From the NCBI RefSeq assembly GCF_003841505.1, contig NZ_REGA01000019.1, positions 1-64,000 of the forward strand: a DNA stretch of 64,000 nucleotides, read 5' to 3'. The translations under genes were made by a program, and so were the position numbers. Below the pieces are notes generated by a model that saw nothing but the letters and a program-made list of their open reading frames with translations, had not been told where the DNA came from and did no database searches. Below, in pieces: positions 1-64,000 of the stretch. Position 1 is the first letter of the stretch. Every line of letters begins with the position of its first letter. The stretch comes from Natrarchaeobius chitinivorans (lineage in GTDB: Archaea; Halobacteriota; Halobacteria; Halobacteriales; Natrialbaceae).

Positions 1-92
1 GGGCACTGCTCGTCGACTGTCGCTATCTCGAGACCGCAGAACCGACAGACGGGCGGCGTAAACGCTCGAACCCGCTGTTCAGGCGAACTCAC
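1..92 (-). CDS. Small zinc-finger protein, N-terminal part only
   Basis: Only the first ~30 residues lie in the window; the gene runs off the left edge. The protein begins MSSPEQRVRAFTPP and soon shows a CRFCG knuckle and a further Cys, as in small haloarchaeal zinc-ribbon proteins. A strong Shine-Dalgarno GGAGGTGAT sits at a good distance before a GTG at position 92. An in-frame ATG at 98 overlaps that Shine-Dalgarno, so the GTG is the better start. Function is not known; a nucleic-acid or protein-binding role is only suggested by the zinc knuckle. Confidence 0.5.
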   Translation of the reverse strand, partial: MSSPEQRVRAFTPPVCRFCGLEIATVDEQC

Positions 93-202
93 GTGCATCA
101 CCTCCCTCAAACGACCGCAAGACAGCGTCGGGGTCCGTCACGCCCCCAAGTGGACTCTCTTTGAGATGGAAGATTCTGCAACGGTAATTCGCCGGAAAAC
201 CG

Positions 203-225
203 CTACGAGAGGCTACCTCTCGTAG
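203..225. terminator. Perfect 10-bp hairpin downstream of tRNA-Ala
   Basis: CTACGAGAGG and its exact complement are separated by three bases. The hairpin lies in the AT-rich spacer between the tRNA-Ala 3' end and the zinc-finger gene, both on the minus strand. On that strand it is followed a few bases later by a short T run. It may end tRNA transcription or be a trailer structure; no function is proven. Confidence 0.4.
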
Positions 226-260
226 ATTTAATTTCCCCGTGTAAAACGGATAATTCCGAG

Positions 261-332
261 TGGACTCGCCGGGATTTGAACCCGGGGCCTCTCCCATGCC
301 AAGGGAGTGATCTACCGCTGATCTACGAGCCC
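261..332 (-). tRNA. tRNA-Ala (anticodon GGC)
   Basis: The minus strand folds into a full cloverleaf. It has a 7-bp acceptor stem (GGGCTCG with CGAGTCC), a GATC D stem, a CTCCC/GGGAG anticodon stem around TTGGCAT (anticodon GGC), and a CCGGG/CCCGG T stem with TTCAAAT loop. The acceptor carries G3-U70, the identity pair for alanine. The discriminator base is A and CCA is not encoded. No intron is visible. Confidence 0.96.
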
Positions 333-592
333 TCGTCGGCATTCACTGCTTTTCCGGGAGCACAAATAAACCCCTCGAAACGCTCGAGCCAGTGAGAAAG
401 ACGCACACTCCAGTAGCCATCCACATGGCAACGTTTTAGTCCGCGCCGGTGAAAGCGACGGTGGGAAGCGCACGGCCGCAAATCTGACTCGCCGTCCGGC
501 TTCGGGCGGCTTGGGATTGCGGAAGTGCACCGACAGTCGGGAGTCGACTGTCGCACGTCTCGAGCGGTCAGTGCGATTCCTATCCTTGACCA
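333..592 (+). promoter_or_regulatory. Intergenic/leader region before uS15 gene
   Basis: No gene is seen in these 260 bases. A weak TATA-like stretch (CGTTTTAGTC, about 430-440) could drive the uS15 cluster and would leave a leader of roughly 130 bases, long for a haloarchaeal gene. The leader contains short complementary stretches such as CCGTCCGG...TTCGGGCGG. Ribosomal protein operons are often autoregulated through leader RNA, but that is only a possibility here. Confidence 0.3.
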
Positions 593-1063
593 ATGGCACG
601 AATGCACACCCGCCGTCGCGGCTCGTCCGGTTCGGACAAGCCAACGGCAGACGAACCACCGGAGTGGAGTGACGTCGACCCAGAGCAGGTAGAAAATCGG
701 GTCGTCGAACTGGCAGAACAGGGCCACGATCCCAGCCAGATCGGGATCAAACTGCGTGATGAGGGCGTCACTGGGACGCCCGTTCCGGACGTCAAGCTGG
801 CGACCGGAAAGAAGATCTCCGAAATCTTGGAGGAGAACGACGCCGATCCCGAGTTTCCCGAAGATCTTCGAAACCTGATGGAGCGTGCGGTGCGCCTGCG
901 CGAGCACGTTCAGGAAAACCCACAGGACTACCAGAACAAGCGCGCGCTGCAAAACACCGAGTCGAAGGTTCGCCGCCTCGTCAACTACTATCGTGGCGAC
1001 GAAATCGAGCCGGACTTCTCGTACTCGTACGACGTCGCAACGGAGATCATAGAGGAGAACTAA
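593..1063 (+). CDS. rpsO: 30S ribosomal protein uS15 (S15P/S13e)
   Basis: The 156-residue protein has the archaeal/eukaryal form of uS15. An N-terminal extension starts MARMHTRRRGSSGSDKP, and the core S15 helical domain ends with the RRLVNYYRGDEI stretch before a short acidic tail. It binds 16S rRNA in the central domain of the small subunit. It is the first gene of a tight plus-strand cluster with a RecJ-like protein, Pcc1 and eS1, an order known from other haloarchaea. The ATG follows a CCTTGACCA context with no clear ribosome binding site, typical of haloarchaeal starts. Confidence 0.97.
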   Translation: MARMHTRRRGSSGSDKPTADEPPEWSDVDPEQVENRVVELAEQGHDPSQIGIKLRDEGVTGTPVPDVKLATGKKISEILEENDADPEFPEDLRNLMERAVRLREHVQENPQDYQNKRALQNTESKVRRLVNYYRGDEIEPDFSYSYDVATEIIEEN

Positions 1064-1072
1064 CGAATCCGT

Positions 1073-2284
1073 ATGTCCACCGACGGTCGAACCGCGGACG
1101 CGACGCAGGCCACTGCCGGAATCGAGAGCGCGAGCTTCGTCCACCTCGTGACGCGGGCGGACGGCGACGCGCTCGCGGCCAGTGGGCTCGTCGCGAGGGC
1201 GCTCGCAGACCGCGGGACGCCGTTTCAGATGACCGTCGAACGCACCGTCGCAGACCGAACACACCGGATCGGGGCGGCGGAGGCCGGTGACCGCGACCTG
1301 ACGCTCGCTATCGGTGCGGTCGACGCGGAGGTCCCGCGCCTCGACGCGACCGACCGCGCCGCGACGCTTGCGGCCGTCGACCTCGTTCGAACTCTCGAGG
1401 GAACGCCTGAGCCAGTGCTCGCACTCGCCGGACTCGTCGCTGCAGGCGTCGAACCCGGTGCGGGTGAAAGCGAGTGGATCCTCGAGGCGGCCCGCGAACG
1501 CGGGTTGATCGATCGCCGACCGGGCGTCGCCGTCCCAACTGCCGATCCGGTCGACGGCGTCGCTCACTCGACGCAGCTTTCCACACCGTGGTCGGGCGAT
1601 CCCGATGCCGCGGGGGAAGCGCTTTCGGCGGTCGGCGTCGCCGTCGACTCGGCCGCCGAACTCGACGCGGACGATCACCGGTCGATCGGTTCGCTCGTCG
1701 CGCTCGAGGCGGTCGGGACGGACGACGCGCCACCGGTCGCAGCGGAGACGGTGCAGCGAATCCTGCGGCCGTACGAGACGCCCGAGGCCCCTTTCGAGAC
1801 GGTTGGCGGCTACGCCGACGTGCTCGAGGCATCCGCACGCGCGGAGCCGGGAACCGGTGTTGCACTCGCGATGGGACACGACGCCCGCGAGCCGACGCTC
1901 GCTGCCTGGCGCGAACACGCCAGGGCGGCCCACGGTTCACTCGCGAGGGCATCGACTGCCCGCTACGATGGGCTATCGGTTCTCGACATCGACGACGGAC
2001 CGGTCGAAACGGTCGCCCGCCTCGCCGTCGAGTATCGCTCGCCGGAGCCGACCGTGCTCGCGGTCGGCGAGGGTGAGGCCGCGCTCGCGACTCGAAACCG
2101 CGAGCCGCTCGGACCGACCGTCGAACGCATCGCTCGAGAACTCGAGAACGAAACCCGTGAGAACCCCACCGAGGACGGGGACACGGACGTCGGATACGAC
2201 GTCGGTCCCCGGCGTGGATATCTCCGGTACGACTCGAGGGTGGACGATTCGACTCTCATCACGGCGGTCCGGGGGGAGCTATGA
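1073..2284 (+). CDS. RecJ-like DHH-family protein, probably degenerate
   Basis: This 403-residue protein sits between uS15 and KEOPS Pcc1, the place where haloarchaea carry a RecJ-like exonuclease relative. Near the N terminus (residues 27-38) a TRADGDALAASG stretch resembles the first metal-binding motif of DHH phosphoesterases. I see no DHH triad or classical HxDxDG motif, so catalysis looks unlikely. Archaeal RecJ homologues partner the replicative CMG helicase or act in DNA/RNA turnover; which applies here is open. It begins 9 bases after uS15 and its stop overlaps the next start (ATGA), indicating translational coupling. Confidence 0.7.
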   Translation: MSTDGRTADATQATAGIESASFVHLVTRADGDALAASGLVARALADRGTPFQMTVERTVADRTHRIGAAEAGDRDLTLAIGAVDAEVPRLDATDRAATLAAVDLVRTLEGTPEPVLALAGLVAAGVEPGAGESEWILEAARERGLIDRRPGVAVPTADPVDGVAHSTQLSTPWSGDPDAAGEALSAVGVAVDSAAELDADDHRSIGSLVALEAVGTDDAPPVAAETVQRILRPYETPEAPFETVGGYADVLEASARAEPGTGVALAMGHDAREPTLAAWREHARAAHGSLARASTARYDGLSVLDIDDGPVETVARLAVEYRSPEPTVLAVGEGEAALATRNREPLGPTVERIARELENETRENPTEDGDTDVGYDVGPRRGYLRYDSRVDDSTLITAVRGEL

Positions 2285-2598
2285 GCCGGCGAGCGACGAT
2301 TCGGACGGCGTGCGACGATCCCGACCTCCTCGCCCGGGCGCTGTGTCCCGACAACACGGACGAGATGGAGACGAGCGTCGAACGCGAGAATCGACAAGCG
2401 GATGGCCGGATCGTCACCCGAATCGAGCGCGAGACGACGACGGGTCTCCACTCGACGGTAGACGACTACGTGGTCAACCTCGAGGTCGCTATCGACGTCG
2501 CGGCCCACGGACGGGACGAACAGGACGACGAACCGACGGACACGGGACCTGTGTCCGAACCCGACTGCGAATCAGAACACGACTCTAACACACAATGA
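2281..2598 (+). CDS. pcc1: KEOPS complex subunit Pcc1
   Basis: This small protein of 105 residues matches the position and form of haloarchaeal Pcc1. It has a short alpha/beta fold with a DPDLLARALCPDN segment and an RIERETTTGLHSTVDDYVVNL core, then an acidic tail. Pcc1 dimerises within KEOPS, which makes N6-threonylcarbamoyladenosine at position 37 of ANN-decoding tRNAs. The start overlaps the stop of the RecJ-like gene and its own stop overlaps the eS1 start by four bases, so the three are almost certainly co-translated. Identification rests on size, segment pattern and conserved neighbourhood. Confidence 0.8.
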   Translation: MSRRATIRTACDDPDLLARALCPDNTDEMETSVERENRQADGRIVTRIERETTTGLHSTVDDYVVNLEVAIDVAAHGRDEQDDEPTDTGPVSEPDCESEHDSNTQ

Positions 2599-3233
2599 GT
2601 GAACGATCAGTTTCACGCACAAAACAGGAAAAGCGGTGGTACACCATCCTGGCACCCGAACAGTTCGATCGTCAGGAACTCGGTGAGACACCGGCAGATG
2701 AACCGGAGAAGGTCTACGGCCGAACGATCGAGACGACGCTCGGCGAGTTGACCAACAACGCAAGCGAGAACAACACGAAGCTCACTTTCAAGGTGACCGA
2801 CGTCGGCAGCGATTCGGCGTACACGGAGTTCAAAGCGCACTCGCTGACTCGTGACTACCTTCGATCGCTGGTCCGACGCGGCGCGTCGAAGATCGAAGCG
2901 TACGTCACCGTCCTCACGACGGACGACTACCGCGTCCAGATCCAGCCGGTCGCGTTCACGACCAAGAAAGCCGACGCGAGCCAGGAGCGGGCCATCCGCG
3001 AGAACATGGTCGAGATGGTCGAAGAGGCAGCCGCCGAGCGCACGTTCGAGGAACTCATCTCGAGCGTGGTCGAGGGGCGACTCTCCTCGGCGATCTACGG
3101 CGAATCGAAGACGATCTATCCGCTTCGACGCGTCGAGATCCAGAAAGCGACGCTCGAGGCCCACCCCGAAGAGGTCGCCGAAGAGGAAGCGACCTCGGTC
3201 GACGTCGACGAAGAAGACGTCTCGGCCGACTGA
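2595..3233 (+). CDS. rps3ae: 30S ribosomal protein eS1 (S3Ae)
   Basis: The 212-residue protein is a clear eS1/S3Ae homologue. It opens with a basic KQEKRWYTILAPEQFDRQELGET region. The central segment contains SLTRDYLRSLVRRGASKIEAYV and the C-terminal part IYPLRRVEIQKATLEAHPEE, all typical of the family. The tail is strongly acidic (EEEATSVDVDEEDVSAD), as expected for halophiles. It is a structural component of the small subunit platform found in archaea and eukaryotes. It is the last gene of the uS15 cluster and is followed by a tandem array of short hairpins. Confidence 0.97.
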   Translation: MSERSVSRTKQEKRWYTILAPEQFDRQELGETPADEPEKVYGRTIETTLGELTNNASENNTKLTFKVTDVGSDSAYTEFKAHSLTRDYLRSLVRRGASKIEAYVTVLTTDDYRVQIQPVAFTTKKADASQERAIRENMVEMVEEAAAERTFEELISSVVEGRLSSAIYGESKTIYPLRRVEIQKATLEAHPEEVAEEEATSVDVDEEDVSAD

Positions 3234-3300
3234 ACGGGACGAGTTCGGACTGTCACGACGTTTTTCTCACCGACGCCGATTATCCTTTCAACGACAGGTG

Positions 3301-3380
3301 GAGAGGGGTCACTACCCAAAATAGGAGGGTTACTACCCTAAGCAGGAGGTCATCACTCCAAACAGGGGGGTCGCTACCCC
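3301..3380. repeat. About four tandem ~21-bp units with small hairpins
   Basis: Four units of 20-21 bp follow eS1, each with a GGG(G)TnnCTACCC-type mini-palindrome (GGGTCACTACCC, GGGTTACTACCC, GGTCATCACTCC, GGGTCGCTACCCC). They lie between the convergent 3' ends of eS1 (plus) and TruD (minus). Each unit can form a short stem. The location suggests bidirectional transcription termination, by inference. Confidence 0.7.
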
Positions 3381-4735
3381 AGATCCACCGGGTCGACTTT
3401 CAGGTACTCTCGAAGGACGACCGTCGCGTACGATCCCTTTGGCAGCGAAAACGAGAGCCTAAGCGGATCGGACTCGAGCTCGAGGGCCGTCCGAACGAGG
3501 ATCGCACGCCGGGTGCCGGTCGAGTGAAACTCGCCGGGGAGGTCGAAGTCCGCTGGCTCGAGGTCGAGGTCGGCGAGCACCTCGCGTTCGATCTCGCCCT
3601 GTTCGCCGTCAGCCAGGTCCGTCTCGGTGCCGACCAGCGGTGCGGTGACGAACGCCCGGCCGCGATCGCAGTGACGGGTCACCGACTCGAGCCGGCGCTC
3701 GTCGACTCGCTGGAGGCGGTCGGTGTCGGGTAACTCGAGGCCTTCGGGGGCGTCGGAGTCCGAAAAACAGACGACGTCGCCGGTGATCGGCCGATCGAAC
3801 GGCAGGCCGCGCTCGAGGCGCTCGCTCAGCATCAGGTTGAACGCGTACGACTGGGCGGCGTGGACGAACAGTCGCTGGAGGTTCGACGGAAGCCGTTCGA
3901 GGGCCGCCCGGAACGTCTCTGCGTCGGGATCGTCGTCGCTCTCGGCGAGTTCGTGGAGCATCGATCGCTCGTAGCGAAGCCGGTGGGGGAACCGCTCGAG
4001 TGCGGGTTGCCAGTCTCGCGTCTCCGAGACGAACGCCCGTGCCTCCTGGGTCGTCTCCGGTTCGGCTTCGGTCGGGTTGCCGAGGTAGGCCATCACCGCG
4101 CCTTCCCAGTCGCCGCGGACGATCTCGAGGCCGACCTCGTGGGTGATCGGTCGCCGACTCCCGAAGCGTTGCTGGCCGAAGAAGTTGGGGACGCCGATGG
4201 ATCGGGACGAAGCGGGGGTGTCCTGGTGGTCGGTTTCGAGGCCGCCGAACTCGTGTAACTCGTCGGTGATCGCCGCTACGTTTTCCGGCCGATCGGGATC
4301 GGTCACGACGATCTCGAAGGCGTTCCCCGCGAGATCCCCGAACTCGAGTCCCCGGCCGGCACGTCCGCGGACCTCGAGGTCGACGCCCCCGACGTCGGGG
4401 AGATCCTCGGGATCGACGCCGTACACCGAGAACAGTTGCGTCGTGACGGCGTACTTGTCTTTCGTCCCGGCCCAGTCGACTCGCTCGCGAGAGATACCGA
4501 GTGCATCCGAGAGGCGCGCGGCGAAGTCGTTCGTATCCCAGCCGCGAAGCGTCGCACGAACGACGAGGTGGGGGTAGGCGTCCGTCGAGACGTCGAGCGG
4601 CTCCGTCGAGAAGCGCTCGAGTTCGCGTACCCGGAAGTGGTCGTCGTCCTCGCGCAGGCGGCCGCCGACGCCGTCGGCGTCGGTGACGTACTGTTCCATG
4701 CCGACGGCCTGCTCTGTTGGATGGGATGGACGCAT
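3374..4735 (-). CDS. truD: tRNA pseudouridine(13) synthase TruD
   Basis: The 453-residue protein carries the TruD signature [13 protein letters not shown] (residues 88-100), in which the Asp of GTKDK is the catalytic residue. Other TruD features follow: the NFFGQQRFG block and the [15 protein letters not shown] segment. TruD isomerises uridine 13 of tRNA in the cytoplasm. An alternative in-frame ATG 12 residues later ([10 protein letters not shown]) is possible, but the [13 protein letters not shown] opening is usual for halo TruD. The start faces a small plus-strand gene, so the 160-bp spacer should hold both promoters. Confidence 0.95.
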
Positions 4736-4899
4736 TCGTCACGCCGGTTCGCGGTGTGTCCCAAAGAGCCCGCGGTTTTCCGGGAGAGTGGCCGGTCGGT
4801 CGGGGACCGAACGCCGTGGGAAGCAGCGATACGGTTATTATCACTGCTGGCTTCCGGGCGGCAAGGGATCGAGCACGACTCGATCGTCTCTCCGCTATC

Positions 4900-5121
4900 A
4901 TGGATTCGAACCCCTCTCAGACGAACCGTACCGAAGCGACGGCCGCATTCGAAGCCGAACTCGAGGAACTGGTCACGACCGCGTTCGCTCGTGGCGCTGC
5001 AGTCGAGGCAGTGTGGGTGATCGAGACCCCCATTTCCGGGGCTCCGGACTGGTCGGTCGCGATCGAAAAACGCCCGTCCGAAACTGATTCGGGGTTCGAC
5101 CCTCGATATCTCGAGGAGTGA
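4900..5121 (+). CDS. Small protein of unknown function
   Basis: This 73-residue protein starts MDSNPSQTNRTEATAAFEAELEELVTTAFARGAAVEAVW. It continues with VIETPISGAPDWSVAIEKR and ends DPRYLEE. It looks like one amphipathic helix followed by two or three beta strands. I do not recognise a named family. The ATG at 4900 is preferred because the longer upstream extension reads like non-coding sequence and overlaps the 5' end of truD on the other strand. An AT-rich element (ACGGTTATTATCAC, about 4830-4843) could serve as its promoter. Confidence 0.6.
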   Translation: MDSNPSQTNRTEATAAFEAELEELVTTAFARGAAVEAVWVIETPISGAPDWSVAIEKRPSETDSGFDPRYLEE

Positions 5122-5266
5122 CACGGTACCAACGGTCGGTCGTCCTGATATATTACTTTCGCTGAGTATTTCGAACAACAAAGGCTATATTTCCCGACTC
5201 CGATCTCACACCCGTACTCTGCTGAAGTCGGAACGCGAGAGATGTCGGTCACCGGGAGCCGCGTAG

Positions 5267-5641
5267 GTGAAGTACGGAGACAGCATGAAGCCCCAGACAC
5301 GAAATCCTCACGATGGAGAGACGGGTATACCACAGATAACGTCGACGGACCTCTTTGCCGCGTTCTCGGCTCATCGTCGCCAGCGGACGATCGGCTATCT
5401 AACGCAAAAACCAGCAGCGATTCCGGTCGGCGACCTCGCAGAATACATCGCGCTCAAAGAGGGAGAACCATCCTACGATCGGTACGAACGAATTCTGACG
5501 GACCTATATCACAATCACTTACCGCATCTGACGGACGCCGGCATCGTCACGTTCGACGAGGAAACCGAACTCGTGGAACTCGTGGTCGATCGAAGCGTCG
5601 TGACGCCGTACCTTCGGCTCACCGACAACGCGGGTGCGTAG
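5267..5641 (+). CDS. DUF7344-type winged-helix protein
   Basis: The 124-residue protein resembles the haloarchaeal DUF7344 domain. Its DLFAAFSAHRRQRTIGYL opening and GDLAEYIALKEGEP segment precede ILTDLYHNHLPHLTDAGIVTFDEETELVEL, a winged-helix DNA-binding fold. Such proteins are presumed transcriptional regulators of unknown targets. A second ATG six residues in (MKPQTRN) is equally plausible as the start. TATA-like stretches (GATATATTAC near 5147, GGCTATATTT near 5183) lie upstream. A 33-bp tandem repeat begins just after the stop codon. Confidence 0.8.
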   Translation: MKYGDSMKPQTRNPHDGETGIPQITSTDLFAAFSAHRRQRTIGYLTQKPAAIPVGDLAEYIALKEGEPSYDRYERILTDLYHNHLPHLTDAGIVTFDEETELVELVVDRSVVTPYLRLTDNAGA

Positions 5642-5657
5642 CCGAACGATTAGCGAG

Positions 5658-5790
5658 CGGTCGTCGCAGCAGGTAGCATGTAATACCGAACGGTCGTCGC
5701 AGCAGGTAGCATGTAATACCGAACGGTCGTCGCAGCAGGCAGAATCCAACAACGCGCGCACCCCACAGCAGACAGAATCCAATCAGGAGA
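5658..5790. repeat. 33-bp tandem repeat, about three units plus decayed end
   Basis: The unit starts CGGTCGTCGCAGCAGGTAGC and repeats at 5658, 5691 and 5724 with an exact 33-bp period. The first two units are identical. The third turns into CAGGCAGAATCCAA, and a partial echo (CAGCAGACAGAATCCAA) follows near 5765. It fills the space between the DUF7344 gene and the 3' end of pth2. No coding function is evident. Confidence 0.85.
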
Positions 5791-5853
5791 CACACACGGT
5801 TGTCGCTGGTGCGTTTTTCCGAGTTCACTCCCCGGGCGGGGCGACGGTATCGG

Positions 5854-6192
5854 TCAGAACAGCGAGAGGTCTCCGGTAACGCTGTCGACGCGATCGTCGG
5901 CCGCCGGCCCGACCGCCAGCGCGGTGACGGTCCCGGGCTCGAGTTGCGTGTGACCGGCGTCGCGAACGACGGCGTTGGGGATTCCCTCGCTGTCGGCAAT
6001 CGCGGCGAGTTCGTGGAGCTGGCGCTCTCCATTACCTTTGAGAACGACTTTCTTCTGCCCGCCACGTTTCCACTCGTCTCGGAGCTGATCGTCCGCCTTT
6101 TCGTACGCCGACAGCGACGCGTGAGCGACCTGTGCGGCGAGCTTTCCCTGTCCCATGCCGACGTCGGTTCGGGCGACGATGGCCTGTTTCAT
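5854..6192 (-). CDS. pth2: Peptidyl-tRNA hydrolase, Pth2 type
   Basis: The 112-residue protein matches the archaeal/eukaryal Pth2 family. It opens [20 protein letters not shown] followed by QVAHA, where the Lys of GQGK and the downstream His lie in the active-site region. Later come [17 protein letters not shown], and [18 protein letters not shown], also hallmarks. It releases peptides from prematurely dissociated peptidyl-tRNA. The length equals the family norm. The gene stands alone, divergent from dcd. Confidence 0.96.
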
Positions 6193-6314
6193 GCCGAGAC
6201 GAACGGGACGGTGGGGTATAGGTTCGATGATCCACCAGTCCCGACGGCGGCCGAGACGCTTCGGCCCGAGACGTTTCGGGGGTTTTAGGACGGCCCGATT
6301 CCACTGACCGTCTA

Positions 6315-6917
6315 ATGATCCTCTCCGATGCGGACATTCTGGACCGCCTCGAGGCCGGCGACCTCGTTGTCGAGCCGCTCGACGACCTCGAGTTACAGAT
6401 CCAGCCGGCGAGCGTCGACCTCCGCCTGGGCCGGGAGTTTCTCGAGTTCCAGCGGACGAACATCCCCTGTATTCACCCGAATTCGGAACGCGAGGTCGAC
6501 GAGTACGTCACCGAGACGGTCGTCGAAGACGGCGACGACTTCATCTTGCATCCGGGCGATTTCGTCCTCGGAACGACGCACGAACGTGTCGAGATTCCGC
6601 CGGATTTGATCGCCCACGTCGAGGGCCGATCGTCGCTGGGCCGTCTCGCCGTGGTAGTCCACGCCACCGCTGGACTGTGTGATCCGGGGTATCGCGGGCA
6701 GATCACCCTCGAGCTGTCGAATCTCGGAACGGCACCGGTCGCCCTGACGCCCGGCATGCGCATCTCCCAGCTCACGTTTACGGAACTCAAGACGCCCGCC
6801 GACCGACCGTACGGGAGCGACCGCGGATCGAAGTACCAGGACCAGGACGGGCCACAGGCCTCGCGCATCCAGAGCGACGACGAGTTCGGCGGCGACCAGC
6901 TCGAGCGCGAGGAGTGA
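6315..6917 (+). CDS. dcd: dCTP deaminase (Dcd family)
   Basis: The 200-residue enzyme has the dUTPase-like trimeric fold. Signature [20 protein letters not shown] spans residues 101-120 and [17 protein letters not shown] follows, with the likely catalytic Glu at about 133. It converts dCTP to dUTP (or directly to dUMP in bifunctional forms) for thymidylate synthesis. The C-terminal tail is acidic and hydrophilic. The conserved [12 protein letters not shown] start supports the chosen ATG. Confidence 0.95.
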
Positions 6918-6983
6918 TCTCCGGAACACCGTCGAGATCACCCGACCACCGTCGGCGGTCGACGCTGGCTCGAGTGACCCGCC

Positions 6984-7040
6984 GATGACGATCCGTCCGG
7001 ACCACAACCCGATGATGACGTTCCGTCCGGACCCACAAGT
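6984..7040 (+). promoter_or_regulatory. Two spaced CCGTCCGGAC palindromes before ThiR-like gene
   Basis: Two imperfect ~24-bp direct repeats (GATGACGATCCGTCCGGACC at 6984 and GATGACGTTCCGTCCGGACC at 7014) lie 30 bp apart. Each contains the palindrome GTCCGGAC (6995-7002 and 7025-7032). They sit immediately upstream of a TATA-like AAGTTATTCC near 7037 and about 40 bp before the regulator's start codon. The spacing of nearly three helical turns suggests operators on one DNA face, perhaps for autoregulation. Confidence 0.5.
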
Positions 7041-7073
7041 TATTCCCCGCGAGGGCGTAACCTCCGCCACGAA

Positions 7074-7973
7074 ATGCAATTCGTCGAAGAGATAGTCGTC
7101 GAGGAGTTTCTGCCGACAGTCCGCTCGATGCTGGCGACGGCACTCCGAGAGCGGGGGCTCACCCAGAGCGAGGTGGCCGAGGTGCTCGGAATTAGCCAGA
7201 GCGCCGTCTCGAAGTACGCCCACGGCGACGTCACCGTCAACGACCGTATCGCGTCGGACGAACGGGTCGAATCGCTCGTCGAGGAACTGGCACAGGGACT
7301 GGCTTCGGGCGACGTGACGCCCGTCCGTGCGCTGATCGAGATCGAGGTTCTCGTCCGCGAACTCGAGACCGGTGGGGACCTGCTCGCCCAGCTTCACGAG
7401 GAGGCCGTCCCCCGGCTCGCCGACCACGACTCGAGTTTCCGGATTCACGACCCGGAGAACGAACTCCGGACGAGCGAACGAGTCCTCTCCTCGCTTCGAC
7501 GCGGGCTGGGCATCCTCGAGAACGCGAGCGGCTTTTCGGCGCTGATTCCGGCGGTCGGGTCGAATCTGGTCGCCTGCACGCCGGACGCCGAGGGCGTCGA
7601 CGACGTCGCCGGCGTTCCGGGTCGAATTTTCGACGTCAAAGGGCGGGCGACGGTGCCCGCCGGTCCAGAGTTCGGCGTCTCCGAACACGTCGCGACGGTA
7701 CTGCTGGCTGCCCGGGATCACGGTGGGGACGTCTCGGCGGCGATCAACGTCAGGTACGAGCCGGCCCTCCTCGCGGAACTCGACGAGCTGGGACACGTCA
7801 CCGCCGAGTTCAACGAGTCGGGCGACATCGCCTCGAGCGTCGGGGACGCGGTCGGTGCCGAACCGGACGCGACGGTGCTCTACCAGACCGGCGGCATGGG
7901 AATCGAACCGTTGATCTACGTCCTCGGGACCGACGCGGAGTCGGTCGCGGACGACGTGCGGTCGCTGAGTTGA
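7074..7973 (+). CDS. HTH-ThiN regulator (ThiR-like)
   Basis: The 299-residue protein has an N-terminal HTH (about residues 20-52, LRERGLTQSEVAEVLGISQS then AVSKYAHGD). The C-terminal ThiN domain (about 125-298) includes RGLGILENASGFSALIPAVG, GRIFDVKGRATVPAGPEFG and YQTGGMGIEPLIYVLG. ThiN is normally a thiamine-phosphate synthase module. With an HTH in front it matches archaeal ThiR, a repressor of thiamine synthesis genes that senses thiamine phosphates. No thiamine biosynthesis gene is adjacent. Two spaced palindromes precede it. Confidence 0.88.
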   Translation: MQFVEEIVVEEFLPTVRSMLATALRERGLTQSEVAEVLGISQSAVSKYAHGDVTVNDRIASDERVESLVEELAQGLASGDVTPVRALIEIEVLVRELETGGDLLAQLHEEAVPRLADHDSSFRIHDPENELRTSERVLSSLRRGLGILENASGFSALIPAVGSNLVACTPDAEGVDDVAGVPGRIFDVKGRATVPAGPEFGVSEHVATVLLAARDHGGDVSAAINVRYEPALLAELDELGHVTAEFNESGDIASSVGDAVGAEPDATVLYQTGGMGIEPLIYVLGTDAESVADDVRSLS

Positions 7974-7979
7974 TCGATC

Positions 7980-8690
7980 GTGAATCTCGAATCGATGACG
8001 GACGAGACCGCACAGGAGTTCTACGGTCGGTGGGCGGATCTCTACGACGTGGTCGCCCGACGGACGCCCGGAATCGCCCGCCTGCGGCGACGAGTCGCGA
8101 CGGCGTGTCGACTCGAGCCGGGCGACACGGTCGTCGAAATGGGGTGTGGGACGGGTGCGAACCTCCCGTACCTCCGCGAGCGTGTCGGCCCGGAGGGGAC
8201 GGTGATCGGAATCGACTTCACGCGGCCGGTTCTCGAGCGGGCGCGGGACGCGACCGCGGCGTACGACAACGTCCACGTCCTGCGGGCCGACGCGACGGAG
8301 CCGCCGTTCGGTGCGACCGTCGACGACGGGGTCGACGAACAGATCGACGCGATTCTCGCGACGTTCGTCGTCGGCATGCTCGAAGAGCCCGAACGCGGTG
8401 TCGACGACTGGTGTGATCTGGTGAAACCGGGAGGACACGTCGTCCTCGCGAATGCCGCGCGAAGCGAGGCGTGGTACGCGCCGCCGGTCAACGCCGCCTT
8501 CAGGGCGATCGTCGTCCTCTCGACGCCGCCCACGGCGAAGCTCCGGTACGAAAACGAGCCACACGTGCGTCTCGACGAGAAGATCGACGCCGCACACACC
8601 CGCCTTCGAGAACGCGCCGTCGCCGTCGCCGACGAGAGCCACGTCTTCGGGGTCGTTCGACTCACGGGCGGTCGGCTCCCCGACGACTAA
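7980..8690 (+). CDS. Class I SAM-dependent methyltransferase
   Basis: The protein carries SAM-binding motif I VVEMGCGTGANLPYL (about residues 51-65) and post-I VIGIDFTRPVLERAR. A motif IV-like region and LVKPGGHVVLANAARSE follow, the layout of UbiE/COQ5-like small-molecule methyltransferases. The substrate is unknown. The GTG at 7980 lies 7 bases after the ThiR-like stop; an ATG at 7995 (MTDETAQEFYGRWADLYD) may be the true start. It probably shares a transcript with the regulator. A 38-bp tandem repeat starts ten bases after the stop. Confidence 0.85.
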   Translation: MNLESMTDETAQEFYGRWADLYDVVARRTPGIARLRRRVATACRLEPGDTVVEMGCGTGANLPYLRERVGPEGTVIGIDFTRPVLERARDATAAYDNVHVLRADATEPPFGATVDDGVDEQIDAILATFVVGMLEEPERGVDDWCDLVKPGGHVVLANAARSEAWYAPPVNAAFRAIVVLSTPPTAKLRYENEPHVRLDEKIDAAHTRLRERAVAVADESHVFGVVRLTGGRLPDD

Positions 8691-8700
8691 CCATATAGTC

Positions 8701-8848
8701 CGCGATCCGATTCGGTACAATCCGCTGTTGGTCCGGTTCGCGATCCGATTCGGTACAATCCGCTGTTGGTCCGGTTCGCGATCCGATTCGGTTCGATCTG
8801 CCGTTGGTCCGGTTCGCGATCAGACTCGGTCCGATCTACCGCGTTCTG
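8701..8848. repeat. 38-bp tandem repeat, nearly four units
   Basis: Units start at 8701, 8739, 8777 and 8815 with an exact 38-bp period; each begins CGCGATCCGATTCGG or a close variant and contains TTGGTCCGGTT. The first two units are identical, while the third and fourth have diverged. The array lies between the methyltransferase and the thioesterase 3' ends. The stop codon and last codons of the thioesterase (minus strand, 8836) fall inside the last unit, so the array has grown into, or out of, that gene end. Confidence 0.9.
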
Positions 8849-9261
8849 TCTCGATCCGCCGTCTCGAGTCCCTCGTATTCGACGATCCGTTCGCGAACGT
8901 CGTCCGGATACGGGGCTGGACGCTCTGTTTCAGGGTCGAGGTTTACCATGACTGTCTCGGCTGTCGAGACGACCTCGCCGTCGACGCGAATCTCGTAGCG
9001 CATCGTACAACTCGAGTCGCCGAGGTCGGAGACCCAGAGTGCGACGACCGGTTCGTCACCGAGCGTGATCGGGTGCCCGTAGGAGATTTCGAGGTTCGCG
9101 ATGACGAACGAGATTTCGTCTTCGGAGAGTTCGAACACCTCGTCGATGTATGCGACCCGTGCGGACTCCAGATAGCTCACGTAGACGGCGTGGTTGACGT
9201 GGTCGTACGGATCGAGGTCGCGGTAGCGGACGGGGACCTCGACGGTAAACTCCTCGCTCAT
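8836..9261 (-). CDS. Acyl-CoA thioesterase, hotdog (4HBT) family
   Basis: The 141-residue protein has the 4HBT pattern VRYRDLDPYDHVNHAVYVSYLE near its N terminus, with the presumed catalytic Asp about residue 17. A single hotdog domain follows. Related proteins hydrolyse acyl-CoA or 4-hydroxybenzoyl-CoA thioesters; the substrate here is unknown. The start at MSEEFTVEVPV is chosen because all upstream in-frame sequence crosses an intergenic inverted-repeat element. The last residues (ETADRDRTR) are encoded within the 38-bp tandem array, so this tail may be a recent change. Confidence 0.87.
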   Translation of the reverse strand: MSEEFTVEVPVRYRDLDPYDHVNHAVYVSYLESARVAYIDEVFELSEDEISFVIANLEISYGHPITLGDEPVVALWVSDLGDSSCTMRYEIRVDGEVVSTAETVMVNLDPETERPAPYPDDVRERIVEYEGLETADRDRTR

Positions 9262-9330
9262 CGTGCCAGTGGACGTCGCTGGGACGGAAGTACACACCGA
9301 TCTGGCCCACCACGCTCGAGTCCCCGGGAG

Positions 9331-9413
9331 TGATACGGTTTGCTGTACGTCGTTACCGAAGACCGCGGGACGGCGCCCGGTCGCTCCGGTACACAGGTAC
9401 AGCAATCCGTACG
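9331..9413. repeat. TGATACGG-family element, copy 1 (alpha core)
   Basis: The left end reads TGATACGGTTTGCTGTACGT and the right end is its imperfect inverted complement (ACAGCAATCCGTACGA). The core contains CGAAGACCGCGG and CGGTCGCTCCGG. The copy at 11441-11523 is about 90% identical but in reverse orientation, which shows that the element has a defined core and is not a simple hairpin. Confidence 0.9.
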
Positions 9414-9546
9414 AAACGGGAGACTCGATCGTCCGACGTCGGTTACCGTCGTCGATCGATCGGGGTGGCGTCGGCCACCCGTTACCGTTCCTGACGTTCA
9501 CACACGTCAGTGTATCCACGTGTTTGTATATCGGCGCGGATCTCGG

Positions 9547-9567
9547 GACAAGTAATTTTAACTTGTC
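9547..9567 (+). promoter_or_regulatory. GACAAGT-N7-ACTTGTC dyad over the permease promoter
   Basis: A perfect 7-bp inverted repeat, GACAAGT at 9547-9553 and ACTTGTC at 9561-9567, encloses the AT-rich core AATTTTA. It lies 27 bp before the permease ATG. Overlap with the likely TATA/start region fits a repressor operator, perhaps purine-responsive; the regulator is unknown. Confidence 0.55.
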
Positions 9568-9593
9568 GCTGTTTCTATGCTCGAACGTCCAAC

Positions 9594-11042
9594 ATGGGGG
9601 CTTCAGATACGCTGGCGGAGTACTTCGACTTCGACGAGTATGGGACCGACTATCGAACCGAGACCATCGCGGGGGTGACCACGTTTCTGGCCATGGCGTA
9701 CATCATCGTCGTCAATCCGGCGATCCTCGCTCCGGCCATCTTCGGGCAACCGCCGGGGGAACTCGAGCCCGGTTCGACGACTACCATCGGCGGGGAGCTA
9801 TACACGCTCCAGCAAGTCGAGCAGATGCTCGCAGTCGTCACGATCCTCGCGTCGATCGTCGCGATCGCGGTGATGGCGCTGTACGCGAAGCGACCGTTCG
9901 GACTCGCCCCAGGGATGGGACTGAACGCCTTCTTTACGTTCACCGTCGTGCTCATTCTCGGCGTTCCGTGGCAGATGGCGCTCGCGGCCGTGTTCGTGGA
10001 GGGGATTATCTTCATCCTGTTGACCGCCGTCGGTGCGCGAAAGTACATTATCGAACTGTTCCCGGAGCCGGTGAAGTTCGCGGTCGGGGCCGGTATCGGT
10101 GTCTTCTTGCTCTTCTTGGGGCTTCAGGAGATGCAACTCGTGGTCGCGTACGATTCGACGCTCGTGACGCTCGGAAACGTCCTCGAGAGTCCGGTCGCAG
10201 CGTTCTCGCTCGCGGGGCTCGTGTTCACGCTGTTGCTCTACGCGCGCGGGGTTCGCGGCTCGATCGTGCTCGGTATCGTGACGACCGCGGTCGCGGCGTG
10301 GGTCGTGACGCTTTCCGGGTTCACCGAACCTGGAACCATCACTCCAGCCGGAGGGGTGGGAGGTGCTCACTACGACTTCACGCCGCTTTTCTGGGGCTTC
10401 GTCGAGGGCCTCGGATTGATCGCCGAAGAGCCGTTTATCTTCCTGCTGGTCGTGTTCACGTTCTTCTTCGTCGACTTCTTCGACACCGCGGGGACGCTGA
10501 TCGGCGTCTCCCAGATCGCCGGGTTCCTCGACGAACGGGGTGACCTGCCGGCGGTCGAGAAACCGCTGATGGCCGACGCGGTGGGCACCACGTTCGGGGC
10601 GATGATCGGCACCTCGACGGTAACCACGTACATCGAGTCGTCGACCGGCGTCGAAGAGGGTGGGCGAACCGGATTCACCGCGCTCGTCGTCGGCATCTGT
10701 TTCGTACTGGCACTTTTGCTCGTTCCGCTCATTGCCGCTATTCCGACCTACGCGTCCTACCTCGCGCTGGTCGTCGTCGGGATCATCATGCTCCAGGGCG
10801 TCGCAGACATCGACTGGCAGGATCCCGCCTGGGCGATCGCCGGCGGTCTGACGATCACGATCATGCCGCTGACCGCGTCGATCGCAAACGGTCTGGCCGC
10901 GGGTATCATGAGTTACCCGCTCGTGAAGGCCGCGATGGGCGAACGCCGCGATGTCTCGCTCGGCCAGTGGGTTCTGGCGATCGTGTTCGTCCTCTACTTC
11001 GTCGTCTACTTCGCGGTCGAAGCCGGCCAGATCACCGTCTAA
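9594..11042 (+). CDS. NCS2-family purine permease, AzgA-like
   Basis: The 482-residue membrane protein opens with FDFDEYGTDYRTETIAGVTT followed by FLAMAYIIVVNPAIL, the standard start of AzgA-like hypoxanthine/adenine/guanine permeases. GLAPGMGLNAFFTFTVV and FVDFFDTAGTLIGVSQ are family motifs. About 12-14 hydrophobic segments are visible. It likely imports purine bases across the cell membrane by ion symport. The ATG at 9594 matches the conserved N terminus. The stop codon TAA is the first triplet of a gamma-type inverted-repeat element. Confidence 0.92.
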   Translation: MGASDTLAEYFDFDEYGTDYRTETIAGVTTFLAMAYIIVVNPAILAPAIFGQPPGELEPGSTTTIGGELYTLQQVEQMLAVVTILASIVAIAVMALYAKRPFGLAPGMGLNAFFTFTVVLILGVPWQMALAAVFVEGIIFILLTAVGARKYIIELFPEPVKFAVGAGIGVFLLFLGLQEMQLVVAYDSTLVTLGNVLESPVAAFSLAGLVFTLLLYARGVRGSIVLGIVTTAVAAWVVTLSGFTEPGTITPAGGVGGAHYDFTPLFWGFVEGLGLIAEEPFIFLLVVFTFFFVDFFDTAGTLIGVSQIAGFLDERGDLPAVEKPLMADAVGTTFGAMIGTSTVTTYIESSTGVEEGGRTGFTALVVGICFVLALLLVPLIAAIPTYASYLALVVVGIIMLQGVADIDWQDPAWAIAGGLTITIMPLTASIANGLAAGIMSYPLVKAAMGERRDVSLGQWVLAIVFVLYFVVYFAVEAGQITV

Positions 11043-11123
11043 AACGGTCTGTTATGAGTCTTTGCCGGTCGATCGCCCACCGTTTTGCGACCGACCGGCA
11101 ATCAGTCATCGCAACCCGTCCGA
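11040..11123. repeat. TGATACGG-family element, gamma core
   Basis: It aligns without gaps to the family terminus (TAAAACGGTCTGTTATGAGT). The centre is a hairpin with a perfect 10-bp stem, TTGCCGGTCG at 11062 and CGACCGGCAA ending 11101, around a GATCGCCCACCGTTTTGCGA-type core. The same core recurs at 59938-60022. Its first three bases are the permease stop codon TAA. Confidence 0.75.
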
Positions 11124-11197
11124 CCGGTTCGCGTCGTTTCCGGCAAGCACCGCGTTCTACCAGTGGGCTCTTACATCTCAGTCGTCAACACTGACCA

Positions 11198-11443
11198 ATG
11201 ACAGACATCACGATGTACGACCTCCCCGGCTGTCCGTACTGTGCGAAAGTGCGGTCGAAACTCGAGGAACTCGACCTCGAGTACGACGTGATCGAGGTCC
11301 CCCGGTCACACGCGGACCGGACGGAAGTCGAACGCGTCAGCGGTCAGACGGGCGTCCCCGTCATTACGGACGAGGCAAACGACGTCGAGGGAATGCACGA
11401 GAGCGACGATATCGTCCAGTATCTGGAGGAAACGTACGCCTGA
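11198..11443 (+). CDS. Glutaredoxin-like thiol-disulfide protein
   Basis: The 81-residue protein has the glutaredoxin active site GCPYC (Cys12, Cys15), the cis-proline loop TGVPVI (about 51-56), and a C-terminal GMHESDDIVQYLEETYA segment. It should catalyse dithiol redox exchange in the cytoplasm; halophiles use gamma-glutamylcysteine rather than glutathione, so the partner thiol is likely that or a protein. The length is typical. The stop codon TGA is the outermost triplet of the inverted-repeat element that follows. Confidence 0.93.
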   Translation: MTDITMYDLPGCPYCAKVRSKLEELDLEYDVIEVPRSHADRTEVERVSGQTGVPVITDEANDVEGMHESDDIVQYLEETYA

Positions 11444-11525
11444 TACGGATTGCTGTACCTGTGTACCGGAGTGACCGGGCCCCGTCCCGCGGTCTTCGGT
11501 ACTGACGTACAGTAAACCGTATGAG
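11441..11525. repeat. TGATACGG-family element, alpha core, reversed
   Basis: It starts TGATACGGATTGCTGTACCT and ends ACAGTAAACCGTATGA. Read in reverse complement it matches the 9331 copy nearly base for base, including the CCGGAG...CGGGCCCCGTCCCGCGG core. Its first triplet is the glutaredoxin stop codon. Confidence 0.9.
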
Positions 11526-11564
11526 ACGAATTGCTGGCCCGGCGCAATCGCAGACGTATCACGG

Positions 11565-11595
11565 TTTTCCGGTACTGACGGACAGCGGACCGGCT
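11565..11595. repeat. Half copy of TGATACGG-family element
   Basis: The stretch TTTCCGGTACTGACGGACAG followed by CGGACCGG repeats the right half of the adjacent complete copy. It lies in the 246-bp spacer between glutaredoxin and the minus-strand regulator. The remaining spacer (to 11689) shows nothing recognisable. Confidence 0.5.
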
Positions 11596-11689
11596 GCGTT
11601 TCTGGTCGGTATTGAGACGGCGCGACACCGACGCGGTGTGTTCGGTAGCGTGAGCGCTCGAGAACTCGGCCGACGGTCGAAAACGGCTA

Positions 11690-12661
11690 TCACGCAGCTT
11701 CTTCTTGCTCTGCGCGCTCCCGGATGACGTCTCGGAGGTCGTCGGCGTCGCGAAACTGCGCTAACTCGTCGCGTTCGACGAGCGCGGTGCCGTCGACGGC
11801 GTCGCGTTTGGCGCGGTCGACGACGTACACGGACTGGGTCCGCGTGACGCGACTGATCGAACTCATGATCCGGGCACGTTTCTCCGCCGTCTTGGTGAAC
11901 TCGGAGTGGCCGGTGAGGACGACCTCTTCGTCGACGTCCTCCTCGTCTCGACTGACGGCCTTGAACGGCGACCTGACTGTCGGATGGACCCGGTAACCGG
12001 CCTGCGTGAGGACCGTGACCACCCGCTCGTCGTCCGGATCCGCTTTCGGATCGTCCGGCGTCGACTCCGTTTCGTGAACATCGTCGGCCCCCTCGAGGAC
12101 GTCGACGGGACTGGTCAGCGGCGCGTCGAACAGTTCCTGCAGCGCCATCGCGACCTCGACGGAGGCGTTCATTCCGTCTTCGTACTTGGAGACGGTGCGC
12201 CGGGAGACGCCGAGTTCGTTCGCGAGTCTGCCGAGACTCCAGTCGCGGTCCTCGCGTTCGTCCGCGAGGAGGTCGCCGTCGATGTTGACGTACAGGCCAC
12301 CGGGCGCAGCGTAGATCAGCGGCGGGACGCCCTCGATGAACAGGTTGTACGCGGTATCCGGACTGAAGACGGGAACGCCGTGGCGGAAGTAGACGACGTC
12401 CGGTTTGAGGTCTTCGTCACGGCTTCGCAACCCGATGACCAGCGGCGTCGCCTGGAGATAGGTACCGAGCCGGCGCATCTCGTGGCCGGTTTCCTCGTTG
12501 AACGCGTCGATGTTTCCGAGGATCTTCACCAGGATCAGGTCCTCTCCACGGCGCGCTGCGACGTCGAAACTCTTCGGTCGGATCGCACACCGGTCGCTCA
12601 CCACGAATCCTGCATCCTCTAGCATCGCGGTGACGTTTCCGACCAGTGCGGAACGGGACAT
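11690..12661 (-). CDS. Archaeal HTH-type regulator with nuclease-like N domain
   Basis: The 323-residue protein matches the conserved archaeal family COG1395. Its N-terminal segment ([19 protein letters not shown]) looks like a restriction-endonuclease-type fold. A Cro/C1 HTH follows at about residues 141-165 ([20 protein letters not shown]), then a C-terminal domain with a second similar fold. The family is annotated as putative transcriptional regulators and no target is established. An acidic linker (about 193-217) separates the halves. It stands alone and divergent from tiaS, and the start codon lies close to its promoter. Confidence 0.88.
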
Positions 12662-12739
12662 ACAGTAATGTAAGCGATTCCCCCTACAAGAGTGTTGCCC
12701 CGGATACCCGGAAGCTGTGTCGCAATTTCGGATTTAGGT

Positions 12740-12760
12740 GGACGCTACGCTTATATACTG
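12740..12760 (+). promoter_or_regulatory. TATA-like element before tiaS
   Basis: ACGCTTATATACTGG is a good haloarchaeal TATA box. It would start transcription near 12775-12780 and leave a leader of about 65 bases before the tiaS ATG. Confidence 0.5.
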
Positions 12761-12843
12761 GTTCTGTTCGACCGGCACATCGGGAGCGACTCGAGTCGGC
12801 TCGTGGCGAAAGGTGTTACGTCTTCGCGCCCCTACCGCCGACG

Positions 12844-14235
12844 ATGACCGTCGTCGGCCTGGACGATACGGATTCCCGCGAGTACGGGATGTGTACGACC
12901 TACGTCGCCTCCCGAATCGCTGAGGAGCTGTGCGGCGAGCGGACGAGTTCCGATTCCGCGGGCAACACTGCCTCGATCTCGAGAACGCTGCTCGTCAGGC
13001 TCAACCCCGCCGTCGAGTACAAGACTCGAGGGAACGCTGCCCTCGCGATTCACACCGATTGTGATCCCGACCGGGCGTTCGAGATTGCCCGCGGGCACCT
13101 CGAGTCGCTCGCCGAAGTCGGGGACGACCGGACGAACCCCGGACTCGTCGTCGCCGACCACCCCGCCGGGGGAGATGGCCTCGCGGCGGAGACGATCCCC
13201 GAGGAAATCGGTCGGTTCGCTCGCCGGGCGATCCGCGATCACCTCGAGATCGGGGAGGCGACGGAACTGATCGAGCGCCACGGCTACCGGTCCTGGTCCG
13301 ACGGCGACGGCCGGGGCCTGGTCGGTGCGCTCGCCGCCGTCGGCAGTTGGCGGGAACTCGAGGAGTGGACGTACGAACACATCTCCTACCGGGAGCGAGA
13401 ACGCTGGGGGACGACGCGGGACGTCGACCTCGAGAGCGTCTTCGATGCGGCCGATCGCGGCTATCCGGAGGCGTGGGACACGGTCGATCGGGTCGAAGGA
13501 GAGCCCGTCTGCGTCCCGCACACGCCGGGTCCCATCCTCTACGGTATCCGCGGAGACGGTCTCGAGACCGTGCGTCGGCTCGGCCGAGAGATCGAGAGCG
13601 AACCTGTCGCCTCGAGTCGGCTGTTCGTCACGAACCAGGGAACCGACGCCCACCTCCGGGAGGGAACGATCGCCGACGCTCGCGACGGCCGCGCGTACCG
13701 ACTCGAGGGGCAGGTTGCGACCGAACCCGAAACTCGCCGCGGCGGACACGTCTTCTTCTCGCTGGCTCACCCAGCGACGACGGGCACCGGCGACGGCGAC
13801 GGCGCAGGCACAGACCGAGCGGTCGACACCGACGACGCGTCCAGCGACGGACCACGCCTCGAGTGTGCGGCGTTCGAACCGACCAAGCGGTTTCGCGACC
13901 GCGTTCGCGCGCTCCGGGTCGGGGACCGGATCACGGCCTGCGGTGAGGTGTCGAGCGGAACGCTGAAACTCGAGAAGTTCGCCGTCCGGGACCTCGTGAG
14001 GACCGAGCGGGTCACCCCGACCTGTTCCGGTTGCGACCGGACGATGGAAAGCGCCGGTCGCGATCAGGGCTACCGGTGTCGGGACTGCGAGACGACCGCG
14101 CCGGGAAAGGAAACGGTGCCGATCGAGCGGGAACTCGAGGAGGGGTGGTACGAGGTCCCACCGTGTGCCCGCAGACACATCGCGAAACCGCTCGTTCGCG
14201 GCGGCTTCGACACGAAAACCCACCTCGAGCGGTAG
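12844..14235 (+). CDS. tiaS: tRNA(Ile2) 2-agmatinylcytidine synthetase TiaS
   Basis: The 463-residue enzyme opens MTVVGLDDTDSREYGMCTTY, the TiaS kinase/ATP-binding start. ARTLL-type and RGNAALAIHT motifs follow, then an OB-fold region (RAYRLEGQVATEPETRRGGH onward), and a C-terminal zinc ribbon (CSGCDRTMESAGRDQGYRCR plus a final Cys). TiaS attaches agmatine to C34 of tRNA-Ile so that it reads AUA. This creates a cellular demand for agmatine, of interest given the agmatinase-type gene at 33-34 kb. An acidic insertion (about residues 317-340) is a halophilic addition. Confidence 0.95.
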   Translation: MTVVGLDDTDSREYGMCTTYVASRIAEELCGERTSSDSAGNTASISRTLLVRLNPAVEYKTRGNAALAIHTDCDPDRAFEIARGHLESLAEVGDDRTNPGLVVADHPAGGDGLAAETIPEEIGRFARRAIRDHLEIGEATELIERHGYRSWSDGDGRGLVGALAAVGSWRELEEWTYEHISYRERERWGTTRDVDLESVFDAADRGYPEAWDTVDRVEGEPVCVPHTPGPILYGIRGDGLETVRRLGREIESEPVASSRLFVTNQGTDAHLREGTIADARDGRAYRLEGQVATEPETRRGGHVFFSLAHPATTGTGDGDGAGTDRAVDTDDASSDGPRLECAAFEPTKRFRDRVRALRVGDRITACGEVSSGTLKLEKFAVRDLVRTERVTPTCSGCDRTMESAGRDQGYRCRDCETTAPGKETVPIERELEEGWYEVPPCARRHIAKPLVRGGFDTKTHLER

Positions 14236-14267
14236 GTAGTGGGATGACTCCAGTCGCGGCTTCTCGC

Positions 14268-15608
14268 TCAGCGTCGAACCCGAACTGGGACCGGGCCGTC
14301 GGGACGGGACGTCAGCGCGGGGGTCGGCGTCAGTTCCGTCTCCGGAACGGATTCGATTCGGACCGATCGCAGGATCCGCGCGAGACAGAGCCGAAGCTCG
14401 AGCAGGGCGAACCGCCGGCCGATACACTGTCGCGGGCCGCCGCCGAACGGGAAGTAGGCGTACTCCGGCAGCGACTCGCGCATCTCCGGCGTCCACCGGC
14501 CGGGTCGAAACTCGAGAGGGTCGTCGTAGTACCGGTCGTTCCGGTGAACCGCCCACTGCGAGAGGCAGACGCGGGTTCCCTCCGAAATTTCGTATCCCGC
14601 GACGGTGTCGGTCGTCGCGGTCTCTCGATAGAGCATGTACGTCGGCGGATACAGCCGGAGCGCTTCGCGGATCGCCCGGTCAGTGTGTGGAAGCTCCGTC
14701 CGTGGGGTGAGTTCCGCTGGCGCTCGGACCTCCTCGAGCACGCGTTCGCGTTCGTCGGGGTGGGACGCAAGCAATCCGAGAGTGTACGTCAGCGCGATCG
14801 CGGTCGTCTCGTGGCCGGCGAGCAACATGGTGACGAGGTGGTCCCGGATCTCCGCGTCCGAAAGCGCGCCCGACTCGCCAGCCGTGAGCAGCGCCGAGCA
14901 CAGATCGGGTCGGTCATCGGCGTCGGTCTCGCCCCCGGACTCCCGTCGGCGTCGGAGTATCGCCTCGATGACGTCGTCGAGGTCGTCGGTCGCCCGCCGA
15001 TATCGACGGTTCGCCGGAGTGGGTACCCACAGCGGGATCTCCATCGGGACTCTCGAGGGTTCGAACCGACTCGTGATCGCGTCCGCGGCGTCGGCGATCG
15101 CGTCGGTCTCCTCGACGTCCTCGACGCCGAACATCGTCGTCGCGACGATCGACAGCGTGAGTCGGGTCGCCGCCTCGTGAACGTCGATTCGGTGGCCGTC
15201 CTCCCAGCGCTCGAGTTCGTCGCCGGTTCGGTCCAGCATCTCCTCGCCGTACTCGAGCAATCGACCCGGATAGAACGCGGGCTGGACGTGCTCACGACCC
15301 CGTTCCCAGATCTCGCCGCGGGCGGTGAGCAACCCCTCCCCGAGCAGGTCCCCCAGTAGATCGAGTTCGCGGGGATCCTTCCGGTACCGGTCCGACTCGG
15401 CGGCCAGTACCCGTTCGACCAGCTCTGCGTCCGTATAACAGACGAACGAGAGACCGGGAATCGAGACTCGGAACACGGGACCGTACTCCGCCGGCGCACG
15501 CTCGAGAAACCGGAACGGGTCCCGTCCGACCTCGAGTGCGCTTCCCAGCAGCGGCAGTCGGTCGGCGGTTGGGATCGTTTCGCTCATATGAGTTCGTTTC
15601 TCCACCAT
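14268..15608 (-). CDS. Cytochrome P450
   Basis: This is a soluble-type P450 of about 440 residues. Visible motifs are the oxygen-activation I-helix LLAGHETTAIALTY, the ExxR of EALRLYPP, and the heme loop FPFGGGPRQCIGRRFALLEL with the Cys thiolate ligand. No membrane anchor is present. The reaction is presumably monooxygenation of an unknown substrate. The start may be ATG at 15587 (MSETIPTADRLPLLG) rather than 15608. It diverges from an HTH-10 regulator across a short promoter region, so the two may be functionally linked. No ferredoxin partner is adjacent. Confidence 0.95.
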   Translation of the reverse strand: MVEKRTHMSETIPTADRLPLLGSALEVGRDPFRFLERAPAEYGPVFRVSIPGLSFVCYTDAELVERVLAAESDRYRKDPRELDLLGDLLGEGLLTARGEIWERGREHVQPAFYPGRLLEYGEEMLDRTGDELERWEDGHRIDVHEAATRLTLSIVATTMFGVEDVEETDAIADAADAITSRFEPSRVPMEIPLWVPTPANRRYRRATDDLDDVIEAILRRRRESGGETDADDRPDLCSALLTAGESGALSDAEIRDHLVTMLLAGHETTAIALTYTLGLLASHPDERERVLEEVRAPAELTPRTELPHTDRAIREALRLYPPTYMLYRETATTDTVAGYEISEGTRVCLSQWAVHRNDRYYDDPLEFRPGRWTPEMRESLPEYAYFPFGGGPRQCIGRRFALLELRLCLARILRSVRIESVPETELTPTPALTSRPDGPVPVRVRR

Positions 15609-15635
15609 CCGGGTGATCGTGGTGCCGGTTCTAAC

Positions 15636-15652
15636 CGGGTATTTATAAGTAG
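15636..15652 (+). promoter_or_regulatory. TATA box for the HTH-10 regulator
   Basis: GGGTATTTATAAGTAG is a strong TATA element 25-30 bp before 15667. This places the transcript start just ahead of the ATG at 15675 and rules out the upstream in-frame ATG at 15588 as the start. Confidence 0.65.
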
Positions 15653-15674
15653 AGCCGGAGAAATCGGGACGAGA

Positions 15675-16433
15675 ATGGAGTTCGTCCGTGCTCGGATCGG
15701 GCCGCTGTCGTTCGGAACTGCGGATTCAGATGGGAGAGCGGCCGTCGACGAGCGGGTTTCCGGGGACAGTGCGAGAGAACGATCCGGGAAGTACGCGACG
15801 CCGATCGCCGCTCTCGCAGGCAGCGACGAGATCGGATCGGTCCGCCTGCTGGCCGGCGGCGTCGCCGACACCGATACGCCGACGTACACGCTCTCGATCG
15901 AGGGAGGAGAACCTGCGGTTCGACCGATCCTCGAGTCCGACCCCGACGTGTTGTCGTGGGAGATCTCGAGCGCCGAATCCGGGTTCGTCTACGCGTACGT
16001 CCGGTTTCGGGCCCCGCCGGGAGTTGGCGTGCTCCGCGAACAGTTCACGCAGGACAGTCTTGTCGTCGTGCTCCCTGCGACGTTTCTCCCCGACAGCGTC
16101 GAACTCACCGTCGTCGGGACCCAATCGGATCTCTCGCGGGCATTCGAGACGCTCCCCCCGTTTCTCGAGGTGTCGGTGCTCGAAGTCGGCACCTACCGCG
16201 AGGGGCTCTATCGGGGACAGTCGCTGACCGACAGGCAGCGTGAGGTGCTCGAAACCGCTTACGAGCTGGGATACTACGAACGACCGAGCGAGACGAGCCA
16301 CGAGGAGATCGCGTCCGTCCTCGAGTGTGCACCCAGCACGGTCGGTGAACACCTCCGTAAGGCAGAAAAGCGGCTCGTGAGCGAGGTGTTCGAGGGGGAT
16401 CCCTCGGCGAGCGGCAAAGCGAATCCCTACTGA
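15675..16433 (+). CDS. HTH-10 (bacterio-opsin activator type) regulator
   Basis: The 252-residue protein ends with the Bat-type HTH-10 domain: LTDRQREVLETAYELGYYER, then ETSHEEIASVLECAPSTVGE and HLRKAEKRLV. The N-terminal ~180 residues form the usual ligand/beta region of this family. Such proteins are haloarchaeal transcription activators or repressors. It diverges from the P450 gene, which makes that a candidate target. The final codons overlap the convergent nitrilase gene by seven bases. Confidence 0.9.
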   Translation: MEFVRARIGPLSFGTADSDGRAAVDERVSGDSARERSGKYATPIAALAGSDEIGSVRLLAGGVADTDTPTYTLSIEGGEPAVRPILESDPDVLSWEISSAESGFVYAYVRFRAPPGVGVLREQFTQDSLVVVLPATFLPDSVELTVVGTQSDLSRAFETLPPFLEVSVLEVGTYREGLYRGQSLTDRQREVLETAYELGYYERPSETSHEEIASVLECAPSTVGEHLRKAEKRLVSEVFEGDPSASGKANPY

Positions 16434-17539
16434 TACGCTCTGTCCTCCCGTACGTCCGCGAGCGCGCCGAGGATCTCCCGGATGCGATCCGGATCCTCCT
16501 CGAGGCGATCCGAGACGAGGGCGACGTCCTCGTCGGTGAGGTCCGAGAGGGGAGTCGGTGAGTCCGGAGAGGAGACGACGTCGTCTCGATTGCTCGCCTG
16601 GAGATCGAACACGTCGTCGCGACTGTAGTGACCCGGCTGGTCGAACTCGACCGCGGCCAACTGGCGTTTCTCGAGGTCGCAGTCGTGATAGAGGATCGTC
16701 CGATCGTCGAAGACCGGTCCCGCGACGTACTGACCGAACGGATCGACGACGCAGGAACCGCCACAGGCCCACTCGAGAGAGCCGCATTCGGATTCGAAGA
16801 GGGCATGGAAGCGGTCGGGCACATCCGCGGGGTCGAGGACCGCGTGTGCGGAGACGACGAACGCGTTGGCCGAAAACGCCTGCTCGCGGATCGCCGGATA
16901 ACAGTCACAGTCGGTCGACCGTTCCGCCTCGAGGTAGCGCTCGCCGGTTCCCCACGATCCCGGCCAGTTGCAGACGTGGAACGTCTCCCCCTGATGGAGC
17001 GCGTGTGCGCGAGCCAGCGGCATGTGATTCTCCCAGCAGATGAGCGTCCCGACGCGGCCGACGTCCGTCTCGAAGACGACGTCGGTGTCGTCACCACGGC
17101 CCCAGTACAGGCGCTCGGTGAACGTCGGGACGAGTTTTCGATGGCGACCGACCAGCGTCCCGTCGCTATCGAACACGAGGTTGGTGTTGTAGATCGTCTC
17201 GCTCCCCGGTCTCTGATCGCGCTCGTTGCAGCCGACGACGAGAACGACGTCGGAATCGTCGGCCGCGGCGGCCAGCGGTTCGACGTCCTGTGGAACGCGG
17301 ACGGCGCTTTCCTGCAACGCGAGAAGGTACGCCGACTGTTCGTCGGCGTCAGCTGCTGGTCCGGGGGTGTAGTAGCCCGGATAGCCCGCGACGTACGATT
17401 CCGGAAACGCGACGAGATCCGCCCCTTGCCTTCCGGCCGTTTCGACGAGTTCACACGCCCGTTCGATCGTCGCCTCTCGATCGAAAAACACCGGCGGCTG
17501 CTGTACGGCGGCGACCCGAACTGTGTCAGTCATAGACAA
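16427..17539 (-). CDS. Nitrilase / cyanide hydratase family enzyme
   Basis: The 370-residue enzyme contains the full nitrilase triad: Glu47 (AFPESYVAGYP), Lys135 (GRHRKLVPTFTER) and Cys168 (GTLICWENHMPL). The WEN context and overall length fit true nitrilases (nitrile to carboxylate plus ammonia) better than amidases. The N terminus MSMTDTVRVAAVQQPPVFFD is normal, although the ATG at MTDTV, two residues in, could be used. The gene stands between two unrelated genes; ammonia release fits a nitrogen-scavenging role. A second nitrilase-superfamily gene lies at 36.6-37.4 kb. Confidence 0.93.
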   Translation of the reverse strand: MSMTDTVRVAAVQQPPVFFDREATIERACELVETAGRQGADLVAFPESYVAGYPGYYTPGPAADADEQSAYLLALQESAVRVPQDVEPLAAAADDSDVVLVVGCNERDQRPGSETIYNTNLVFDSDGTLVGRHRKLVPTFTERLYWGRGDDTDVVFETDVGRVGTLICWENHMPLARAHALHQGETFHVCNWPGSWGTGERYLEAERSTDCDCYPAIREQAFSANAFVVSAHAVLDPADVPDRFHALFESECGSLEWACGGSCVVDPFGQYVAGPVFDDRTILYHDCDLEKRQLAAVEFDQPGHYSRDDVFDLQASNRDDVVSSPDSPTPLSDLTDEDVALVSDRLEEDPDRIREILGALADVREDRAYQ

Positions 17540-17573
17540 ACGCTGTACCTCCTCCGCTATAAATTCGATCGCC

Positions 17574-18485
17574 CTATCCGCTCGGTCGCCGTCTGCGTTC
17601 CCGCTGAATCGTCGTCACGTAGATTCCACAGAGGACGACGACGCCACCGACCACCGTCACCTCGTCGGGTACCTCCGCGAGCAGAGCCAGCGCGAGCAGC
17701 GTCGCCCCCACCGGTTCGCCGAGCCAGGCGACGCTGACGACCACCGACTCGAGGTGTTTCAACACCCAGTTGATGACGGTGTGGCCGAAGACGCCGGGGC
17801 CGACGGCCATCCCGAGAAAGAGCAGCCACTCGCGGGCCGGATAGGCGACGTAGTCGTGGCCCTGTACGCCCACGAGGACGAACAGCGTCACCGCGCAGGC
17901 GGTGTAGACGACGGTCACGTACGGAAACAGCGAGACGCGCTGGCGGATCGAACGGCCGGCGAGCACGTAGCCCGCGACGGTGACCGCGCCGAGGAGGGCG
18001 AGCGCGTTTCCGAACGCCGTCGCATCGGAGATCGGTGCCTGGCCCGCATCGCCGAGGGACATGACGCCAGCGCCGACGATCGCGATCGTGATTCCGAGGA
18101 CCGTCTCCCGGGACACCCGCTCGCCGAGAACGAGCGCCGCGCCGAGGGCGACGAAGATCGGCTGGGTCTGCACGAGGGTGACGCTCGCGGCGACGCTCGT
18201 GTGGTTGAGACTCTCGAACCAGGCCGCGAAGTGGACGGCGAGTGCGATACCGGCGACGATCGCAAACCCCAGATCCGACCACGACAGTCGCGCGAACTCG
18301 TCGCGATACCACACGACGGCGACGGGTGCGATCATCGCCGTCGTGAACAGCACCCGGTAGAAAGCGGCGACCGAACTCGGCGCGTGGCTCCACCGGACGA
18401 GGATAGCGCTCGTGCTCGCCGCGAACACCGCACACGCGAGCGCGACGTACGGCGTCGTCTCCTCTCTGAGTGCCCACTCGTTCAC
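17574..18485 (-). CDS. EamA/DMT-family transporter
   Basis: The 303-residue integral membrane protein has about ten transmembrane helices arranged as two EamA repeats. The first repeat is around residues 14-140 (FAASTSAILVRWSHAPSSVA and VTLVQTQPIFVALGAALVLGE) and the second from about 160. Family members export metabolites or amino acids. The start is GTG (VNEWALREETTPYVAL). The substrate is unknown. Confidence 0.9.
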   Translation of the reverse strand: MNEWALREETTPYVALACAVFAASTSAILVRWSHAPSSVAAFYRVLFTTAMIAPVAVVWYRDEFARLSWSDLGFAIVAGIALAVHFAAWFESLNHTSVAASVTLVQTQPIFVALGAALVLGERVSRETVLGITIAIVGAGVMSLGDAGQAPISDATAFGNALALLGAVTVAGYVLAGRSIRQRVSLFPYVTVVYTACAVTLFVLVGVQGHDYVAYPAREWLLFLGMAVGPGVFGHTVINWVLKHLESVVVSVAWLGEPVGATLLALALLAEVPDEVTVVGGVVVLCGIYVTTIQRERRRRPSG

Positions 18486-18603
18486 GTCGATACCGACTCA
18501 CCCCTGGCAGGAAACACTTTACGAAGCGCCGACGCACCTTCGGCCGACCGGCCGAGGGGTCATACGGACGACGCCGATGCCTGCCGGGCTGTAGTCCATT
18601 TTC

Positions 18604-18681
18604 GGCCCCACCGGTACATCGGTACAATAGCCCGTATTCCCCCTCCCAATCCCATCACGCTCGGGTCAGTAGCCCGTTTCA
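18604..18681. repeat. Degenerate TGATACGG-family copy with doubled end
   Basis: The stretch CCGGTACATCGGTACAATAG followed by CCCGTATTC is a right half of the element. A second end-like sequence (minus strand TGAAACGGGCTACTGACC) follows and begins with the stop codon TGA of the NosL-like gene (18679-18681). The centre is lost or altered. Confidence 0.5.
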
Positions 18682-19308
18682 CTCGTCCGGCAGCCGATTC
18701 CCGCGATAAATCGCGGCGACGTCGCGGTCGACGTCCTCGAGGCCGATGACGTCGTCTTCGGTCAACTCCTCGGCGTCCCACTCCTCGAGGTAGGCGACGG
18801 CGTCCTCCCGGTCGGCAAACGGCCGCGGGTTCAGACCCATCACCTCCTCGGGGACGGCGCTGTCGTCGGTGACGATCACGAAGTGTGCCTCGGTCGCGTC
18901 GACGAGTTGCCCCGTTTCGAAGTCGGTCACCCAGACGCCGTCGATCGCGGCGTCGGTCGGGGGCGCGACGAGGTACGCGAACAGACAGCCCGGCGTATCG
19001 AACGCGGCCCCCGTTCCGTCGTCGTGGGCCAGTTGGCTCTGCCAGTTCGGGTAATCCGCCGGCTGCATGTTACAGACCGGACACCGTTGGCCGTTGGCGA
19101 ACTCGATCGGCTCGCCGCCCGGATGCTCGAGGTGCGTGGCGTACTGGTGTTCGCCGTCAGAGTCCGCGCCACTGTCGTCCCCGTGATCGTCGTGCTCGTC
19201 ACCAGGTCCGTTTTCACCCAGACACCCCGCGACGCCGACCGCGATCCCCGTTCCCGCCAGTTCGAGGACGCGTCGACGTGTGGCGAAGTCGCGTGCACCT
19301 CCGGTCAT
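18679..19308 (-). CDS. NosL-like copper-binding Tat lipoprotein
   Basis: The 209-residue protein has a Tat-type lipoprotein signal: Arg pair at 11-13, hydrophobic VLELAGTGIAVGVAG, and lipobox Cys29. A His/Asp-rich linker precedes the NosL signature CPVCNM (76-81). NosL family members bind Cu(I) and help mature copper enzymes such as nitrous oxide reductase. No nos gene is present here, so a general copper-chaperone role outside the membrane is possible. The start at MTGGARDFATRRR places the Tat motif correctly. Confidence 0.88.
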   Translation of the reverse strand: MTGGARDFATRRRVLELAGTGIAVGVAGCLGENGPGDEHDDHGDDSGADSDGEHQYATHLEHPGGEPIEFANGQRCPVCNMQPADYPNWQSQLAHDDGTGAAFDTPGCLFAYLVAPPTDAAIDGVWVTDFETGQLVDATEAHFVIVTDDSAVPEEVMGLNPRPFADREDAVAYLEEWDAEELTEDDVIGLEDVDRDVAAIYRGNRLPDE

Positions 19309-19440
19309 ACGAATCTCTACCGGTCCGATCGCCAAAACGGACGTGGTTCGTCCCTCGAACGCGGAACAGACGTTCTGGAGGCAACGCGTCCGAACCCCTC
19401 GCCACCCGTCCGACGACTCCGCCGACGGCAGAACGATCGT

Positions 19441-19968
19441 TCACCGGGTTTCGTGCGCCGCGTTGGCCGTCCGACGGGGACGAGACGCCCCCTCGATCAG
19501 GGCTTTCGTTTTCCGGTGGCGTTCCCAAAACATGGCTTCGAACCCGATCCAGGAAAAGATCGACGCAACCTCCGAAAGTGGCCCCAGCGGAAGTTCGTAC
19601 TCGACGTGATCGTGGACGATCGTTCGGTCGCCGTCGGCGAAAAACGAGTGAGTGTGAACCCACCGATCGAACGGCCCGTGGACCATCCGGTCTCGAAAGT
19701 AGGCGCGCTCGCCCTTCCGGTCCAGTTCGGTAATCTCCGAACTCCAGTACTGGCGCGGTCCGATTCCGAACGGACGGGTCGACACCGAAACCTCCGATCC
19801 CGCCTCGAGTTCGCCCGACCGGTGTTTTCCGTCGGGGCCGACCACTGATTCGATCCGAAGCCCCATCCAGGCGGGCGTCACCGCCTCGAGACCGGACGCA
19901 CGGGAGTAAAACGTCCAGACGTCCTCGAGGGGTGCGTCGACGGTCGTCCGCCGTTCGTAAGTCGCCAT
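19441..19968 (-). CDS. SRPBCC-family protein (START-like)
   Basis: The 175-residue protein begins MATYERRTTVDAPLEDVWTF followed by YSRASGLEAVTP. It contains DRMVHGPFDRWVHTHSF and VEYELPLGPLSEV motifs typical of the SRPBCC (polyketide cyclase/START-like) fold, which binds hydrophobic ligands. The precise ligand is unknown. The ATG at 19968 is chosen because the family start begins there. It lies 5' to 5' with no obvious operon partner. Confidence 0.85.
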   Translation of the reverse strand: MATYERRTTVDAPLEDVWTFYSRASGLEAVTPAWMGLRIESVVGPDGKHRSGELEAGSEVSVSTRPFGIGPRQYWSSEITELDRKGERAYFRDRMVHGPFDRWVHTHSFFADGDRTIVHDHVEYELPLGPLSEVASIFSWIGFEAMFWERHRKTKALIEGASRPRRTANAAHETR

Positions 19969-20135
19969 GGGGTTCGCTACGTGAACCAGACCCAAAATAT
20001 CGGTCCCTTACTGCGTCGCTGTGGCGTGAAATCTCACCCACATTACAGCGACGGTGAATCGTTCTCGAGGACCGAAGGTCCCCGGCGACGGGTAGGCTCC
20101 GGTTCGGTTCGAACCATCGCACGTGTCGGTTCGGA

Positions 20136-20564
20136 CTACTTCAGTCGTTCCTGTAGAAAGGAGGGATGTGCCGCAGTGACGCCCGCGATCTCGAGCAATC
20201 GGTCGGAGATGAACTCGCCGAGTGCGTCGCCGTCTTCGGCTCGAACCTCCGCCATCAGCATGTGATCCCCGCTGGAACTGTACAGCGCTTCGATTTCGTC
20301 CAGTTCTTTCAGCGCCTTCGTCGCTTCGACGTACCGCTCGCTCGCGACGTCCAGTCCCACCAGTGCGATCGTTTGACTCGAGAGTTTCTTCGGGTCGATG
20401 TCGGCCGAATAGCCGACGATAACGCCCTCTTCCTCGAGTTGTTTGATGTACTTTCGAACCGTCGGCTTCGAGACGTCCGCCCGATCGGCAATTTCGGCAT
20501 AGGACGCCTGTGCATCCTCTTCGAGAACCTGGAGGATGCGATCTTCCGTCGCCTGGGTGCTCAT
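20136..20564 (-). CDS. Lrp/AsnC-family transcription regulator
   Basis: The 142-residue protein has an N-terminal winged helix (ILQVLEEDAQASYAEIADRA then DVSKPTVRKYIKQLEEEGVI) and a C-terminal RAM/AsnC ligand domain (TIALVGLDVASERYVEATKA and later SGDHMLMAEVRAED). These proteins form octamers and sense amino acids. A TATA-like GTATACAAAAGATATTTTCC lies upstream on the minus strand (about 20585-20605). The regulon cannot be told from the neighbours. Confidence 0.93.
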   Translation of the reverse strand: MSTQATEDRILQVLEEDAQASYAEIADRADVSKPTVRKYIKQLEEEGVIVGYSADIDPKKLSSQTIALVGLDVASERYVEATKALKELDEIEALYSSSGDHMLMAEVRAEDGDALGEFISDRLLEIAGVTAAHPSFLQERLK

Positions 20565-20689
20565 GTTCTCCCGTTTTGCTCCGATAGGAAAATATCTTTT
20601 GTATACGAAAACGTTGGATCACCCTCGATGTACTGTCGGAACCGATCGTCGGACTTATTCTCCCACTCGATGCAGTTTCGACGAAGACG

Positions 20690-21004
20690 ATGGTCGAGAT
20701 CCACTACGTAAGCGGGTCGGTCTGGTTGCTTTGCGGGCTGGCGATCCTGTATCTCGGATATCTCATAACCTTCCGTGGACGTGCGGATTTACACGGCAGC
20801 TACGACGAGTCCGTCGATCCGGCGTACGTTTCGCGGTGGGCAGGGGGAACCGCGTTACTCATGGGGATGCTGGTCGTAGCCTACGCAGTCCACGAGTTTC
20901 GGTACGGCTTTCGTCCGTTTCTACTCGGTGCGCTCGTCGTCACGCTGCTCGTCCTGAGTTACGTCTCGAAGCTGTTTGCACGGGGCGTCGGCTACCGGGA
21001 GTGA
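20690..21004 (+). CDS. Small membrane protein, unknown function
   Basis: The 104-residue protein has three hydrophobic segments: about residues 8-28 (SVWLLCGLAILYLGYLITF), 49-66 (GGTALLMGMLVVAYAVHEF), and 74-93 (FLLGALVVTLLVLSYVSKLF). A conserved-looking FRGRADLHGSYDE loop connects the first two. The layout resembles haloarchaeal DUF3784-like proteins, but I cannot name a function. The next gene, a lipoprotein, begins 75 bases later. Confidence 0.7.
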   Translation: MVEIHYVSGSVWLLCGLAILYLGYLITFRGRADLHGSYDESVDPAYVSRWAGGTALLMGMLVVAYAVHEFRYGFRPFLLGALVVTLLVLSYVSKLFARGVGYRE

Positions 21005-21078
21005 CGAACGGTGGTCCGGCGAGGCGATCGACGAAGATCCGCCGGCTATATATCAACTCGCCTCAACGACGTAGATAA

Positions 21079-22236
21079 ATGTCCCCGAGCCCTGCCGGTC
21101 TCCACCCCCTCCAGATACTCTGTGCGCTCGCACTCGTCGTCGTGCTGGCTGGTTGCGTCGCTGTCCCCGGAACCGACGGTACTGGAACGGAACTCGAGGA
21201 ACGGATAACCGACGCCCAACCGCCCACCGAGATCGCGGCGACCCTCGAGGTCCGATCGCAGGTCGACGGCGAGATGACCCGGTACGAAGACGAGGTCTGG
21301 TTCCGTGGCGACGGAACCAGCCGGATCGAGACGCACGACGGCGATCTCGTCGTCACTGACGGCGAGACACGGTGGCACCACGACCGCGAGGACGACTCCG
21401 TACGAACGATCGAACTCGACCCGGAGGCCCCGTCGACGCTCGATGGGTTGTACGCCCAGCAAGAGCGCTATCTCACCGCCGAGGAGTACGTCCTCACCGA
21501 CGTTGACGAGACGTCGATCGAGGACAGGGACGCGTATCACCTCACGTACGATCCACCGGAAGGCGAGACGGTCGATCGCTCGATCGACGTCCTCGTCGGA
21601 GACACCGAGTACGTCCTCGCACTCGAGACGAGCGAACGCGACGTCGACGACCGGCGCGTCGACGAAGTCCAGGTCTGGCTCGATCGGGAGACGTTGTTCC
21701 CGGTCCGCCACCGCGTCTCCGGTGACGGCGTCGAACTCGAGACGACCTACCGCGACCTCGTGATCGAACCCGGGCTCGAGGACGACCTGTTCGAACCGCC
21801 GTCGGCCTCGGACGCCGAGTCCGACGATGGAGAAGTGGAGATCGAACTGCCGTCGATCGATCACTTCGAATCGGTCGACCGCGCGAACGCGAGCGTCCCG
21901 TTCGCCGTCGCCGAACCCGATCCCGAATCGATCCCGGATGGCCTCGAGGCCGATGGAATCAGCCGGTACGAGTTTCCCGACGAGAACCGGACGCAGGTGT
22001 CGTTGTTCTATCGCGGCGAGGCCGGAACGGTGTCGGTTACGACGAGCGACGGACCCCGTTCGTTCGCGACCGAGGGTGATCCGATCGACCTCGGAGACGA
22101 AAGCGGCTCGATCGAATCGACCGACGAGGGAACGGAACTGCAGTGGTCGTGTGAGGACCGTTACTATTCGGTGTTCGTCTCCGACGGGCTCGAGGAGAAC
22201 GTCGCACTCGAGATCGCCGATTCGATCGGGTGTTAG
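21079..22236 (+). CDS. LolA-like lipoprotein
   Basis: The 385-residue exported protein has a short hydrophobic signal ending in a lipobox (LALVVVLAGC). A region of long beta strands follows (EIAATLEVRSQVDGEMTRYE, YHLTYDPPEGETVDRSIDVL) that resembles the LolA/LppX half-barrel carrier fold. The C-terminal ~110 residues form a separate domain. Family members carry lipids or act on the outer face of the membrane. The stop codon TAG overlaps the convergent neighbour's stop by two bases. Confidence 0.75.
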   Translation: MSPSPAGLHPLQILCALALVVVLAGCVAVPGTDGTGTELEERITDAQPPTEIAATLEVRSQVDGEMTRYEDEVWFRGDGTSRIETHDGDLVVTDGETRWHHDREDDSVRTIELDPEAPSTLDGLYAQQERYLTAEEYVLTDVDETSIEDRDAYHLTYDPPEGETVDRSIDVLVGDTEYVLALETSERDVDDRRVDEVQVWLDRETLFPVRHRVSGDGVELETTYRDLVIEPGLEDDLFEPPSASDAESDDGEVEIELPSIDHFESVDRANASVPFAVAEPDPESIPDGLEADGISRYEFPDENRTQVSLFYRGEAGTVSVTTSDGPRSFATEGDPIDLGDESGSIESTDEGTELQWSCEDRYYSVFVSDGLEENVALEIADSIGC

Positions 22237-22955
22237 TCTCGCCCGTCGTCGTCGCTCGAGTCCGCCTCGCCGCTTCCCGTTTCGTCATCGGCGTCCGTCT
22301 CGCCGCTTCCCGTTTCGTCCTCGGTACTCGTCTCGCCGTCGTCGGGTTCGTCTCCCTCCTCCGGATCGACTCTCATCTCGGCGGCGTCTTCCTCGGGCGT
22401 CGGTTCGGGCTCGGTTGACTCCGTCTGAGCCGGCTGGGCTTGTTCGGGATCCGGTCCCGTCGCTTCGCCCGGTTCGTCGGCCATGGCCGCATCGGAGACG
22501 TCGATTTCCGTTCCGCCCTCGTCGCTGGACCGGCGCGGATCGGACGACTCGTCCTCGTCGATCGTGGGCTTCGACCGCGGTTCCGACAGCCCGTCGTCGT
22601 CGACGAACTCGATCTTGGAGTCCGAATCCGTCCCCTCCGACTCGATCGTTTCGTCGTCTTCTCTCTCCCCGTTGGCGTCGGCTTTCTCGCTCGAGCGGCG
22701 GCGGTCCAGTCCGTAGCGAATCAGCAATCCGCCGACGATCCCCTTCGGGATCGCACGGATCTGCCCCCGGACCGCCGACCGAACGGCCGCCAGGAGCAAG
22801 ACGCCACCGCTCGCCAGCGGGACCGTCCCGTTTTTCACCCCTTCGGTCACCGCTGCGGCGACGGATTGTGCGGGTTGTGGTACGTCCTCGGCCTCGACCG
22901 ACTCGCTACCGTCCGAGACGTCCGTTAGCAGGTCGTGGTCGTGTTCGTCAGTCAT
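22233..22955 (-). CDS. Acidic low-complexity protein with one hydrophobic stretch
   Basis: The 240-residue protein starts MTDEHDHDLLTDVSDGSESV. A central moderately hydrophobic stretch (VPLASGGVLLLAAVRSAVRGQI followed by PKGIVGGLLIRYGL) could dip into the membrane. The rest is acidic and repetitive, ending with two DETGSGE-type repeats and a DSSDDDGRD tail. I do not recognise a family. The start at 22955 is preferred over an upstream ATG at 22994 (MSYAGRAH) because it opens the acidic composition. It converges with the LolA-like gene with overlapping stops. Confidence 0.6.
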   Translation of the reverse strand: MTDEHDHDLLTDVSDGSESVEAEDVPQPAQSVAAAVTEGVKNGTVPLASGGVLLLAAVRSAVRGQIRAIPKGIVGGLLIRYGLDRRRSSEKADANGEREDDETIESEGTDSDSKIEFVDDDGLSEPRSKPTIDEDESSDPRRSSDEGGTEIDVSDAAMADEPGEATGPDPEQAQPAQTESTEPEPTPEEDAAEMRVDPEEGDEPDDGETSTEDETGSGETDADDETGSGEADSSDDDGRD

Positions 22956-23090
22956 CAGGTACTCTGAGCGGTGTGCTCGTCCGGCGTACGACACCCAGAC
23001 GGTTGAAGGTTAGACCGGCAGGTGAACGCTCGAGGGGTAAAGTGGTACTCCAGCAGAATAGGTATCGTGGATGCCTATAGTCGAAGACGA

Positions 23091-23654
23091 TCAGTAGGCA
23101 GCGTGTAACAGGCCGTAGACGACGATCCCGAGCGAAAACGAGATCAGCCACAGGCCTGCCGCGATGCGTCCGACCCGGGCGTGACTCGTCCGACGGAGTC
23201 CCTCGATTGGGTACGCGAACGCGAGCAACAGCGCGTAGTAGAGAAACGGAATGCAGACGACCGCGAGGAGGATGTGAACGGCGAGGATAGGGAGATAGAC
23301 GAACTGGTAGACGGGGTCGGGGCCGGGAAACGGCTGGGGACCTCCAGTCGCGACGAGTCGATAGAGATAGAGCGTGAGAAACGCCGCGAACAACGCGAAC
23401 GAGGCGAGCATCGCGAGACGGTGCCGCTCGACGTCACCCCGGCGGATCGCACGCCACCCGATCGTGATCGTGAAGATCGCCGTCGCGCTGATGGCGACGT
23501 TTACGTGCGGAATCGTCGTCAACACCCACCCCGGAGCGCGCGGAACGACCGATTGCGGAACCCGACCGCCGGCAGCTGCGAAGACGATAGCCAGCGAAAC
23601 GACGCTCAAAACCGCCGCGAGCGGACGAACGCGTTCTCGAGAGACGTACTCCAT
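23091..23654 (-). CDS. DUF420 membrane protein
   Basis: The 187-residue membrane protein has five to six hydrophobic segments. Two conserved His regions are seen (TTIPHVNVAISATA and LPILAVHILLAVVCIPF), plus a HRLAMLASFALFAAFL segment, all typical of DUF420. DUF420 proteins are associated with heme-copper oxidase assembly (CtaM-like) in bacteria. No oxidase genes are adjacent here, so that role is inferred from the family only. Confidence 0.85.
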   Translation of the reverse strand: MEYVSRERVRPLAAVLSVVSLAIVFAAAGGRVPQSVVPRAPGWVLTTIPHVNVAISATAIFTITIGWRAIRRGDVERHRLAMLASFALFAAFLTLYLYRLVATGGPQPFPGPDPVYQFVYLPILAVHILLAVVCIPFLYYALLLAFAYPIEGLRRTSHARVGRIAAGLWLISFSLGIVVYGLLHAAY

Positions 23655-23811
23655 ACGTCGTCGTTCGCTCGAGGCGGGAAAGCGGTTACTGTCGAGTGCC
23701 GTCGCAGGCGCCCTCGCTGTTCGGTGGTAGCTTCGAAAGGATTGTGCGTGGGTGATGTCCGCGAAGGGAAATCACCTGCATCGTGTGTTCGCGGCAACGC
23801 CGCGTGTGCGA

Positions 23812-23896
<85 letters not shown>

Positions 23897-23931
23897 TCGC
23901 GGTCTCTTTCTGCACTCGAACGTATCCAGTG

Positions 23932-23944
23932 TGGTTATAAAAGC
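23932..23944 (+). promoter_or_regulatory. TATA box for the MBF1 gene
   Basis: GTGGTTATAAAAGCC is a strong archaeal TATA box. It lies 88-100 bp before the MBF1 ATG and about 40 bp beyond the 5' end of tRNA-Leu on the other strand, so it may help define both transcripts. Confidence 0.6.
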
Positions 23945-24031
23945 CCTTTCCTTTGGCCCGCGCCTGCTCCGGAGTCACACGGAATCGAGCCCGAGCGGAG
24001 ATTTGAAATGCACCAGTTGCCAAGAGGTACC

Positions 24032-24565
24032 ATGGCTAAATACTCGACCGGTTCGTCCGGCGGTGGCGGCGGGACGAACTGCGAACTCTGTGGAGCCGAG
24101 AGCGATTCGCTCACACTCGCGTCGGTTGCGGGGGCCGAACTCGAGGTCTGTCCGGACTGTGCACCGCACGACGATACGCAGTCGAAAGGGCGTTCTCGAG
24201 GATCGGGTGGATCGCCGGACTCGAGCGGGAGCGGTTCCGCCGGAAGCGAACCCAACCGCAAGAAGAAGGCGGCCCAGAACGTCGCGAAGGCAAATCCCGT
24301 CTGGGACGGCGACTCCGAACACTGGGAGCGAGAGGGGACGAACTACGACGACGATCCGCTTCCGTATCTCGTCTCCGAGTACGGGGAGGTCGTCGTCGAG
24401 GCTCGTCAGGAAGCTGGGCTCCAGCGCGAGGAACTGGCCGACGAACTCGGAATCAGCGAGCAAGAGTTGCTGGCGGTCGAACAGGGCCGTGCGACCCAGG
24501 CCGGAATCGGCGGTGGCGTGATCGAGGCACTCGAGGAGCGTCTCGAGGTTACGCTCTCGGAGTGA
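24032..24565 (+). CDS. mbf1: Multiprotein bridging factor 1 homologue
   Basis: The 177-residue protein has the archaeal MBF1 plan. An N-terminal zinc ribbon (CELC...VCPDC, about residues 17-43) precedes a Gly/Ser-rich linker and a C-terminal Cro-like HTH (EARQEAGLQREELADELGIS then EQELLAVEQGRATQ). Archaeal MBF1 associates with ribosomes and is a possible transcription cofactor. ATG 24032 begins the conserved MAKYSTGSSGGGGG. The promoter TATA box is about 95 bases upstream. Confidence 0.9.
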   Translation: MAKYSTGSSGGGGGTNCELCGAESDSLTLASVAGAELEVCPDCAPHDDTQSKGRSRGSGGSPDSSGSGSAGSEPNRKKKAAQNVAKANPVWDGDSEHWEREGTNYDDDPLPYLVSEYGEVVVEARQEAGLQREELADELGISEQELLAVEQGRATQAGIGGGVIEALEERLEVTLSE

Positions 24566-24658
24566 ATCGGTTTTGCGCTCTCAGAGTGAACCGGTTCGGA
24601 GTCAGTCGGTCGGCAGTCGGCGAGCAGGTTTTTGGTACCGGGCGTCGGAGTCAAACCG

Positions 24659-25939
24659 ATGAGTGGGCAACTGGCGGCGGCGGAACCGTACGCCACGCGA
24701 TTCGAAACCGAGGTGACGGGAGTCGACGGGCGACGGGTCTGGCTCGAGCGGAGTTACTTCTACGGCGAGAGCGGCGGCCAGCCGGCCGACCGCGGGACGG
24801 TCGGCGATACGGACGTCGTCGACGTACAGGTCGTCGACGGCGAGCAGGTGCACGTCCTCGAGACGGAACCGTCGTTCAGGCCGGGACAGCGCGTCCTGTG
24901 TTCGGTCGACTGGTCGTTCCGGATGTACTGTATGCGCGCTCACACCGCGAGTCACGTGCTCTACGGGGCTGGCCGACGGGTTCTCGACGATCTCGGCTAC
25001 GGCGGCTTCGACATCGGGGAAACGAAGGTTCGCGTCGACCTCGAGACCAGCACGGAAATCGACGACGACGCACTGATCGAACTCGACGAACTCGTCAATC
25101 GGGCCGTCTGGGAGTCTCGACCGGTCTCCTGGGAGGAGGTCCCGGTCGAAGAGGCACGCAGGCGAGAGGACGTCGCGTTCAACGAAGCGACCGAGGCCGA
25201 CGCGCTCCGAAAGGGTAAGGTGCGGCTCGTAACGATCGGCGACGACAGCGACGGCGGCGGCCGAAACGGTCGGAGCGCCGCGATCCGGACGTCGGGTGGC
25301 ACGACCGGCGGGAGCGCGGCGTGGGACGTCGCAGCCTGCGGCGGGACGCACGTACGGAACACCCGAGAGATCGGTCCGGTGACCGTGCTGGGGCGGTCGA
25401 ACCCCGGCGAAGGCCTGACGAGGGTCGAATTTGCGGTCGGCCCGAACGCGATCGATCGCCGGACGGCGGAGAAACGCTCCGTGTTCGCCGCCCAGCGGAC
25501 GCTCGAAACGGGGATCGACGATCTCACGGCTGAACTCGAACGCCTCAGCGACGAGCGCGACGAGCTCGCGGATCGGGTCCGGGCGAGAGAGCGAGAGTTG
25601 ATCGCCACCCGGCTCGAGCACGCCGACTCGCTCGATCGGGAGGGCGAGCGCTGGCGGATCGCGACGGTCGGCGAGGTGGAGTCGGACCTCGTCGGAGACG
25701 TCGTTCGTGACCGCATCACCGATCGCGAGGGGACGAACGCGTCCGAGGACGTGATCGTCGCCCTCGGCGAATCCGGGTCGACGTTCGCCGTCGTCGGAAC
25801 TGCAGAATCACGATCGGCGACGGCGGTTCTCGACGAACTGACGGCGACCTTCGGCGGCGGCGGTGGCGGATCCGAGACGCTCGCACGTGGTGGTGGGTTC
25901 GACGCGACGTCGGCGGAGATTTACGCGTCGCTCGAATGA
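24659..25939 (+). CDS. AlaX-type trans-editing protein with DHHA1 domain
   Basis: The 426-residue protein looks like an alanyl-tRNA synthetase without its catalytic core. The N-terminal segment SYFYGESGGQPADRGTV and the editing motif HTASHVL (HxxxH) precede CGGTHVRNT, giving the zinc site residues. A coiled coil (TAELERLSDERDELADRVRARE) and a C-terminal DHHA1 Gly-rich domain (GGGGGGSETLARGGGFD) follow. AlaX-L proteins hydrolyse Ser-tRNA(Ala) or Gly-tRNA(Ala). The start at 24659 is supported by the family N terminus. A short insertion (DSDGGGRNGRSAAIRTSGG) interrupts the editing domain. Confidence 0.92.
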   Translation: MSGQLAAAEPYATRFETEVTGVDGRRVWLERSYFYGESGGQPADRGTVGDTDVVDVQVVDGEQVHVLETEPSFRPGQRVLCSVDWSFRMYCMRAHTASHVLYGAGRRVLDDLGYGGFDIGETKVRVDLETSTEIDDDALIELDELVNRAVWESRPVSWEEVPVEEARRREDVAFNEATEADALRKGKVRLVTIGDDSDGGGRNGRSAAIRTSGGTTGGSAAWDVAACGGTHVRNTREIGPVTVLGRSNPGEGLTRVEFAVGPNAIDRRTAEKRSVFAAQRTLETGIDDLTAELERLSDERDELADRVRARERELIATRLEHADSLDREGERWRIATVGEVESDLVGDVVRDRITDREGTNASEDVIVALGESGSTFAVVGTAESRSATAVLDELTATFGGGGGGSETLARGGGFDATSAEIYASLE

Positions 25940-26525
25940 TTCTCGAAACCGGGGGAGCGTACCCCCGGTAACTCGCGGCTCCGAGCGGTTTCGGAGAGGC
26001 GATTGCGGGAACGAAATAGGCATGACCCCGCTCGCATACAGTAGTCACCACTGGAAATTACTAAGTGTTTCTATTTGTATTCGTCCGTTGTACGTCCACG
26101 TCTGGTGGCATTAGACGTCCGGTGGGCCGCCGCGTCGAAACAGCGTCTCGACGTTTTCGGGCCGGGAGTCGTCCGGTTCGACGTCCGCATCGGCATCAAG
26201 TGAACGCGCGAGATACGTCGCTCCATCGACACGCTTCAGGTGGGAAACCGTCTGTGGGAAGTACCGAGCACCTGTCCGTCGGCCGGGTCGATCCTCTCGG
26301 AGTAGAGGCCGGGGGGAGTTGCGTAGTTGAGGACGCTCTCGAAGTACCCACGAGCCAACTCGGGCCAGGGGACAACACCGGCCGATCGATCCTCCTCGGC
26401 TGATCAACACACCGTGATCGTCGTTTCTTTAGGACCGGCGACACGGGAACCAGTTGAACAGCGTTCCACCGATCACGGTCGTTGGTGGTGGGTGTTTTAT
26501 TGTTCTCGTCGGGGTGACGTTCGCT
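25940..26525. other. 586-bp region without an intact gene
   Basis: It contains the GH15 glucoamylase remnant (about 26111-26403, minus strand). An AT-rich spot (ATTACTAAGTGTTTCTATTT, about 26056-26076) and a likely HtrA promoter (GTGTTTTATTGTTC near 26490) are also present. Nothing else is recognisable. Confidence 0.6.
26111..26403 (-). pseudogene. Remnant of a GH15 glucoamylase C terminus
   Basis: Two reading frames on the minus strand join into a GH15 C-terminal pattern. From about 26400 to 26265 one frame reads VVPWPELARGYFESVLNYA, then TPPGLYSERIDPADGQVLG. From about 26265 the next frame continues YFPQTVSHLKRVDGATYLAR to the stop at 26111. Adding one base at about 26265 would restore LG-x-FPQ...SHL, the expected GH15 sequence. 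The rest of the enzyme (over 500 residues) is absent and a stop lies just upstream. The family call rests on these motifs only. Confidence 0.55.
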
Positions 26526-27638
26526 ATGTCGCCAGATCGATCCCGGTTCGGTCGACGCCGGTTTTTGCGTACGAGCTCCGGAATCGCCGCGGCGATCGTC
26601 ACAGGTGGTTCGTCGGTCGCGACCGCCGGAAGCCGAACGGCTCGGGCCACCTCGAGCGGGTCGAGCCAGGAGGACGAACTGGACGCCGGGAGTCGGTATA
26701 CGAACGTCTACGAGGAGAGCATCGACGACGTGGTCCTCGTGGATCTGGTCGGTGACGACCGCGCACCCGGTGGAATCGGGTCGGGGTTCGTCCTCGACGA
26801 GGGATACGTCGTGACCAACCAGCACGTCGTCCGCGACGCCTCGACCGTCGAGTTACAGTTCAGCGACGAATCGTGGCGGAGGGGGTCGGTCGTCGGAGCG
26901 GATCCCCACAGCGATCTCGCCGTCGTGACTGTAGACGACTTCCCTGACGTCGCGAGCGGACTCTCGTTTGCCGACGCAGAGCCGGTGATCGGACAGGAGG
27001 TTCTCGCACTCGGGAATCCGCTCGGACTCGACGCCTCGCTATCGCGGGGGATCGTCAGCGGTGCCGACCGATCGTTACCGAGCCCGACGGGCTTTGCGAT
27101 TCCGGCGGCCATCCAGACCGACGCGTCGCTCAACCCGGGTAACAGCGGCGGACCGCTCGTGACCCTCGACGGCGACGTCCTCGGAATCGTCTTCGCGGGT
27201 GCCGGGCAGACGATCGGCTTTGCGATCTCCTCCCTGCTGGCCAGTCGCGTGGTTCCGGAACTGGCGTCGGACGGTGAGTACGATCACCCGTACATGGGCG
27301 TCAGCGTCTCCCCCGTCGGTCCGCAGATCGCGGAGGCGAACGATCTCGAGGAGGCAGGCGGCGTGCTGGTGACGCGGGTCGTCCCGAACGCGCCCGCCGA
27401 CGGCGTCCTCGAAGCAGCGACGGAGACGACGATGATCGACGGCGAGACCGTCCGGGCGGGCGGCGACGTGATTATCGCAATCGACGGTCGCGAGATCCCC
27501 AACGAGGACCTGCTCTCGTCGACGCTCGCACTCGAGACGTCGCCCGGAGAGACAGTCGAGATCGAGATCGTTCGCGACGGCGAGCGAACGACGGCCGAAT
27601 TGACTCTCGAGTCGCGACCCGACGTCGACGTCCCCTGA
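26526..27638 (+). CDS. HtrA/DegP-type serine protease, Tat-exported
   Basis: The 370-residue protease has a Tat signal at the N terminus (GRRRFLRTSSGIAAA). The trypsin-like domain shows the catalytic triad His100 (VVTNQHVV), Asp130 (PHSDLAVV) and Ser207 (NPGNSGGP). A C-terminal PDZ domain (about 255-365) contains YMGVSVSPVGPQ and ETVRAGGDVIIAIDG. It probably degrades misfolded proteins at the cell surface. The ATG at 26526 places the twin-Arg motif near residue 10. Its stop codon TGA is the first triplet of a TGATACGG-family element. Confidence 0.94.
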   Translation: MSPDRSRFGRRRFLRTSSGIAAAIVTGGSSVATAGSRTARATSSGSSQEDELDAGSRYTNVYEESIDDVVLVDLVGDDRAPGGIGSGFVLDEGYVVTNQHVVRDASTVELQFSDESWRRGSVVGADPHSDLAVVTVDDFPDVASGLSFADAEPVIGQEVLALGNPLGLDASLSRGIVSGADRSLPSPTGFAIPAAIQTDASLNPGNSGGPLVTLDGDVLGIVFAGAGQTIGFAISSLLASRVVPELASDGEYDHPYMGVSVSPVGPQIAEANDLEEAGGVLVTRVVPNAPADGVLEAATETTMIDGETVRAGGDVIIAIDGREIPNEDLLSSTLALETSPGETVEIEIVRDGERTTAELTLESRPDVDVP

Positions 27639-27722
27639 TACGGCTTACTGGACGTCATTTCCGGCGCACCCGCGACTCGGGCGACGGGGGCCCCGGTAAG
27701 TCGTCGCAGAAATCCGTATGAC
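27636..27722. repeat. TGATACGG-family element, beta core
   Basis: It begins TGATACGGCTTACTGGACGT and ends GCAGAAATCCGTATGA. The core CGCACCCGCGACTCGGGCGA is shared with the 61311-61396 copy (about 80% identity overall). The first three bases are the stop codon of the HtrA gene. Confidence 0.88.
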
Positions 27723-27848
27723 ACGGTCCGTCATTAACGGATCACCGTGCGAGCGCGACCCCTCTGCAGTTGTGCCGGAACTGACGACCGACAACCGTCT
27801 CGTCGGACCGGACGGCTCCGTGCTCGTCCTATCGTCGATTCGGCGGAA

Positions 27849-28037
27849 TCAGCCCTCTTCGGACTCTTCGCGATCCTCCTGTGGTTCGCCGTCACTTCGG
27901 GGTGCGTTTTGCGTGCCGAGATCGCCCCCGTCGTCGACTTCGTCGGGGTCGCGATCGATGCGCTCGAGTTCGTCCTCTATTTCGGCTTCCCGCTCGGCGT
28001 CGTACTCGTTCGCGCGGTCGCTGTCGTCTTCAGCCAT
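27849..28037 (-). CDS. Small, very acidic protein
   Basis: The 62-residue protein starts MAEDDSDRANEYDAEREAEI. About half of its residues are Asp/Glu, with a helical EIEDELERIDRDPDEVDDGG centre and a DREESEEG tail. It lacks any domain I can name. The composition and ATG context are typical of short haloarchaeal proteins, and the gene faces away from secE. It could be non-coding by chance, but the acidic bias favours a real gene. Confidence 0.5.
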   Translation of the reverse strand: MAEDDSDRANEYDAEREAEIEDELERIDRDPDEVDDGGDLGTQNAPRSDGEPQEDREESEEG

Positions 28038-28189
28038 AACGTGTGAACGTCGTCCTCGAGTGGCTTGGTCGGCGGGCCGTCGAGTGCAACGCCGGATCTA
28101 CGATCGGCGGATACCGTCCTTCGAATCGAAATAGAAACCGGACGGACACGAAAGACAGATAAAAGACGCCGGGCTGTGAATAGACATAT

Positions 28190-28363
28190 ATGGACGTTCC
28201 GTACGACCTCACTTCGTACGTTCGGGTGTTGAAGATGGCGACGACACCCACGACTGAGGAGTTCCTCCAGGTATCGAAAATCGCCGGTGCGGGAATCCTG
28301 CTCGTCGGATTCATCGGCTTTATCATCGGCGGAATCATGCTGTTGCTGACCGGTGGTATCTGA
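28190..28363 (+). CDS. secE: Preprotein translocase subunit SecE (Sec61-gamma)
   Basis: The 57-residue protein is too short for many gene-finders but is clear. It starts [20 protein letters not shown] and contains [20 protein letters not shown]. The single transmembrane helix ([20 protein letters not shown]) is at the C terminus, the archaeal SecE plan. It clamps SecY in the translocon. The stop TGA overlaps the spt5 start by one base (TGATG), the conserved archaeal secE-spt5 pair. A TATA-like AGATAAAAGACG lies near 28157 and suggests an almost leaderless transcript. Confidence 0.95.
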
Positions 28364-28800
28364 TGGGAATCTTCGCGGTCAAGACGACAGCGAGCCAGGA
28401 ACAAACCGTCGCGGACATGATCATCAATCGCGAGGAGGCGGAGATCCACGCCGCGCTTGCGCCCGACTCGCTGACGTCGTACGTGATGGTCGAAGCCGAA
28501 GGCAACGCCGTCTTAGAGCGCGTACTCGAGGATATCCCTCACGCACGAAGTATCGTCCCCGGCGAGTCGGACATCTCCGAAGTCGAGCACTTCCTCTCGC
28601 CGAAGCCGGACGTCGAAGGGATCGCGGAAGGCGACATCGTCGAGCTCATCGCCGGGCCGTTCAAAGGCGAGAAGGCACAGGTTCAGCGTATCGACGAAGG
28701 AAAGGATCAGGTGACGGTCGAACTGTACGAGGCGACGGTTCCGATTCCGGTGACGGTGCGGGGCGACCAGATTCGCGTACTGGATTCCGACGAGCGATAG
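28363..28800 (+). CDS. spt5: Transcription elongation factor Spt5
   Basis: The 145-residue protein has an NGN domain ([20 protein letters not shown] to about residue 80) and a C-terminal KOW domain (about 85-145, [20 protein letters not shown]). Spt5 binds the RNA polymerase clamp with Spt4 and promotes processivity. The ATG overlaps the secE stop. The last 51 bases of the gene, plus 11 beyond its stop, recur 159 bp downstream (28909-28970). Confidence 0.97.
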
Positions 28801-28811
28801 CGAGTCGGTTC
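28750..28811 (+). repeat. Direct repeat copy 1: 3' end of spt5
   Basis: This 62-bp segment covers the final 17 codons of spt5, its stop, and 11 following bases. It is repeated at 28909-28970 with one mismatch (GTA at 28777-28779 versus GTG). Confidence 0.95.
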
Positions 28812-28842
28812 GCTCGGCGCTTTGCGCCGAGGTCGTTTTGTA

Positions 28843-28904
28843 CTAAATTTTGCGAGGAGGGGTGGCTGATGGGGAGCGAAGCCACCCGACGACGTAAAAT
28901 TTAG
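28843..28904. repeat. Nested palindrome between the spt5-tail copies
   Basis: CTAAATTTT at 28843-28851 and its exact complement AAAATTTAG at 28896-28904 enclose a second inverted pair, GGGTGGCT and AGCCACCC (about 28860-28886). The layout resembles the ends of a tiny mobile element or a strong terminator. It is AT-rich at the outer ends, unlike its surroundings. Confidence 0.8.
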
Positions 28905-28908
28905 GCGT

Positions 28909-28970
28909 GTGACGGTGCGGGGCGACCAGATTCGCGTGCTGGATTCCGACGAGCGATAGCGAGTCGGTTC
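28909..28970 (+). repeat. Direct repeat copy 2: orphan spt5 tail
   Basis: This repeats the 62-bp spt5 3' end, including the [11 protein letters not shown] codons and the stop. It has no start of its own and follows the palindromic insert, so it is a non-functional fragment. Confidence 0.95.
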
Positions 28971-29185
28971 TTCTCCAGACAAGGAACTCCAAAGCGGTTC
29001 GGTCGAACGTTGTGGGGCGGGATCCAGAGCGGTCCAGAACCGTTTGCCAGGACGAAAGGTGCCGAGTGACAATCCCTGATGGCCGGGTTCGCATACGTGA
29101 ACCCGCCGTATGCTCGAGGCGTATTCGACAGCGCTCGAGGCGTATCAGACGATCGGTGCCACCGAACTCGCCGAACTGAACGTCA

Positions 29186-29473
29186 CTACCGGGTCAGTTC
29201 GTTCGCGATCATTTCCATGTCGGCGACCTCCTCGATCTCCTCGACGAGTTCCTCCCGCTCGCGAACCTCTTCGGAACTCGCTCCGTACGCGCGGACGTAC
29301 TCCGCGCGGCTGTGTTCGTTGAACGTGTGTCGGATAGCGAGGTAGCCGTCCGGAACGATCGTCCCGCAGACTTTACACTCGGGACGTTCGTGTTCGGTCG
29401 CCTGATGGATGACTGCTGACTCGACGTCCTCGAACACCGAACCACAGCCGTCGATCCCGCATTCCCAGGCCAT
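29186..29473 (-). CDS. C2H2-type zinc-finger protein
   Basis: The 95-residue protein opens MAWECGIDGCGSVFEDVESA and has Cys5/Cys10 with His pairs in IHQATEHERPECKVCG. A second knuckle follows, CKVCGTIVPDGYLAIRHTFN then EHSRAEYVRAYG. This gives a C2H2 finger and a CxxC...HxxxxH finger. The C-terminal third is an acidic helix (EEVREREELVEEIEEVADME). It matches halo-specific zinc-finger DUF families (DUF7565-like); nucleic-acid binding is likely, and the target is unknown. Confidence 0.8.
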   Translation of the reverse strand: MAWECGIDGCGSVFEDVESAVIHQATEHERPECKVCGTIVPDGYLAIRHTFNEHSRAEYVRAYGASSEEVREREELVEEIEEVADMEMIANELTR

Positions 29474-29581
29474 TTACTGGTCAGATCGACGGCCCGTCAC
29501 CTTGGTCTTTTCGCAGTATCCCATCGTCGGTTCCACGGGTCGCTCTCGAGTCCATCCGACGATCCGACGGTCGGCTGGGTC

Positions 29582-29684
29582 TCATACGGATTGCTGTACC
29601 GATGTGCCGGCGAACGCGGTGCACCGGCGAACCCGCGACCCGGGCGGCGGGTACGCCGAAAATGACGGACAGTACCCCGAATCA
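29582..29684. repeat. TGATACGG-family element, beta core, extended
   Basis: The left end is TCATACGGATTGCTGTACCG and the decayed right end is GACGGACAGTACCCCGAATC. The core holds ACCCGCGACCCGGGCGGCGG, shared with copies at 27636 and 61311. An extra GGCGAACGCGGTGCACC segment makes it longer (~103 bp). It lies 50 bp before a PHP-domain gene. Confidence 0.8.
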
Positions 29685-29737
29685 CTCGACGTGGACGAAT
29701 CAGAATTCATAACTCGACCGTCCCGAAAGGAGTCCTC

Positions 29738-30502
29738 GTGAACGCCGGAGGAATATCCCGCGTCGACTGCCACGTCAAAGTGCTCGACGAAACGGTCGTC
29801 GAGCGAGCGACGCGTGCGGGGCTCGACGCCATCGTCTACGCACCACACTTCACCCGCCTGCCGGATATCCGGGAGCGAGCGGCCGCCTACTCGACCGACG
29901 AGTTGCTGGTCGTCCCCGGCCGCGAAGTGTTTACGGGCTCCTGGCACGACCGCAGACACGTCCTCGCGCTCGGCCTCGAGGAGCCGGTCCCGGATTTCAT
30001 CCCGCTCGAGGCGGCGATGGCCGAATTCGAACGCCAGGATGCGGCGGTGCTTGCACCTCACCCGGAGTTTGCGACGATGAGCATCACCGGACCCGACCTC
30101 CACCAGTACGCGGAGACGATCGACGCCGTCGAGATCTTCAACCCGAAACACTTCCCGTCGCACAACCGGCGAGCGCGCAAGCTCGCGACGGAACTCGATC
30201 TCCCGCCGTTTACCTCGTCGTACGCGCACCTGCCGAGAAGCGTTGGAACCGCACACACCGCGTTCGACGCCGAAATCGACACTGAAGCGGATCTGGTGGC
30301 TGCCTTCGAAGACGGCGTTTCGCGAACCGTCGTCTACGAGAACGGCCTCGAGCGCGTGCGGACGACGGCGCGAGAACTGGCACACCTCTGTTATGAAAAT
30401 ACCTGGAAGAAGGCGGATCGGCTCTTCCTTTCGGCCGTCGAACCGACTCATCCCCGCCACATCGCCTACGACGGCCGATTCGACGACGTCTCGGTCTATT
30501 AG
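29738..30502 (+). CDS. PHP-domain metal-dependent phosphoesterase-like
   Basis: The 254-residue protein looks like a PHP domain. It opens with ISRVDCHVKVLDETVVERAT, in which the first HxH motif has become DCHVK, and then has GLDAIVYAPHFTRLPDIRER. It continues with VVPGREVFTGSW, VLAPHPEFATMS, and a C-terminal PHP-associated helix. Loss of one metal ligand may alter activity. Start is GTG (VNAGGISR). PHP proteins cleave phosphoesters, but this archaeal branch has no assigned substrate. It is not obviously in an operon. Confidence 0.8.
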   Translation: MNAGGISRVDCHVKVLDETVVERATRAGLDAIVYAPHFTRLPDIRERAAAYSTDELLVVPGREVFTGSWHDRRHVLALGLEEPVPDFIPLEAAMAEFERQDAAVLAPHPEFATMSITGPDLHQYAETIDAVEIFNPKHFPSHNRRARKLATELDLPPFTSSYAHLPRSVGTAHTAFDAEIDTEADLVAAFEDGVSRTVVYENGLERVRTTARELAHLCYENTWKKADRLFLSAVEPTHPRHIAYDGRFDDVSVY

Positions 30503-30579
30503 CACTGCGTCGGACCGAGGGAGAGTGGGTTTCGCGTCGACTTCGGCCGGTAGGCCCGAAAACGGACGGGAGAACCTGG

Positions 30580-31278
30580 TTACAGTGGTACCGGGAGCCA
30601 CTCGAGGTGTCGCAAAAACGGCGTCGGATCGAAAATCGGGTCGTGGAGGACGAGCCAGTCGAGCAAGACGAGACCGGCCCCGTGGGCGATCACCGACGGA
30701 AGGATCGAGTTCGATTTGTAGTCGACGGCTCCGAAGAGGACGTCCGTCGGACCCGATAGCAGAAACTCGATCGGCGGCTTCGAGGCGTGGTGGATCATGT
30801 AGACGACGGGGCTGATGAACACCGCGACGAACCCGAGTTCTTTGACGCCGACACAGAGCAGTCCGCGGTAGTAGGTTTCGGTTGCCAACGCGAGGATGAA
30901 CAACTTGATCGCGTGTGGGAGAAACTCCCCCGGTGCCGCCGACGTCTCCCAGATCGGATAGAACTCACGGATCGTCGGGAGCGTCGAGCCGACGAGATAA
31001 AACGGGAGGACGAACATCGAGAGCAAGACGGCGTTCCGGACGGCGACGCGGTTGACGTTCCAGCCGATGTGTCGACCGTGGGTTATCCCCAGTGCGAGCG
31101 GCCCTCCGATCAGGAGGACGGAGTCGAAGACGATCCGCCGGTCGAGTCCGGTTGGAACCGCGGACATCCACACGACCGTTAGAATCGCGCCGACGAGTAG
31201 CGATTTCTGTACCCAGGAGAGTCGATCGAACCCGTCGCGAACGACCCCGAGAACACGATTTCCGTCCTCGGTCGCCAC
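30580..31278 (-). CDS. CPBP-family intramembrane metalloprotease-like
   Basis: The 232-residue protein has about six to seven transmembrane segments. The CPBP glutamate/arginine motif (ATETYYRGLL, about residues 136-145) is followed by HHASKP in a later helix (about 168). CPBP (Abi) proteins include Rce1-type proteases and proteins linked to immunity or bacteriocin resistance. The motif here is EtxxR rather than EExxxR, so catalytic ability is uncertain. The start codon lies 7 bases after the DUF5789 gene, so they are probably co-transcribed. Confidence 0.8.
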   Translation of the reverse strand: MATEDGNRVLGVVRDGFDRLSWVQKSLLVGAILTVVWMSAVPTGLDRRIVFDSVLLIGGPLALGITHGRHIGWNVNRVAVRNAVLLSMFVLPFYLVGSTLPTIREFYPIWETSAAPGEFLPHAIKLFILALATETYYRGLLCVGVKELGFVAVFISPVVYMIHHASKPPIEFLLSGPTDVLFGAVDYKSNSILPSVIAHGAGLVLLDWLVLHDPIFDPTPFLRHLEWLPVPL

Positions 31279-31284
31279 GGGTGG

Positions 31285-31569
31285 TTACTCGTCCGCGGTC
31301 GGAATCGGTCCGGTTCCGACGACGTCTCGGACGTTCGTTTCGAACTCCTGGTGGCGTTCGAAGTACGTCTCCTCGACGTCCTCGAGGATCGTCGACAGCT
31401 CCCGTGGTCCATCGGGCGTCCGGACGACGCTGTCGCCTTCGAGTCGGTCGATCTCGCTTTTCTCCTTGGGCCAGCTCAGACGCGAGCTCACTCGAGCGAG
31501 GGGCGCGCCCTCGACGGGGGTGTGTTCTCCGAGTGAGACGGCGGGTTCCTCGTCCTCGTCGTCGCTCAT
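31285..31569 (-). CDS. DUF5789 protein
   Basis: The 94-residue protein begins MSDDEDEEPAVSLGEHTPVE and continues GAPLARVSSRLSWPKEKSEI, then DRLEGDSVVRTPDGPRELST. This matches the DUF5789 pattern (short acidic start, conserved R/SRLxWPxxKxEI core). Function is unknown. The start at 31569 is chosen because the upstream ATG adds only ten unrelated residues. It is the first gene of a likely two-gene unit with the CPBP protein. Confidence 0.78.
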   Translation of the reverse strand: MSDDEDEEPAVSLGEHTPVEGAPLARVSSRLSWPKEKSEIDRLEGDSVVRTPDGPRELSTILEDVEETYFERHQEFETNVRDVVGTGPIPTADE

Positions 31570-31630
31570 GGGTGACGGTTTGCGAGCGTCTCGATTCAAG
31601 GTTTCGCTTCTGCCGGGTGGAATGGGCGGA

Positions 31631-31713
31631 CCACACGGTCTGTTGTCCGTCGTTGCCGGTGGGATCGCGAGTCGTCTGCAGCCTACCGGTACATCGGGAC
31701 AGCAGTGTCTGCG
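31631..31713. repeat. TGATACGG-family element, diverged copy
   Basis: The left end ACACGGTCTGTTGTCCGTCG and right end ACCGGTACATCGGGACAGCA match both family termini in the proper inverted order. The centre differs from alpha, beta and gamma cores. Confidence 0.6.
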
Positions 31714-31745
31714 TCGGCGGTTGTGATCGGATCGTGACTTCGACG

Positions 31746-31829
31746 GCAGACGGTCTGGTGTACGTCATTCCCGAAGACCGCGCGCCGTTCCGCGGTCGCT
31801 CCGGTAAACAGTGACAGCAATCCGTATCA
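31746..31829. repeat. TGATACGG-family element, alpha core
   Basis: The core CCGAAGACCGCGCGCCGTTC and CGCGGTCGCTCCGGTAAACA closely follows the 9331 copy in the same orientation. The left terminus is eroded (GCAGACGG) while the right terminus CAGCAATCCGTATCA is intact. Confidence 0.82.
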
Positions 31830-31884
31830 GATGTACAGGGACCGCAATCCGTATCAGGTGTACAGGGACGGCAATCCGTATCAG
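31813..31884. repeat. 27-bp tandem triplication of element right end
   Basis: The unit GAC(A/C/G)GCAATCCGTATCAG plus (A/G)TGTACAGG repeats at 31813, 31840 and 31867 (period 27). Only the terminal part of the TGATACGG element is amplified. It ends just before the stop codon of the class I aminotransferase. Confidence 0.9.
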
Positions 31885-31890
31885 GGTCCG

Positions 31891-33069
31891 CTACCACCAG
31901 CGGTTCTCGAGCAGGCGATCGATCGCCTCGTCGATCGTCGCCTCGTTTCTCGAGAACGTAAACCGGACCCAGTCGGCCTCCGCGTCGGGGTCGGTGTAGA
32001 AGCTGCTTCCCGGAACCGGGGCCACGCCAGCCTCTCGGATCAGCCGATAGGAGAACTCGAGGTCGGTCTCGTCGGTCGGATAGCGTGTCATGACGTAGTA
32101 GGCACCGTCGGGTTCGACGGGCTCGAGCCCGGCGTTTCGAAGTCCGGCACAGAGCTGATCGCGACGCCGCTCGTAGGAATCGGCGAGCGTTTCGTAGTAC
32201 GACTGGGGCAACGAGAGCGCTTCGACGCCCGCGCGCTGGAACGGCGTCGGCGCACAGATACTCGTGTAGTCGTGGACCTTTCGAAGCTCCTGGGAGAGGT
32301 ACTCGGGCGCGAGACAGAAGCCGACCCGCCAGCCGGTGACGCTGAACGTCTTGGACATGCCGGTACAGACCACCGTTCGATGGGCGAGGTCGCCGACTTC
32401 GACCGGGCTGACGTAGTCGTCGGTGTAGACGATGTGCTCGTAAATCTCGTCGGTGAGAACGATCAGGTCGTGTTCGAAGACGATCTCCTCGATTCGCTCG
32501 AGTTCCGCGCGGGTAAACACCTTCCCGGTCGGGTTCATGGGCGTGTTGAGCACGAGGATTCGCGCCTGCTCGGCCGCGTCGGCAAGCGCGTCGTAGTCGG
32601 GTTCGAGCCCGTCGGTCATGTCGATCGGAACGGCGTTCGCACCGGCGAACTGACTCGCCGGGATGTAGCTCTCGTAGACGGGTTCGAAGTAGATGACGTC
32701 GTCTCCGGGACCGGCTAACGCGAGCATCGTCGACATGATCGCTTCGCTGGTTCCGCTGGTGATCGTCACCTCGGTCTCGGGGTCGTACTCGATGCCTTTC
32801 CACTCGGCGTAGCGCTCGGAAACTGCCTCACGGAGCGCCGGAAGTCCCCAGGTGATCGTATACTGGCTATCGGTGTCGATCGCTTCCTTCGCGGCGCGTT
32901 TGATCTCCGGTGGCGTCTCGTCTTCGTCGGGAATCCCCTGCGAGAGGTTGATCGCGCCCCGGTCGAGCGCCTCGCGGGTCATCTCCCGGATGACCGACTC
33001 GGCGACGCCGTCCGTTCGTCCCGTCCCGATCAGACCGTCGGGTAATCCTCCGTTGGGTGGTGCGTTCAC
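31891..33069 (-). CDS. Class I PLP aminotransferase
   Basis: The 392-residue enzyme is a fold-type I aminotransferase. It shows the substrate/cofactor segments ISLSQG-like INLSQGIPD, TPMNPTGKVFT and LTDEIYEHIVY, the PLP lysine in TGMSKTFSVTGWRVG, and the C-terminal VRFTFSRNE arginine region. Relatives are aspartate, alanine or kynurenine aminotransferases. It is the third gene of the unit aminotransferase III - ureohydrolase - aminotransferase I. The ureohydrolase ends six bases before its start, so it is likely co-transcribed and supplies or removes amino groups in that pathway. Confidence 0.9.
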   Translation of the reverse strand: MNAPPNGGLPDGLIGTGRTDGVAESVIREMTREALDRGAINLSQGIPDEDETPPEIKRAAKEAIDTDSQYTITWGLPALREAVSERYAEWKGIEYDPETEVTITSGTSEAIMSTMLALAGPGDDVIYFEPVYESYIPASQFAGANAVPIDMTDGLEPDYDALADAAEQARILVLNTPMNPTGKVFTRAELERIEEIVFEHDLIVLTDEIYEHIVYTDDYVSPVEVGDLAHRTVVCTGMSKTFSVTGWRVGFCLAPEYLSQELRKVHDYTSICAPTPFQRAGVEALSLPQSYYETLADSYERRRDQLCAGLRNAGLEPVEPDGAYYVMTRYPTDETDLEFSYRLIREAGVAPVPGSSFYTDPDAEADWVRFTFSRNEATIDEAIDRLLENRWW

Positions 33070-33075
33070 GATCGA

Positions 33076-34080
33076 TCACTCCGCGAAGGCTCGCTCGAGC
33101 AGCGTTACGAGGAGATACGCTGCGAGCCGCTGTGTTCCATCGGTCGGGTCGTACCGCGGCGCGACCTCCATCAGGTCGGCACCGCCGACGGCCTCGTGGG
33201 AGCCGAGGATCTCCATCGTCTCGAGGGCCTGCTGTGCGGAGAGTCCGCCGGGGATCGGCGTCCCGGTTCCCGGGGCCACGCTCGGGTCGACCGCGTCGAT
33301 GTCGAAACTGACGTAGACCGCGTCAGTATTCGCAGCCGCAGCCTCGATCGCATCGGAGACGACGTCCCCGATGCCGCGTTTCTCGACCTCACGCATCGTG
33401 TACAGATTGAGGCCGGTGTCGTCGGCGAACTCGAAGAAGTCGGGGGATTCGTACCCCCGGATAGCGACCTGGCTGACGTTCTCGTAGTCGACGAACGGCG
33501 AGTCGGCGATCAGGGCCGTACTCGAGCCGTGGAAGTCGGTACCGAAGACGGGGCTCTCGGAGACGGTGTCGGTGTGAGCGTCGATCTGGACGAATCCGAC
33601 GTTGTCGTAGCCGCCCCCCTCCGCGAAGCCGCGGACGGACGGGAACGTACAGTAGTGGTCGCCGCCGAGCAGGACGGGGAACGTCTGTGAGGCGACCGCG
33701 GCGACGTGAGCGGTGATGCTCTCGGCGGTCGTCTCGTGGTCCATCGGAAACACCGGGACGTCGCCGCAGTCGGCGACGGAAAGCTTTCCGAAGTCGACGT
33801 TTTTCCCGGTCTGCATGTTCGTCAGCCCGCTCTTGTAATCGGAGATGTAGGCCCACCAGCCGCTCGCCCGCCTGATCGCCTCCGGTCCGTATCGAGCACC
33901 CGGACGGTTCGAGACGGCCCCGTCGTACGGAACGCCGAGGACCGCCGCCTCGACGTCGTCTACGTCGTCGACCTCCCGTTCGTCGCCCTTGAGAAACCGG
34001 TTGAATCCGGCGTAGGCGAGTTCGACGTCCGCACCCGGAACCGAGTCACGAAACGCCGCTGGCCGATCGCGTTCACGCAT
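33076..34080 (-). CDS. Agmatinase/arginase-family ureohydrolase
   Basis: The 334-residue enzyme has all metal-binding motifs of ureohydrolases: LLGGDHYCTFPSV (His), QIDAHTDTV (DxHxD), and SFDIDAVDPSVAPGTGTPIP (DxD). The Mn-dependent reaction splits a guanidino group to urea. Candidate substrates are agmatine, guanidinobutyrate, arginine or guanidine itself; the sequence does not decide. The start overlaps the class III aminotransferase stop by eight bases, indicating coupling. A polyamine-type ABC importer and C-N hydrolase lie nearby, so a guanidino/polyamine degradation role is inferred. Confidence 0.92.
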   Translation of the reverse strand: MRERDRPAAFRDSVPGADVELAYAGFNRFLKGDEREVDDVDDVEAAVLGVPYDGAVSNRPGARYGPEAIRRASGWWAYISDYKSGLTNMQTGKNVDFGKLSVADCGDVPVFPMDHETTAESITAHVAAVASQTFPVLLGGDHYCTFPSVRGFAEGGGYDNVGFVQIDAHTDTVSESPVFGTDFHGSSTALIADSPFVDYENVSQVAIRGYESPDFFEFADDTGLNLYTMREVEKRGIGDVVSDAIEAAAANTDAVYVSFDIDAVDPSVAPGTGTPIPGGLSAQQALETMEILGSHEAVGGADLMEVAPRYDPTDGTQRLAAYLLVTLLERAFAE

Positions 34081-35395
34081 CCGTCTCGACCTCCGTCTCG
34101 AGGGCCTCGTGGAGGGTATCGACGGCGCGTTCGAGCTGTTCGCGGCCGATCGTCAGCGGCGGCTGGAACCGAAGGACGTTCCCGTAGTAGCCGCCGACGC
34201 CGATGACGATTCCGTCCTCGCGGAGACGCTTCGAGACGGCCTTTGCGAGATCGGCGTCCGGCGCGTCGGCGACGCCGAGCGGTCCCGTCTCGTCGGGATC
34301 GACGAGTTCGATTCCCTGCATCAGTCCGAGGCCTCGAGTCTCGCCGACCACGTCGAACGACTCGAGTTGCGTCAGCCGACCCGAAAGCCACTCGCCCTGT
34401 TCGCGTGCGTTGTCGACGATTCCGCCCTCCAGTTCGTCGATCGTCGCGAGCGCGGCGGCGCAGGCGACGGGGTTGCCGCCGAACGTCGAGAGGTGGTCGC
34501 CGGAGTCGAAGCTGTCGGCGATCTCGCTCGGCGCGGTGAACGCGCCCAGTGGCAGGCCGTTCGCGATCCCTTTCGCCTGTGTCATCACGTCCGGTTCGAC
34601 GTCGAAGTGCTCGACGGCGAACAGTTCGCCGGTCCGGCCGTACCCCGACTGAACTTCGTCGGCGATCAGCAGGCCGCCGCGCTCGTGGGTAATCTCTCGA
34701 ACCCGCTCGAGCCACCCCTCGGGCGGAACGATGATCCCCCCTTCGCCCATCACGGGTTCGACCACGACCGCGGCCAGATCGTTCGAGGTGTGCGTATCGA
34801 TGACGTGCTCGAGGCGGTCGGCGCAGTCGGCGGTGCAGTTCCCGTCACAGGACGGACACCGATAGGAGTACGGTGCCGGCGCGTGGGCGACGTCGTTTAT
34901 GGTCGGCGCCATGCCATCCTTGTAGGATTTGTTCCCGGTCAGGGCGAGGCTGCCGAGCGTTCGCCCGTGAAACGCCATCTCCAGGGCGACGACCTCGGTG
35001 TTGCCAGTGTGTTTCCGCGCGAGCTTGATCGCGCCCTCGACGGCCTCGGTTCCGGAGTTACAGAGGAAACTCTTCTCGAGATCACCGGGCGTGATTTCGG
35101 CGATTCGTTCGGCGAGTTCGGCGACGGGCGCGTTGGGGTGGACGTACGAACAGCCGTGGACGAACTCTTCGAGCTGGTCGCTCGCGGCCTCGAGGACTGC
35201 CGGATTGTTGTGGCCAACATTCGCCACCGATATCCCCGAAAAAAGGTCGAGATACGTATTCCCCTCGAAGTCCTCGAGCGTACAGTCCTCCGCACGTTTG
35301 ACTGGAACGTCGAGATCCTTCCAGATCGACATCACGTACTCGTCGTACCGCGACTCCACGTCCCGATTGTCCCTGAACGTTTTATTGAAAGCCAT
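34073..35395 (-). CDS. Class III aminotransferase
   Basis: The 440-residue PLP enzyme resembles 4-aminobutyrate, ornithine and alanine-glyoxylate aminotransferases. It shows FLCNSGTEAVEGAIKLAR, FHGRTLGSLALTG, LLIADEVQSGYGRTG, and the PLP lysine in QAKGIANGLPLGA. An unusual Cys-rich insertion (YRCPSCDGNCTADCADRLEH, about residues 176-195) could bind zinc or iron. It heads the unit with the ureohydrolase and class I aminotransferase. An NrpR-like half-conserved operator lies at its promoter. Its start is ATG at 35395; GTG two codons upstream is possible. Confidence 0.92.
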   Translation of the reverse strand: MAFNKTFRDNRDVESRYDEYVMSIWKDLDVPVKRAEDCTLEDFEGNTYLDLFSGISVANVGHNNPAVLEAASDQLEEFVHGCSYVHPNAPVAELAERIAEITPGDLEKSFLCNSGTEAVEGAIKLARKHTGNTEVVALEMAFHGRTLGSLALTGNKSYKDGMAPTINDVAHAPAPYSYRCPSCDGNCTADCADRLEHVIDTHTSNDLAAVVVEPVMGEGGIIVPPEGWLERVREITHERGGLLIADEVQSGYGRTGELFAVEHFDVEPDVMTQAKGIANGLPLGAFTAPSEIADSFDSGDHLSTFGGNPVACAAALATIDELEGGIVDNAREQGEWLSGRLTQLESFDVVGETRGLGLMQGIELVDPDETGPLGVADAPDADLAKAVSKRLREDGIVIGVGGYYGNVLRFQPPLTIGREQLERAVDTLHEALETEVETDA

Positions 35396-35408
35396 TGTCA
35401 CACAGTAT

Positions 35409-35422
35409 GGAAATTTGTTGCC
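35409..35422 (-). promoter_or_regulatory. Near-match NrpR-type operator at aminotransferase III promoter
   Basis: GGAAATTTGTTGCC has GGAA-N6-TGCC, one base from the methanogen NrpR consensus GGAA-N6-TTCC. It lies about 14 bp before the aminotransferase start, next to a minus-strand TATA-like ACCTTTTATTTCC (near 35447). That position would let a bound repressor block transcription start. Confidence 0.5.
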
Positions 35423-35573
35423 ACCCTATCCGACGGTCTACAGGAAATAAAAGGTTACCCCACGAAACGGACTCTCCGTCGAGAACGCTCGGTCGACCCG
35501 CGGCGAAACCGTCTTTTTGTGTCCGCGCTCGAACGCAAACGTTAGTGTCGCCGGTATCCAATTATTCGATCGA

Positions 35574-36605
35574 ATGCCCCCGGATCTCGATCGTCGGACG
35601 TACGACATCCTCAGGCTCGTCGACCGCCACGGCCCGATCGGCAGCATTCAGCTCGTCGAACTGATGCAGGTCCACGGCTACGACATCAAGGGCCGAACGA
35701 TCAGACTGACGCTGTCGGAACTCGACGATCTCGGGCTGACGACGAAGGTCCCCGGCCGCGGCCGTCGTCTCACCGAGCAGGGCCGGCGGGAACTCGAGCA
35801 GGGGAACGTAAGCGGCCGCCTCGAGCAGATTCGCGCTCGAATCGCACAGCTCACCAGCCGGGTGACGTACGATCCGTCCGAAGACGCGGGGGTTCTCATC
35901 GCCTGCGCGGCCTTCCTCGAGGAGGAGGACGTCGACGAAGCTCTCTCGTTGCTCTCCCGCCTCGAGTCGCGCTCGTTCGGTCCAGTCCCGGCTTCCTTCG
36001 GCGAGAGCGCCGACGACGAACCCGGCGATTACCGACTGCTCGTTCCCTCGAGTATCTCCCTCGACGGCGTCTTGCTCGCTCACGGAATCAACGCCACCCT
36101 GACCAACGCGGCGGTTCTCGAGTACGAACCGCCAGCAGCGTCGAGCACCGACGACGACTCTCCCGCAGGTGGGCGAATCGTCCGTCACGTCGACGTGATA
36201 AACGGACAGGGATCGTCGATCGACGTCATCACGCTCCTGATCGAGGCCGGCCGAAGCGACGTCTCGAGCGTCCTCGAATCCTCGGAGACGGGACTCATCC
36301 TTGGCGACGATCGGGAGTTTCCGATCAACCGCTTCGAGGAGGCACGCGACCTCGCTGAGTCGACGCGGGACGCACTCGGCGGCGTCGTCGGCTTCAAGCG
36401 GCCGCGCGAACGGACGCAGTTCCAGAACCGAAACTCGGGGTGGTCGTTCGGATCGATCACGTACGCCGGAACGGGCGAACTCCTGTTGACTGCGCTGTAC
36501 GAGTACGACCTCTCTACCTCCTGGGAGACGCTGTACGGGATGGTCTCGAGGCGCAAACTCGAACCCGTCGAGGCGATCGCTCGAGCGCCGAACGCGGACG
36601 ACTGA
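35574..36605 (+). CDS. NrpR-type nitrogen regulator, paralogue 1
   Basis: The 343-residue protein starts MPPDLDRRTYDILRLVDRHG followed by PIGSIQLVELMQVHGY, a winged helix (about residues 5-75). A single NrpR (DUF128) ligand domain comes next, with LVPSSISLDGVLLAHGINAT, VDVITLLIEAGRSDVSSVLE, and EFPINRFEEARDLAESTRDA. NrpR of methanogens represses nitrogen genes and is released by 2-oxoglutarate. The start at 35574 avoids an unlikely upstream extension. It diverges from the aminotransferase III unit across 178 bp. The gene at 41670-42686 is a paralogue. Confidence 0.85.
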   Translation: MPPDLDRRTYDILRLVDRHGPIGSIQLVELMQVHGYDIKGRTIRLTLSELDDLGLTTKVPGRGRRLTEQGRRELEQGNVSGRLEQIRARIAQLTSRVTYDPSEDAGVLIACAAFLEEEDVDEALSLLSRLESRSFGPVPASFGESADDEPGDYRLLVPSSISLDGVLLAHGINATLTNAAVLEYEPPAASSTDDDSPAGGRIVRHVDVINGQGSSIDVITLLIEAGRSDVSSVLESSETGLILGDDREFPINRFEEARDLAESTRDALGGVVGFKRPRERTQFQNRNSGWSFGSITYAGTGELLLTALYEYDLSTSWETLYGMVSRRKLEPVEAIARAPNADD

Positions 36606-36612
36606 TCCGGCG

Positions 36613-37443
36613 TTATCGCTCGTAGACGTCGGGCCGGCGATCGCCCAGCGCGTCGTCCCGCGGGGTCAGCGACTTGTTCCGGGCTCGTGAGAGATCGCAG
36701 TCGGCCTCGAGGACGCACTCGCCCTCGATCGGTGCCGGCCCCGCGAGGGGGAGGCCGTTCGGATCGACGACGACGCTCTGTCCCTCGAACGGGACGTCCC
36801 GCTCGGTCCCCGCACGATCCGCACAGGCGATGAACACCCGGTTTGCGTTCGCGTGTGCCACCGCGTGGTGGACGCCGATCGTCCACCCGCCGGGGCGACT
36901 CCCGTCCGCCACGGTCGGATTGGGGACCCAGTTCGTGGGGACGGCGATCAGGTCCGCGCCGTCTCGGGCCTGGGCGACCGTCGCCTCGGGAAACCACTGG
37001 TCGTTGCAGATCTGGACGCCGAGTCGCCCGAACGGCGTCTCGAAGATGGGGAGTCGTTCGCCGGCTTCGAACCAGTACTCCTCTTCGTTCCAGCGGTGGA
37101 CCTTTCGATAGACGCCCTCGAGCCCGTCCGGCGAGACGACGAACGCGCTGTTGTAGTAGCCGTCGTCGGCCCGCTCGGGGACGCCGCCGACGATCCACGT
37201 CCCAGTCTCTTCGGCGACCGTCGACCACGCTCGAGCGGTGTCGCCGTCCCGCGATTCGGCCATCGACTCGACCTCGTCGGTCGATTCGAACACGTATCCC
37301 GACGTCGCGAGTTCGGGGAGGACGACCAGGTCGGCGTTGGCGTGATCCCGAACGATTTCGACGGTTCGCTCCCGGTTTCGCTCGACGGCACCGAACTCGG
37401 GAACCGTCTGGGCGACGACGACTCGGGCCTCGCCGGCCGTCAT
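36613..37443 (-). CDS. Carbon-nitrogen hydrolase (nitrilase superfamily)
   Basis: The 276-residue enzyme has the nitrilase-superfamily triad: Glu44 (VVLPELATSGYVF), Lys114 (EGVYRKVHRWNEEEYWF) and Cys146 (LGVQICNDQWFPE). The length and motifs fit amidases such as N-carbamoylputrescine amidase, omega-amidase or related. Its start overlaps the fused permease stop by four bases, so it is the last gene of the potD-potA-potBC unit. Location suggests it acts on the imported compound. The exact substrate cannot be told. Confidence 0.9.
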   Translation of the reverse strand: MTAGEARVVVAQTVPEFGAVERNRERTVEIVRDHANADLVVLPELATSGYVFESTDEVESMAESRDGDTARAWSTVAEETGTWIVGGVPERADDGYYNSAFVVSPDGLEGVYRKVHRWNEEEYWFEAGERLPIFETPFGRLGVQICNDQWFPEATVAQARDGADLIAVPTNWVPNPTVADGSRPGGWTIGVHHAVAHANANRVFIACADRAGTERDVPFEGQSVVVDPNGLPLAGPAPIEGECVLEADCDLSRARNKSLTPRDDALGDRRPDVYER

Positions 37444-39314
37444 TCCCAGATCCCTCCGGACAGGCGATCGATCGCGGTCATCACGACGACCGTGAGCCCG
37501 ATGAAGACTACGCTCGCGGCCGCGATGGTCGGCGGGTAGGAGTAGCGAAGCTGGTTGAAGATCTGGATCGGGATCGTCTCGACGAGAAACAGCGACAACA
37601 GCCACGCGATGATGTACTCGTTGAGCGAGAGGATGAACGCGAACAGCGCGCCGGAGATCACGTTCGCCCGGAGAAGCGGGTACGTGATCGTCCGAATCGT
37701 CCGCACCGGCGACGCACCGAGGTTCATCGCCGCCTCCTCGTACGTCCGGTCGATCTCGCGAAGCCCCTGTGAGACCAGAATAAACGGGAACGGCGCGTAG
37801 AAGATGCCGTGGGCGACGATGATCGCCGTCCGCGAACCGGCGAGGCCCACCTCGAGGAAGAACACGAGAAACGCGACGCCGATGATCACCGGCGGAACCA
37901 GGATCGGAAGGACGCCGAGCGTTCCGTAGATCGTCTCCCAGCGGTAATCGAACCGGTCGAGCGCGAACGCGAGTCCGCCGCCGATCGTCGTGCTGAGAAT
38001 CGCCGCAGCCAGTGCGATCCCGAGACTGTTCGCGAGCGCCACCATCCAGCTTGCGTCAGTGAAGAACGCGACGTACCACCGGAACGAGAAGCCGCCGGGC
38101 GGGAACGTGAGGAACTCCTCGGGAGTGAACGAGACGGCGACGATGATCGCGAGCGGCACGGCGATGAACGCCATCGCCGCGGTGACGTACGCCCGGAACG
38201 TCACCCAGATGATCGATTCGCGCGTCGTCGAATCGACCGTCGTCACGACCGAGTCGACGGCCGCTCCGATCCCGCTGACTGCTCGCGTAAGCCCGACGCT
38301 CGAGGCTGCATCGGCGACAGTCGACCGAACGCGGGTTCCGACGCCGGAACTCGAGGAGCCGACCGAACCGGCGACGTCGGGTCCGCCGTCGGTGGCGATT
38401 TCGTCGCTCCCGCTCAGGCTCCCGGTCGTCACGTTCGTCACCCGGATCATCACCCAGAGGAACGCGAGCACGACGACGATGAGCCCGATACTCATGGCCG
38501 CGCCGAACGGGTAGTTGCTCTCGCTCATGATCTGCTGTTCGATCAGGACCGGCAGGGTCCGCTCGGCTGAACTCCCGAGGAGACGCGGCAGAACGTACGA
38601 GCCAAGCGCCAGGATGAACACGAGCGCGGTTCCGCTCGCGATGCCGTTTTTCGACAGCGGGTACGTCACCTTGCGGAACGTCCGGGCCGGTCCCGCGCCG
38701 AGGTTCTTCGAGGCCTCGAGCAACTCGTCGTCTATGTTCCGGATGCTGCTGTACAGCGTGAGGATCATAAACGGCAGGAAGACGTACACCATGCCGACGA
38801 CGAGCCCCCAGTAGCCCGGATAGAACGAACGCGGTTCGGCGAGGATGCCGACGGCGACGCCGAAGGAACTCAGGATGCCGCCGGAGGCGAGGATGACCTG
38901 CCAGGCGTACGCCCGGATGACGTAGGTCACCCACAGCGAGGAGATGATCGTGAGCAACAACAGACTGCGCAGCCACGGCCGGTCCATCCGCGCGAGGTAG
39001 TACGCGATGGGATAGCCGAGCAGGAGCGAGAGGATTGCGGTGACCAGCGACAGTTCGATCGTCAGCCACAGCTGGCCGAGATAGAGGGTGCTCGTGAGAA
39101 ACCGGACGTAGTTTTCGAGCGTGAACCCCAGTTCGTACTGGCCGCCGGGGATGTTGATCCAGAAACTGAACACGACCAGCATGGCAAGCGGGACGAGAAA
39201 GATCGCGGTGAGCCAGAACAGCGGGTACGACAGCACGAACCACTTCGTGTTGGCCTTCAGACCCGCTCGTCCGGACTCGTCCGCGCCGTCGTCCGAAACG
39301 CTCTCCGTCGCCAT
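37440..39314 (-). CDS. Fused PotB-PotC type ABC permease
   Basis: One 624-residue protein contains two complete ABC permease domains. The first spans about residues 25-315 with EAA loop EASKNLGAGPARTFRKVTYP; the second spans about 375-620 with EAAMNLGASPVRTIRTITYP. A Ser/Asp-rich linker and a helical stretch (about 315-375) join them. Normally PotB and PotC are separate proteins. A total of about 12-13 transmembrane helices is visible. Neighbours are the ATPase (39315-40424) and binding protein. It should import spermidine/putrescine-like cations or related compounds. Confidence 0.9.
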   Translation of the reverse strand: MATESVSDDGADESGRAGLKANTKWFVLSYPLFWLTAIFLVPLAMLVVFSFWINIPGGQYELGFTLENYVRFLTSTLYLGQLWLTIELSLVTAILSLLLGYPIAYYLARMDRPWLRSLLLLTIISSLWVTYVIRAYAWQVILASGGILSSFGVAVGILAEPRSFYPGYWGLVVGMVYVFLPFMILTLYSSIRNIDDELLEASKNLGAGPARTFRKVTYPLSKNGIASGTALVFILALGSYVLPRLLGSSAERTLPVLIEQQIMSESNYPFGAAMSIGLIVVVLAFLWVMIRVTNVTTGSLSGSDEIATDGGPDVAGSVGSSSSGVGTRVRSTVADAASSVGLTRAVSGIGAAVDSVVTTVDSTTRESIIWVTFRAYVTAAMAFIAVPLAIIVAVSFTPEEFLTFPPGGFSFRWYVAFFTDASWMVALANSLGIALAAAILSTTIGGGLAFALDRFDYRWETIYGTLGVLPILVPPVIIGVAFLVFFLEVGLAGSRTAIIVAHGIFYAPFPFILVSQGLREIDRTYEEAAMNLGASPVRTIRTITYPLLRANVISGALFAFILSLNEYIIAWLLSLFLVETIPIQIFNQLRYSYPPTIAAASVVFIGLTVVVMTAIDRLSGGIWE

Positions 39315-40424
39315 CTACGCCTCCACGAGCCGGCAGTCCTCGGGGTCGATCGTGACCGTCGTCCGATCGCCGGGCGCGTGTTCGTCGAGTCCGCTCCGGC
39401 GGACGACGACGAGTTCCCTGCCCCCGTCCGTCTCGAGGCGGAACTCGACGCTGCTGCCGAGGTGTCGTTTGAACGTGATCGTTCCGTCGAAGGCGTTGAT
39501 CGAGTCGGAGAGAGTCGCCGTCTCGGAGGTGGCCGCCCCGCCGTCGGTACTCGCTCCCTCGAACCGGAAGCGCTCCGGCCGGGCGACGACCGAGACGTCC
39601 GTTCTCGGATCGATTCCGGCGGGGTTCGTCGACCGGATCGTGACGTCGTCGCAGTCGACGGTCGCGTACCCGTCTTCGGCCGACGCTATCACACCGTCGA
39701 AGATGTTCGCGGTTCCGAGGAAGTCCGCGACGAACCGCGAGTCGGGGTCGTCGTACACCTCCTCTGGCGGACCGATCTGTTCGAATCGGCCGTCGTTCAT
39801 CACCGCGAGTCGGTCCGACATCGTCAGCGCCTCTTCCTGGTTGTGCGTAACGAAGACAGTCGTGATGCCGATCTCCTCCTGGATGCGGCGCAACTCGACT
39901 TGCATCTGTTCGCGCAGCTTCTTGTCGAGGCTCGCGAGCGGTTCGTCGAGTAACAGCGCCTTCGGTTTCGGAGCGAGCGCTCGAGCCAGCGCGATCCGCT
40001 GTTGTTGGCCGCCGGATAACTGATCCGGCGTCCGGTCGGCGACGCCGGGGAGTTCGACCAGTTCGAGCATCTCCGCGACCCGAGCGTCGATCTCTTCGTC
40101 GGTGTACTCCCCTGATGCTTCCATGCCGTAGGCGACGTTCTCGCGGATGGTCATGTGCGGAAACAGCGCGAAGTCCTGAAACACCATCCCGGTGTCGCGC
40201 TCGTAGGGAGGGGCGTCTGTGACGTCGTTGTCGCCGATCGCGACCTCCCCGTCGGTCGGGGTCTCGAAGCCGGCGATCATCCGCAACGTCGTCGTCTTTC
40301 CACAGCCTGATGGGCCGACGAGCGTGACGAATTCGCCGCTTTCGATGTCGATATCGACGCCGTCGACGGCGAGGACGCCGCCAGGGTACCGCTTGGTCAC
40401 GCCCTCGAGAGAGATGTTACTCAT
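39315..40424 (-). CDS. potA: ABC importer ATP-binding protein, PotA-like
   Basis: The 369-residue ATPase opens MSNISLEGVTKRYPGGVLAV. It has Walker A GPSGCGKTT, signature LSGGQQQRIALARALAPKPK, Walker B LLLDEPLASLD, and H-loop VFVTHNQEEAL. A C-terminal TOBE domain (about 260-369, VVARPERFRFEGAS) identifies the PotA/CUT1 type. It abuts the fused permease and follows the binding-protein gene by six bases. Substrate class is inferred from its partners. Confidence 0.93.
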   Translation of the reverse strand: MSNISLEGVTKRYPGGVLAVDGVDIDIESGEFVTLVGPSGCGKTTTLRMIAGFETPTDGEVAIGDNDVTDAPPYERDTGMVFQDFALFPHMTIRENVAYGMEASGEYTDEEIDARVAEMLELVELPGVADRTPDQLSGGQQQRIALARALAPKPKALLLDEPLASLDKKLREQMQVELRRIQEEIGITTVFVTHNQEEALTMSDRLAVMNDGRFEQIGPPEEVYDDPDSRFVADFLGTANIFDGVIASAEDGYATVDCDDVTIRSTNPAGIDPRTDVSVVARPERFRFEGASTDGGAATSETATLSDSINAFDGTITFKRHLGSSVEFRLETDGGRELVVVRRSGLDEHAPGDRTTVTIDPEDCRLVEA

Positions 40425-40430
40425 CCTGAG

Positions 40431-41528
40431 TTAACCGATGATGAACTCCTCCCACCGTTCGCTTACCCAGTCTTCCTCCTCGACGTAGAGTTCGTACTTC
40501 GGTGATATCGCCGCGTCCGGCCCCGGACCGGCGATCCGCTCGTACGTCTCGTCGTCGAGTTCGGAGTACTGCTCTTCGACCGTCGGACTCGTATAGAGGT
40601 TTTCGGCGAGGCGATCCTGAACTTCGGGCTGGCTCGCGTAATCGATGAACTGGCGTGCTTCCTCTTTGACCTCGGAGGTCTCGAGTGTCACCCACAGCCC
40701 GGAGTCGAGGATCGATCCCTCTTCGACGAAGTTCGACTGGACCGGCGCGCCGTCGTCCTGCATGACGAGCGTGATGTCACTGTAGAGCATTCCTGCCGGA
40801 ACTTCGCCGTCGCGAAGGCGTTGCTGGAACTCCGCCTCGTTTTCGTACCAGAAGTTGGCCTGCGGTCTGACGTCTTCGAGTACCTCGAACACCTCGAGGA
40901 CGCCGTCGCGGTCGTCGAGGATGTCCTGCCCGCCGAAGTGAAGCTCCGCGGTGACCTCGAGCAGGAAGGAGTTCGACGCGTATCCGAGCAAGCCGAGGGT
41001 ATCCTCGTACTGGTCGTCCCAGAGCGCTTCCCAGGTGTCGACCGGCTCCTCGATGACGTCCGTGTTCTGGACGAGGTTGATGTACCACGACAGCGCCCCG
41101 ACGCTCGAGATTCCGCCGTCGGCCTCGCCCACCAGGTCGTCGCTGATGTACTGGACGTTGTCGAAGTCGCCGTCGTCCCAGATGTGCCACAGCTCCGAGT
41201 TCAGTCCCTGCCTGACGCCGGTCTCCGCCATGATCGCGACGTCGACCGGTGCCTCTCCCGCCCCGACGGCGTTTTCGTACTGGGTCAGTGCCTCCTCGGA
41301 GGTCGGCTGTGCTTCCGACTCCACCTCGAAGTCGACGTCCTCCTCGAACGGTGCGAACAGTTCCTCGTCCATCACGTCCTGAAACACGCCGCCGTAGACG
41401 GCGACCGTCAGCGTATCGTCGTCGAGGAATCCCGTACACCCTGCGAGCCCGGCGAGCGAGACAGCGCTCCCGCCGATCGCCGCACGCTCGAGAAACTTCC
41501 GTCGTCCGTGTTGAGTAGGTCCCGGCAT
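40431..41528 (-). CDS. PotD-like ABC substrate-binding Tat lipoprotein
   Basis: The 365-residue protein has a Tat lipoprotein signal (GRRKFLERAAIGGSAVSLAG then LAGC, lipobox Cys at 31). Mature segments TLTVAVYGGVFQDVMDEELF and the later WYINLVQNTDVIEEPVDTWE fit the PotD/PotF fold that binds spermidine or putrescine. It is the first gene of the importer unit (binding protein, ATPase, fused permease, C-N hydrolase). A strong TATA box lies about 35-45 bp upstream. The ligand might also be a guanidino compound. Confidence 0.92.
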   Translation of the reverse strand: MPGPTQHGRRKFLERAAIGGSAVSLAGLAGCTGFLDDDTLTVAVYGGVFQDVMDEELFAPFEEDVDFEVESEAQPTSEEALTQYENAVGAGEAPVDVAIMAETGVRQGLNSELWHIWDDGDFDNVQYISDDLVGEADGGISSVGALSWYINLVQNTDVIEEPVDTWEALWDDQYEDTLGLLGYASNSFLLEVTAELHFGGQDILDDRDGVLEVFEVLEDVRPQANFWYENEAEFQQRLRDGEVPAGMLYSDITLVMQDDGAPVQSNFVEEGSILDSGLWVTLETSEVKEEARQFIDYASQPEVQDRLAENLYTSPTVEEQYSELDDETYERIAGPGPDAAISPKYELYVEEEDWVSERWEEFIIG

Positions 41529-41559
41529 ACTATTGCCACCGTATCACACTATCTACGTT

Positions 41560-41574
41560 TCCAATATATAAACC
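41560..41574 (-). promoter_or_regulatory. TATA box for the potD-potA-potBC unit
   Basis: On the minus strand, GGTTTATATATTGG is close to the ideal archaeal TATA box. It lies 35-45 bp before the potD-like ATG and predicts a very short leader. The surrounding 41555-41665 is the most AT-rich region here, with a second TATAT tract (TTTATATAG, near 41600). Confidence 0.7.
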
Positions 41575-41669
41575 TTCTCACGGAATTTCAAAAATTGTTT
41601 ATATAGTTGTTTTAGAGTCCCTTTTAAGCACATATTGATTCACGCCAGGGGAGAAATTCTAAAAAAGTT

Positions 41670-42686
41670 CTACTTCTGGATCGTGACAGTCGAAAAACGA
41701 GACCGGGGCTGGACTCGCGCCAGGGTCGTCCACTCGAGGGCCACTCCGGCTTCGACGCAGGCCGAGATGACGCATTCCGATCCGCCCGCGTAGGTGAGCG
41801 ACGCGAACGCCCATCCCGGATCGCCCCACGGGAACGGTCCCGACTCTCGTGGCCGACGAAGGTCGAGGACGCCTCCCAGCCGGTTACGCGTCTCGACTGC
41901 GAGTTCGCGAGCCGTATCGTGGTGAGCGAGCGGAAACTCCCTGTTGTCGGCGACCAGCAATCCGGTTTCGCCGTCCACGGCGCTGTCGACGTCCGTTTGG
42001 CGCGCCTCGATCAACAGCGAGACGAGATCGAGCGTCGCCCGCTCGTCACCGATCACGTCGGTAAACCGACGGATCGCGCCGCCGTGTCTCGCCGGCTCGG
42101 GATCGTCGTACGGAACGTGCTCCGGATCGGAGTGGTACTCGACGACGCCGATCGTATCGGGATAGCTCTCGATCCCGTTTGCGAGAAACACGCCGTCGAT
42201 CGTCACGCTCGAGGGGACGGCGACCTCGAGACAGTCGGTGCCGTTCAGTTCGACGGGTTCGATTCCCGCGACGACCGGACCGAGCGGTGAGTCGGCGATC
42301 CGCTCGAGTACCGTCTCGAGTTCCGCGCGTTTCGACCGGGGGACGGTGACGGTCCCCGCCACGACGTCGCCGGTATCGGTTGTGGGATCGTAGCTCACCC
42401 GACTCGTCAGGTCGGCCAGACGCTCTCTGACCTGTTCGACGCGGCCCTGGACGCCGCCGCGCTCGAGTTCCGCGCGGCCGTCTGCCGTGAGCCGCCGCCC
42501 TTTGCCGCCGACTTTTTCGGTGAGGCCGTCGTCGTCGAGATCCGCGAGTGTGAGCCGGACCGACCGCTCCGTGATCGAGTATCCCCGCTCCTGGAGGAAA
42601 TCGGTGAGACGGACGCTTCCAATCGGCTCGTGTTCGGCAAGCAATCGGAGTACGTCGTAGGTCCGCCGGTCGGGATCGGTCGCCAT
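41670..42686 (-). CDS. NrpR-type nitrogen regulator, paralogue 2
   Basis: The 338-residue protein mirrors paralogue 1: winged helix TYDVLRLLAEHEPIGSVRLT (about 9-28) continuing to GGKGRRLTADGRAELERG, then an NrpR/DUF128 domain with VAVPSSVTIDGVFLANGIES, ATLDLVSLLIEARQTDVDSA and EFPLAHHDTARELAVETRNR. It likely senses 2-oxoglutarate and represses nitrogen genes at GGAA-N6-TTCC sites. It lies between the importer unit and the GSA-aminomutase-like gene. Its start is seven bases after the stop of that gene, so the two may be co-transcribed and autoregulated. Confidence 0.85.
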   Translation of the reverse strand: MATDPDRRTYDVLRLLAEHEPIGSVRLTDFLQERGYSITERSVRLTLADLDDDGLTEKVGGKGRRLTADGRAELERGGVQGRVEQVRERLADLTSRVSYDPTTDTGDVVAGTVTVPRSKRAELETVLERIADSPLGPVVAGIEPVELNGTDCLEVAVPSSVTIDGVFLANGIESYPDTIGVVEYHSDPEHVPYDDPEPARHGGAIRRFTDVIGDERATLDLVSLLIEARQTDVDSAVDGETGLLVADNREFPLAHHDTARELAVETRNRLGGVLDLRRPRESGPFPWGDPGWAFASLTYAGGSECVISACVEAGVALEWTTLARVQPRSRFSTVTIQK

Positions 42687-42693
42687 TGTTCGA

Positions 42694-44091
42694 TTACTGC
42701 TGGGCCATGAATAAATGTGTGGCGAGATCCGCGAAGGCCTCGACGTGTGCGTCGATTTCCTCCGCCGTGTGCTGGACGCTTATCGTCCACTGCTGGGAGG
42801 CGTCGTGGGGGTGGGGAACGACGTCTCTGTTCACCATCCCGATCCAGTATGCTTCGTGGAACTCCTCGTCGACGTGTTGCCAGTCGCGGAAGGTCCGGAT
42901 CGGTTCGTCCGTAAAGTGTACCGCTCCCTGCGAGCCGGCGGTTTTCACCTGCGCCTCGAGACCCGCGTCCTCGATGACGTCGCGATATCCCGCGGCGAGT
43001 CGTTCGTTGAGGTCGCTGACGTGGTCGTAGGCATCCTCCGTGAGAATCTCCCGGAGGGTTACGCCGACGGCGCACAGGACCAGCGGGTTCCCGTTGTACG
43101 TCCCGTAGTGGGCCGCGCCGGTCGCGACGCCATCGTCGAGGTCGGCCGCGATCCGTTCCATGATCTCCCGGCGACCGCCGAACGCGCCGACGGGGTAGCC
43201 GCCGCCGATGGCCTTCGCGAGCGCGACGATGTCCGGCTCTACGCCGTAGTACTCCGCGCCGCCGCCCGGCGCGAGTTTGACCCCCGTCTTCACTTCGTCG
43301 AACAGTAACACGACGTTGTACTCGTCGGCCAGTTCGCGCAGTCGCTCGAGGAAGCCGTCTTCCGGTTCGGCGAGCCCGAGGTTGAGACAGGCCGGCTCGA
43401 CGAGAATCGCGGCGACCTCCGGCCCGTGTTCGCGAAGCAAGGCCTCGACGCTTTCGGCGTCGTTGTACTGTGCCAGCAACACGTCCTCGGGAACCGACTC
43501 CGGGACGCCCTGGGATTCTCTGACCCGGCGGGGATCGTCCGCCGGTCCCGCCTGCTCGAGCGGCGGCATCTTGCTCACGAGTGCCGGATCGTGTGCGCCG
43601 TGATAGGCACCTTCCATCCGGATTACCTTCTCCCGACCGGTGTACGCCCGCGCCAGGCGGGTTGCGTGCATCACCGCTTCCGTCCCGCTGTTGGTAAAGC
43701 GAACCTGCTCGATCGCGTCCCAGCGATCGATCAACGGCTGGGCTGCGAACTCGAGGCGGTCCGACGGTCGGGTGTACAGCGTTCCACGATCGATCTGCTC
43801 GACGACGGCGTCGTCGAGTTCCGGATGAGTGTGGCCAACGAGTTGCGTTCCGTTGTTCAACGCGAAGTCGAGCAGTTCGTTCCCGTCGACGTCGTAGATC
43901 GTCGTTCCCGCGGCGCGGTCCGCGTGTATGGGGTACGGTTCGTACGCCCGAAACGTACTGCAGACGCCCGCCGGGACGACCTCTCGGAGTTCCTCGGCCA
44001 TCTCCGCCGAGTTCGGGGTCCGATCCCTGTATCGTTCGTATTCTCGCGCGAGCAGTTCGTCCGTCGAGGGGCTCGAGTTCGGTTCCGTCAT
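42694..44091 (-). CDS. GSA-aminomutase-like class III aminotransferase
   Basis: The 465-residue enzyme resembles glutamate-1-semialdehyde 2,1-aminomutase and related class III aminotransferases. It has VRFTNSGTEAVMHATRLARA, MEGAYHGAHDPAL, LLFDEVKTGVKLAPGG, and PLP lysine in ALAKAIGGGYPVGAFGG. A separate true hemL probably exists elsewhere, so this copy may act on a different amino ketone or diamine. ATG 44091 is chosen because an exact NrpR-type operator lies at 44102-44115 just upstream, and the upstream in-frame sequence runs through it. It is followed by NrpR paralogue 2. Confidence 0.9.
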   Translation of the reverse strand: MTEPNSSPSTDELLAREYERYRDRTPNSAEMAEELREVVPAGVCSTFRAYEPYPIHADRAAGTTIYDVDGNELLDFALNNGTQLVGHTHPELDDAVVEQIDRGTLYTRPSDRLEFAAQPLIDRWDAIEQVRFTNSGTEAVMHATRLARAYTGREKVIRMEGAYHGAHDPALVSKMPPLEQAGPADDPRRVRESQGVPESVPEDVLLAQYNDAESVEALLREHGPEVAAILVEPACLNLGLAEPEDGFLERLRELADEYNVVLLFDEVKTGVKLAPGGGAEYYGVEPDIVALAKAIGGGYPVGAFGGRREIMERIAADLDDGVATGAAHYGTYNGNPLVLCAVGVTLREILTEDAYDHVSDLNERLAAGYRDVIEDAGLEAQVKTAGSQGAVHFTDEPIRTFRDWQHVDEEFHEAYWIGMVNRDVVPHPHDASQQWTISVQHTAEEIDAHVEAFADLATHLFMAQQ

Positions 44092-44101
44092 CACACAACC
44101 C

Positions 44102-44115
44102 GGAAATCTATTTCC
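44102..44115. promoter_or_regulatory. Exact NrpR-type operator, site 1
   Basis: GGAAATCTATTTCC matches GGAA-N6-TTCC and sits in a longer perfect dyad CCGGAAA-TCTA-TTTCCGG (44100-44117). It lies 11 bp upstream of the GSA-aminomutase-like start. A TATA-like element on the minus strand (near 44150) would place the transcript start on this site. Confidence 0.7.
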
Positions 44116-44169
44116 GGTTAATGGGAGGGTCGGCGCGGGCCGACTTATATCTATCGGCGATCGAGGAGA

Positions 44170-44420
44170 CGTCACCCCGGATCGGTCACACGGTAGTACG
44201 TGCGACGGCCTCCCGCTTCCCACTACCGCAGGTCCGGTGGCCGTCCAAGGTGAGGACCCTCCTCTGGCGGCCCCTGTCCGCTAGTGGCGTCCCAAGCCTG
44301 CACTGGTGGGCGAAATCACACGGTGTGGTCCGATTTCGCTCAGCAGTCGACGCTTGGGAGGGTACTAGGTACGGCCGAGAACTCCGGGACGACACTCCAG
44401 CCCATCGGCCCGAGTACAGT
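44170..44420 (+). ncRNA. Candidate structured RNA (speculative)
   Basis: A plus-strand TATA-like element at 44144-44152 would start a transcript near 44170. The next 250 bases form several stems: CGGTAGT/ACTACCG (44191-44228), GAGGA/TCCTC (about 44253-44265), and a large nested hairpin 44281-44368. That hairpin pairs CTAGT/ACTAG, TCCCAAGC/GCTTGGGA, CTGC/GCAG and GCGAAATC/GATTTCGC. It matches neither SRP nor RNase P RNA conserved motifs. An unrelated palindromic DNA element is the main alternative. Confidence 0.35.
44281..44368. repeat. Large nested inverted repeat
   Basis: CTAGT, TCCCAAGC, CTGC and GCGAAATC pair in order with GATTTCGC, GCAG, GCTTGGGA and ACTAG around an ACACGGTGTGGTCC loop. 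The two arms (about 40 bases each) are related along most of their length, as expected for an imperfect inverted duplication. Confidence 0.85.
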
Positions 44421-44421
44421 T

Positions 44422-44450
44422 TCATACGGTTTGCTGTCGCGATGTGCTGG
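44422..44450. repeat. Half copy of TGATACGG-family element
   Basis: TCATACGGTTTGCTGTCGCG followed by ATGTGCTGG matches one terminus of the family. No clear partner end follows within 100 bp. Confidence 0.6.
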
Positions 44451-44604
44451 TGGATCCTCTGGGTCTCGGTCCCCGGAAATGCCGGCAACGAGTTACACAC
44501 CCATCGGTAGACGGTTTGGCGATCAGGGGTGCGATGACGTGCAGTGGCTACGAAATCGTCCGACCGACGGGATCGGAGAACCGTCGGTCGCACCCCACGA
44601 AACC

Positions 44605-44618
44605 GGAAATTAGTTTCC
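44605..44618. promoter_or_regulatory. Exact NrpR-type operator, site 2
   Basis: GGAAATTAGTTTCC matches GGAA-N6-TTCC within the dyad CGGAAA-TTAG-TTTCCG. It lies 503 bp from site 1 and 123 bp before the next plus-strand gene. It could control that gene or act with site 1 on the intervening region. Confidence 0.65.
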
Positions 44619-44740
44619 GTATTTGTCGGCGCTCCCGCCGTCGACGTCCCGCCGCGTCGGTCACGGGCCCACCAGTTCCTCTCTGTGCGTTGACCTGTGT
44701 CTGACGTAGCGTTTTGTGCAGGGAGGCTCAATGTCCCCGC

Positions 44741-45733
44741 ATGACAAGCCTGACGGACGTCTACGAGGGGGACGCACGGGGGGTAACCAGCCCCCGGCGG
44801 CTGTACGCTGGAACGGCACTCGTACTGGTCGGTGCGGTCCTCGCCGCCGTCGCCGTCCTCTTTGCGGCGACCGACCTCTTCGGGTGGTTCGTCGGCTCGC
44901 TCGCCTGGGAGATGGGAGAAACGTACGCGTCCGTTCGCATCGCGGGGCTGCTCGCGGGACTCGGCGTTCCGGTGGCGCTCGTCGGCGTCTTCATCGTGTT
45001 ACCGGCGAGCAGACGCGTCAAGGCCGCCGCCGCGATCAGCGCGACTCTTTGCGTGTTCGGGGTCGCACTCTTCTGGCACGCCTACCCCTACCACTGGAAC
45101 GGCGTCGGCGACGATCTGACGTTTCAGGTGTCCGTGGTCTACTTGCTCGGGCTGTTTACCGCCGTCTGGTGTCTGTTCACCGCCGTCGTCAACTTCAAGA
45201 CGCGAAACGATCCCGGCGGGATGCTCGAGATGAACGTGACGCGTCGAAATCAGACGATCGTCGAAGTTCCCGAAGACGAACAGTCCTCCAGTGGGTTTGG
45301 CGGGATCGGGTTTTTCGGCGCGACGCCCGACGGAGAGGTCGAGACCCAGACGAACGCGGAAACCGATCCCGACGCGAACGCCGAGACCGAGGCCGACGAC
45401 GGAACGATCCTCTCGTTCGGCGAGTCCGAACGGACGGCCCGATCACAGGGGTCCCCGACGACCGGCGGGCCCGCGACAGCCGGAACCCCGACGAGCGACG
45501 GCGGATCGGCGACGGCAGACCTCTCCTCGCCGCTCGACGGCGGCGACGACGCGGAGATCGTCGAACCGGCGACCCAACCGGACCCCGACCAGGTCACGGA
45601 TCGGTACTGTGGCAACTGTCGGCACTTCGAGTACGTCCGTTCTTCCTCCGGAATGGTTCCCTACTGTGCCCGCCACGAGCGGGCGATGGACGACATGGAC
45701 GCCTGCGAGGAGTGGGTCCCGAACAGTCGGTAA
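44741..45733 (+). CDS. Membrane protein with C-terminal Cys-rich motif
   Basis: The 330-residue protein has four hydrophobic segments in its first ~155 residues (YAGTALVLVGAVLAAVAVLF to VSVVYLLGLFTAVWCLFTAV). A long acidic, Thr/Ser-rich linker precedes a C-terminal zinc-like motif (YCGNCRHFEYVRSSSGMVPY then CARHERAMDDMDACEEW), with four to five Cys and two His. This resembles a haloarchaeal DUF7139-type protein. Function is unknown. ATG 44741 starts MTSLTDVYEGDARG. One exact GGAA-N6-TTCC site is upstream. Confidence 0.75.
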   Translation: MTSLTDVYEGDARGVTSPRRLYAGTALVLVGAVLAAVAVLFAATDLFGWFVGSLAWEMGETYASVRIAGLLAGLGVPVALVGVFIVLPASRRVKAAAAISATLCVFGVALFWHAYPYHWNGVGDDLTFQVSVVYLLGLFTAVWCLFTAVVNFKTRNDPGGMLEMNVTRRNQTIVEVPEDEQSSSGFGGIGFFGATPDGEVETQTNAETDPDANAETEADDGTILSFGESERTARSQGSPTTGGPATAGTPTSDGGSATADLSSPLDGGDDAEIVEPATQPDPDQVTDRYCGNCRHFEYVRSSSGMVPYCARHERAMDDMDACEEWVPNSR

Positions 45734-45756
45734 TTCGCCGTTTCAGGCGGGGAGGA

Positions 45757-46254
45757 CTACATTCCAATCGCCTGTCGCCCCACCTCGAGGCCCCACCGGG
45801 GGACGTCGAAGACGATCGCAGCGGCGAGTATCAGTTCGACGCCGGTGACCAGGACCGTCACGATGGTCGCGTATCTGCTGCTGACGGGGACGCCGGTCGG
45901 CAGGTCGTACTCCGTCGAAGACAGCGGGTAAAACAGCGCTATACCCCGTCTGCTTCCGGCCATATCGAGCACGTAGTGGGTCAGCACGCCGATCCAGACG
46001 AACTCGAGGTTGCCAAAGTGCAGTGGAAAGACGAAAAACGCCAAAAGTAACGGCAGATTGTGTAGCGTCTTGCGGTGTTTTCCGAACGCGGTGTCGATGT
46101 CCGGGACCATCGCCCCGAGCGTCACCGGAACGGCGATCATGACCATCGTCTCGAGCGTCGCCGGAACGGCCGCGAGTTCGGTCGCCGGTTCGAGGATGTA
46201 CCCCAGTCCGATACTCAACAAAACGGCGTTGAGTACGTGCCCCTTCTTGTTCAT
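45757..46254 (-). CDS. DUF457/YdjM-like membrane protein
   Basis: The 165-residue protein opens MNKKGHVLNAVLLSIGLGYI and has four to five hydrophobic segments. It shows the family His/Asp signatures: an early KGH, MVPDIDTAFGKHRKTLHNLP, and a later GVLTHYVLDMAGSRRGIALF. Such proteins are annotated as inner-membrane metal-dependent hydrolases without proven substrate. It converges on the preceding plus-strand gene across 23 bases. Confidence 0.82.
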   Translation of the reverse strand: MNKKGHVLNAVLLSIGLGYILEPATELAAVPATLETMVMIAVPVTLGAMVPDIDTAFGKHRKTLHNLPLLLAFFVFPLHFGNLEFVWIGVLTHYVLDMAGSRRGIALFYPLSSTEYDLPTGVPVSSRYATIVTVLVTGVELILAAAIVFDVPRWGLEVGRQAIGM

Positions 46255-46340
46255 CCATCACCTACTCCGGAACCGACCGCCGAATAGTTTTCTCTCGAGA
46301 CTGTCGCCCGTCGGTGAACGAGGGGTGAGAACGACCGCCC

Positions 46341-46871
46341 TCACCCGTCCGATCGGTGGTGTTGATTCTCGAGTGCGGACAGCAGGTCCTCGAACGCTCG
46401 CTCGACGGTTCTGGCCCGGACCGTCGCGCGGTCGCCGTCGAACTCGTAGCGGTTCGTGGTCGCGAACGAGGATTCGCTTCCCCAGGGGCCGGCGTAGGCG
46501 ACCCCGATGTAGACGGTTCCGACCGGGTTTTCGTCGGTTCCGCCGGTGGGCCCCGCGATGCCGGTCGTCGAAACCCCCCACGTAACGTCGGCGACGTCGC
46601 GGACGCCGCGGGCCATCTCGCGGGCGACCTGTGCAGAGACCGCGCCGTGTTCGTCGAGTGCCTCGCGGCTGACGCCGAGGTGTCTGCGTTTCGCGTCGTA
46701 GGCGTAGGCGGTGACGCCCGAATCGAAGTAGTCGCTCGCACCCGGAACGGCAGTGACCGCCGCACCGATCAACCCGCCCGTACAGGATTCCGCGACTGCG
46801 AGTGTGTCGTCTCTCTCCCGGAGCGCGTCGGCGAGATCCATCGGCAGCCCGCGATCGATGGCGTCGTTCAT
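46341..46871 (-). CDS. pncC: Nicotinamide-nucleotide amidase, CinA C-terminal family
   Basis: The 176-residue protein is the stand-alone CinA amidase domain. The catalytic region LAVAESCTGGLIGAAVTAVP is followed by TGIAGPTGGTDENPVGTVYI. It converts NMN to NaMN plus ammonia in pyridine nucleotide recycling. An internal in-frame ATG ten residues in (MDLADALRERDD) is an alternative start. Its upstream spacer, shared with a divergent aminotransferase gene, holds a 25-bp tandem array. Confidence 0.9.
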   Translation of the reverse strand: MNDAIDRGLPMDLADALRERDDTLAVAESCTGGLIGAAVTAVPGASDYFDSGVTAYAYDAKRRHLGVSREALDEHGAVSAQVAREMARGVRDVADVTWGVSTTGIAGPTGGTDENPVGTVYIGVAYAGPWGSESSFATTNRYEFDGDRATVRARTVERAFEDLLSALENQHHRSDG

Positions 46872-46893
46872 GGGTACGCCGACGGCCGGAGAC

Positions 46894-46988
46894 GACGTGA
46901 AAGCGTCGGTGAGAGTGCGACGTGAAAGCGTCGGTCAGAGTGCGACGTGAAGCGTCGGTGTGGGTGACGTGACAGCATCGGCAAGCGG
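46894..46988. repeat. Four tandem ~25-bp units in a divergent promoter
   Basis: GACGTGAAAGCGTCGGT-type units start at 46894, 46919, 46944 and 46966. The first two differ at a single position and the period is 25, 25 then 22. They lie between pncC (minus) and the PLP aminotransferase (plus). Each unit includes GACG...CGTC, a small dyad, so the array may bind a protein. Confidence 0.85.
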
Positions 46989-47043
46989 GACGGCCGGTCG
47001 CCTGAACGGAAAGAACGACGTACTGGCGCGAACAGGACGGGAT

Positions 47044-48144
47044 ATGGAGTACGAGACGCCGCTTTTTCTCCGGGTCATGGAGTACGCCTCGAGTGCGGAC
47101 CGGGACGTGATCGACATGGTGAGCGGGAACCCCGACTGGGACCCCCCCGACGCGCTGCGCGACGGGCTTCGGGAGTACGTCGACCTCGAGCCCGCGGCGT
47201 TTCAGTACCCGCCGAGCGACGGACTGCTCGAGCTTCGCGAGGAGATCGCCGCCCGCCGCGGCGTCGAGACGGAACAGGTCGTCGTCACCCACGGAGCCGG
47301 CGAGGCGAACTACCTCGCGATGGCGCGAGCGCTCGAGCGCGACCGGGGCGAAGAGGTCGTGCTGACCGATCCGGTCTACCCGTACTACCCCGGGAAGACG
47401 ACGATGCTCGGCGGAACGCAGACGTTCGTCCCAACGGACGACCGGGGTCAGCTCGATCCGGCGGACGTCCGCGCGGCGGCGAGCGAGGAGACGGCGGCGA
47501 TCGTCGCCAACTCGCCGAACAACCCGACCGGCGCGGTCTACCCGGCGGAGACGATCCGGGAACTCGTCGCGATCGCCGAGGAGTACGACGCCGTCCTGAT
47601 CAGCGACGAGGTGTACGATCACTTCGACCTCTCGGGGACCTTCGAGAGTGCGCTCTCGGTCGATTCCGACCATCGGATCGTTACGAACTCGTTTTCGAAG
47701 TCGATGGCGATCACCGGCTTTCGCGTCGGCTACGTGATCGTTCCGCCCCACCTCGCCGACGACGTCAGGAGTCGACACATGCTGGTCAACGTCGCCGGGA
47801 GCCGCCCGTCCCAGTACGCGGTGTTACACGCGTTGTGGGAGACCGATCCGACGTACTACGAACGAAAACGCGAACTGCTCCGCGAGCGCGTCGAGACGTT
47901 TACCGACGCGCTCGAGGCCGCCGGGGCCGAGTACACGACGCCGCAGGGATCGTTCTACGTGATGGCCCGGTTCGACGACTACCCGGGGACCCTCGAGAAC
48001 GTCTTTCGCCTGATCGACGAGGCGGGCGTCGCGGGGATGCCCGGCGAGGCCTTCGGCGACTCGCGGACGGAATGGCTGCGGTTCGCGCTCGTCTCGCCGC
48101 GAATCGAAGAGGCCGCACGACGGCTGGCCGACTATTTCGAGTGA
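47044..48144 (+). CDS. Class I PLP aminotransferase
   Basis: The 366-residue enzyme starts MEYETPLFLRVMEYASSADR. It has MVSGNPDWDPPDALRDGL, VTHGAGEANYLAM, ANSPNNPTGAVYP, and the PLP lysine in SFSKSMAITGFRVGY. It is a fold-type I aminotransferase with unknown amino donor. ATG 47044 is preferred because upstream residues come from the tandem array. A Get3-like gene follows after 50 bp. Confidence 0.9.
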   Translation: MEYETPLFLRVMEYASSADRDVIDMVSGNPDWDPPDALRDGLREYVDLEPAAFQYPPSDGLLELREEIAARRGVETEQVVVTHGAGEANYLAMARALERDRGEEVVLTDPVYPYYPGKTTMLGGTQTFVPTDDRGQLDPADVRAAASEETAAIVANSPNNPTGAVYPAETIRELVAIAEEYDAVLISDEVYDHFDLSGTFESALSVDSDHRIVTNSFSKSMAITGFRVGYVIVPPHLADDVRSRHMLVNVAGSRPSQYAVLHALWETDPTYYERKRELLRERVETFTDALEAAGAEYTTPQGSFYVMARFDDYPGTLENVFRLIDEAGVAGMPGEAFGDSRTEWLRFALVSPRIEEAARRLADYFE

Positions 48145-48194
48145 GCGGAGACGAGACCGACGAATACTCGTGTCAGTACGGGGTATCGACTGCC

Positions 48195-49373
48195 ATGAGC
48201 GGAATCGACGTCGAGCCAGTCGAGGAAGACGACCGCGACGAGACCGCACGCGACGACGGGGGACACAGCATCGAGGTAACGCCGACGAGCGACGTCGGTT
48301 CCGACGACGATCGCGAGACGATCGAGGTCGACCCCTCCGACGACCCACTCGAGGGGCCGGAGTACGTCCTCTACGGCGGGAAAGGGGGCGTCGGCAAGAC
48401 GACGATGGCGGCCGCGACCGCCCTCGACAGCGCGCGCGGCGGAACCCGGACGCTCGTCGTCTCGACGGACCCGGCTCACTCGCTTTCCGATACGTTCGAG
48501 ACCGACGTTCCGTCCGAACCGGGCCGAATCCGCGAGGACGTTCCACTCTACGGGGTCGAAATCGATCCGGAGGCGGCGATCGAAAGCGGGAAGGCGGCGT
48601 TCGGCGGGGTCGGAGGCGGTGAGCCTGGCGGCGGCGAGGGTCCCGAGATGCCCGGCGACCTCGGCGGTCTGGGCGAGATGTTCGGCGGTGACAATCCCCT
48701 GGACGCTCTCTTCGGCGGTGCGATGCCGGGAGCCGACGAGGCGGCGGCGATGCAACTGCTGCTCGAGTACCTCGACGATCCACGATTCGATCGAGTCGTC
48801 GTGGACACCGCGCCGACGGGTCACACCCTCCGATTGCTCCAGTTGCCCGAACTCATGGACACCATGACGGGGCGGCTCCTCCAGTTTCGCCAGCGCATCA
48901 GCGGCATGTTCGAAAACGTCACGGGCATGTTCGGCGGTGAGGACGTCCCCGACGAGGGTGCAGACCTCGCCGACCTCGAGCAACTGCGCGAACGAATCGA
49001 ACGACTTCGGGCGGCCCTGCGCGATCCGAATCGGACGGACTTCCGGATCGTCCTGGTTCCCGAGGAGATGAGCGTCTTCGAGTCGAAACGACTCCGCCAA
49101 CAGCTCCGAGAGTTCGAGATTCCCGTCGGAACGGTCGTCGTCAACCGGGTGATGGAGCCCCTTTCTGACGTCACCGACGACGTAAGCGGGGAGTTCCTCC
49201 AGCCCGATCTCGAGGACTGTGCGTTCTGTCAGCGCCGGTGGGACGTCCAGCAGACGGCGCTGGCGGAGGCACAGGAGCTCTTCCGTGGAACGACCGTAAA
49301 ACGCGTCCCGCTGTTCGCGGACGAGGTCCGCGGCGAGGACATGCTCGAGGTCGTCGCCGCCTGTCTGCGGTAG
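48195..49373 (+). CDS. Get3/ArsA-type ATPase
   Basis: The 392-residue ATPase has the deviant Walker A GGKGGVGKTTMAAATA (about residues 61-76), DTAPTGHTLRLLQLPELM, and a CAFCQRRW zinc knuckle near residue 345 as in TRC40/Get3 dimers. The acidic N-terminal extension of ~55 residues and a Gly/Met-rich insertion (about 139-180) are halo features. Family members deliver tail-anchored proteins or energise arsenite export; no ars gene is nearby and the Cys pair favours Get3. ATG 48195 begins MSGIDVEPVEED. Confidence 0.92.
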   Translation: MSGIDVEPVEEDDRDETARDDGGHSIEVTPTSDVGSDDDRETIEVDPSDDPLEGPEYVLYGGKGGVGKTTMAAATALDSARGGTRTLVVSTDPAHSLSDTFETDVPSEPGRIREDVPLYGVEIDPEAAIESGKAAFGGVGGGEPGGGEGPEMPGDLGGLGEMFGGDNPLDALFGGAMPGADEAAAMQLLLEYLDDPRFDRVVVDTAPTGHTLRLLQLPELMDTMTGRLLQFRQRISGMFENVTGMFGGEDVPDEGADLADLEQLRERIERLRAALRDPNRTDFRIVLVPEEMSVFESKRLRQQLREFEIPVGTVVVNRVMEPLSDVTDDVSGEFLQPDLEDCAFCQRRWDVQQTALAEAQELFRGTTVKRVPLFADEVRGEDMLEVVAACLR

Positions 49374-49421
49374 GAATCGATCCGTCGTGTTGGCACTTCG
49401 AAACTGCTTTATCGACGGTGG

Positions 49422-49437
49422 CTGACTAATCAGTCAG
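49422..49437 (+). promoter_or_regulatory. CTGACT-AATC-AGTCAG dyad at the MATE promoter
   Basis: A perfect 6-bp inverted repeat with a 4-base centre lies 66-81 bp before the MATE start and 10-20 bp after a TATA-like GCTTTATCG (49406-49414). The form recalls TetR-type operators often found at drug exporters. The cognate regulator is not in the window. Confidence 0.5.
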
Positions 49438-49502
49438 TACGTTCGGATCGCTCACGCCGATCTCGTGAGCCGCGATCCGCTCGAAAACGTCCCGTACCGA
49501 GT

Positions 49503-51092
49503 ATGAGCCCTGGAGATTCCTCTACCGATCCCGATCGCCCCGCCACGACGGACGGCGGGTCCGATAGCGACGACGCCGACGCGGACCAGGGAGCGGGAGC
49601 GGGATCGGATTCCGGCACGTCGCCCGGCTCTATTACGGAAGGCAGTCTCGTTCGGCCGCTGTTTCACCTCGCCTGGCCGATCGTGATGATTCAGCTGTTG
49701 CAGGTCACCTACAACGTCGTCGACACGCTGTATCTCGGTCGCCTTTCGGCGGACGCGGTCGGCGCGATCAGCCTCGCCTTTCCGCTCGTCTTCCTGTTGA
49801 TCGCGATCGCCGGCGGTTTCACCACTGCGGGGGCGATCCTCGTCGCCCAGTACACGGGCGCGGAGGGGGATCGTTCCGCGGGACTGGTCGCCGGTCAGAC
49901 GGTCACATTCGTCGGATTGCTGTCGGTCGTCATCGGTATCGGGGGCTACTTCTACACCCGTCCGGCGCTCGAGATCCTGCCGAGCGATCCGGAGACGTCC
50001 GCCGCGGTCGTTCCGCTCGCGGCCGACTACATGGAGATTCTCTTTCTCGGAATGCCGCTGATGTTCGGCTTTTTCGTCTTCTCCGCGTTGATGCGAGGCT
50101 ACGGTGATACGCGGACGCCGATGCTGGTGATGGTGGCCTCAGTGGCCGTCAACGTCGTCCTCGATCCGTTTCTCATCTTCGGCTTTCAGAACAACCCGCT
50201 TTTCGGCTGGCTCGGGCTTCGAGGACTCGAGACCGCGCTGTTCTCGGCGACGGGCTACACCGGGTGGGGGATACAGGGAGCCGCGGTGGCGACCATCGTC
50301 GCCCGCGGCGTCGCGACCGGGTTCGGACTGTGGATCCTCTTTGGAACCACCATCGGTCCGAGCGTGACGCTGGCTGATTTGAAGCCGGACCTCGGGCTCG
50401 TCGAGGACATCGTTCGGCTCGGCACGCCGAGTACGGTCGAGCAGAGTACGAGCGCGCTGGCGATGATCGCTCTGACCGCGATCGTCGTCACGTTCTCGCC
50501 GCCGGTCGTCGCGGCCTACGGGCTCGGAAACCGACTCATCTCGCTCGTCTTCCTGCCGGCTATGGGGTTGGGACGGGCGATCGACACCATGGTCGGACAG
50601 AACCTCGGTGCCGATCGGGCGGACAGGGCTTCTCGGTCCGTCTGGCTCGCGGCCTCGACCGGTGCGGGCGTGATGCTCCTCGTCGCGGTCGTGGCGGTGA
50701 CGTTCACCGAACCGATCGTCGGCGTCTTCCTCGGTGACGTCCCCGACGCACCGGAGACGATCGTTCTCGGCGTCGAGTACGTGCGGATTAGATCGGTCGA
50801 ATTCGCCTTCATCGGCGTCTCGCAGGTGATGCTCGGGGCGTTCCGGGGAGCTGGCAACACGAAGATTGCGATGACGATTTCGCTCATCACGCTCTGGGTG
50901 GGTCGCGTCGGAACCGTCTTCGTCCTCGTGTTCGTCCTCGAGTGGGGTGCGACCGGGATCTGGACCGGGATGGCCGTCGGAAACGTCCTCGGTGCGATCG
51001 TCGGCGCGGCGTGGTTCTCCCGGGGCACCTGGAAGGACACGTACATCGACGAGGCGGAGGCCGAACCGGTCGCTGAGGGATCGACCAGCTGA
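49503..51092 (+). CDS. MATE-family efflux transporter
   Basis: The 529-residue membrane protein has an acidic Asp/Ser-rich N-terminal tail of ~42 residues. Twelve hydrophobic segments follow with MATE motifs: HLAWPIVMIQLLQVTYNVVD, TLYLGRLSADAVGAISLAFP, and in the second half YGLGNRLISLVFLPAMGLGR then AIDTMVGQNLGADR. It should export organic cations or drugs using an ion gradient. A CTGACT dyad precedes the gene. Confidence 0.93.
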   Translation: MSPGDSSTDPDRPATTDGGSDSDDADADQGAGAGSDSGTSPGSITEGSLVRPLFHLAWPIVMIQLLQVTYNVVDTLYLGRLSADAVGAISLAFPLVFLLIAIAGGFTTAGAILVAQYTGAEGDRSAGLVAGQTVTFVGLLSVVIGIGGYFYTRPALEILPSDPETSAAVVPLAADYMEILFLGMPLMFGFFVFSALMRGYGDTRTPMLVMVASVAVNVVLDPFLIFGFQNNPLFGWLGLRGLETALFSATGYTGWGIQGAAVATIVARGVATGFGLWILFGTTIGPSVTLADLKPDLGLVEDIVRLGTPSTVEQSTSALAMIALTAIVVTFSPPVVAAYGLGNRLISLVFLPAMGLGRAIDTMVGQNLGADRADRASRSVWLAASTGAGVMLLVAVVAVTFTEPIVGVFLGDVPDAPETIVLGVEYVRIRSVEFAFIGVSQVMLGAFRGAGNTKIAMTISLITLWVGRVGTVFVLVFVLEWGATGIWTGMAVGNVLGAIVGAAWFSRGTWKDTYIDEAEAEPVAEGSTS

Positions 51093-51150
51093 AATGGCGT
51101 AGTGGCCGTTCGCGGCGCCGAGCAGCCTTCTCGACGTCTCCGCCCGGCAC

Positions 51151-51702
51151 TCACTCGCGCTCGAGGGACAGTTCTCGCTCGGCGTACTCATCGGCTCGTC
51201 GACCGGCTGCGGTATCGGGGCGCGTTCCGAGGACTTCCTCGGTCGCACACTCGAGACAGTAGTGGTTGTAGCCGACGTCGGTCGTGTAGACGGGGATGCC
51301 GGCGAGTGCGAACTCCTCGCGATACCGCCTGAGGAGACCCTCCTCGACGCGACAGCCACAGCCGACACACCGTTCGGAACACCCCTCGTCCGCGCGGATC
51401 ACGCGCTGGTCGACGCTGTGGACCCGCCCGAATTTCGACGGCTCGTGACGACGGTTCAGCCGTCGCCGCGTGCGCGGATTGACGAACGCGCCGAGAGCGA
51501 TGAAGACGAACGCCACGATCAGCATCATCGCCGCGAACACGGCCGAGGCGCCCGATAGGGCGAGTCCGGCGAGAATCAGGTTCAGGACGGCACTACCGGC
51601 GAGGAGGACGCCGAACCCGATCGAGAGCCAGCCCGCGATTCCGTAGAGGAGGGCGGAGATATCGTCGGCGAGTTCGACGACGCCCGGCGTCGATTCGGAC
51701 AT
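51151..51702 (-). CDS. Membrane protein with C-terminal zinc ribbon
   Basis: The 183-residue protein has two to three transmembrane segments (about 15-40, 45-70, VFAAMMLIVAFVFIALGAFV) followed by basic RRRLNRRHEPSKFGRVH. The C-terminal zinc-ribbon-like section has CSERCVGCGCRVEEGLLRRY and YNHYCLECATEEVLG, that is, several CxxC pairs. I do not recognise a named family. It stands between the MATE and SDR genes with no operon evidence. Confidence 0.7.
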   Translation of the reverse strand: MSESTPGVVELADDISALLYGIAGWLSIGFGVLLAGSAVLNLILAGLALSGASAVFAAMMLIVAFVFIALGAFVNPRTRRRLNRRHEPSKFGRVHSVDQRVIRADEGCSERCVGCGCRVEEGLLRRYREEFALAGIPVYTTDVGYNHYCLECATEEVLGTRPDTAAGRRADEYAERELSLERE

Positions 51703-51792
51703 CGCACTTCGATAGACTCCTCGAGGACAAATATTTTCTCACGCTGACGTCACGCCGGACACGCTCGGCTCGGTTTCACGCGTTCATTCGAC

Positions 51793-52860
51793 TCAACTCA
51801 GCTTTCGGAGCAACGCGTATCCAGCGTCGCGCAAACTGTCCGGAAGGTACCGGGCGTAGACGCCGAACTGTCCCAGCGGCCCGACGGGATACCGCGCCGG
51901 CGGCTCGGGGTGGGTTCCCGCCTCGAGTATCGCCGCCGCGACGTCTTCCGGCTCGGAGGCGAACGGGCCGCCGCTCCCGCCGCCGATCAGGTACATGTCG
52001 TCGTACAGTTCGTACAACTGTTCGTACGCCGGCGTCCGTTCGGGACCGGGAAGCTCCTCCTCGGCTCGGTCCGTGAGGTTCGTCTCGACCAGCCCCGGTT
52101 CGATCACGACGACGTCGATGCCGAACTCCTCGACTTCCGCCCGCAGCGAGTCGCTCATCGCCTCGAGTGCGTGTTTCGACCCCGCGTACGCGCCGGATCC
52201 CGGGAAGGAGACGCGGCCGGTGACGCTCGAGACGTTGATAATCCGCCCCTCCCCCTGTGCCCGCATGTGCGGGAGCGCGGCTCGAGTGAGCCGGTGGGGG
52301 CCGTAGACGTTGACGTCGAACTGCCGGTGGAGGTCGGCCATCGAGACGTCCTCGATCGGCCCAATCTGGGCGTAGCCTGCGTTGTTGACCAGACAGTCGA
52401 TCGCGCCGCCGATCTCGACGGTCCGTTCGACGATCCTCGCCGCTTGGTCGTGATCGGTGACGTCGAGTTCGAGCGTCGTACACCCCGCTTCCTCGAGTTC
52501 CGCGATGTCCTCGACGTTCCGAGCCGTCGCGATCACCTGCCACTCCTCCTCGAGGAACGCGCGGGCGGCCGCGCGGCCGATTCCCGAGGAACAGCCCGTG
52601 ATCAACACGCAGTCTTTTCTCACGTAGCGGTCGTCCGACGGGCCGGCCGTCGACGGTCGCTCGCGCGACGGATCGTTGGACGCGTCCGCAGAAGCGTCCA
52701 CGGTCTGTTCGTCCCGCTCGCGTTCGGTTCCATCGATGGGGTCGCCGCCTGGTTCTGTGTCCGCGTCGCCGGACCCCGCGTCGGGTTCCGGTTCCGGATC
52801 GTCGCCGACCGCCCCGTCGGCCCCGTCGTCGGTTCCGTCAGCATCGTCAGCGCTGGCCAT
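51793..52860 (-). CDS. Short-chain dehydrogenase/reductase
   Basis: The 355-residue SDR protein has the NAD(P)-binding TGCSSGIGRAAARAF motif (about residues 89-103), NNAGYAQIGP, and catalytic YAGSKHALEAMS (YxxxK). A Ser in the NVSSVTGRVSFPGS stretch precedes it. Classical SDRs oxidise or reduce alcohols and ketones; the substrate is unknown. The N-terminal ~80 residues are an acidic, disordered-looking extension unusual for an SDR (family length ~270). A start near MRKD-like DRYVRKDCVLITG would be needed to remove it, but no ATG occurs there. Confidence 0.88.
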   Translation of the reverse strand: MASADDADGTDDGADGAVGDDPEPEPDAGSGDADTEPGGDPIDGTERERDEQTVDASADASNDPSRERPSTAGPSDDRYVRKDCVLITGCSSGIGRAAARAFLEEEWQVIATARNVEDIAELEEAGCTTLELDVTDHDQAARIVERTVEIGGAIDCLVNNAGYAQIGPIEDVSMADLHRQFDVNVYGPHRLTRAALPHMRAQGEGRIINVSSVTGRVSFPGSGAYAGSKHALEAMSDSLRAEVEEFGIDVVVIEPGLVETNLTDRAEEELPGPERTPAYEQLYELYDDMYLIGGGSGGPFASEPEDVAAAILEAGTHPEPPARYPVGPLGQFGVYARYLPDSLRDAGYALLRKLS

Positions 52861-52879
52861 ACCTGACCCGTTCGGGAGG

Positions 52880-52895
52880 CGATACCTAAGTATCG
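52880..52895 (-). promoter_or_regulatory. CGATAC-CTAA-GTATCG dyad before SDR gene
   Basis: A perfect 6-bp inverted repeat lies 20 bp before the SDR start codon. It may be an operator or part of the core promoter. The rest of the spacer to 53,076 contains nothing recognisable. Confidence 0.4.
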
Positions 52896-53076
52896 ACGGT
52901 TTGTCGCGCTGATCGGACAGTCACGTTCGGGTCACCGATCTCACTCTCGAGCCGGCAGCCGCTCGCGCCGGGGACCCCTGTGTTTTCGCGTCCACCGCGA
53001 TCGCTGACCGGCCTCGTCGCTATCCGAGCGGTCGTAGACGCGAAGAAACGACCCGCGGCGAGGGGAACGGAGATCG

Positions 53077-54297
53077 TTACGCGCGGTTTCGCAGGCGCGC
53101 GGCGACCAGTTCCTCGAGGTCCTCTCGCAGTTCGTCGACGGCGATCTCCTCTAAGACGGGGACGAAAAAGCCCTCGACGAGCATGTTGCGGGCGTTGCGT
53201 GGCGAGACGCCGCGGGAGGTCATGTAGAACAGATCCTCCGCGTCGATCTGGCCGACGGTCGCCGAGTGGCTGGCCTCGGTGTCGTGGTTGTTGATGATCA
53301 GCTTCGGGGAGGCGTCGGCCTCGCTCTCGTCCGAGAGCATCAGCGTGTTCTCTCGCTGGTAGGAACTCGTGTCCCACGCCTCGCGGCCGACGTCCTGGAC
53401 GCCCTCGTAGACCGAGCGGGCGACGTCGTCCGTGACGCCGCGCGTGACGAGGTCGGCCGTCGTGTGTTCGGCCTTGTGCCAGACTTTCACGTCGAGGTCG
53501 AAGTGCTGGTCGTTGTGACCGTAGAACGCGCCGACGATCTGCGTCTCGGAACTGTCGCCGTTGAGTTCCGTCGAGACCTCGGTCTTGGTCAACTGGGTGC
53601 CGATGTTGCCTTCGATCCAGTTGATCGTCGCGTACGTGTCGGCGTCACCGCGTTTGACGGTGAAGTTGTAGGCGTCCTCCGAGAGATTCTGCAGGCTGCC
53701 GTACTGGACGTAACTGTTCTCGCCGGCGGCGATCTCGACGATACCACTGTAGTACTGTTCGTCCTGCGTCTCGCCCGTCGACTGGCGCTCGAGGATGGTG
53801 ACCGACGACGACTCCTCGGTGACGACGAGCGTATAGTTAAAGAGCGAGCGGGAGTTTTGCTCGGTGCGGATGGTAACGTCTTCGGCGTCGACGCCTTCGG
53901 GAACGTAGACGACCGTCCCCGTGCTAAAGAGCGCAGTCGACAGCGCGGTCAGGTAGTTCTCCTGGGGATCGACGACGCTGCCGAAGTGCTCCCGCAGGAG
54001 GTCCTCGTGTTCCGCTACTGCGTCTGCCCACGAGAGAACGTCGACCTCGTCGGGACCGACCTGATCTTTGTTCTCCGCGGCGTTCAGCGGATCCACGAGC
54101 GACTCGTAGTCGAGTCCGTGGAGGTTCGTCCAGTCTCGACCCGGCGTCCGGATGACGTCGGGCATCCCGAGATCGGAGAGCGCATCGAGTGCCTCGAGAC
54201 GCGTCTCCGTGAGCCAGTCTGGCTCGTCGAGGCGGTTGCTGATTTCGCGTACCTGTTCTTCGGTCAGATTGGCGTGTACCTGTGTTCCTGCGCTCAT
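53077..54297 (-). CDS. sufD: Fe-S cluster assembly protein SufD
   Basis: The 406-residue protein is SufD-like. It has an N-terminal helical region, then a right-handed beta-helix with VVYVPEGVDAEDVTIRTEQN and ILERQSTGETQDEQYYSGIV. The C-terminal SASPKLIINNHDTEASHSAT segment and GVSPRNARNMLVEGF follow. It pairs with SufB to build the scaffold for Fe-S clusters. It is the third gene of sufC-sufB-sufD, starting one base after the sufB stop, so it is translated with it. Confidence 0.95.
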   Translation of the reverse strand: MSAGTQVHANLTEEQVREISNRLDEPDWLTETRLEALDALSDLGMPDVIRTPGRDWTNLHGLDYESLVDPLNAAENKDQVGPDEVDVLSWADAVAEHEDLLREHFGSVVDPQENYLTALSTALFSTGTVVYVPEGVDAEDVTIRTEQNSRSLFNYTLVVTEESSSVTILERQSTGETQDEQYYSGIVEIAAGENSYVQYGSLQNLSEDAYNFTVKRGDADTYATINWIEGNIGTQLTKTEVSTELNGDSSETQIVGAFYGHNDQHFDLDVKVWHKAEHTTADLVTRGVTDDVARSVYEGVQDVGREAWDTSSYQRENTLMLSDESEADASPKLIINNHDTEASHSATVGQIDAEDLFYMTSRGVSPRNARNMLVEGFFVPVLEEIAVDELREDLEELVAARLRNRA

Positions 54298-54298
54298 A

Positions 54299-55729
54299 TT
54301 ATCCGAGGCTCCCCTCCATCTCGAGTTCGATCAAGCGGTTCAGTTCGACTGCGTACTCGATCGGCAGTTCCTCCGTGATCGGCTCGATGAAGCCGGCCAC
54401 GATCATCTTCTTGGCGTCGTCGTCGTCCAGTCCGCGGCTTTGCAGATAGAAGACGTCCTCGTCGCCGATCTTCCCGACGGTCGCCTCGTGGGCGACGTCG
54501 ACTTTCGACTCTTCGATTTCCATGTACGGCATGGTGTCCGAGGTGGACTCGTTGTCGAACATCAGCGCGTCACACTCGACTGCCGTGCTCGAGTTCTCGG
54601 CACCGTCGGCGATGTGGACGAGGCCGCGGTAGTTGGTTCGGCCGCCGTCTTTCGCGATCGATTTGGACTCGATCGTCGAACTGGTGTTCGGTGCGTTGTG
54701 ATAGACCTTCGCGCCGGTGTCGATGTCCTGGCCCTCACCCGCGAACGCGATCGTGATGTGGGTGTCGGTCGAGCCACGCCCTTTGAGGATCGTACACGGG
54801 TAGAGCATAGTCGCTTTCGAGCCCATCGAGCCCGAGACCCACTCCATCGTGCCGTTTTCTTCACAGATCGCACGCTTGGTGTTGAGGTTGAACGTGTTCT
54901 TCGACCAGTTTTGCACCGTGGAGTACTGGACGTGGGCGTCCTCGCCGACGAAGACTTCGACGCCGCCGGAGTGGAGGTTGTGGGCACCGTATTTCGGTGC
55001 GGAACAGCCCTCGATGTAGTGGACTTCCGACCCCTCCTCGGCGATGATGAGCGTGTGCTCGAACTGACCCATCCCCTCGGAGTTCATCCGGAAGTACGCC
55101 TGCACTGGCATCTCGACGGTGACGTCCTCGGGGACGTAGACGAACGAACCGCCGGACCAGACTGCGCCGTGGAGCGCGGCGAACTTGTTGTCACTCGGCG
55201 GCACGCAGGTCGTCATGAAGTGCTCTTTGACGAGTTCGGGGTGTTCCTGGACCGCGCGGTCCATGTTCATGAAGATGACCCCTTTCTCCTCCCACTGGTC
55301 TTGCATGTTCTGGTAGACGACCTCGGACTCGTACTGGGCACCGACGCCGGAGAGTGCGTTTTTCTCGGCCTCCGGAATGCCGAGCTTGTCGAAGGTGTCT
55401 TTGATCTCGTCGGGCAGTTCCGTCCAGTCGTCGACGCCTTCGCGCTTGTCGACGTCCGGGCGGATGTAGGGAACGATCTCTTCGATATCCAGCTCGGTCA
55501 GGTCGGGCTGGCCGGGCCAGTCCGTCGGAAGCGGCATATTCTGGTACTGCCTGAGCGCGCGCAGACGGCGCTCGAGCATCCAGTCCGGTTCGTCTTTGTC
55601 CTCGGATATCATCCGAATGACGTCCTCGGTCAGTCCCTTGTCGGATTTGACCGCGGCGTTTTGTTCTTTCTTGAACTCGAACCGCGCTTCGGTGTCGGTC
55701 TCTTTGAGGTGATCTTGTTCTGAACTCAT
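54299..55729 (-). CDS. sufB: Fe-S cluster assembly protein SufB
   Basis: The 476-residue protein matches SufB. Hallmarks are PSDNKFAALHGAVWSGGSFV, VPEDVTVEMPVQAYFRMNSE, EGCSAPKYGAHNLHSGGVEV with the conserved Cys of the SufB site, and late MPYMEIEESKVDVAHEATVG. It forms the SufBC2D scaffold. Its ATG lies 59 bases after sufC. The C terminus LNRLIELEMEGSLG is normal. Confidence 0.97.
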   Translation of the reverse strand: MSSEQDHLKETDTEARFEFKKEQNAAVKSDKGLTEDVIRMISEDKDEPDWMLERRLRALRQYQNMPLPTDWPGQPDLTELDIEEIVPYIRPDVDKREGVDDWTELPDEIKDTFDKLGIPEAEKNALSGVGAQYESEVVYQNMQDQWEEKGVIFMNMDRAVQEHPELVKEHFMTTCVPPSDNKFAALHGAVWSGGSFVYVPEDVTVEMPVQAYFRMNSEGMGQFEHTLIIAEEGSEVHYIEGCSAPKYGAHNLHSGGVEVFVGEDAHVQYSTVQNWSKNTFNLNTKRAICEENGTMEWVSGSMGSKATMLYPCTILKGRGSTDTHITIAFAGEGQDIDTGAKVYHNAPNTSSTIESKSIAKDGGRTNYRGLVHIADGAENSSTAVECDALMFDNESTSDTMPYMEIEESKVDVAHEATVGKIGDEDVFYLQSRGLDDDDAKKMIVAGFIEPITEELPIEYAVELNRLIELEMEGSLG

Positions 55730-55788
55730 GGGTTGATTATGTTTGTTTACGGCTGGAGGGTTATTACCGTTGTTCTAGCTGAAATTGG

Positions 55789-56694
55789 TTACGCCGTGCC
55801 GTAAACCTCCTCACGGACCCAATCGTAGCCTTTGTCTTCGAGCTCTTCGGCGAGCGACGCGTCGCCGCTTTTGACGACTTTCCCGTCGAGCATGATGTGG
55901 ACGTGATCCGGTTCGACGTAATCGAGGATGCGCTGGTAGTGTGTGATCTGGAGGATCCCGGTTCCCTGCTCGTCTCGAAGCGCGTTGATCCCGTTCGAGA
56001 CGTCCTGGAGTCGGTCGATGTCCAGTCCCGAGTCGATCTCGTCGAGGACGGCGACCGAGGGCTCGAGAATCGCAGCCTGAAGGACTTCGTTTTGCTTTTT
56101 CTCGCCGCCGGAAAAGCCCGCGTTGAGATAGCGGCGGGCGAACTTCTCGTCCATGTCGAGCTGTTCCATCTTCTCCGAGAGGATCTCCTGGAACTCGGCG
56201 ACGCCGATCTCGCCGTCGTCGGCGGGACCTTCCATCGGCGAGGTCTCGAACCCTTCGTCTTCCTCCTCGTCGTCTTCGTCGTCTTCCTCGAAGAGCTCTT
56301 CGCGTTCTTCGATCTTGGCGTTGAGTGCCGTCCGGAGGAAGTTCGTCATCGTTACGCCTTCGATCTCGGCCGGATACTGGAATCCGAGGAAGACGCCGAG
56401 AGCCGCACGTTCGTTCGGCTCGAGTTCGAGGAGGTTCCAGGTTCGCTGGTCGTCGTCGATCTCGATTTCGTCGCCGAACTCGTCTTCGTCGAGGTGGACG
56501 AGCACTTCGCCCTCGGTAACCTCGTAGGCCGGGTGACCCGCGACGACCTTCGCGGTCGTCGACTTGCCGGATCCGTTCGGCCCCATCAGGGCGTGAATCT
56601 CGCCGGATTCGACCTCGAGGTTGACTCCCTCGAGAATTTTTTCGTCGCCCTCCGCCACTTCCGCGTGCAGGTTGCGTAGTTCGAGACGTGCCAT
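55789..56694 (-). CDS. sufC: Fe-S cluster assembly ATPase SufC
   Basis: The 301-residue ATPase has Walker A MGPNGSGKSTTAKVVAG, signature LNAGFSGGEKKQNEVLQAAI, and Walker B VAVLDEIDSGLDIDRL. It energises SufBD during cluster assembly. A highly acidic insertion (about residues 133-160, with a run of Glu/Asp) makes it about 50 residues longer than bacterial SufC; this fits halophilic versions. It is the first gene of the suf unit. An AT-rich promoter region (56755-56793) lies upstream with a TTCTC/GAGAA dyad. Confidence 0.96.
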   Translation of the reverse strand: MARLELRNLHAEVAEGDEKILEGVNLEVESGEIHALMGPNGSGKSTTAKVVAGHPAYEVTEGEVLVHLDEDEFGDEIEIDDDQRTWNLLELEPNERAALGVFLGFQYPAEIEGVTMTNFLRTALNAKIEEREELFEEDDEDDEEEDEGFETSPMEGPADDGEIGVAEFQEILSEKMEQLDMDEKFARRYLNAGFSGGEKKQNEVLQAAILEPSVAVLDEIDSGLDIDRLQDVSNGINALRDEQGTGILQITHYQRILDYVEPDHVHIMLDGKVVKSGDASLAEELEDKGYDWVREEVYGTA

Positions 56695-56857
56695 AGTACT
56701 CTGTCGTCCGAAAGGTAGGGCGTGCGCCTCATAACGGTTTCGTACTTGATTGAATACACTGACGAATAACGAAAATAAGTTCTCGAATGAGAAAACGAAC
56801 GTTAGATCAGCCGAATCGTTCCGGCAACCGTGATCTGAAATCCACCACTTGCCGTGC

Positions 56858-59578
56858 TCACATGAAGCTGTCGAGTCCCGTCTGCTCCTGGCCGCTTTTT
56901 ACCTCCTCCCAGGAGACGTCGAGAGCTTCGAGAATGCGCTCGATCGGGCCTTTCAGCGTCTTCTCGAGCATCGTCTCGTAATCGACCTCGAACTCAGGCG
57001 GGATCTGGTCTTCGTACTCGAAACAGATGACGTCCGGATCGCGCTTGAACGCCCCGTAGAGCGGATCGGTGCGGGCGTCGAAGCCTTCCTCGTCCTCGAG
57101 TCGCTCGAAAAAGGAGGGGTCGACCCGATCGAGGTAGAGCCGTTTCGGCTTGCTCCCCCGCTGGAAGTTCGTCCCGAGCAGGAGGTTCGCGTACTTCGCG
57201 CCCCGGACCTGTGCCGTGTCGGTGTCGTAGTTGTCGAGGCGTTTGCCGATCCCCCCCGGGATGGCGATCTCCTCGAGGGAAGCGTCTCCGGCGAGGACGT
57301 CTTCGATGACGCCGTTTACGTACTCCTTTGCGCCCTCGACGTCGCCTTCCTTGACGATCATCTCGATGACGCGGTGTTGAACCTCCTTGGTGATCGGGGC
57401 GATGTCCGAGCGCTGGTACTCGAAGCCGACGATGTCGACGTCGTCGACGTCTTTGCCCTCCTTCCAGGTGATGTGTCCGGCGTAGCGTTTCTTCTTTCCG
57501 GCCTGGAAGAACCGGCGGTAAAGCTTCTCGAACTCGATCTGGAATCGGTGGCTTTCGGCGTTCAGATCCTCGCGGGCGAAATCGTCGTACCGACCGTTGA
57601 TGTGCTCCTCGATCTCGAACGATTGCTCGAGCGCCTCGTCTTTGGAGGCGTCCGGACCCAGTTCGAGCATGACCGAATCCGTGTCTCCATACGTAACCTG
57701 ATAATTCAACTCGTTTGCGGCAGTTTCCGTGAACTCGATCACTTCACGACCGGTCGCCGTAATTGCGGATGCTGCCTCTTTGTCGTACAGACGGAATTGT
57801 TCCCAGCCCGACACCCCGTAGAGTGAATTCATGATAACCTTCACCGCCCCCTGCTGTCGGTCGTACTGCTCGTACTCGGCCGTCCCCGGTTCGTGCTCGT
57901 TTCGCAGCGCCTTTTTCTCCTCGCGCTCGGCGAGGAGTTCGGTGATCATCGTCCGGTTGACGCCGTCGGGCTCTTTCTGGAAGTGCGTCCCCGTGGGCGC
58001 TTCGTAGGTTTCCCCGTCGTAGCGTTCGGGATCGACCCTCGTTTCCGGTGATGCGTTGATCGTCGTCATACACATCGGGTACAGCGATTTGAGGTCGAGC
58101 ACGGTGACGTTCTCCTTGACGCCCGTGATCGGCTCGAAGACGGCACCGCCCTCGTACTCCTCGCCTGCCTCCTGTTGGCCCTTCGACGGTAGCGCGAACT
58201 CGCCGTAGGCCTGGTGGAGGACGTACATGTCCACCGCGTCGCCGGGCGTAGGAGCGTCCTCGAGTTTACAGCCGACGAACGAGCGCACTTCGTCCCAGAA
58301 CGGGATGATGCTCTGCTGGCGGTCGAGTTCGACGCAGAGTTCGACGTCCCGGAGGTTGTACGCCAGCAGCTGGTGTGGGTCGTCCTCCCAGAGGTCGCCG
58401 ATGTCGCCGGCGTACCGTTCCTTGCCGACGCCGAGTTCGGACTCGCCGACTGCGTCGAGCCGGTAGGAATCGAGTTCGGAGAAGACCATCCGCTGGTAGC
58501 CGTAAAGCAGGTCGAAGACGACCCGCCCCTTGATGTCCGGTCCACCCCAGTTGCTCCGCCAGACTTCGTCGACCCGCGAGAGGCGATCGATCGAGAGGTC
58601 GTAGTCGTGGTGGGAGCCGTCGAGTTCCTCGAGGCGGTCGAGGAAGTACGGTGCGTCGAAATCCTCGAAATTCCAGCCCGTGAGGACGTCTCCGTCCGTT
58701 TCTCTGACGTATTCGATGAAGGCCTCGAGCATCGCCTCCTCCTCGTCGAAGCTGCGAACCTCGTGGTCGATTTCGCCCTCGATGGGCTCGTAGTCGGAGA
58801 TTTCGTCAGGAATTACGCCGTCGCCCTGGTCGGCCGCACAGACCCACATGATGTATTCGTCGCGGTAGGAGTCGTGGCTCGTGAGACAGACGATCGGCTC
58901 CTCGCCGTCCTCGGGGAAGCCGTGGCGGTCCTCGACTTCGATGTCGAAGGTGAGGACGCGCGGGTCGGCGTCGACGTCAGCCGCCTCGACCTCGTCGTGG
59001 GGGACGACCAGCGAGTCGTCCTCCGCGCGGCGCTCCGGAACGCTGATCCCGCTCCGGACGTCCTTGTCGATCAGAAACCGGTTCGGAAAGAGGATGTCCG
59101 CCTCGTAGTGTTCGAAGTCGTCGCGAATCTGGCCGACGTCGCGGGGCGTCTGGCCGAAGATCTTCGTCAGTTTCTCCCCGCGGATGCTCTCGTAGTGCTC
59201 GCCGTTCTCGTCGACCTCTTGGCTGTCCGTCAGCCGGTCGTAGGCCTCCTCGGGCGGGCGTTCGAGCGAGTCCGTCGGGGCGTAAAAGTACGGCCGGAAG
59301 CCGACTACCTGCACGTGTTCGAGGTCCCCGTCAGGCGTCCTCCCGAAGACGTGTACGATCGGCCGTTCCTCGTCGCCGTAGCCGGCGACGGTGTAATCGA
59401 CCTGCATCACCGCCAACTCGAGTTCGCCCTGCGGATCGGGGAGGGTCTCTGCGACGACGTCGATCACGTCGGCGGCGTTCGATCCGCCGTTGCCGGCGAC
59501 GGCGACTGCCTCTTCGTCCGGCCTGTCTTCGGACTCCGCGCCAAACTCCGTGAGTCCGGTTTGGCCCGCCTCGGTCAT
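56858..59578 (-). CDS. polB: Family B DNA polymerase
   Basis: The 906-residue replicative polymerase has an N-terminal domain, a 3'-5' exonuclease (LTFDIEVEDRHGFPE, TGWNFEDFDAPYFLDRL), and polymerase motifs DLKSLYPMCMTTINA, VIMNSLYGVSG and YGDTDSVMLEL. No intein interrupts these sites. Both ends carry PCNA-interacting-like peptides: QTGLTEFG (residues 5-12) and C-terminal QTGLDSFM. The ATG at 59578 (MTEAGQTGLTEFG) is preferred over longer upstream frames. It diverges from a small DUF7331 gene across a TATA-rich 178-bp spacer. Confidence 0.96.
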   Translation of the reverse strand: MTEAGQTGLTEFGAESEDRPDEEAVAVAGNGGSNAADVIDVVAETLPDPQGELELAVMQVDYTVAGYGDEERPIVHVFGRTPDGDLEHVQVVGFRPYFYAPTDSLERPPEEAYDRLTDSQEVDENGEHYESIRGEKLTKIFGQTPRDVGQIRDDFEHYEADILFPNRFLIDKDVRSGISVPERRAEDDSLVVPHDEVEAADVDADPRVLTFDIEVEDRHGFPEDGEEPIVCLTSHDSYRDEYIMWVCAADQGDGVIPDEISDYEPIEGEIDHEVRSFDEEEAMLEAFIEYVRETDGDVLTGWNFEDFDAPYFLDRLEELDGSHHDYDLSIDRLSRVDEVWRSNWGGPDIKGRVVFDLLYGYQRMVFSELDSYRLDAVGESELGVGKERYAGDIGDLWEDDPHQLLAYNLRDVELCVELDRQQSIIPFWDEVRSFVGCKLEDAPTPGDAVDMYVLHQAYGEFALPSKGQQEAGEEYEGGAVFEPITGVKENVTVLDLKSLYPMCMTTINASPETRVDPERYDGETYEAPTGTHFQKEPDGVNRTMITELLAEREEKKALRNEHEPGTAEYEQYDRQQGAVKVIMNSLYGVSGWEQFRLYDKEAASAITATGREVIEFTETAANELNYQVTYGDTDSVMLELGPDASKDEALEQSFEIEEHINGRYDDFAREDLNAESHRFQIEFEKLYRRFFQAGKKKRYAGHITWKEGKDVDDVDIVGFEYQRSDIAPITKEVQHRVIEMIVKEGDVEGAKEYVNGVIEDVLAGDASLEEIAIPGGIGKRLDNYDTDTAQVRGAKYANLLLGTNFQRGSKPKRLYLDRVDPSFFERLEDEEGFDARTDPLYGAFKRDPDVICFEYEDQIPPEFEVDYETMLEKTLKGPIERILEALDVSWEEVKSGQEQTGLDSFM

Positions 59579-59685
59579 GGTAGCCGAATTTGCAGCGGTC
59601 GGATAAAAACCCCTGCAATCCACACCCGAATCGGTCTCGCCTTTCTGGGTCGAACTCGCCAATGTGATATTGCGGAGGCAAAAAG

Positions 59686-59698
59686 ACATATAATATGG
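59686..59698. promoter_or_regulatory. TATA-rich element between polB and DUF7331 gene
   Basis: GACATATAATATGG is AT-rich on both strands and could act as TATA box in either direction. On the plus strand it predicts a transcript start near 59712-59716, which favours the internal ATG at 59756 for the small gene. Confidence 0.45.
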
Positions 59699-59755
59699 TA
59701 ACACATGACATCCGTACAGGTGCTAGATGTGTCTTCCCTGAACGACGACGACGTG

Positions 59756-59905
59756 ATGGATCGCAGCGAGCGACGAACCGTGCCCGCGGGGACCGCGACG
59801 ATCGAGTCCTACGAAACCGACGACGGCGTCGTTTTCTACGACGCCGAGAATCCGCTCGCCTGGATGGAGGCCTCCCGTCCACTCGCACTCGACGAAGTCG
59901 CCTGA
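59756..59905 (+). CDS. DUF7331 small protein
   Basis: The 49-residue protein starts MDRSERRTVPAGTATIESYE and contains TDDGVVFYDAENPLAWMEAS, the core of haloarchaeal DUF7331. It ends RPLALDEVA. Function is unknown. An in-frame ATG at 59705 would add 17 residues, but the TATA box lies only ~10-18 bp before that ATG, too close for it to be included in the message. The stop TGA is the first triplet of a TGATACGG-type half element. Confidence 0.75.
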   Translation: MDRSERRTVPAGTATIESYETDDGVVFYDAENPLAWMEASRPLALDEVA

Positions 59906-60022
59906 TACGAACGCCTGGACGTCAGTTCGGGTGGGACTGATTCGGTTTTCGATGACTGATTGCCGGACGATCGCCCACCGTTGTGCGGTCGGCCGGTACA
60001 AACTCACAGCAATCCGTATTAG
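59903..60022. repeat. TGATACGG-family half element plus gamma-core copy
   Basis: A left half (TGATACGAACGCCTGGACGT at 59903) is followed by a full gamma-type copy from 59938 (TGATTCGGTTTTCGATGACT) to CACAGCAATCCGTATTA. Its core ATCGCCCACCGTTGTGCGG matches the element after the purine permease at 11040. The first triplet is the DUF7331 stop codon. Confidence 0.8.
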
Positions 60023-60124
60023 CCTCGAGCGCAGGGGTTCGAACACACCGAGAGCGAGACTCGCAGTCGACGTTCGCACGCCGGGCCAGCCGTGTGAACG
60101 CGAATCCTTTTCCTCTTGCCCGAC

Positions 60125-60739
60125 GTGTCCCTACACGTGATCTCTGACCGGTCCGAACATGAACCGGACGAGTACGATCCCGAAGCGGAGTATCGGGATC
60201 CGGATAGCGACTCGCTCACGATTCCGCGCGTCCCAACCGAAGACGCTGGATCCACCCTCACGGCGGATCTGAAATCCGATTTCGGGATCGGTTCCGGTTC
60301 ACCCCACGAGCCGACGGTCGACAACTCCGACGTCCCGGCGGAGCTCCGAAGGACGTTCTGGGCGATCGTTCTCGTCGTCAACGGAGCGGTACTCGGCGTC
60401 TCGCTCGGTATAATATTCCTGATATTCCACGGCGTGACGAGTCACACGATCGCGTCGTTTGTCGCCGGGGTCGTCCTCTTTGGCTTTGCTGTCCGCAGAT
60501 ACAACAACTTCCAGGCGGGCCGGGACGAATCGGATTCGGACGACGCCGAATTAGACTCCGACGACGGTAACTCGGAATCGGACGACGCCGAGGTAGATTC
60601 CGACGGCGGCAAACCAGACTCCGACGGCGGCAAACCAGACTCCGACGACGGCGAACGTGAAGCCGAACTCTCACCGAGCGAAACGGTTTCAAGTGACGTC
60701 TTCGAAAAGGAACCAGCCGACGATACCGACCGACCATGA
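60125..60739 (+). CDS. Membrane protein with acidic repeat tail (DUF7322-like)
   Basis: The 204-residue protein has an acidic N-terminal half (EHEPDEYDPEAEYRDPDSDS), then two transmembrane helices (about 80-102 TFWAIVLVVNGAVLGVSLGI, 108-128 TIASFVAGVVLFGFAVRRY). A long tail consists of DSDDGN/DSDGGKP-type repeats, encoded by short tandem DNA repeats near 60598-60640. I chose GTG 60125; TTG 60116 and GTG 60137 are alternatives. Function is unknown. Its stop overlaps the next start by four bases (ATGA). Confidence 0.7.
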   Translation: MSLHVISDRSEHEPDEYDPEAEYRDPDSDSLTIPRVPTEDAGSTLTADLKSDFGIGSGSPHEPTVDNSDVPAELRRTFWAIVLVVNGAVLGVSLGIIFLIFHGVTSHTIASFVAGVVLFGFAVRRYNNFQAGRDESDSDDAELDSDDGNSESDDAEVDSDGGKPDSDGGKPDSDDGEREAELSPSETVSSDVFEKEPADDTDRP

Positions 60740-61206
60740 AAACCGTTCAGGACGACACCGGAAAACGGTACCTGTTGCTCAAACGATCCGAATACGCGAG
60801 TCTCGTCCGCGACCCACGGAACGGAAACGAGTGTTACGTTCAGAACGACCGCCTCGAGGAGGTCGGAGACGCGGGAACGCTCGAGACGGCCGCACGGACC
60901 GTCCCCGATTCCGTCCGGACGCTTCTGACGGCCGTTCACGACGAGGAGACGCTCGGATTGCTGATCGAACTCGACGACCGCGGGCCGCTCGCCGTCCGAA
61001 CCCTCCTCGATAGCTACGATCTCTGTGAGAGCGACCTCCACGGTCGGTTGGCCGTGTTGACGAGCGCCGGCTTGCTCGCCGAAACAGAGGTGGCCGACGA
61101 ACGGGGATACCGGCTCACCGATCGGTGCGAAACCGCACTGAAGGCAGTACGGGATTCGGACGAAGTGACCGACCGTCCGGACAGACGAGTCGAAGGCGGT
61201 CTGTGA
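60736..61206 (+). CDS. DUF7346-type winged-helix protein
   Basis: The 156-residue protein opens MKTVQDDTGKRYLLLKRSEY. A RDPRNGNECYVQNDRLEEVG segment precedes a C-terminal winged-helix pattern (LLIELDDRGPLAVRTLLDSY then LHGRLAVLTSAGLLAETEV). This fits haloarchaeal DUF7346 proteins, presumed regulators. It is translationally coupled to the membrane protein before it (4-base overlap). The spacer after it (61207-61310) shows nothing recognisable. Confidence 0.75.
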   Translation: MKTVQDDTGKRYLLLKRSEYASLVRDPRNGNECYVQNDRLEEVGDAGTLETAARTVPDSVRTLLTAVHDEETLGLLIELDDRGPLAVRTLLDSYDLCESDLHGRLAVLTSAGLLAETEVADERGYRLTDRCETALKAVRDSDEVTDRPDRRVEGGL

Positions 61207-61310
61207 CGTCGACCTGACGGTTCTTGGAGTGTCACAGGATTCAAAACTGGGTGCCGGCACAACCGCAACCCGCCGGCGGTTGAGCCAGCAAATCGATCCG
61301 ACAGACCGTA

Positions 61311-61396
61311 TCATACGGTTTACTGTACGTCAGTACCGACGCACCCGCGACCCGGGCGGCGGGTGCGCCGGTACATCGGGACAGCAATCCGTATCA
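61311..61396. repeat. TGATACGG-family element, beta core
   Basis: This complete copy reads TCATACGGTTTACTGTACGT at the left and GACAGCAATCCGTATCA at the right. The core is GCACCCGCGACCCGGGCGGC followed by GGGTGCGCC, itself nearly palindromic. On the minus strand its first triplet TGA is the stop codon of rad50. Confidence 0.92.
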
Positions 61397-64000
61397 GTCC
61401 GTCGCGAGCAACGCCGTCTCCGGTGGTTTGCCCCGGTCGAGGCTGGAGCGGTTCGAGGTGGCGTCTTTTTCGACGCGAACGAGCGAATCCGCCGCGCCCA
61501 CGAGTTCCTCGTCGTGACTGACGAGGACGATCTGTTCGACGCCGAGCGAACGCATCGACTCGACCAGCGAGATGAGCTGCGTGACGTGCCCGGAGTCGAG
61601 GAAGACCGTCGGCTCGTCGAGGATCAACGGCGGCATCGGTGCCGCCCCCTCGACCCCTTCCGCGAGCAACCGGTAGATCGCACACCGGAGACTGAGGTTG
61701 AACAGCGCCCGTTCACCGCCGGATAACTGCTCGGGATCGAGACTCTCGCCGTCTTTCTGGTACACCGTCAGCCGATAGTCACCGTCGAGGTCGATTCCAG
61801 CGTAGGAGTCGTTCTGGTACACCAGATCGAACGTCTCGTTGAGCAACCGCTCGAGCGTCTCGACGTTTCGCTGGCGAAGCTCCGTCCGCAGGTCGCCGTA
61901 GGTCGCCTGCAGCGTTTCGGCTTCATCGTACAGGGATTCGAGGCGCTCGCTTCGGGCCTCGAGGCGGTCGAGACGCTCGCGGACGCGGTCGAGTTCCTCG
62001 AGTTCGTTCTCGACCGCACCGATCGCGTTCTGGATCTCGTCGCGCTGGTCTCGAAGCTCCGCGAGCTTCTCGTCGACCTTCTCGAGGTACTCTTCCGCGT
62101 CACGCTTGTCTTCCCGAGCGGTCTCGACCCGCTGTTCGTCGAATTCCGACTCGAGGTCCCGTTTCCGGTCCCGTTTGTCCGCGAGTTGCTCGCGACGTTC
62201 GTCGTTCATCGTCTGCCAGTTCGTTCGGCGTTCACGACAGGCGTCGATCTCGTCCGCGAGTTCCCCTCGCTTCTCGCCGATGTCGATCGCTCGCTCGAGC
62301 GTCTCCAGTTGGTCGCCGATCTCGCTTCGTTCGGCGTTGATCTCACCCAGTGATTCCCGAAGCGCGGTGAGTTCGTCGGCAAGCTCGGTGGCAGACGCCC
62401 GTTTCTCTTCGGCTTCGGTTTCGTACTCCGCGGCGTCTTCGAGCAACTCGGCGCGGTCCTCCCGTCGGTCGTCGACCGTCTCACGTTTCTCGGCGAGCAA
62501 CTGCGCGACGTTTGTCCGGTTCTCCTCGAGGCGGTCGACCCGTCGTTCGGCCTCGCACAGCCCTTCGGCGCGCTCGATTCGCTCCTCGAGATCGGCGCAT
62601 TCGGTCTCGAGTTCGTCGAGTTCGGACTCGAGATCCGCGAGTTCTTCGCGCCTGTCCTCGAGGACGTCGACGTGTGGGGAGTCCTCGACGGACTGGCCGC
62701 ACTCGGGACACTTTCCTTCTTCGAGCAGGGACTCGGCCTCTTCGATCGCGTTCTCGGTCGCCCTGATCTCGGCCGTGACGTCGTTGATCGTCGAGGCGAG
62801 TTCCTCGCGTTCCGTTTCGAGTTCTTCGAGGAGTTTTTCGCTCTCGCCGAACTCGATCGGCGCGTCCGCGAAGTTCGCTCGCGCGGCTTCGATCTCGTCG
62901 TCGAGTTCCTCGAGACTCCCCTCGCGCTCTTCGATCGTCTCCTCGTCGGCCTCGAGTTTCGAGGCAAGTTCCTCGGCGTCCTCGCGGGCTCGGTCTGCCC
63001 GTCTCTCGAGTTCGTCGGCCTCTTCCTCGAGTCGTTCGACGTCGCCCGAGGTTTCGGTCAGCTCGACCTGGATGTCCGTGATCTCGTCTCGAAGCGCTTC
63101 GTCTCGTTCCTCGAGTTCATCGATTCGGTTCCGCACGGACTCGCCGTCGGTGTCGTCGAGGTCCGTGTCGGCGAGCAGCTCCGCTCGTTCCGTTGCCAGC
63201 TCCTCGCGTTCGTCCTGGAGTGATCGGATCCGCTCTTTTGTCTCCTCGCGGTCGCGTTCTGTCTCCTCGATCTTCGATCGCAACGTCTCGATCTCCGCTT
63301 CGAGCGATTCGATCTCCGCTCGCGTCTCCTCGTGGCGCTCGAGGACGCCCTCCGCGGTATCGTGGGTCGCTTGCGCCTGTTCGCGCTGGGTCTCGAAGTT
63401 CTCGATATCCTCGCTGATTTCGCTGCGCCGAGATTCGAGGCCGTTCAGGCGCTCGTGGAGGTCCTTGTCCTCCTTGCGTTCGACCTGGGTTCGCACGTCC
63501 TCGAGAACCTCGCGCTGGCCGTCGAGGACGGTCTTGACGCCGAGGCGTGCGTCGCTCGCGCGCTCGCGGTAGTCCTCCAGCGCGCCGAGCTGGAGGAGTT
63601 CGTCGATCATGTCCTGACGGTCGCTCGGCGAGGCGTGGATGAGTTTGTTGACTTCGCCCTGGCGGACGTACGCGCAGTTGACGAACGCGTCGGCGTCCAT
63701 CCGCAGGAGTTCGGTCACCTCTCGGCGGACGTCGCGAGCCCCCTCGATCGTTTCGGTGGGCGTCTCGAGGACGCATTTGGTCGTCGTCGCGCGATCTCCC
63801 CGGAGCCTGAGCTGTCGTTCGACGCGGAACTCCCGGCCGTCGTGAGCGAACCACAGTTCGATTGCAGCGTCGTCCTCGCCGGTGGTGATGACGTCGTCGA
63901 GCGTCCGGTCGTCGAGGGCCTTCGATCCGTACAGCGCGAAGAAGACGACCTCGAGCAGCGTCGACTTCCCGCTGCCGTTGACGCCGTGGACGACTGTCAC
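61394..64000 (-). CDS. rad50: DNA double-strand break repair ATPase Rad50, N terminus cut
   Basis: 868 residues are visible; the first ~25-30 lie beyond the right edge (the apparent GTG at 64000 is an internal Val). The Walker [21 protein letters not shown] comes first. A long coiled coil interrupted by the zinc hook CPECGQSV (about residue 430) follows, then signature [17 protein letters not shown] and Walker [14 protein letters not shown]. Rad50 tethers DNA ends with Mre11, whose gene is probably just beyond the edge. The stop codon lies in the TGATACGG element. Confidence 0.96.

Follow-up and report, generated by a model that had tools for sequence, protein, structure and literature searches.

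Genes and proteins of the NrpR locus

The window analysed here, a single stretch of 64,000 nucleotides, carries two groups of genes that each include a member of the NrpR family. The first is a minus-strand operon that begins with a class-III aminotransferase resembling GSAM and GntE (positions 42694 to 44091; assigned from Pfam and NCBIfam profiles and from PDB relatives) and continues through NrpR2 (41670 to 42686), a PotD-like solute-binding protein (40431 to 41528), a PotA-like ABC ATPase (39315 to 40424) and a fused PotB-PotC-like permease (37440 to 39314), the transporter components being assigned from profile matches. The second consists of NrpR1 on the plus strand (35574 to 36605) and, divergent from it on the minus strand, a GABA-transaminase-like class-III aminotransferase, AT3 (34073 to 35395), an arginase/agmatinase-family ureohydrolase (33076 to 34080) and a class-I/II aminotransferase, AT1 (31891 to 33069). 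Profile matches define both of these aminotransferases, and the best PDB match of the ureohydrolase is the 7ESR/7OI1 chain ('Probable agmatinase 2'). In nearly all haloarchaeal loci examined, the ureohydrolase gene adjoins NrpR. Judged by sequence, the enzymes fit guanidino/polyamine import, urea removal and transamination, and may constitute a candidate pathway. A CPBP-family protease (30580 to 31278), whose similarity to the archaeomyxosortase MrtA is weak (a score of only 70 bits where the cut-off is 200), is syntenic beside the cluster in several relatives.

The genome has two PF01995 genes, both of them in this window, in agreement with the pair of NrpR-like genes recognised by a first-pass annotation. 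Each encodes a winged helix (HTH_12, PF08461) followed by a single NRD domain (PF01995), with NRD scores of 67.3 and 75.3 bits against a curated cut-off of 25 and with HTH_12 scores that are also above cut-off. An AlphaFold model of NrpR2 (pLDDT 83) shows a DNA-binding domain of three helices and two short wing strands, and the only strong PDB match of the model, through the NRD fold, is 3NEK, the NrpR-like effector domain MJ0159 of M. jannaschii (Foldseek E 1.9e-13, TM 0.77 by target). NrpR1 and NrpR2 form separate clades in a phylogenetic tree, each with 100/100 support, and the haloarchaeal NrpRs are monophyletic with respect to methanogen-lineage sequences in the same tree. PF01995-type NrpRs are found in 44 of 391 sampled haloarchaeal genomes, about a tenth. 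NrpR1 is apparently broken in two genomes (G231 and G362; L050 ~5221 to 6339 and L106 12832 to 13426), where NrpR2 and its operator are intact.

Dyads at the NrpR2 operon promoter

A pattern scan of the window returns three exact GGAA-N6-TTCC matches, at 43350, 44102 and 44605. The first-pass annotation reported the latter two and stated that there was no further exact match in the window, which fails, as GGAAGCCGTCTTCC at 43350 to 43363 also fits the pattern. This additional match lies within the GSAM-like gene and encodes Glu-Asp-Gly-Phe; it is rejected as an operator on the grounds of coding constraint, the peptide being kept in relatives and the dyad not always. Three bare matches in a window of this size are unremarkable (shuffle mean 0.98; three or more in 8 of 100 shuffles), one-mismatch versions stand at chance level (24 versus 24.4 expected), and the whole genome holds 67 exact matches against ~70 expected, an expectation derived from the window shuffle figure.

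Longer dyads are a different matter, and the earlier claim that both intergenic matches sit within them is borne out. GGAAATCTATTTCC at 44102 forms part of CCGGAAAT-CT-ATTTCCGG, which has perfect arms of 8 bp, and GGAAATTAGTTTCC at 44605 forms part of CGGAAA-N4-TTTCCG, which has perfect arms of 6 bp. Across the 4.57 Mb of the genome the latter pattern is matched exactly at just two places, 503 bp apart in this window, where ~0.17 per genome would be expected, so that their presence is not chance. Eight other sites in the genome match it with one mismatch; most of them fall inside reading frames or on their borders, and nitrogen genes are recognisable at none of these eight. Cross-genome conservation of the dyads is far stronger evidence than motif density.

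The dyad at 44102 lies within the predicted primary operator of the GSAM-like-NrpR2-PotDABC operon, which reads CCGGAAATAGATTTCCGG on the minus strand (44100 to 44117) and has a TATA-like box ~30 bp upstream of it (44144 to 44151, minus strand). Exact GGAA-N6-TTCC is found near the GSAM start in 18 of 18 genomes having both NrpR2 and the GSAM-like gene, in syntenic regions from eight genera; the comparison covers genomes with both NrpR paralogues plus others, and these are related genomes, seven of them from one genus. When one sequence per genus is aligned, the information content is 2.0 bits in the columns of the GGAA/TTCC core and 1.5-2.0 bits in its CC/GG flanks, while the spacer and most surrounding columns are low in information. 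Across genomes the TATA-like box begins 24-37 bp upstream of the dyad, which should therefore cover the transcription start region. In 14 of the 17 NrpR2 genomes that were searched, the extended form CCGGAA-N6-TTCCGG is found about once, at the GSAM promoter, and the remaining 3 have a variant outer flank at that dyad. Other matches to the extended form, including all those in genomes without NrpR2, are scattered and have mostly G+C-rich spacers.

The second, distal dyad, CGGAAATTAGTTTCCG (44604 to 44619), has counterparts in some genomes only. It lies 106-171 bp from the primary dyad in Natrialba swarupiae (L044), L052 (with one mismatch), L053, L055 and L057. Beyond it, N. swarupiae and L053 have a divergent gene of the histone deacetylase (HDAC) family (PF00850); none was found beside the distal dyads of L052, L055 and L057, and the gene is absent at this locus of the present genome. 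That the distal dyad is simply the operator of the HDAC-family gene is supported only in part, given the three dyads that have no such gene. The 44605 dyad may be either an auxiliary operator or what is left of the operator of a divergent HDAC-family gene that has been lost. As an auxiliary operator it would resemble the paired nif operators of Methanococcus maripaludis, two in number according to the title of a 2005 paper by Lie et al. that PMC8143581 cites. A divergent histone-deacetylase-family gene adjoins the GSAM operon in several relatives (L044 at ~2168 to 3274, L049, L050, L051 and L053); it possibly encodes an acetylpolyamine amidohydrolase, and it is lost in this genome.

Inserted repeats account for at least part of the 503-bp spacing between the two dyads. 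An 88-bp dispersed, imperfect palindromic repeat (44281 to 44368), a very stable long hairpin, takes most of the 57 own-genome matches of an intergenic query and is repeated in Natrialba genomes as well. A 67-bp dispersed repeat (44485 to 44551) has dozens of copies of the same extent in Natrialbaceae genomes, at 76-85% identity, with more than 35 in one of them (G032) alone. A known RNA between the dyads is rejected, as there is no Rfam match at the gathering or a relaxed threshold and the two dispersed repeats lie there.

GGCA-type dyads and the third half-site base

At the AT3 promoter, the first-pass annotation had described a one-mismatch GGAA-N6-TTCC dyad, GGAAATTTGTTGCC on the plus strand at 35409. 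The sequence is present, but its reading as a mismatched GGAA-N6-TTCC is rejected by comparison with sister genomes, which have GGCA-N6-TGCC at this place. The site (GGCAACAAATTTCC on the minus strand, 35409 to 35422) is better read as a half-decayed copy of a GGCA-N6-TGCC dyad and is a predicted operator in the gap between the AT3-ureohydrolase-AT1 operon and NrpR1; the N. swarupiae site, GGCAATTTGTTGCC, is one base different. Exact GGCA-N6-TGCC is found in 19 of 20 gaps between NrpR1 and AT3 or the ureohydrolase, the exception being this genome, and a TATA box is located 29-31 bp upstream of the dyad, towards the ureohydrolase operon. Some 30-40 bp upstream of NrpR1 starts there is also a conserved element resembling AAACCnAAACCTTGGTGTG (window ~35520 to 35570; L045, L052, L055-L057), which fits neither the TATA box nor the GGxA dyad pattern and is possibly the site of another regulator.

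A third predicted operator, missed by the first-pass annotation, overlaps the PotD start codon (GGCAATAGTATGCC, 41524 to 41537, minus strand). In 22 of 22 genomes, four of which have NrpR1 and no NrpR2, GGTGGCA-N6-TGCC is placed at exactly -9 from the PotD ATG, and a TATA box precedes it by 34-36 bp. As a caveat, part of this dyad overlaps a Shine-Dalgarno-like GGTGG and the start codon, an overlap that, together with the chance density of the bare 14-mers and the coding match at 43350, favours reading the dyads as chance palindromes or as coincidences of coding and translation signals. Such coincidence is extremely improbable, however: the flanks of the PotD dyad match those of the AT3-promoter sites, which carry GGTGGCA...TGCC with no start codon overlapping them, and the dyads show position-exact conservation across genera despite variable spacers and flanks.

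Four genomes (L061, L103, L107 and L112) have NrpR1 and PotDABC with neither NrpR2 nor the GSAM-like gene nearby, and these show the GGCA form only. The persistence of the C form in NrpR1-only genomes, and the confinement of the extended A form to the NrpR2-operon promoter while genomes lacking NrpR2 give scattered other matches, argue against assigning the dyads to another, unlinked regulator of the same cluster. Co-location by itself cannot name the binder, as one would reason in favour of an unlinked protein, though none of the results here points to one; the framework of the dyads is nevertheless that of the operators which characterised methanogen NrpRs use (PMC2723118), and an unlinked regulator is very unlikely.

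Loci with a single NrpR are informative about the third base of the half-site. All 26 of 26 have GGHA-N6-TDCC in the upstream gap, beside the ureohydrolase gene, against a background of 16 in 152 tiles of 420 bp. The third base in these dyads is A, C or T, and is sometimes unlike in the two halves or represented by two types in one gap. GG-x-A-N6-T-x-CC is found at NrpR2, NrpR1 and single-NrpR loci alike, with position 3 varying by paralogue. The mixed third base of the single-NrpR genomes suggests that the ancestral operator was tolerant and was divided between the paralogues once the gene had duplicated. The same mixture makes a strict third-base code less likely.

The same tolerance bears on whether both paralogues read both forms, by cross-regulation or as heterodimers, with the third base tuning affinity rather than identity. 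Single-copy NrpRs appear to tolerate any of A, C and T as the third base, the GG-x-A-N6-T-x-CC framework is common to both forms, and the two operons would make up one pathway. Against this stand the strict partition in two-paralogue lineages (A in 18 of 18 GSAM promoters, C in 22 of 22 PotD sites and in 19 of 20 NrpR1 gaps), the occurrence of just the C form at the Pot and ureohydrolase promoters of NrpR1-only genomes, and recognition helices that differ by clade, beginning T-E-R-T-V-R in NrpR2 (helix 40-52 in the model) and K-D/G-R-T-I-R in NrpR1. Promiscuous reading by both paralogues is a real but rather unlikely alternative.

A predicted local regulon and its relation to known systems

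In the model drawn from the first-pass annotation, the methanogen form GGAA-N6-TTCC would serve haloarchaeal NrpR as a code for nitrogen assimilation in general, with glnA, amt and glnK as targets. The regulator family is homologous and the core is identical to operators of M. maripaludis and M. formicicum (PMC2723118, PMC4335013); in M. maripaludis this core precedes nif, glnK-amtB, glnA and other genes (PMC2723118). The genome scan that was suggested as a check nonetheless places the motif at random density (67 versus ~70, as above) and not at nitrogen genes. In this genome neither of the two glnA genes, nor amt/glnK, has an exact site upstream, and the match near one glnA sits beyond its 3' end. 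Both NrpR genes are moreover confined to this cluster, and NrpR-linked sites lie at ureohydrolase and Pot promoters in the loci examined. A nitrogen-assimilation code is thus hardly likely, and the scan and the inspection of the glnA and amt regions lead us to reject a general nitrogen regulon. Regulation of glnA, amt, glnK and nif, a trait of characterised NrpRs, does not emerge here from the operator search. The missing glnA, amt and glnK sites lower the nitrogen-regulon claim and not the homology claim, because this regulation is a physiological property of characterised members and not of the protein family. Of the suggested conservation of the operator code between methanogens and haloarchaea, what stands is the common GG-x-A-N6-T-x-CC framework; the nitrogen-assimilation code does not.

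Very probably, the dyads act as operators for the NrpR-family proteins encoded beside them. The joint reading that we favour, and consider probable, is that they serve two haloarchaeal NrpR repressors controlling their own neighbourhood of guanidino/polyamine uptake and catabolism rather than general nitrogen assimilation. It rests on the position, conservation and geometry of the dyads, on their co-occurrence with the paralogues and on the NrpR fold. Binding, repression, the pairing of paralogue with site, the effector and the substrate are what we infer from it. Each operator would lie over the start-site region, roughly 30 bp after a TATA box, where a bound NrpR dimer would block loading of RNA polymerase until an inducer frees the promoter. 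NrpR2 likely autoregulates, reading CCGGAA-N6-TTCCGG in the promoter that drives its operon; some genomes have a second copy upstream. NrpR1 likely reads GGTGGCA-N6-TGCC at the AT3-ureohydrolase promoter and at an inner promoter before PotD. Release could be by 2-oxoglutarate, the inducer in methanogens, or by a substrate or other compound of the pathway.

More tentatively, and with a little less than even confidence, we propose that the operator code diverged after duplication, the half-sites coming to differ in their third base (CCGGAA-N6-TTCCGG for NrpR2, GGTGGCA-N6-TGCC for NrpR1), that the beginning of the recognition helix changed to match, and that the family was rewired from a global 2-oxoglutarate-responsive nitrogen repressor to a local sensor of guanidino/polyamine metabolites. 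The presence of NrpR in haloarchaea gives a predicted regulon in archaea that can be cultivated and a regulatory way into haloarchaeal guanidino/polyamine catabolism. It would also be an example from nature of a repressor and its operator evolving together after a duplication, each half fixed in many genera.

The NrpR-linked ureohydrolase is a full-length member of the family that includes the 7ESR/7OI1 enzyme, guanidinobutyrase, guanidinopropionase and agmatinase. It falls below the NCBIfam agmatinase cut-off (169.8 versus 174.3 bits), and sequence similarity singles out no one activity among these candidates. Agmatine is the main polyamine in haloarchaea (PMC5178350).

Methanogen NrpRs, such as those of M. 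maripaludis, M. jannaschii (MJ0159, PDB 3NEK) and Methanosarcina mazei (NrpRI and NrpRII), have PF01995 and HTH_12 in common with the haloarchaeal proteins, along with GG-x-A-N6-T-x-CC at the transcription start region and sometimes two operators per promoter. The haloarchaeal proteins are very divergent, however, scoring ~35-100 bits for PF01995 where many other members of the phylum score 290-340. Their predicted targets are a local guanidino/polyamine cluster and not nif, glnA or glnK-amtB (PMC2723118), and two paralogues with different operator forms are found on the haloarchaeal side. A similar arrangement is proposed for an N-source cluster of Haloferax volcanii with pot and gab genes, in which a locally encoded regulator would act on Pot-transporter and aminotransferase genes (PMC6801745). 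That regulator is of the Lrp/FFRP type, a family other than NrpR, and is associated with an AT-rich motif (PMC6801745). The same work states that the master regulator NrpR is not conserved in haloarchaea (PMC6801745); in contrast, about one tenth of the sampled haloarchaeal genomes have an NrpR with a readable operator.
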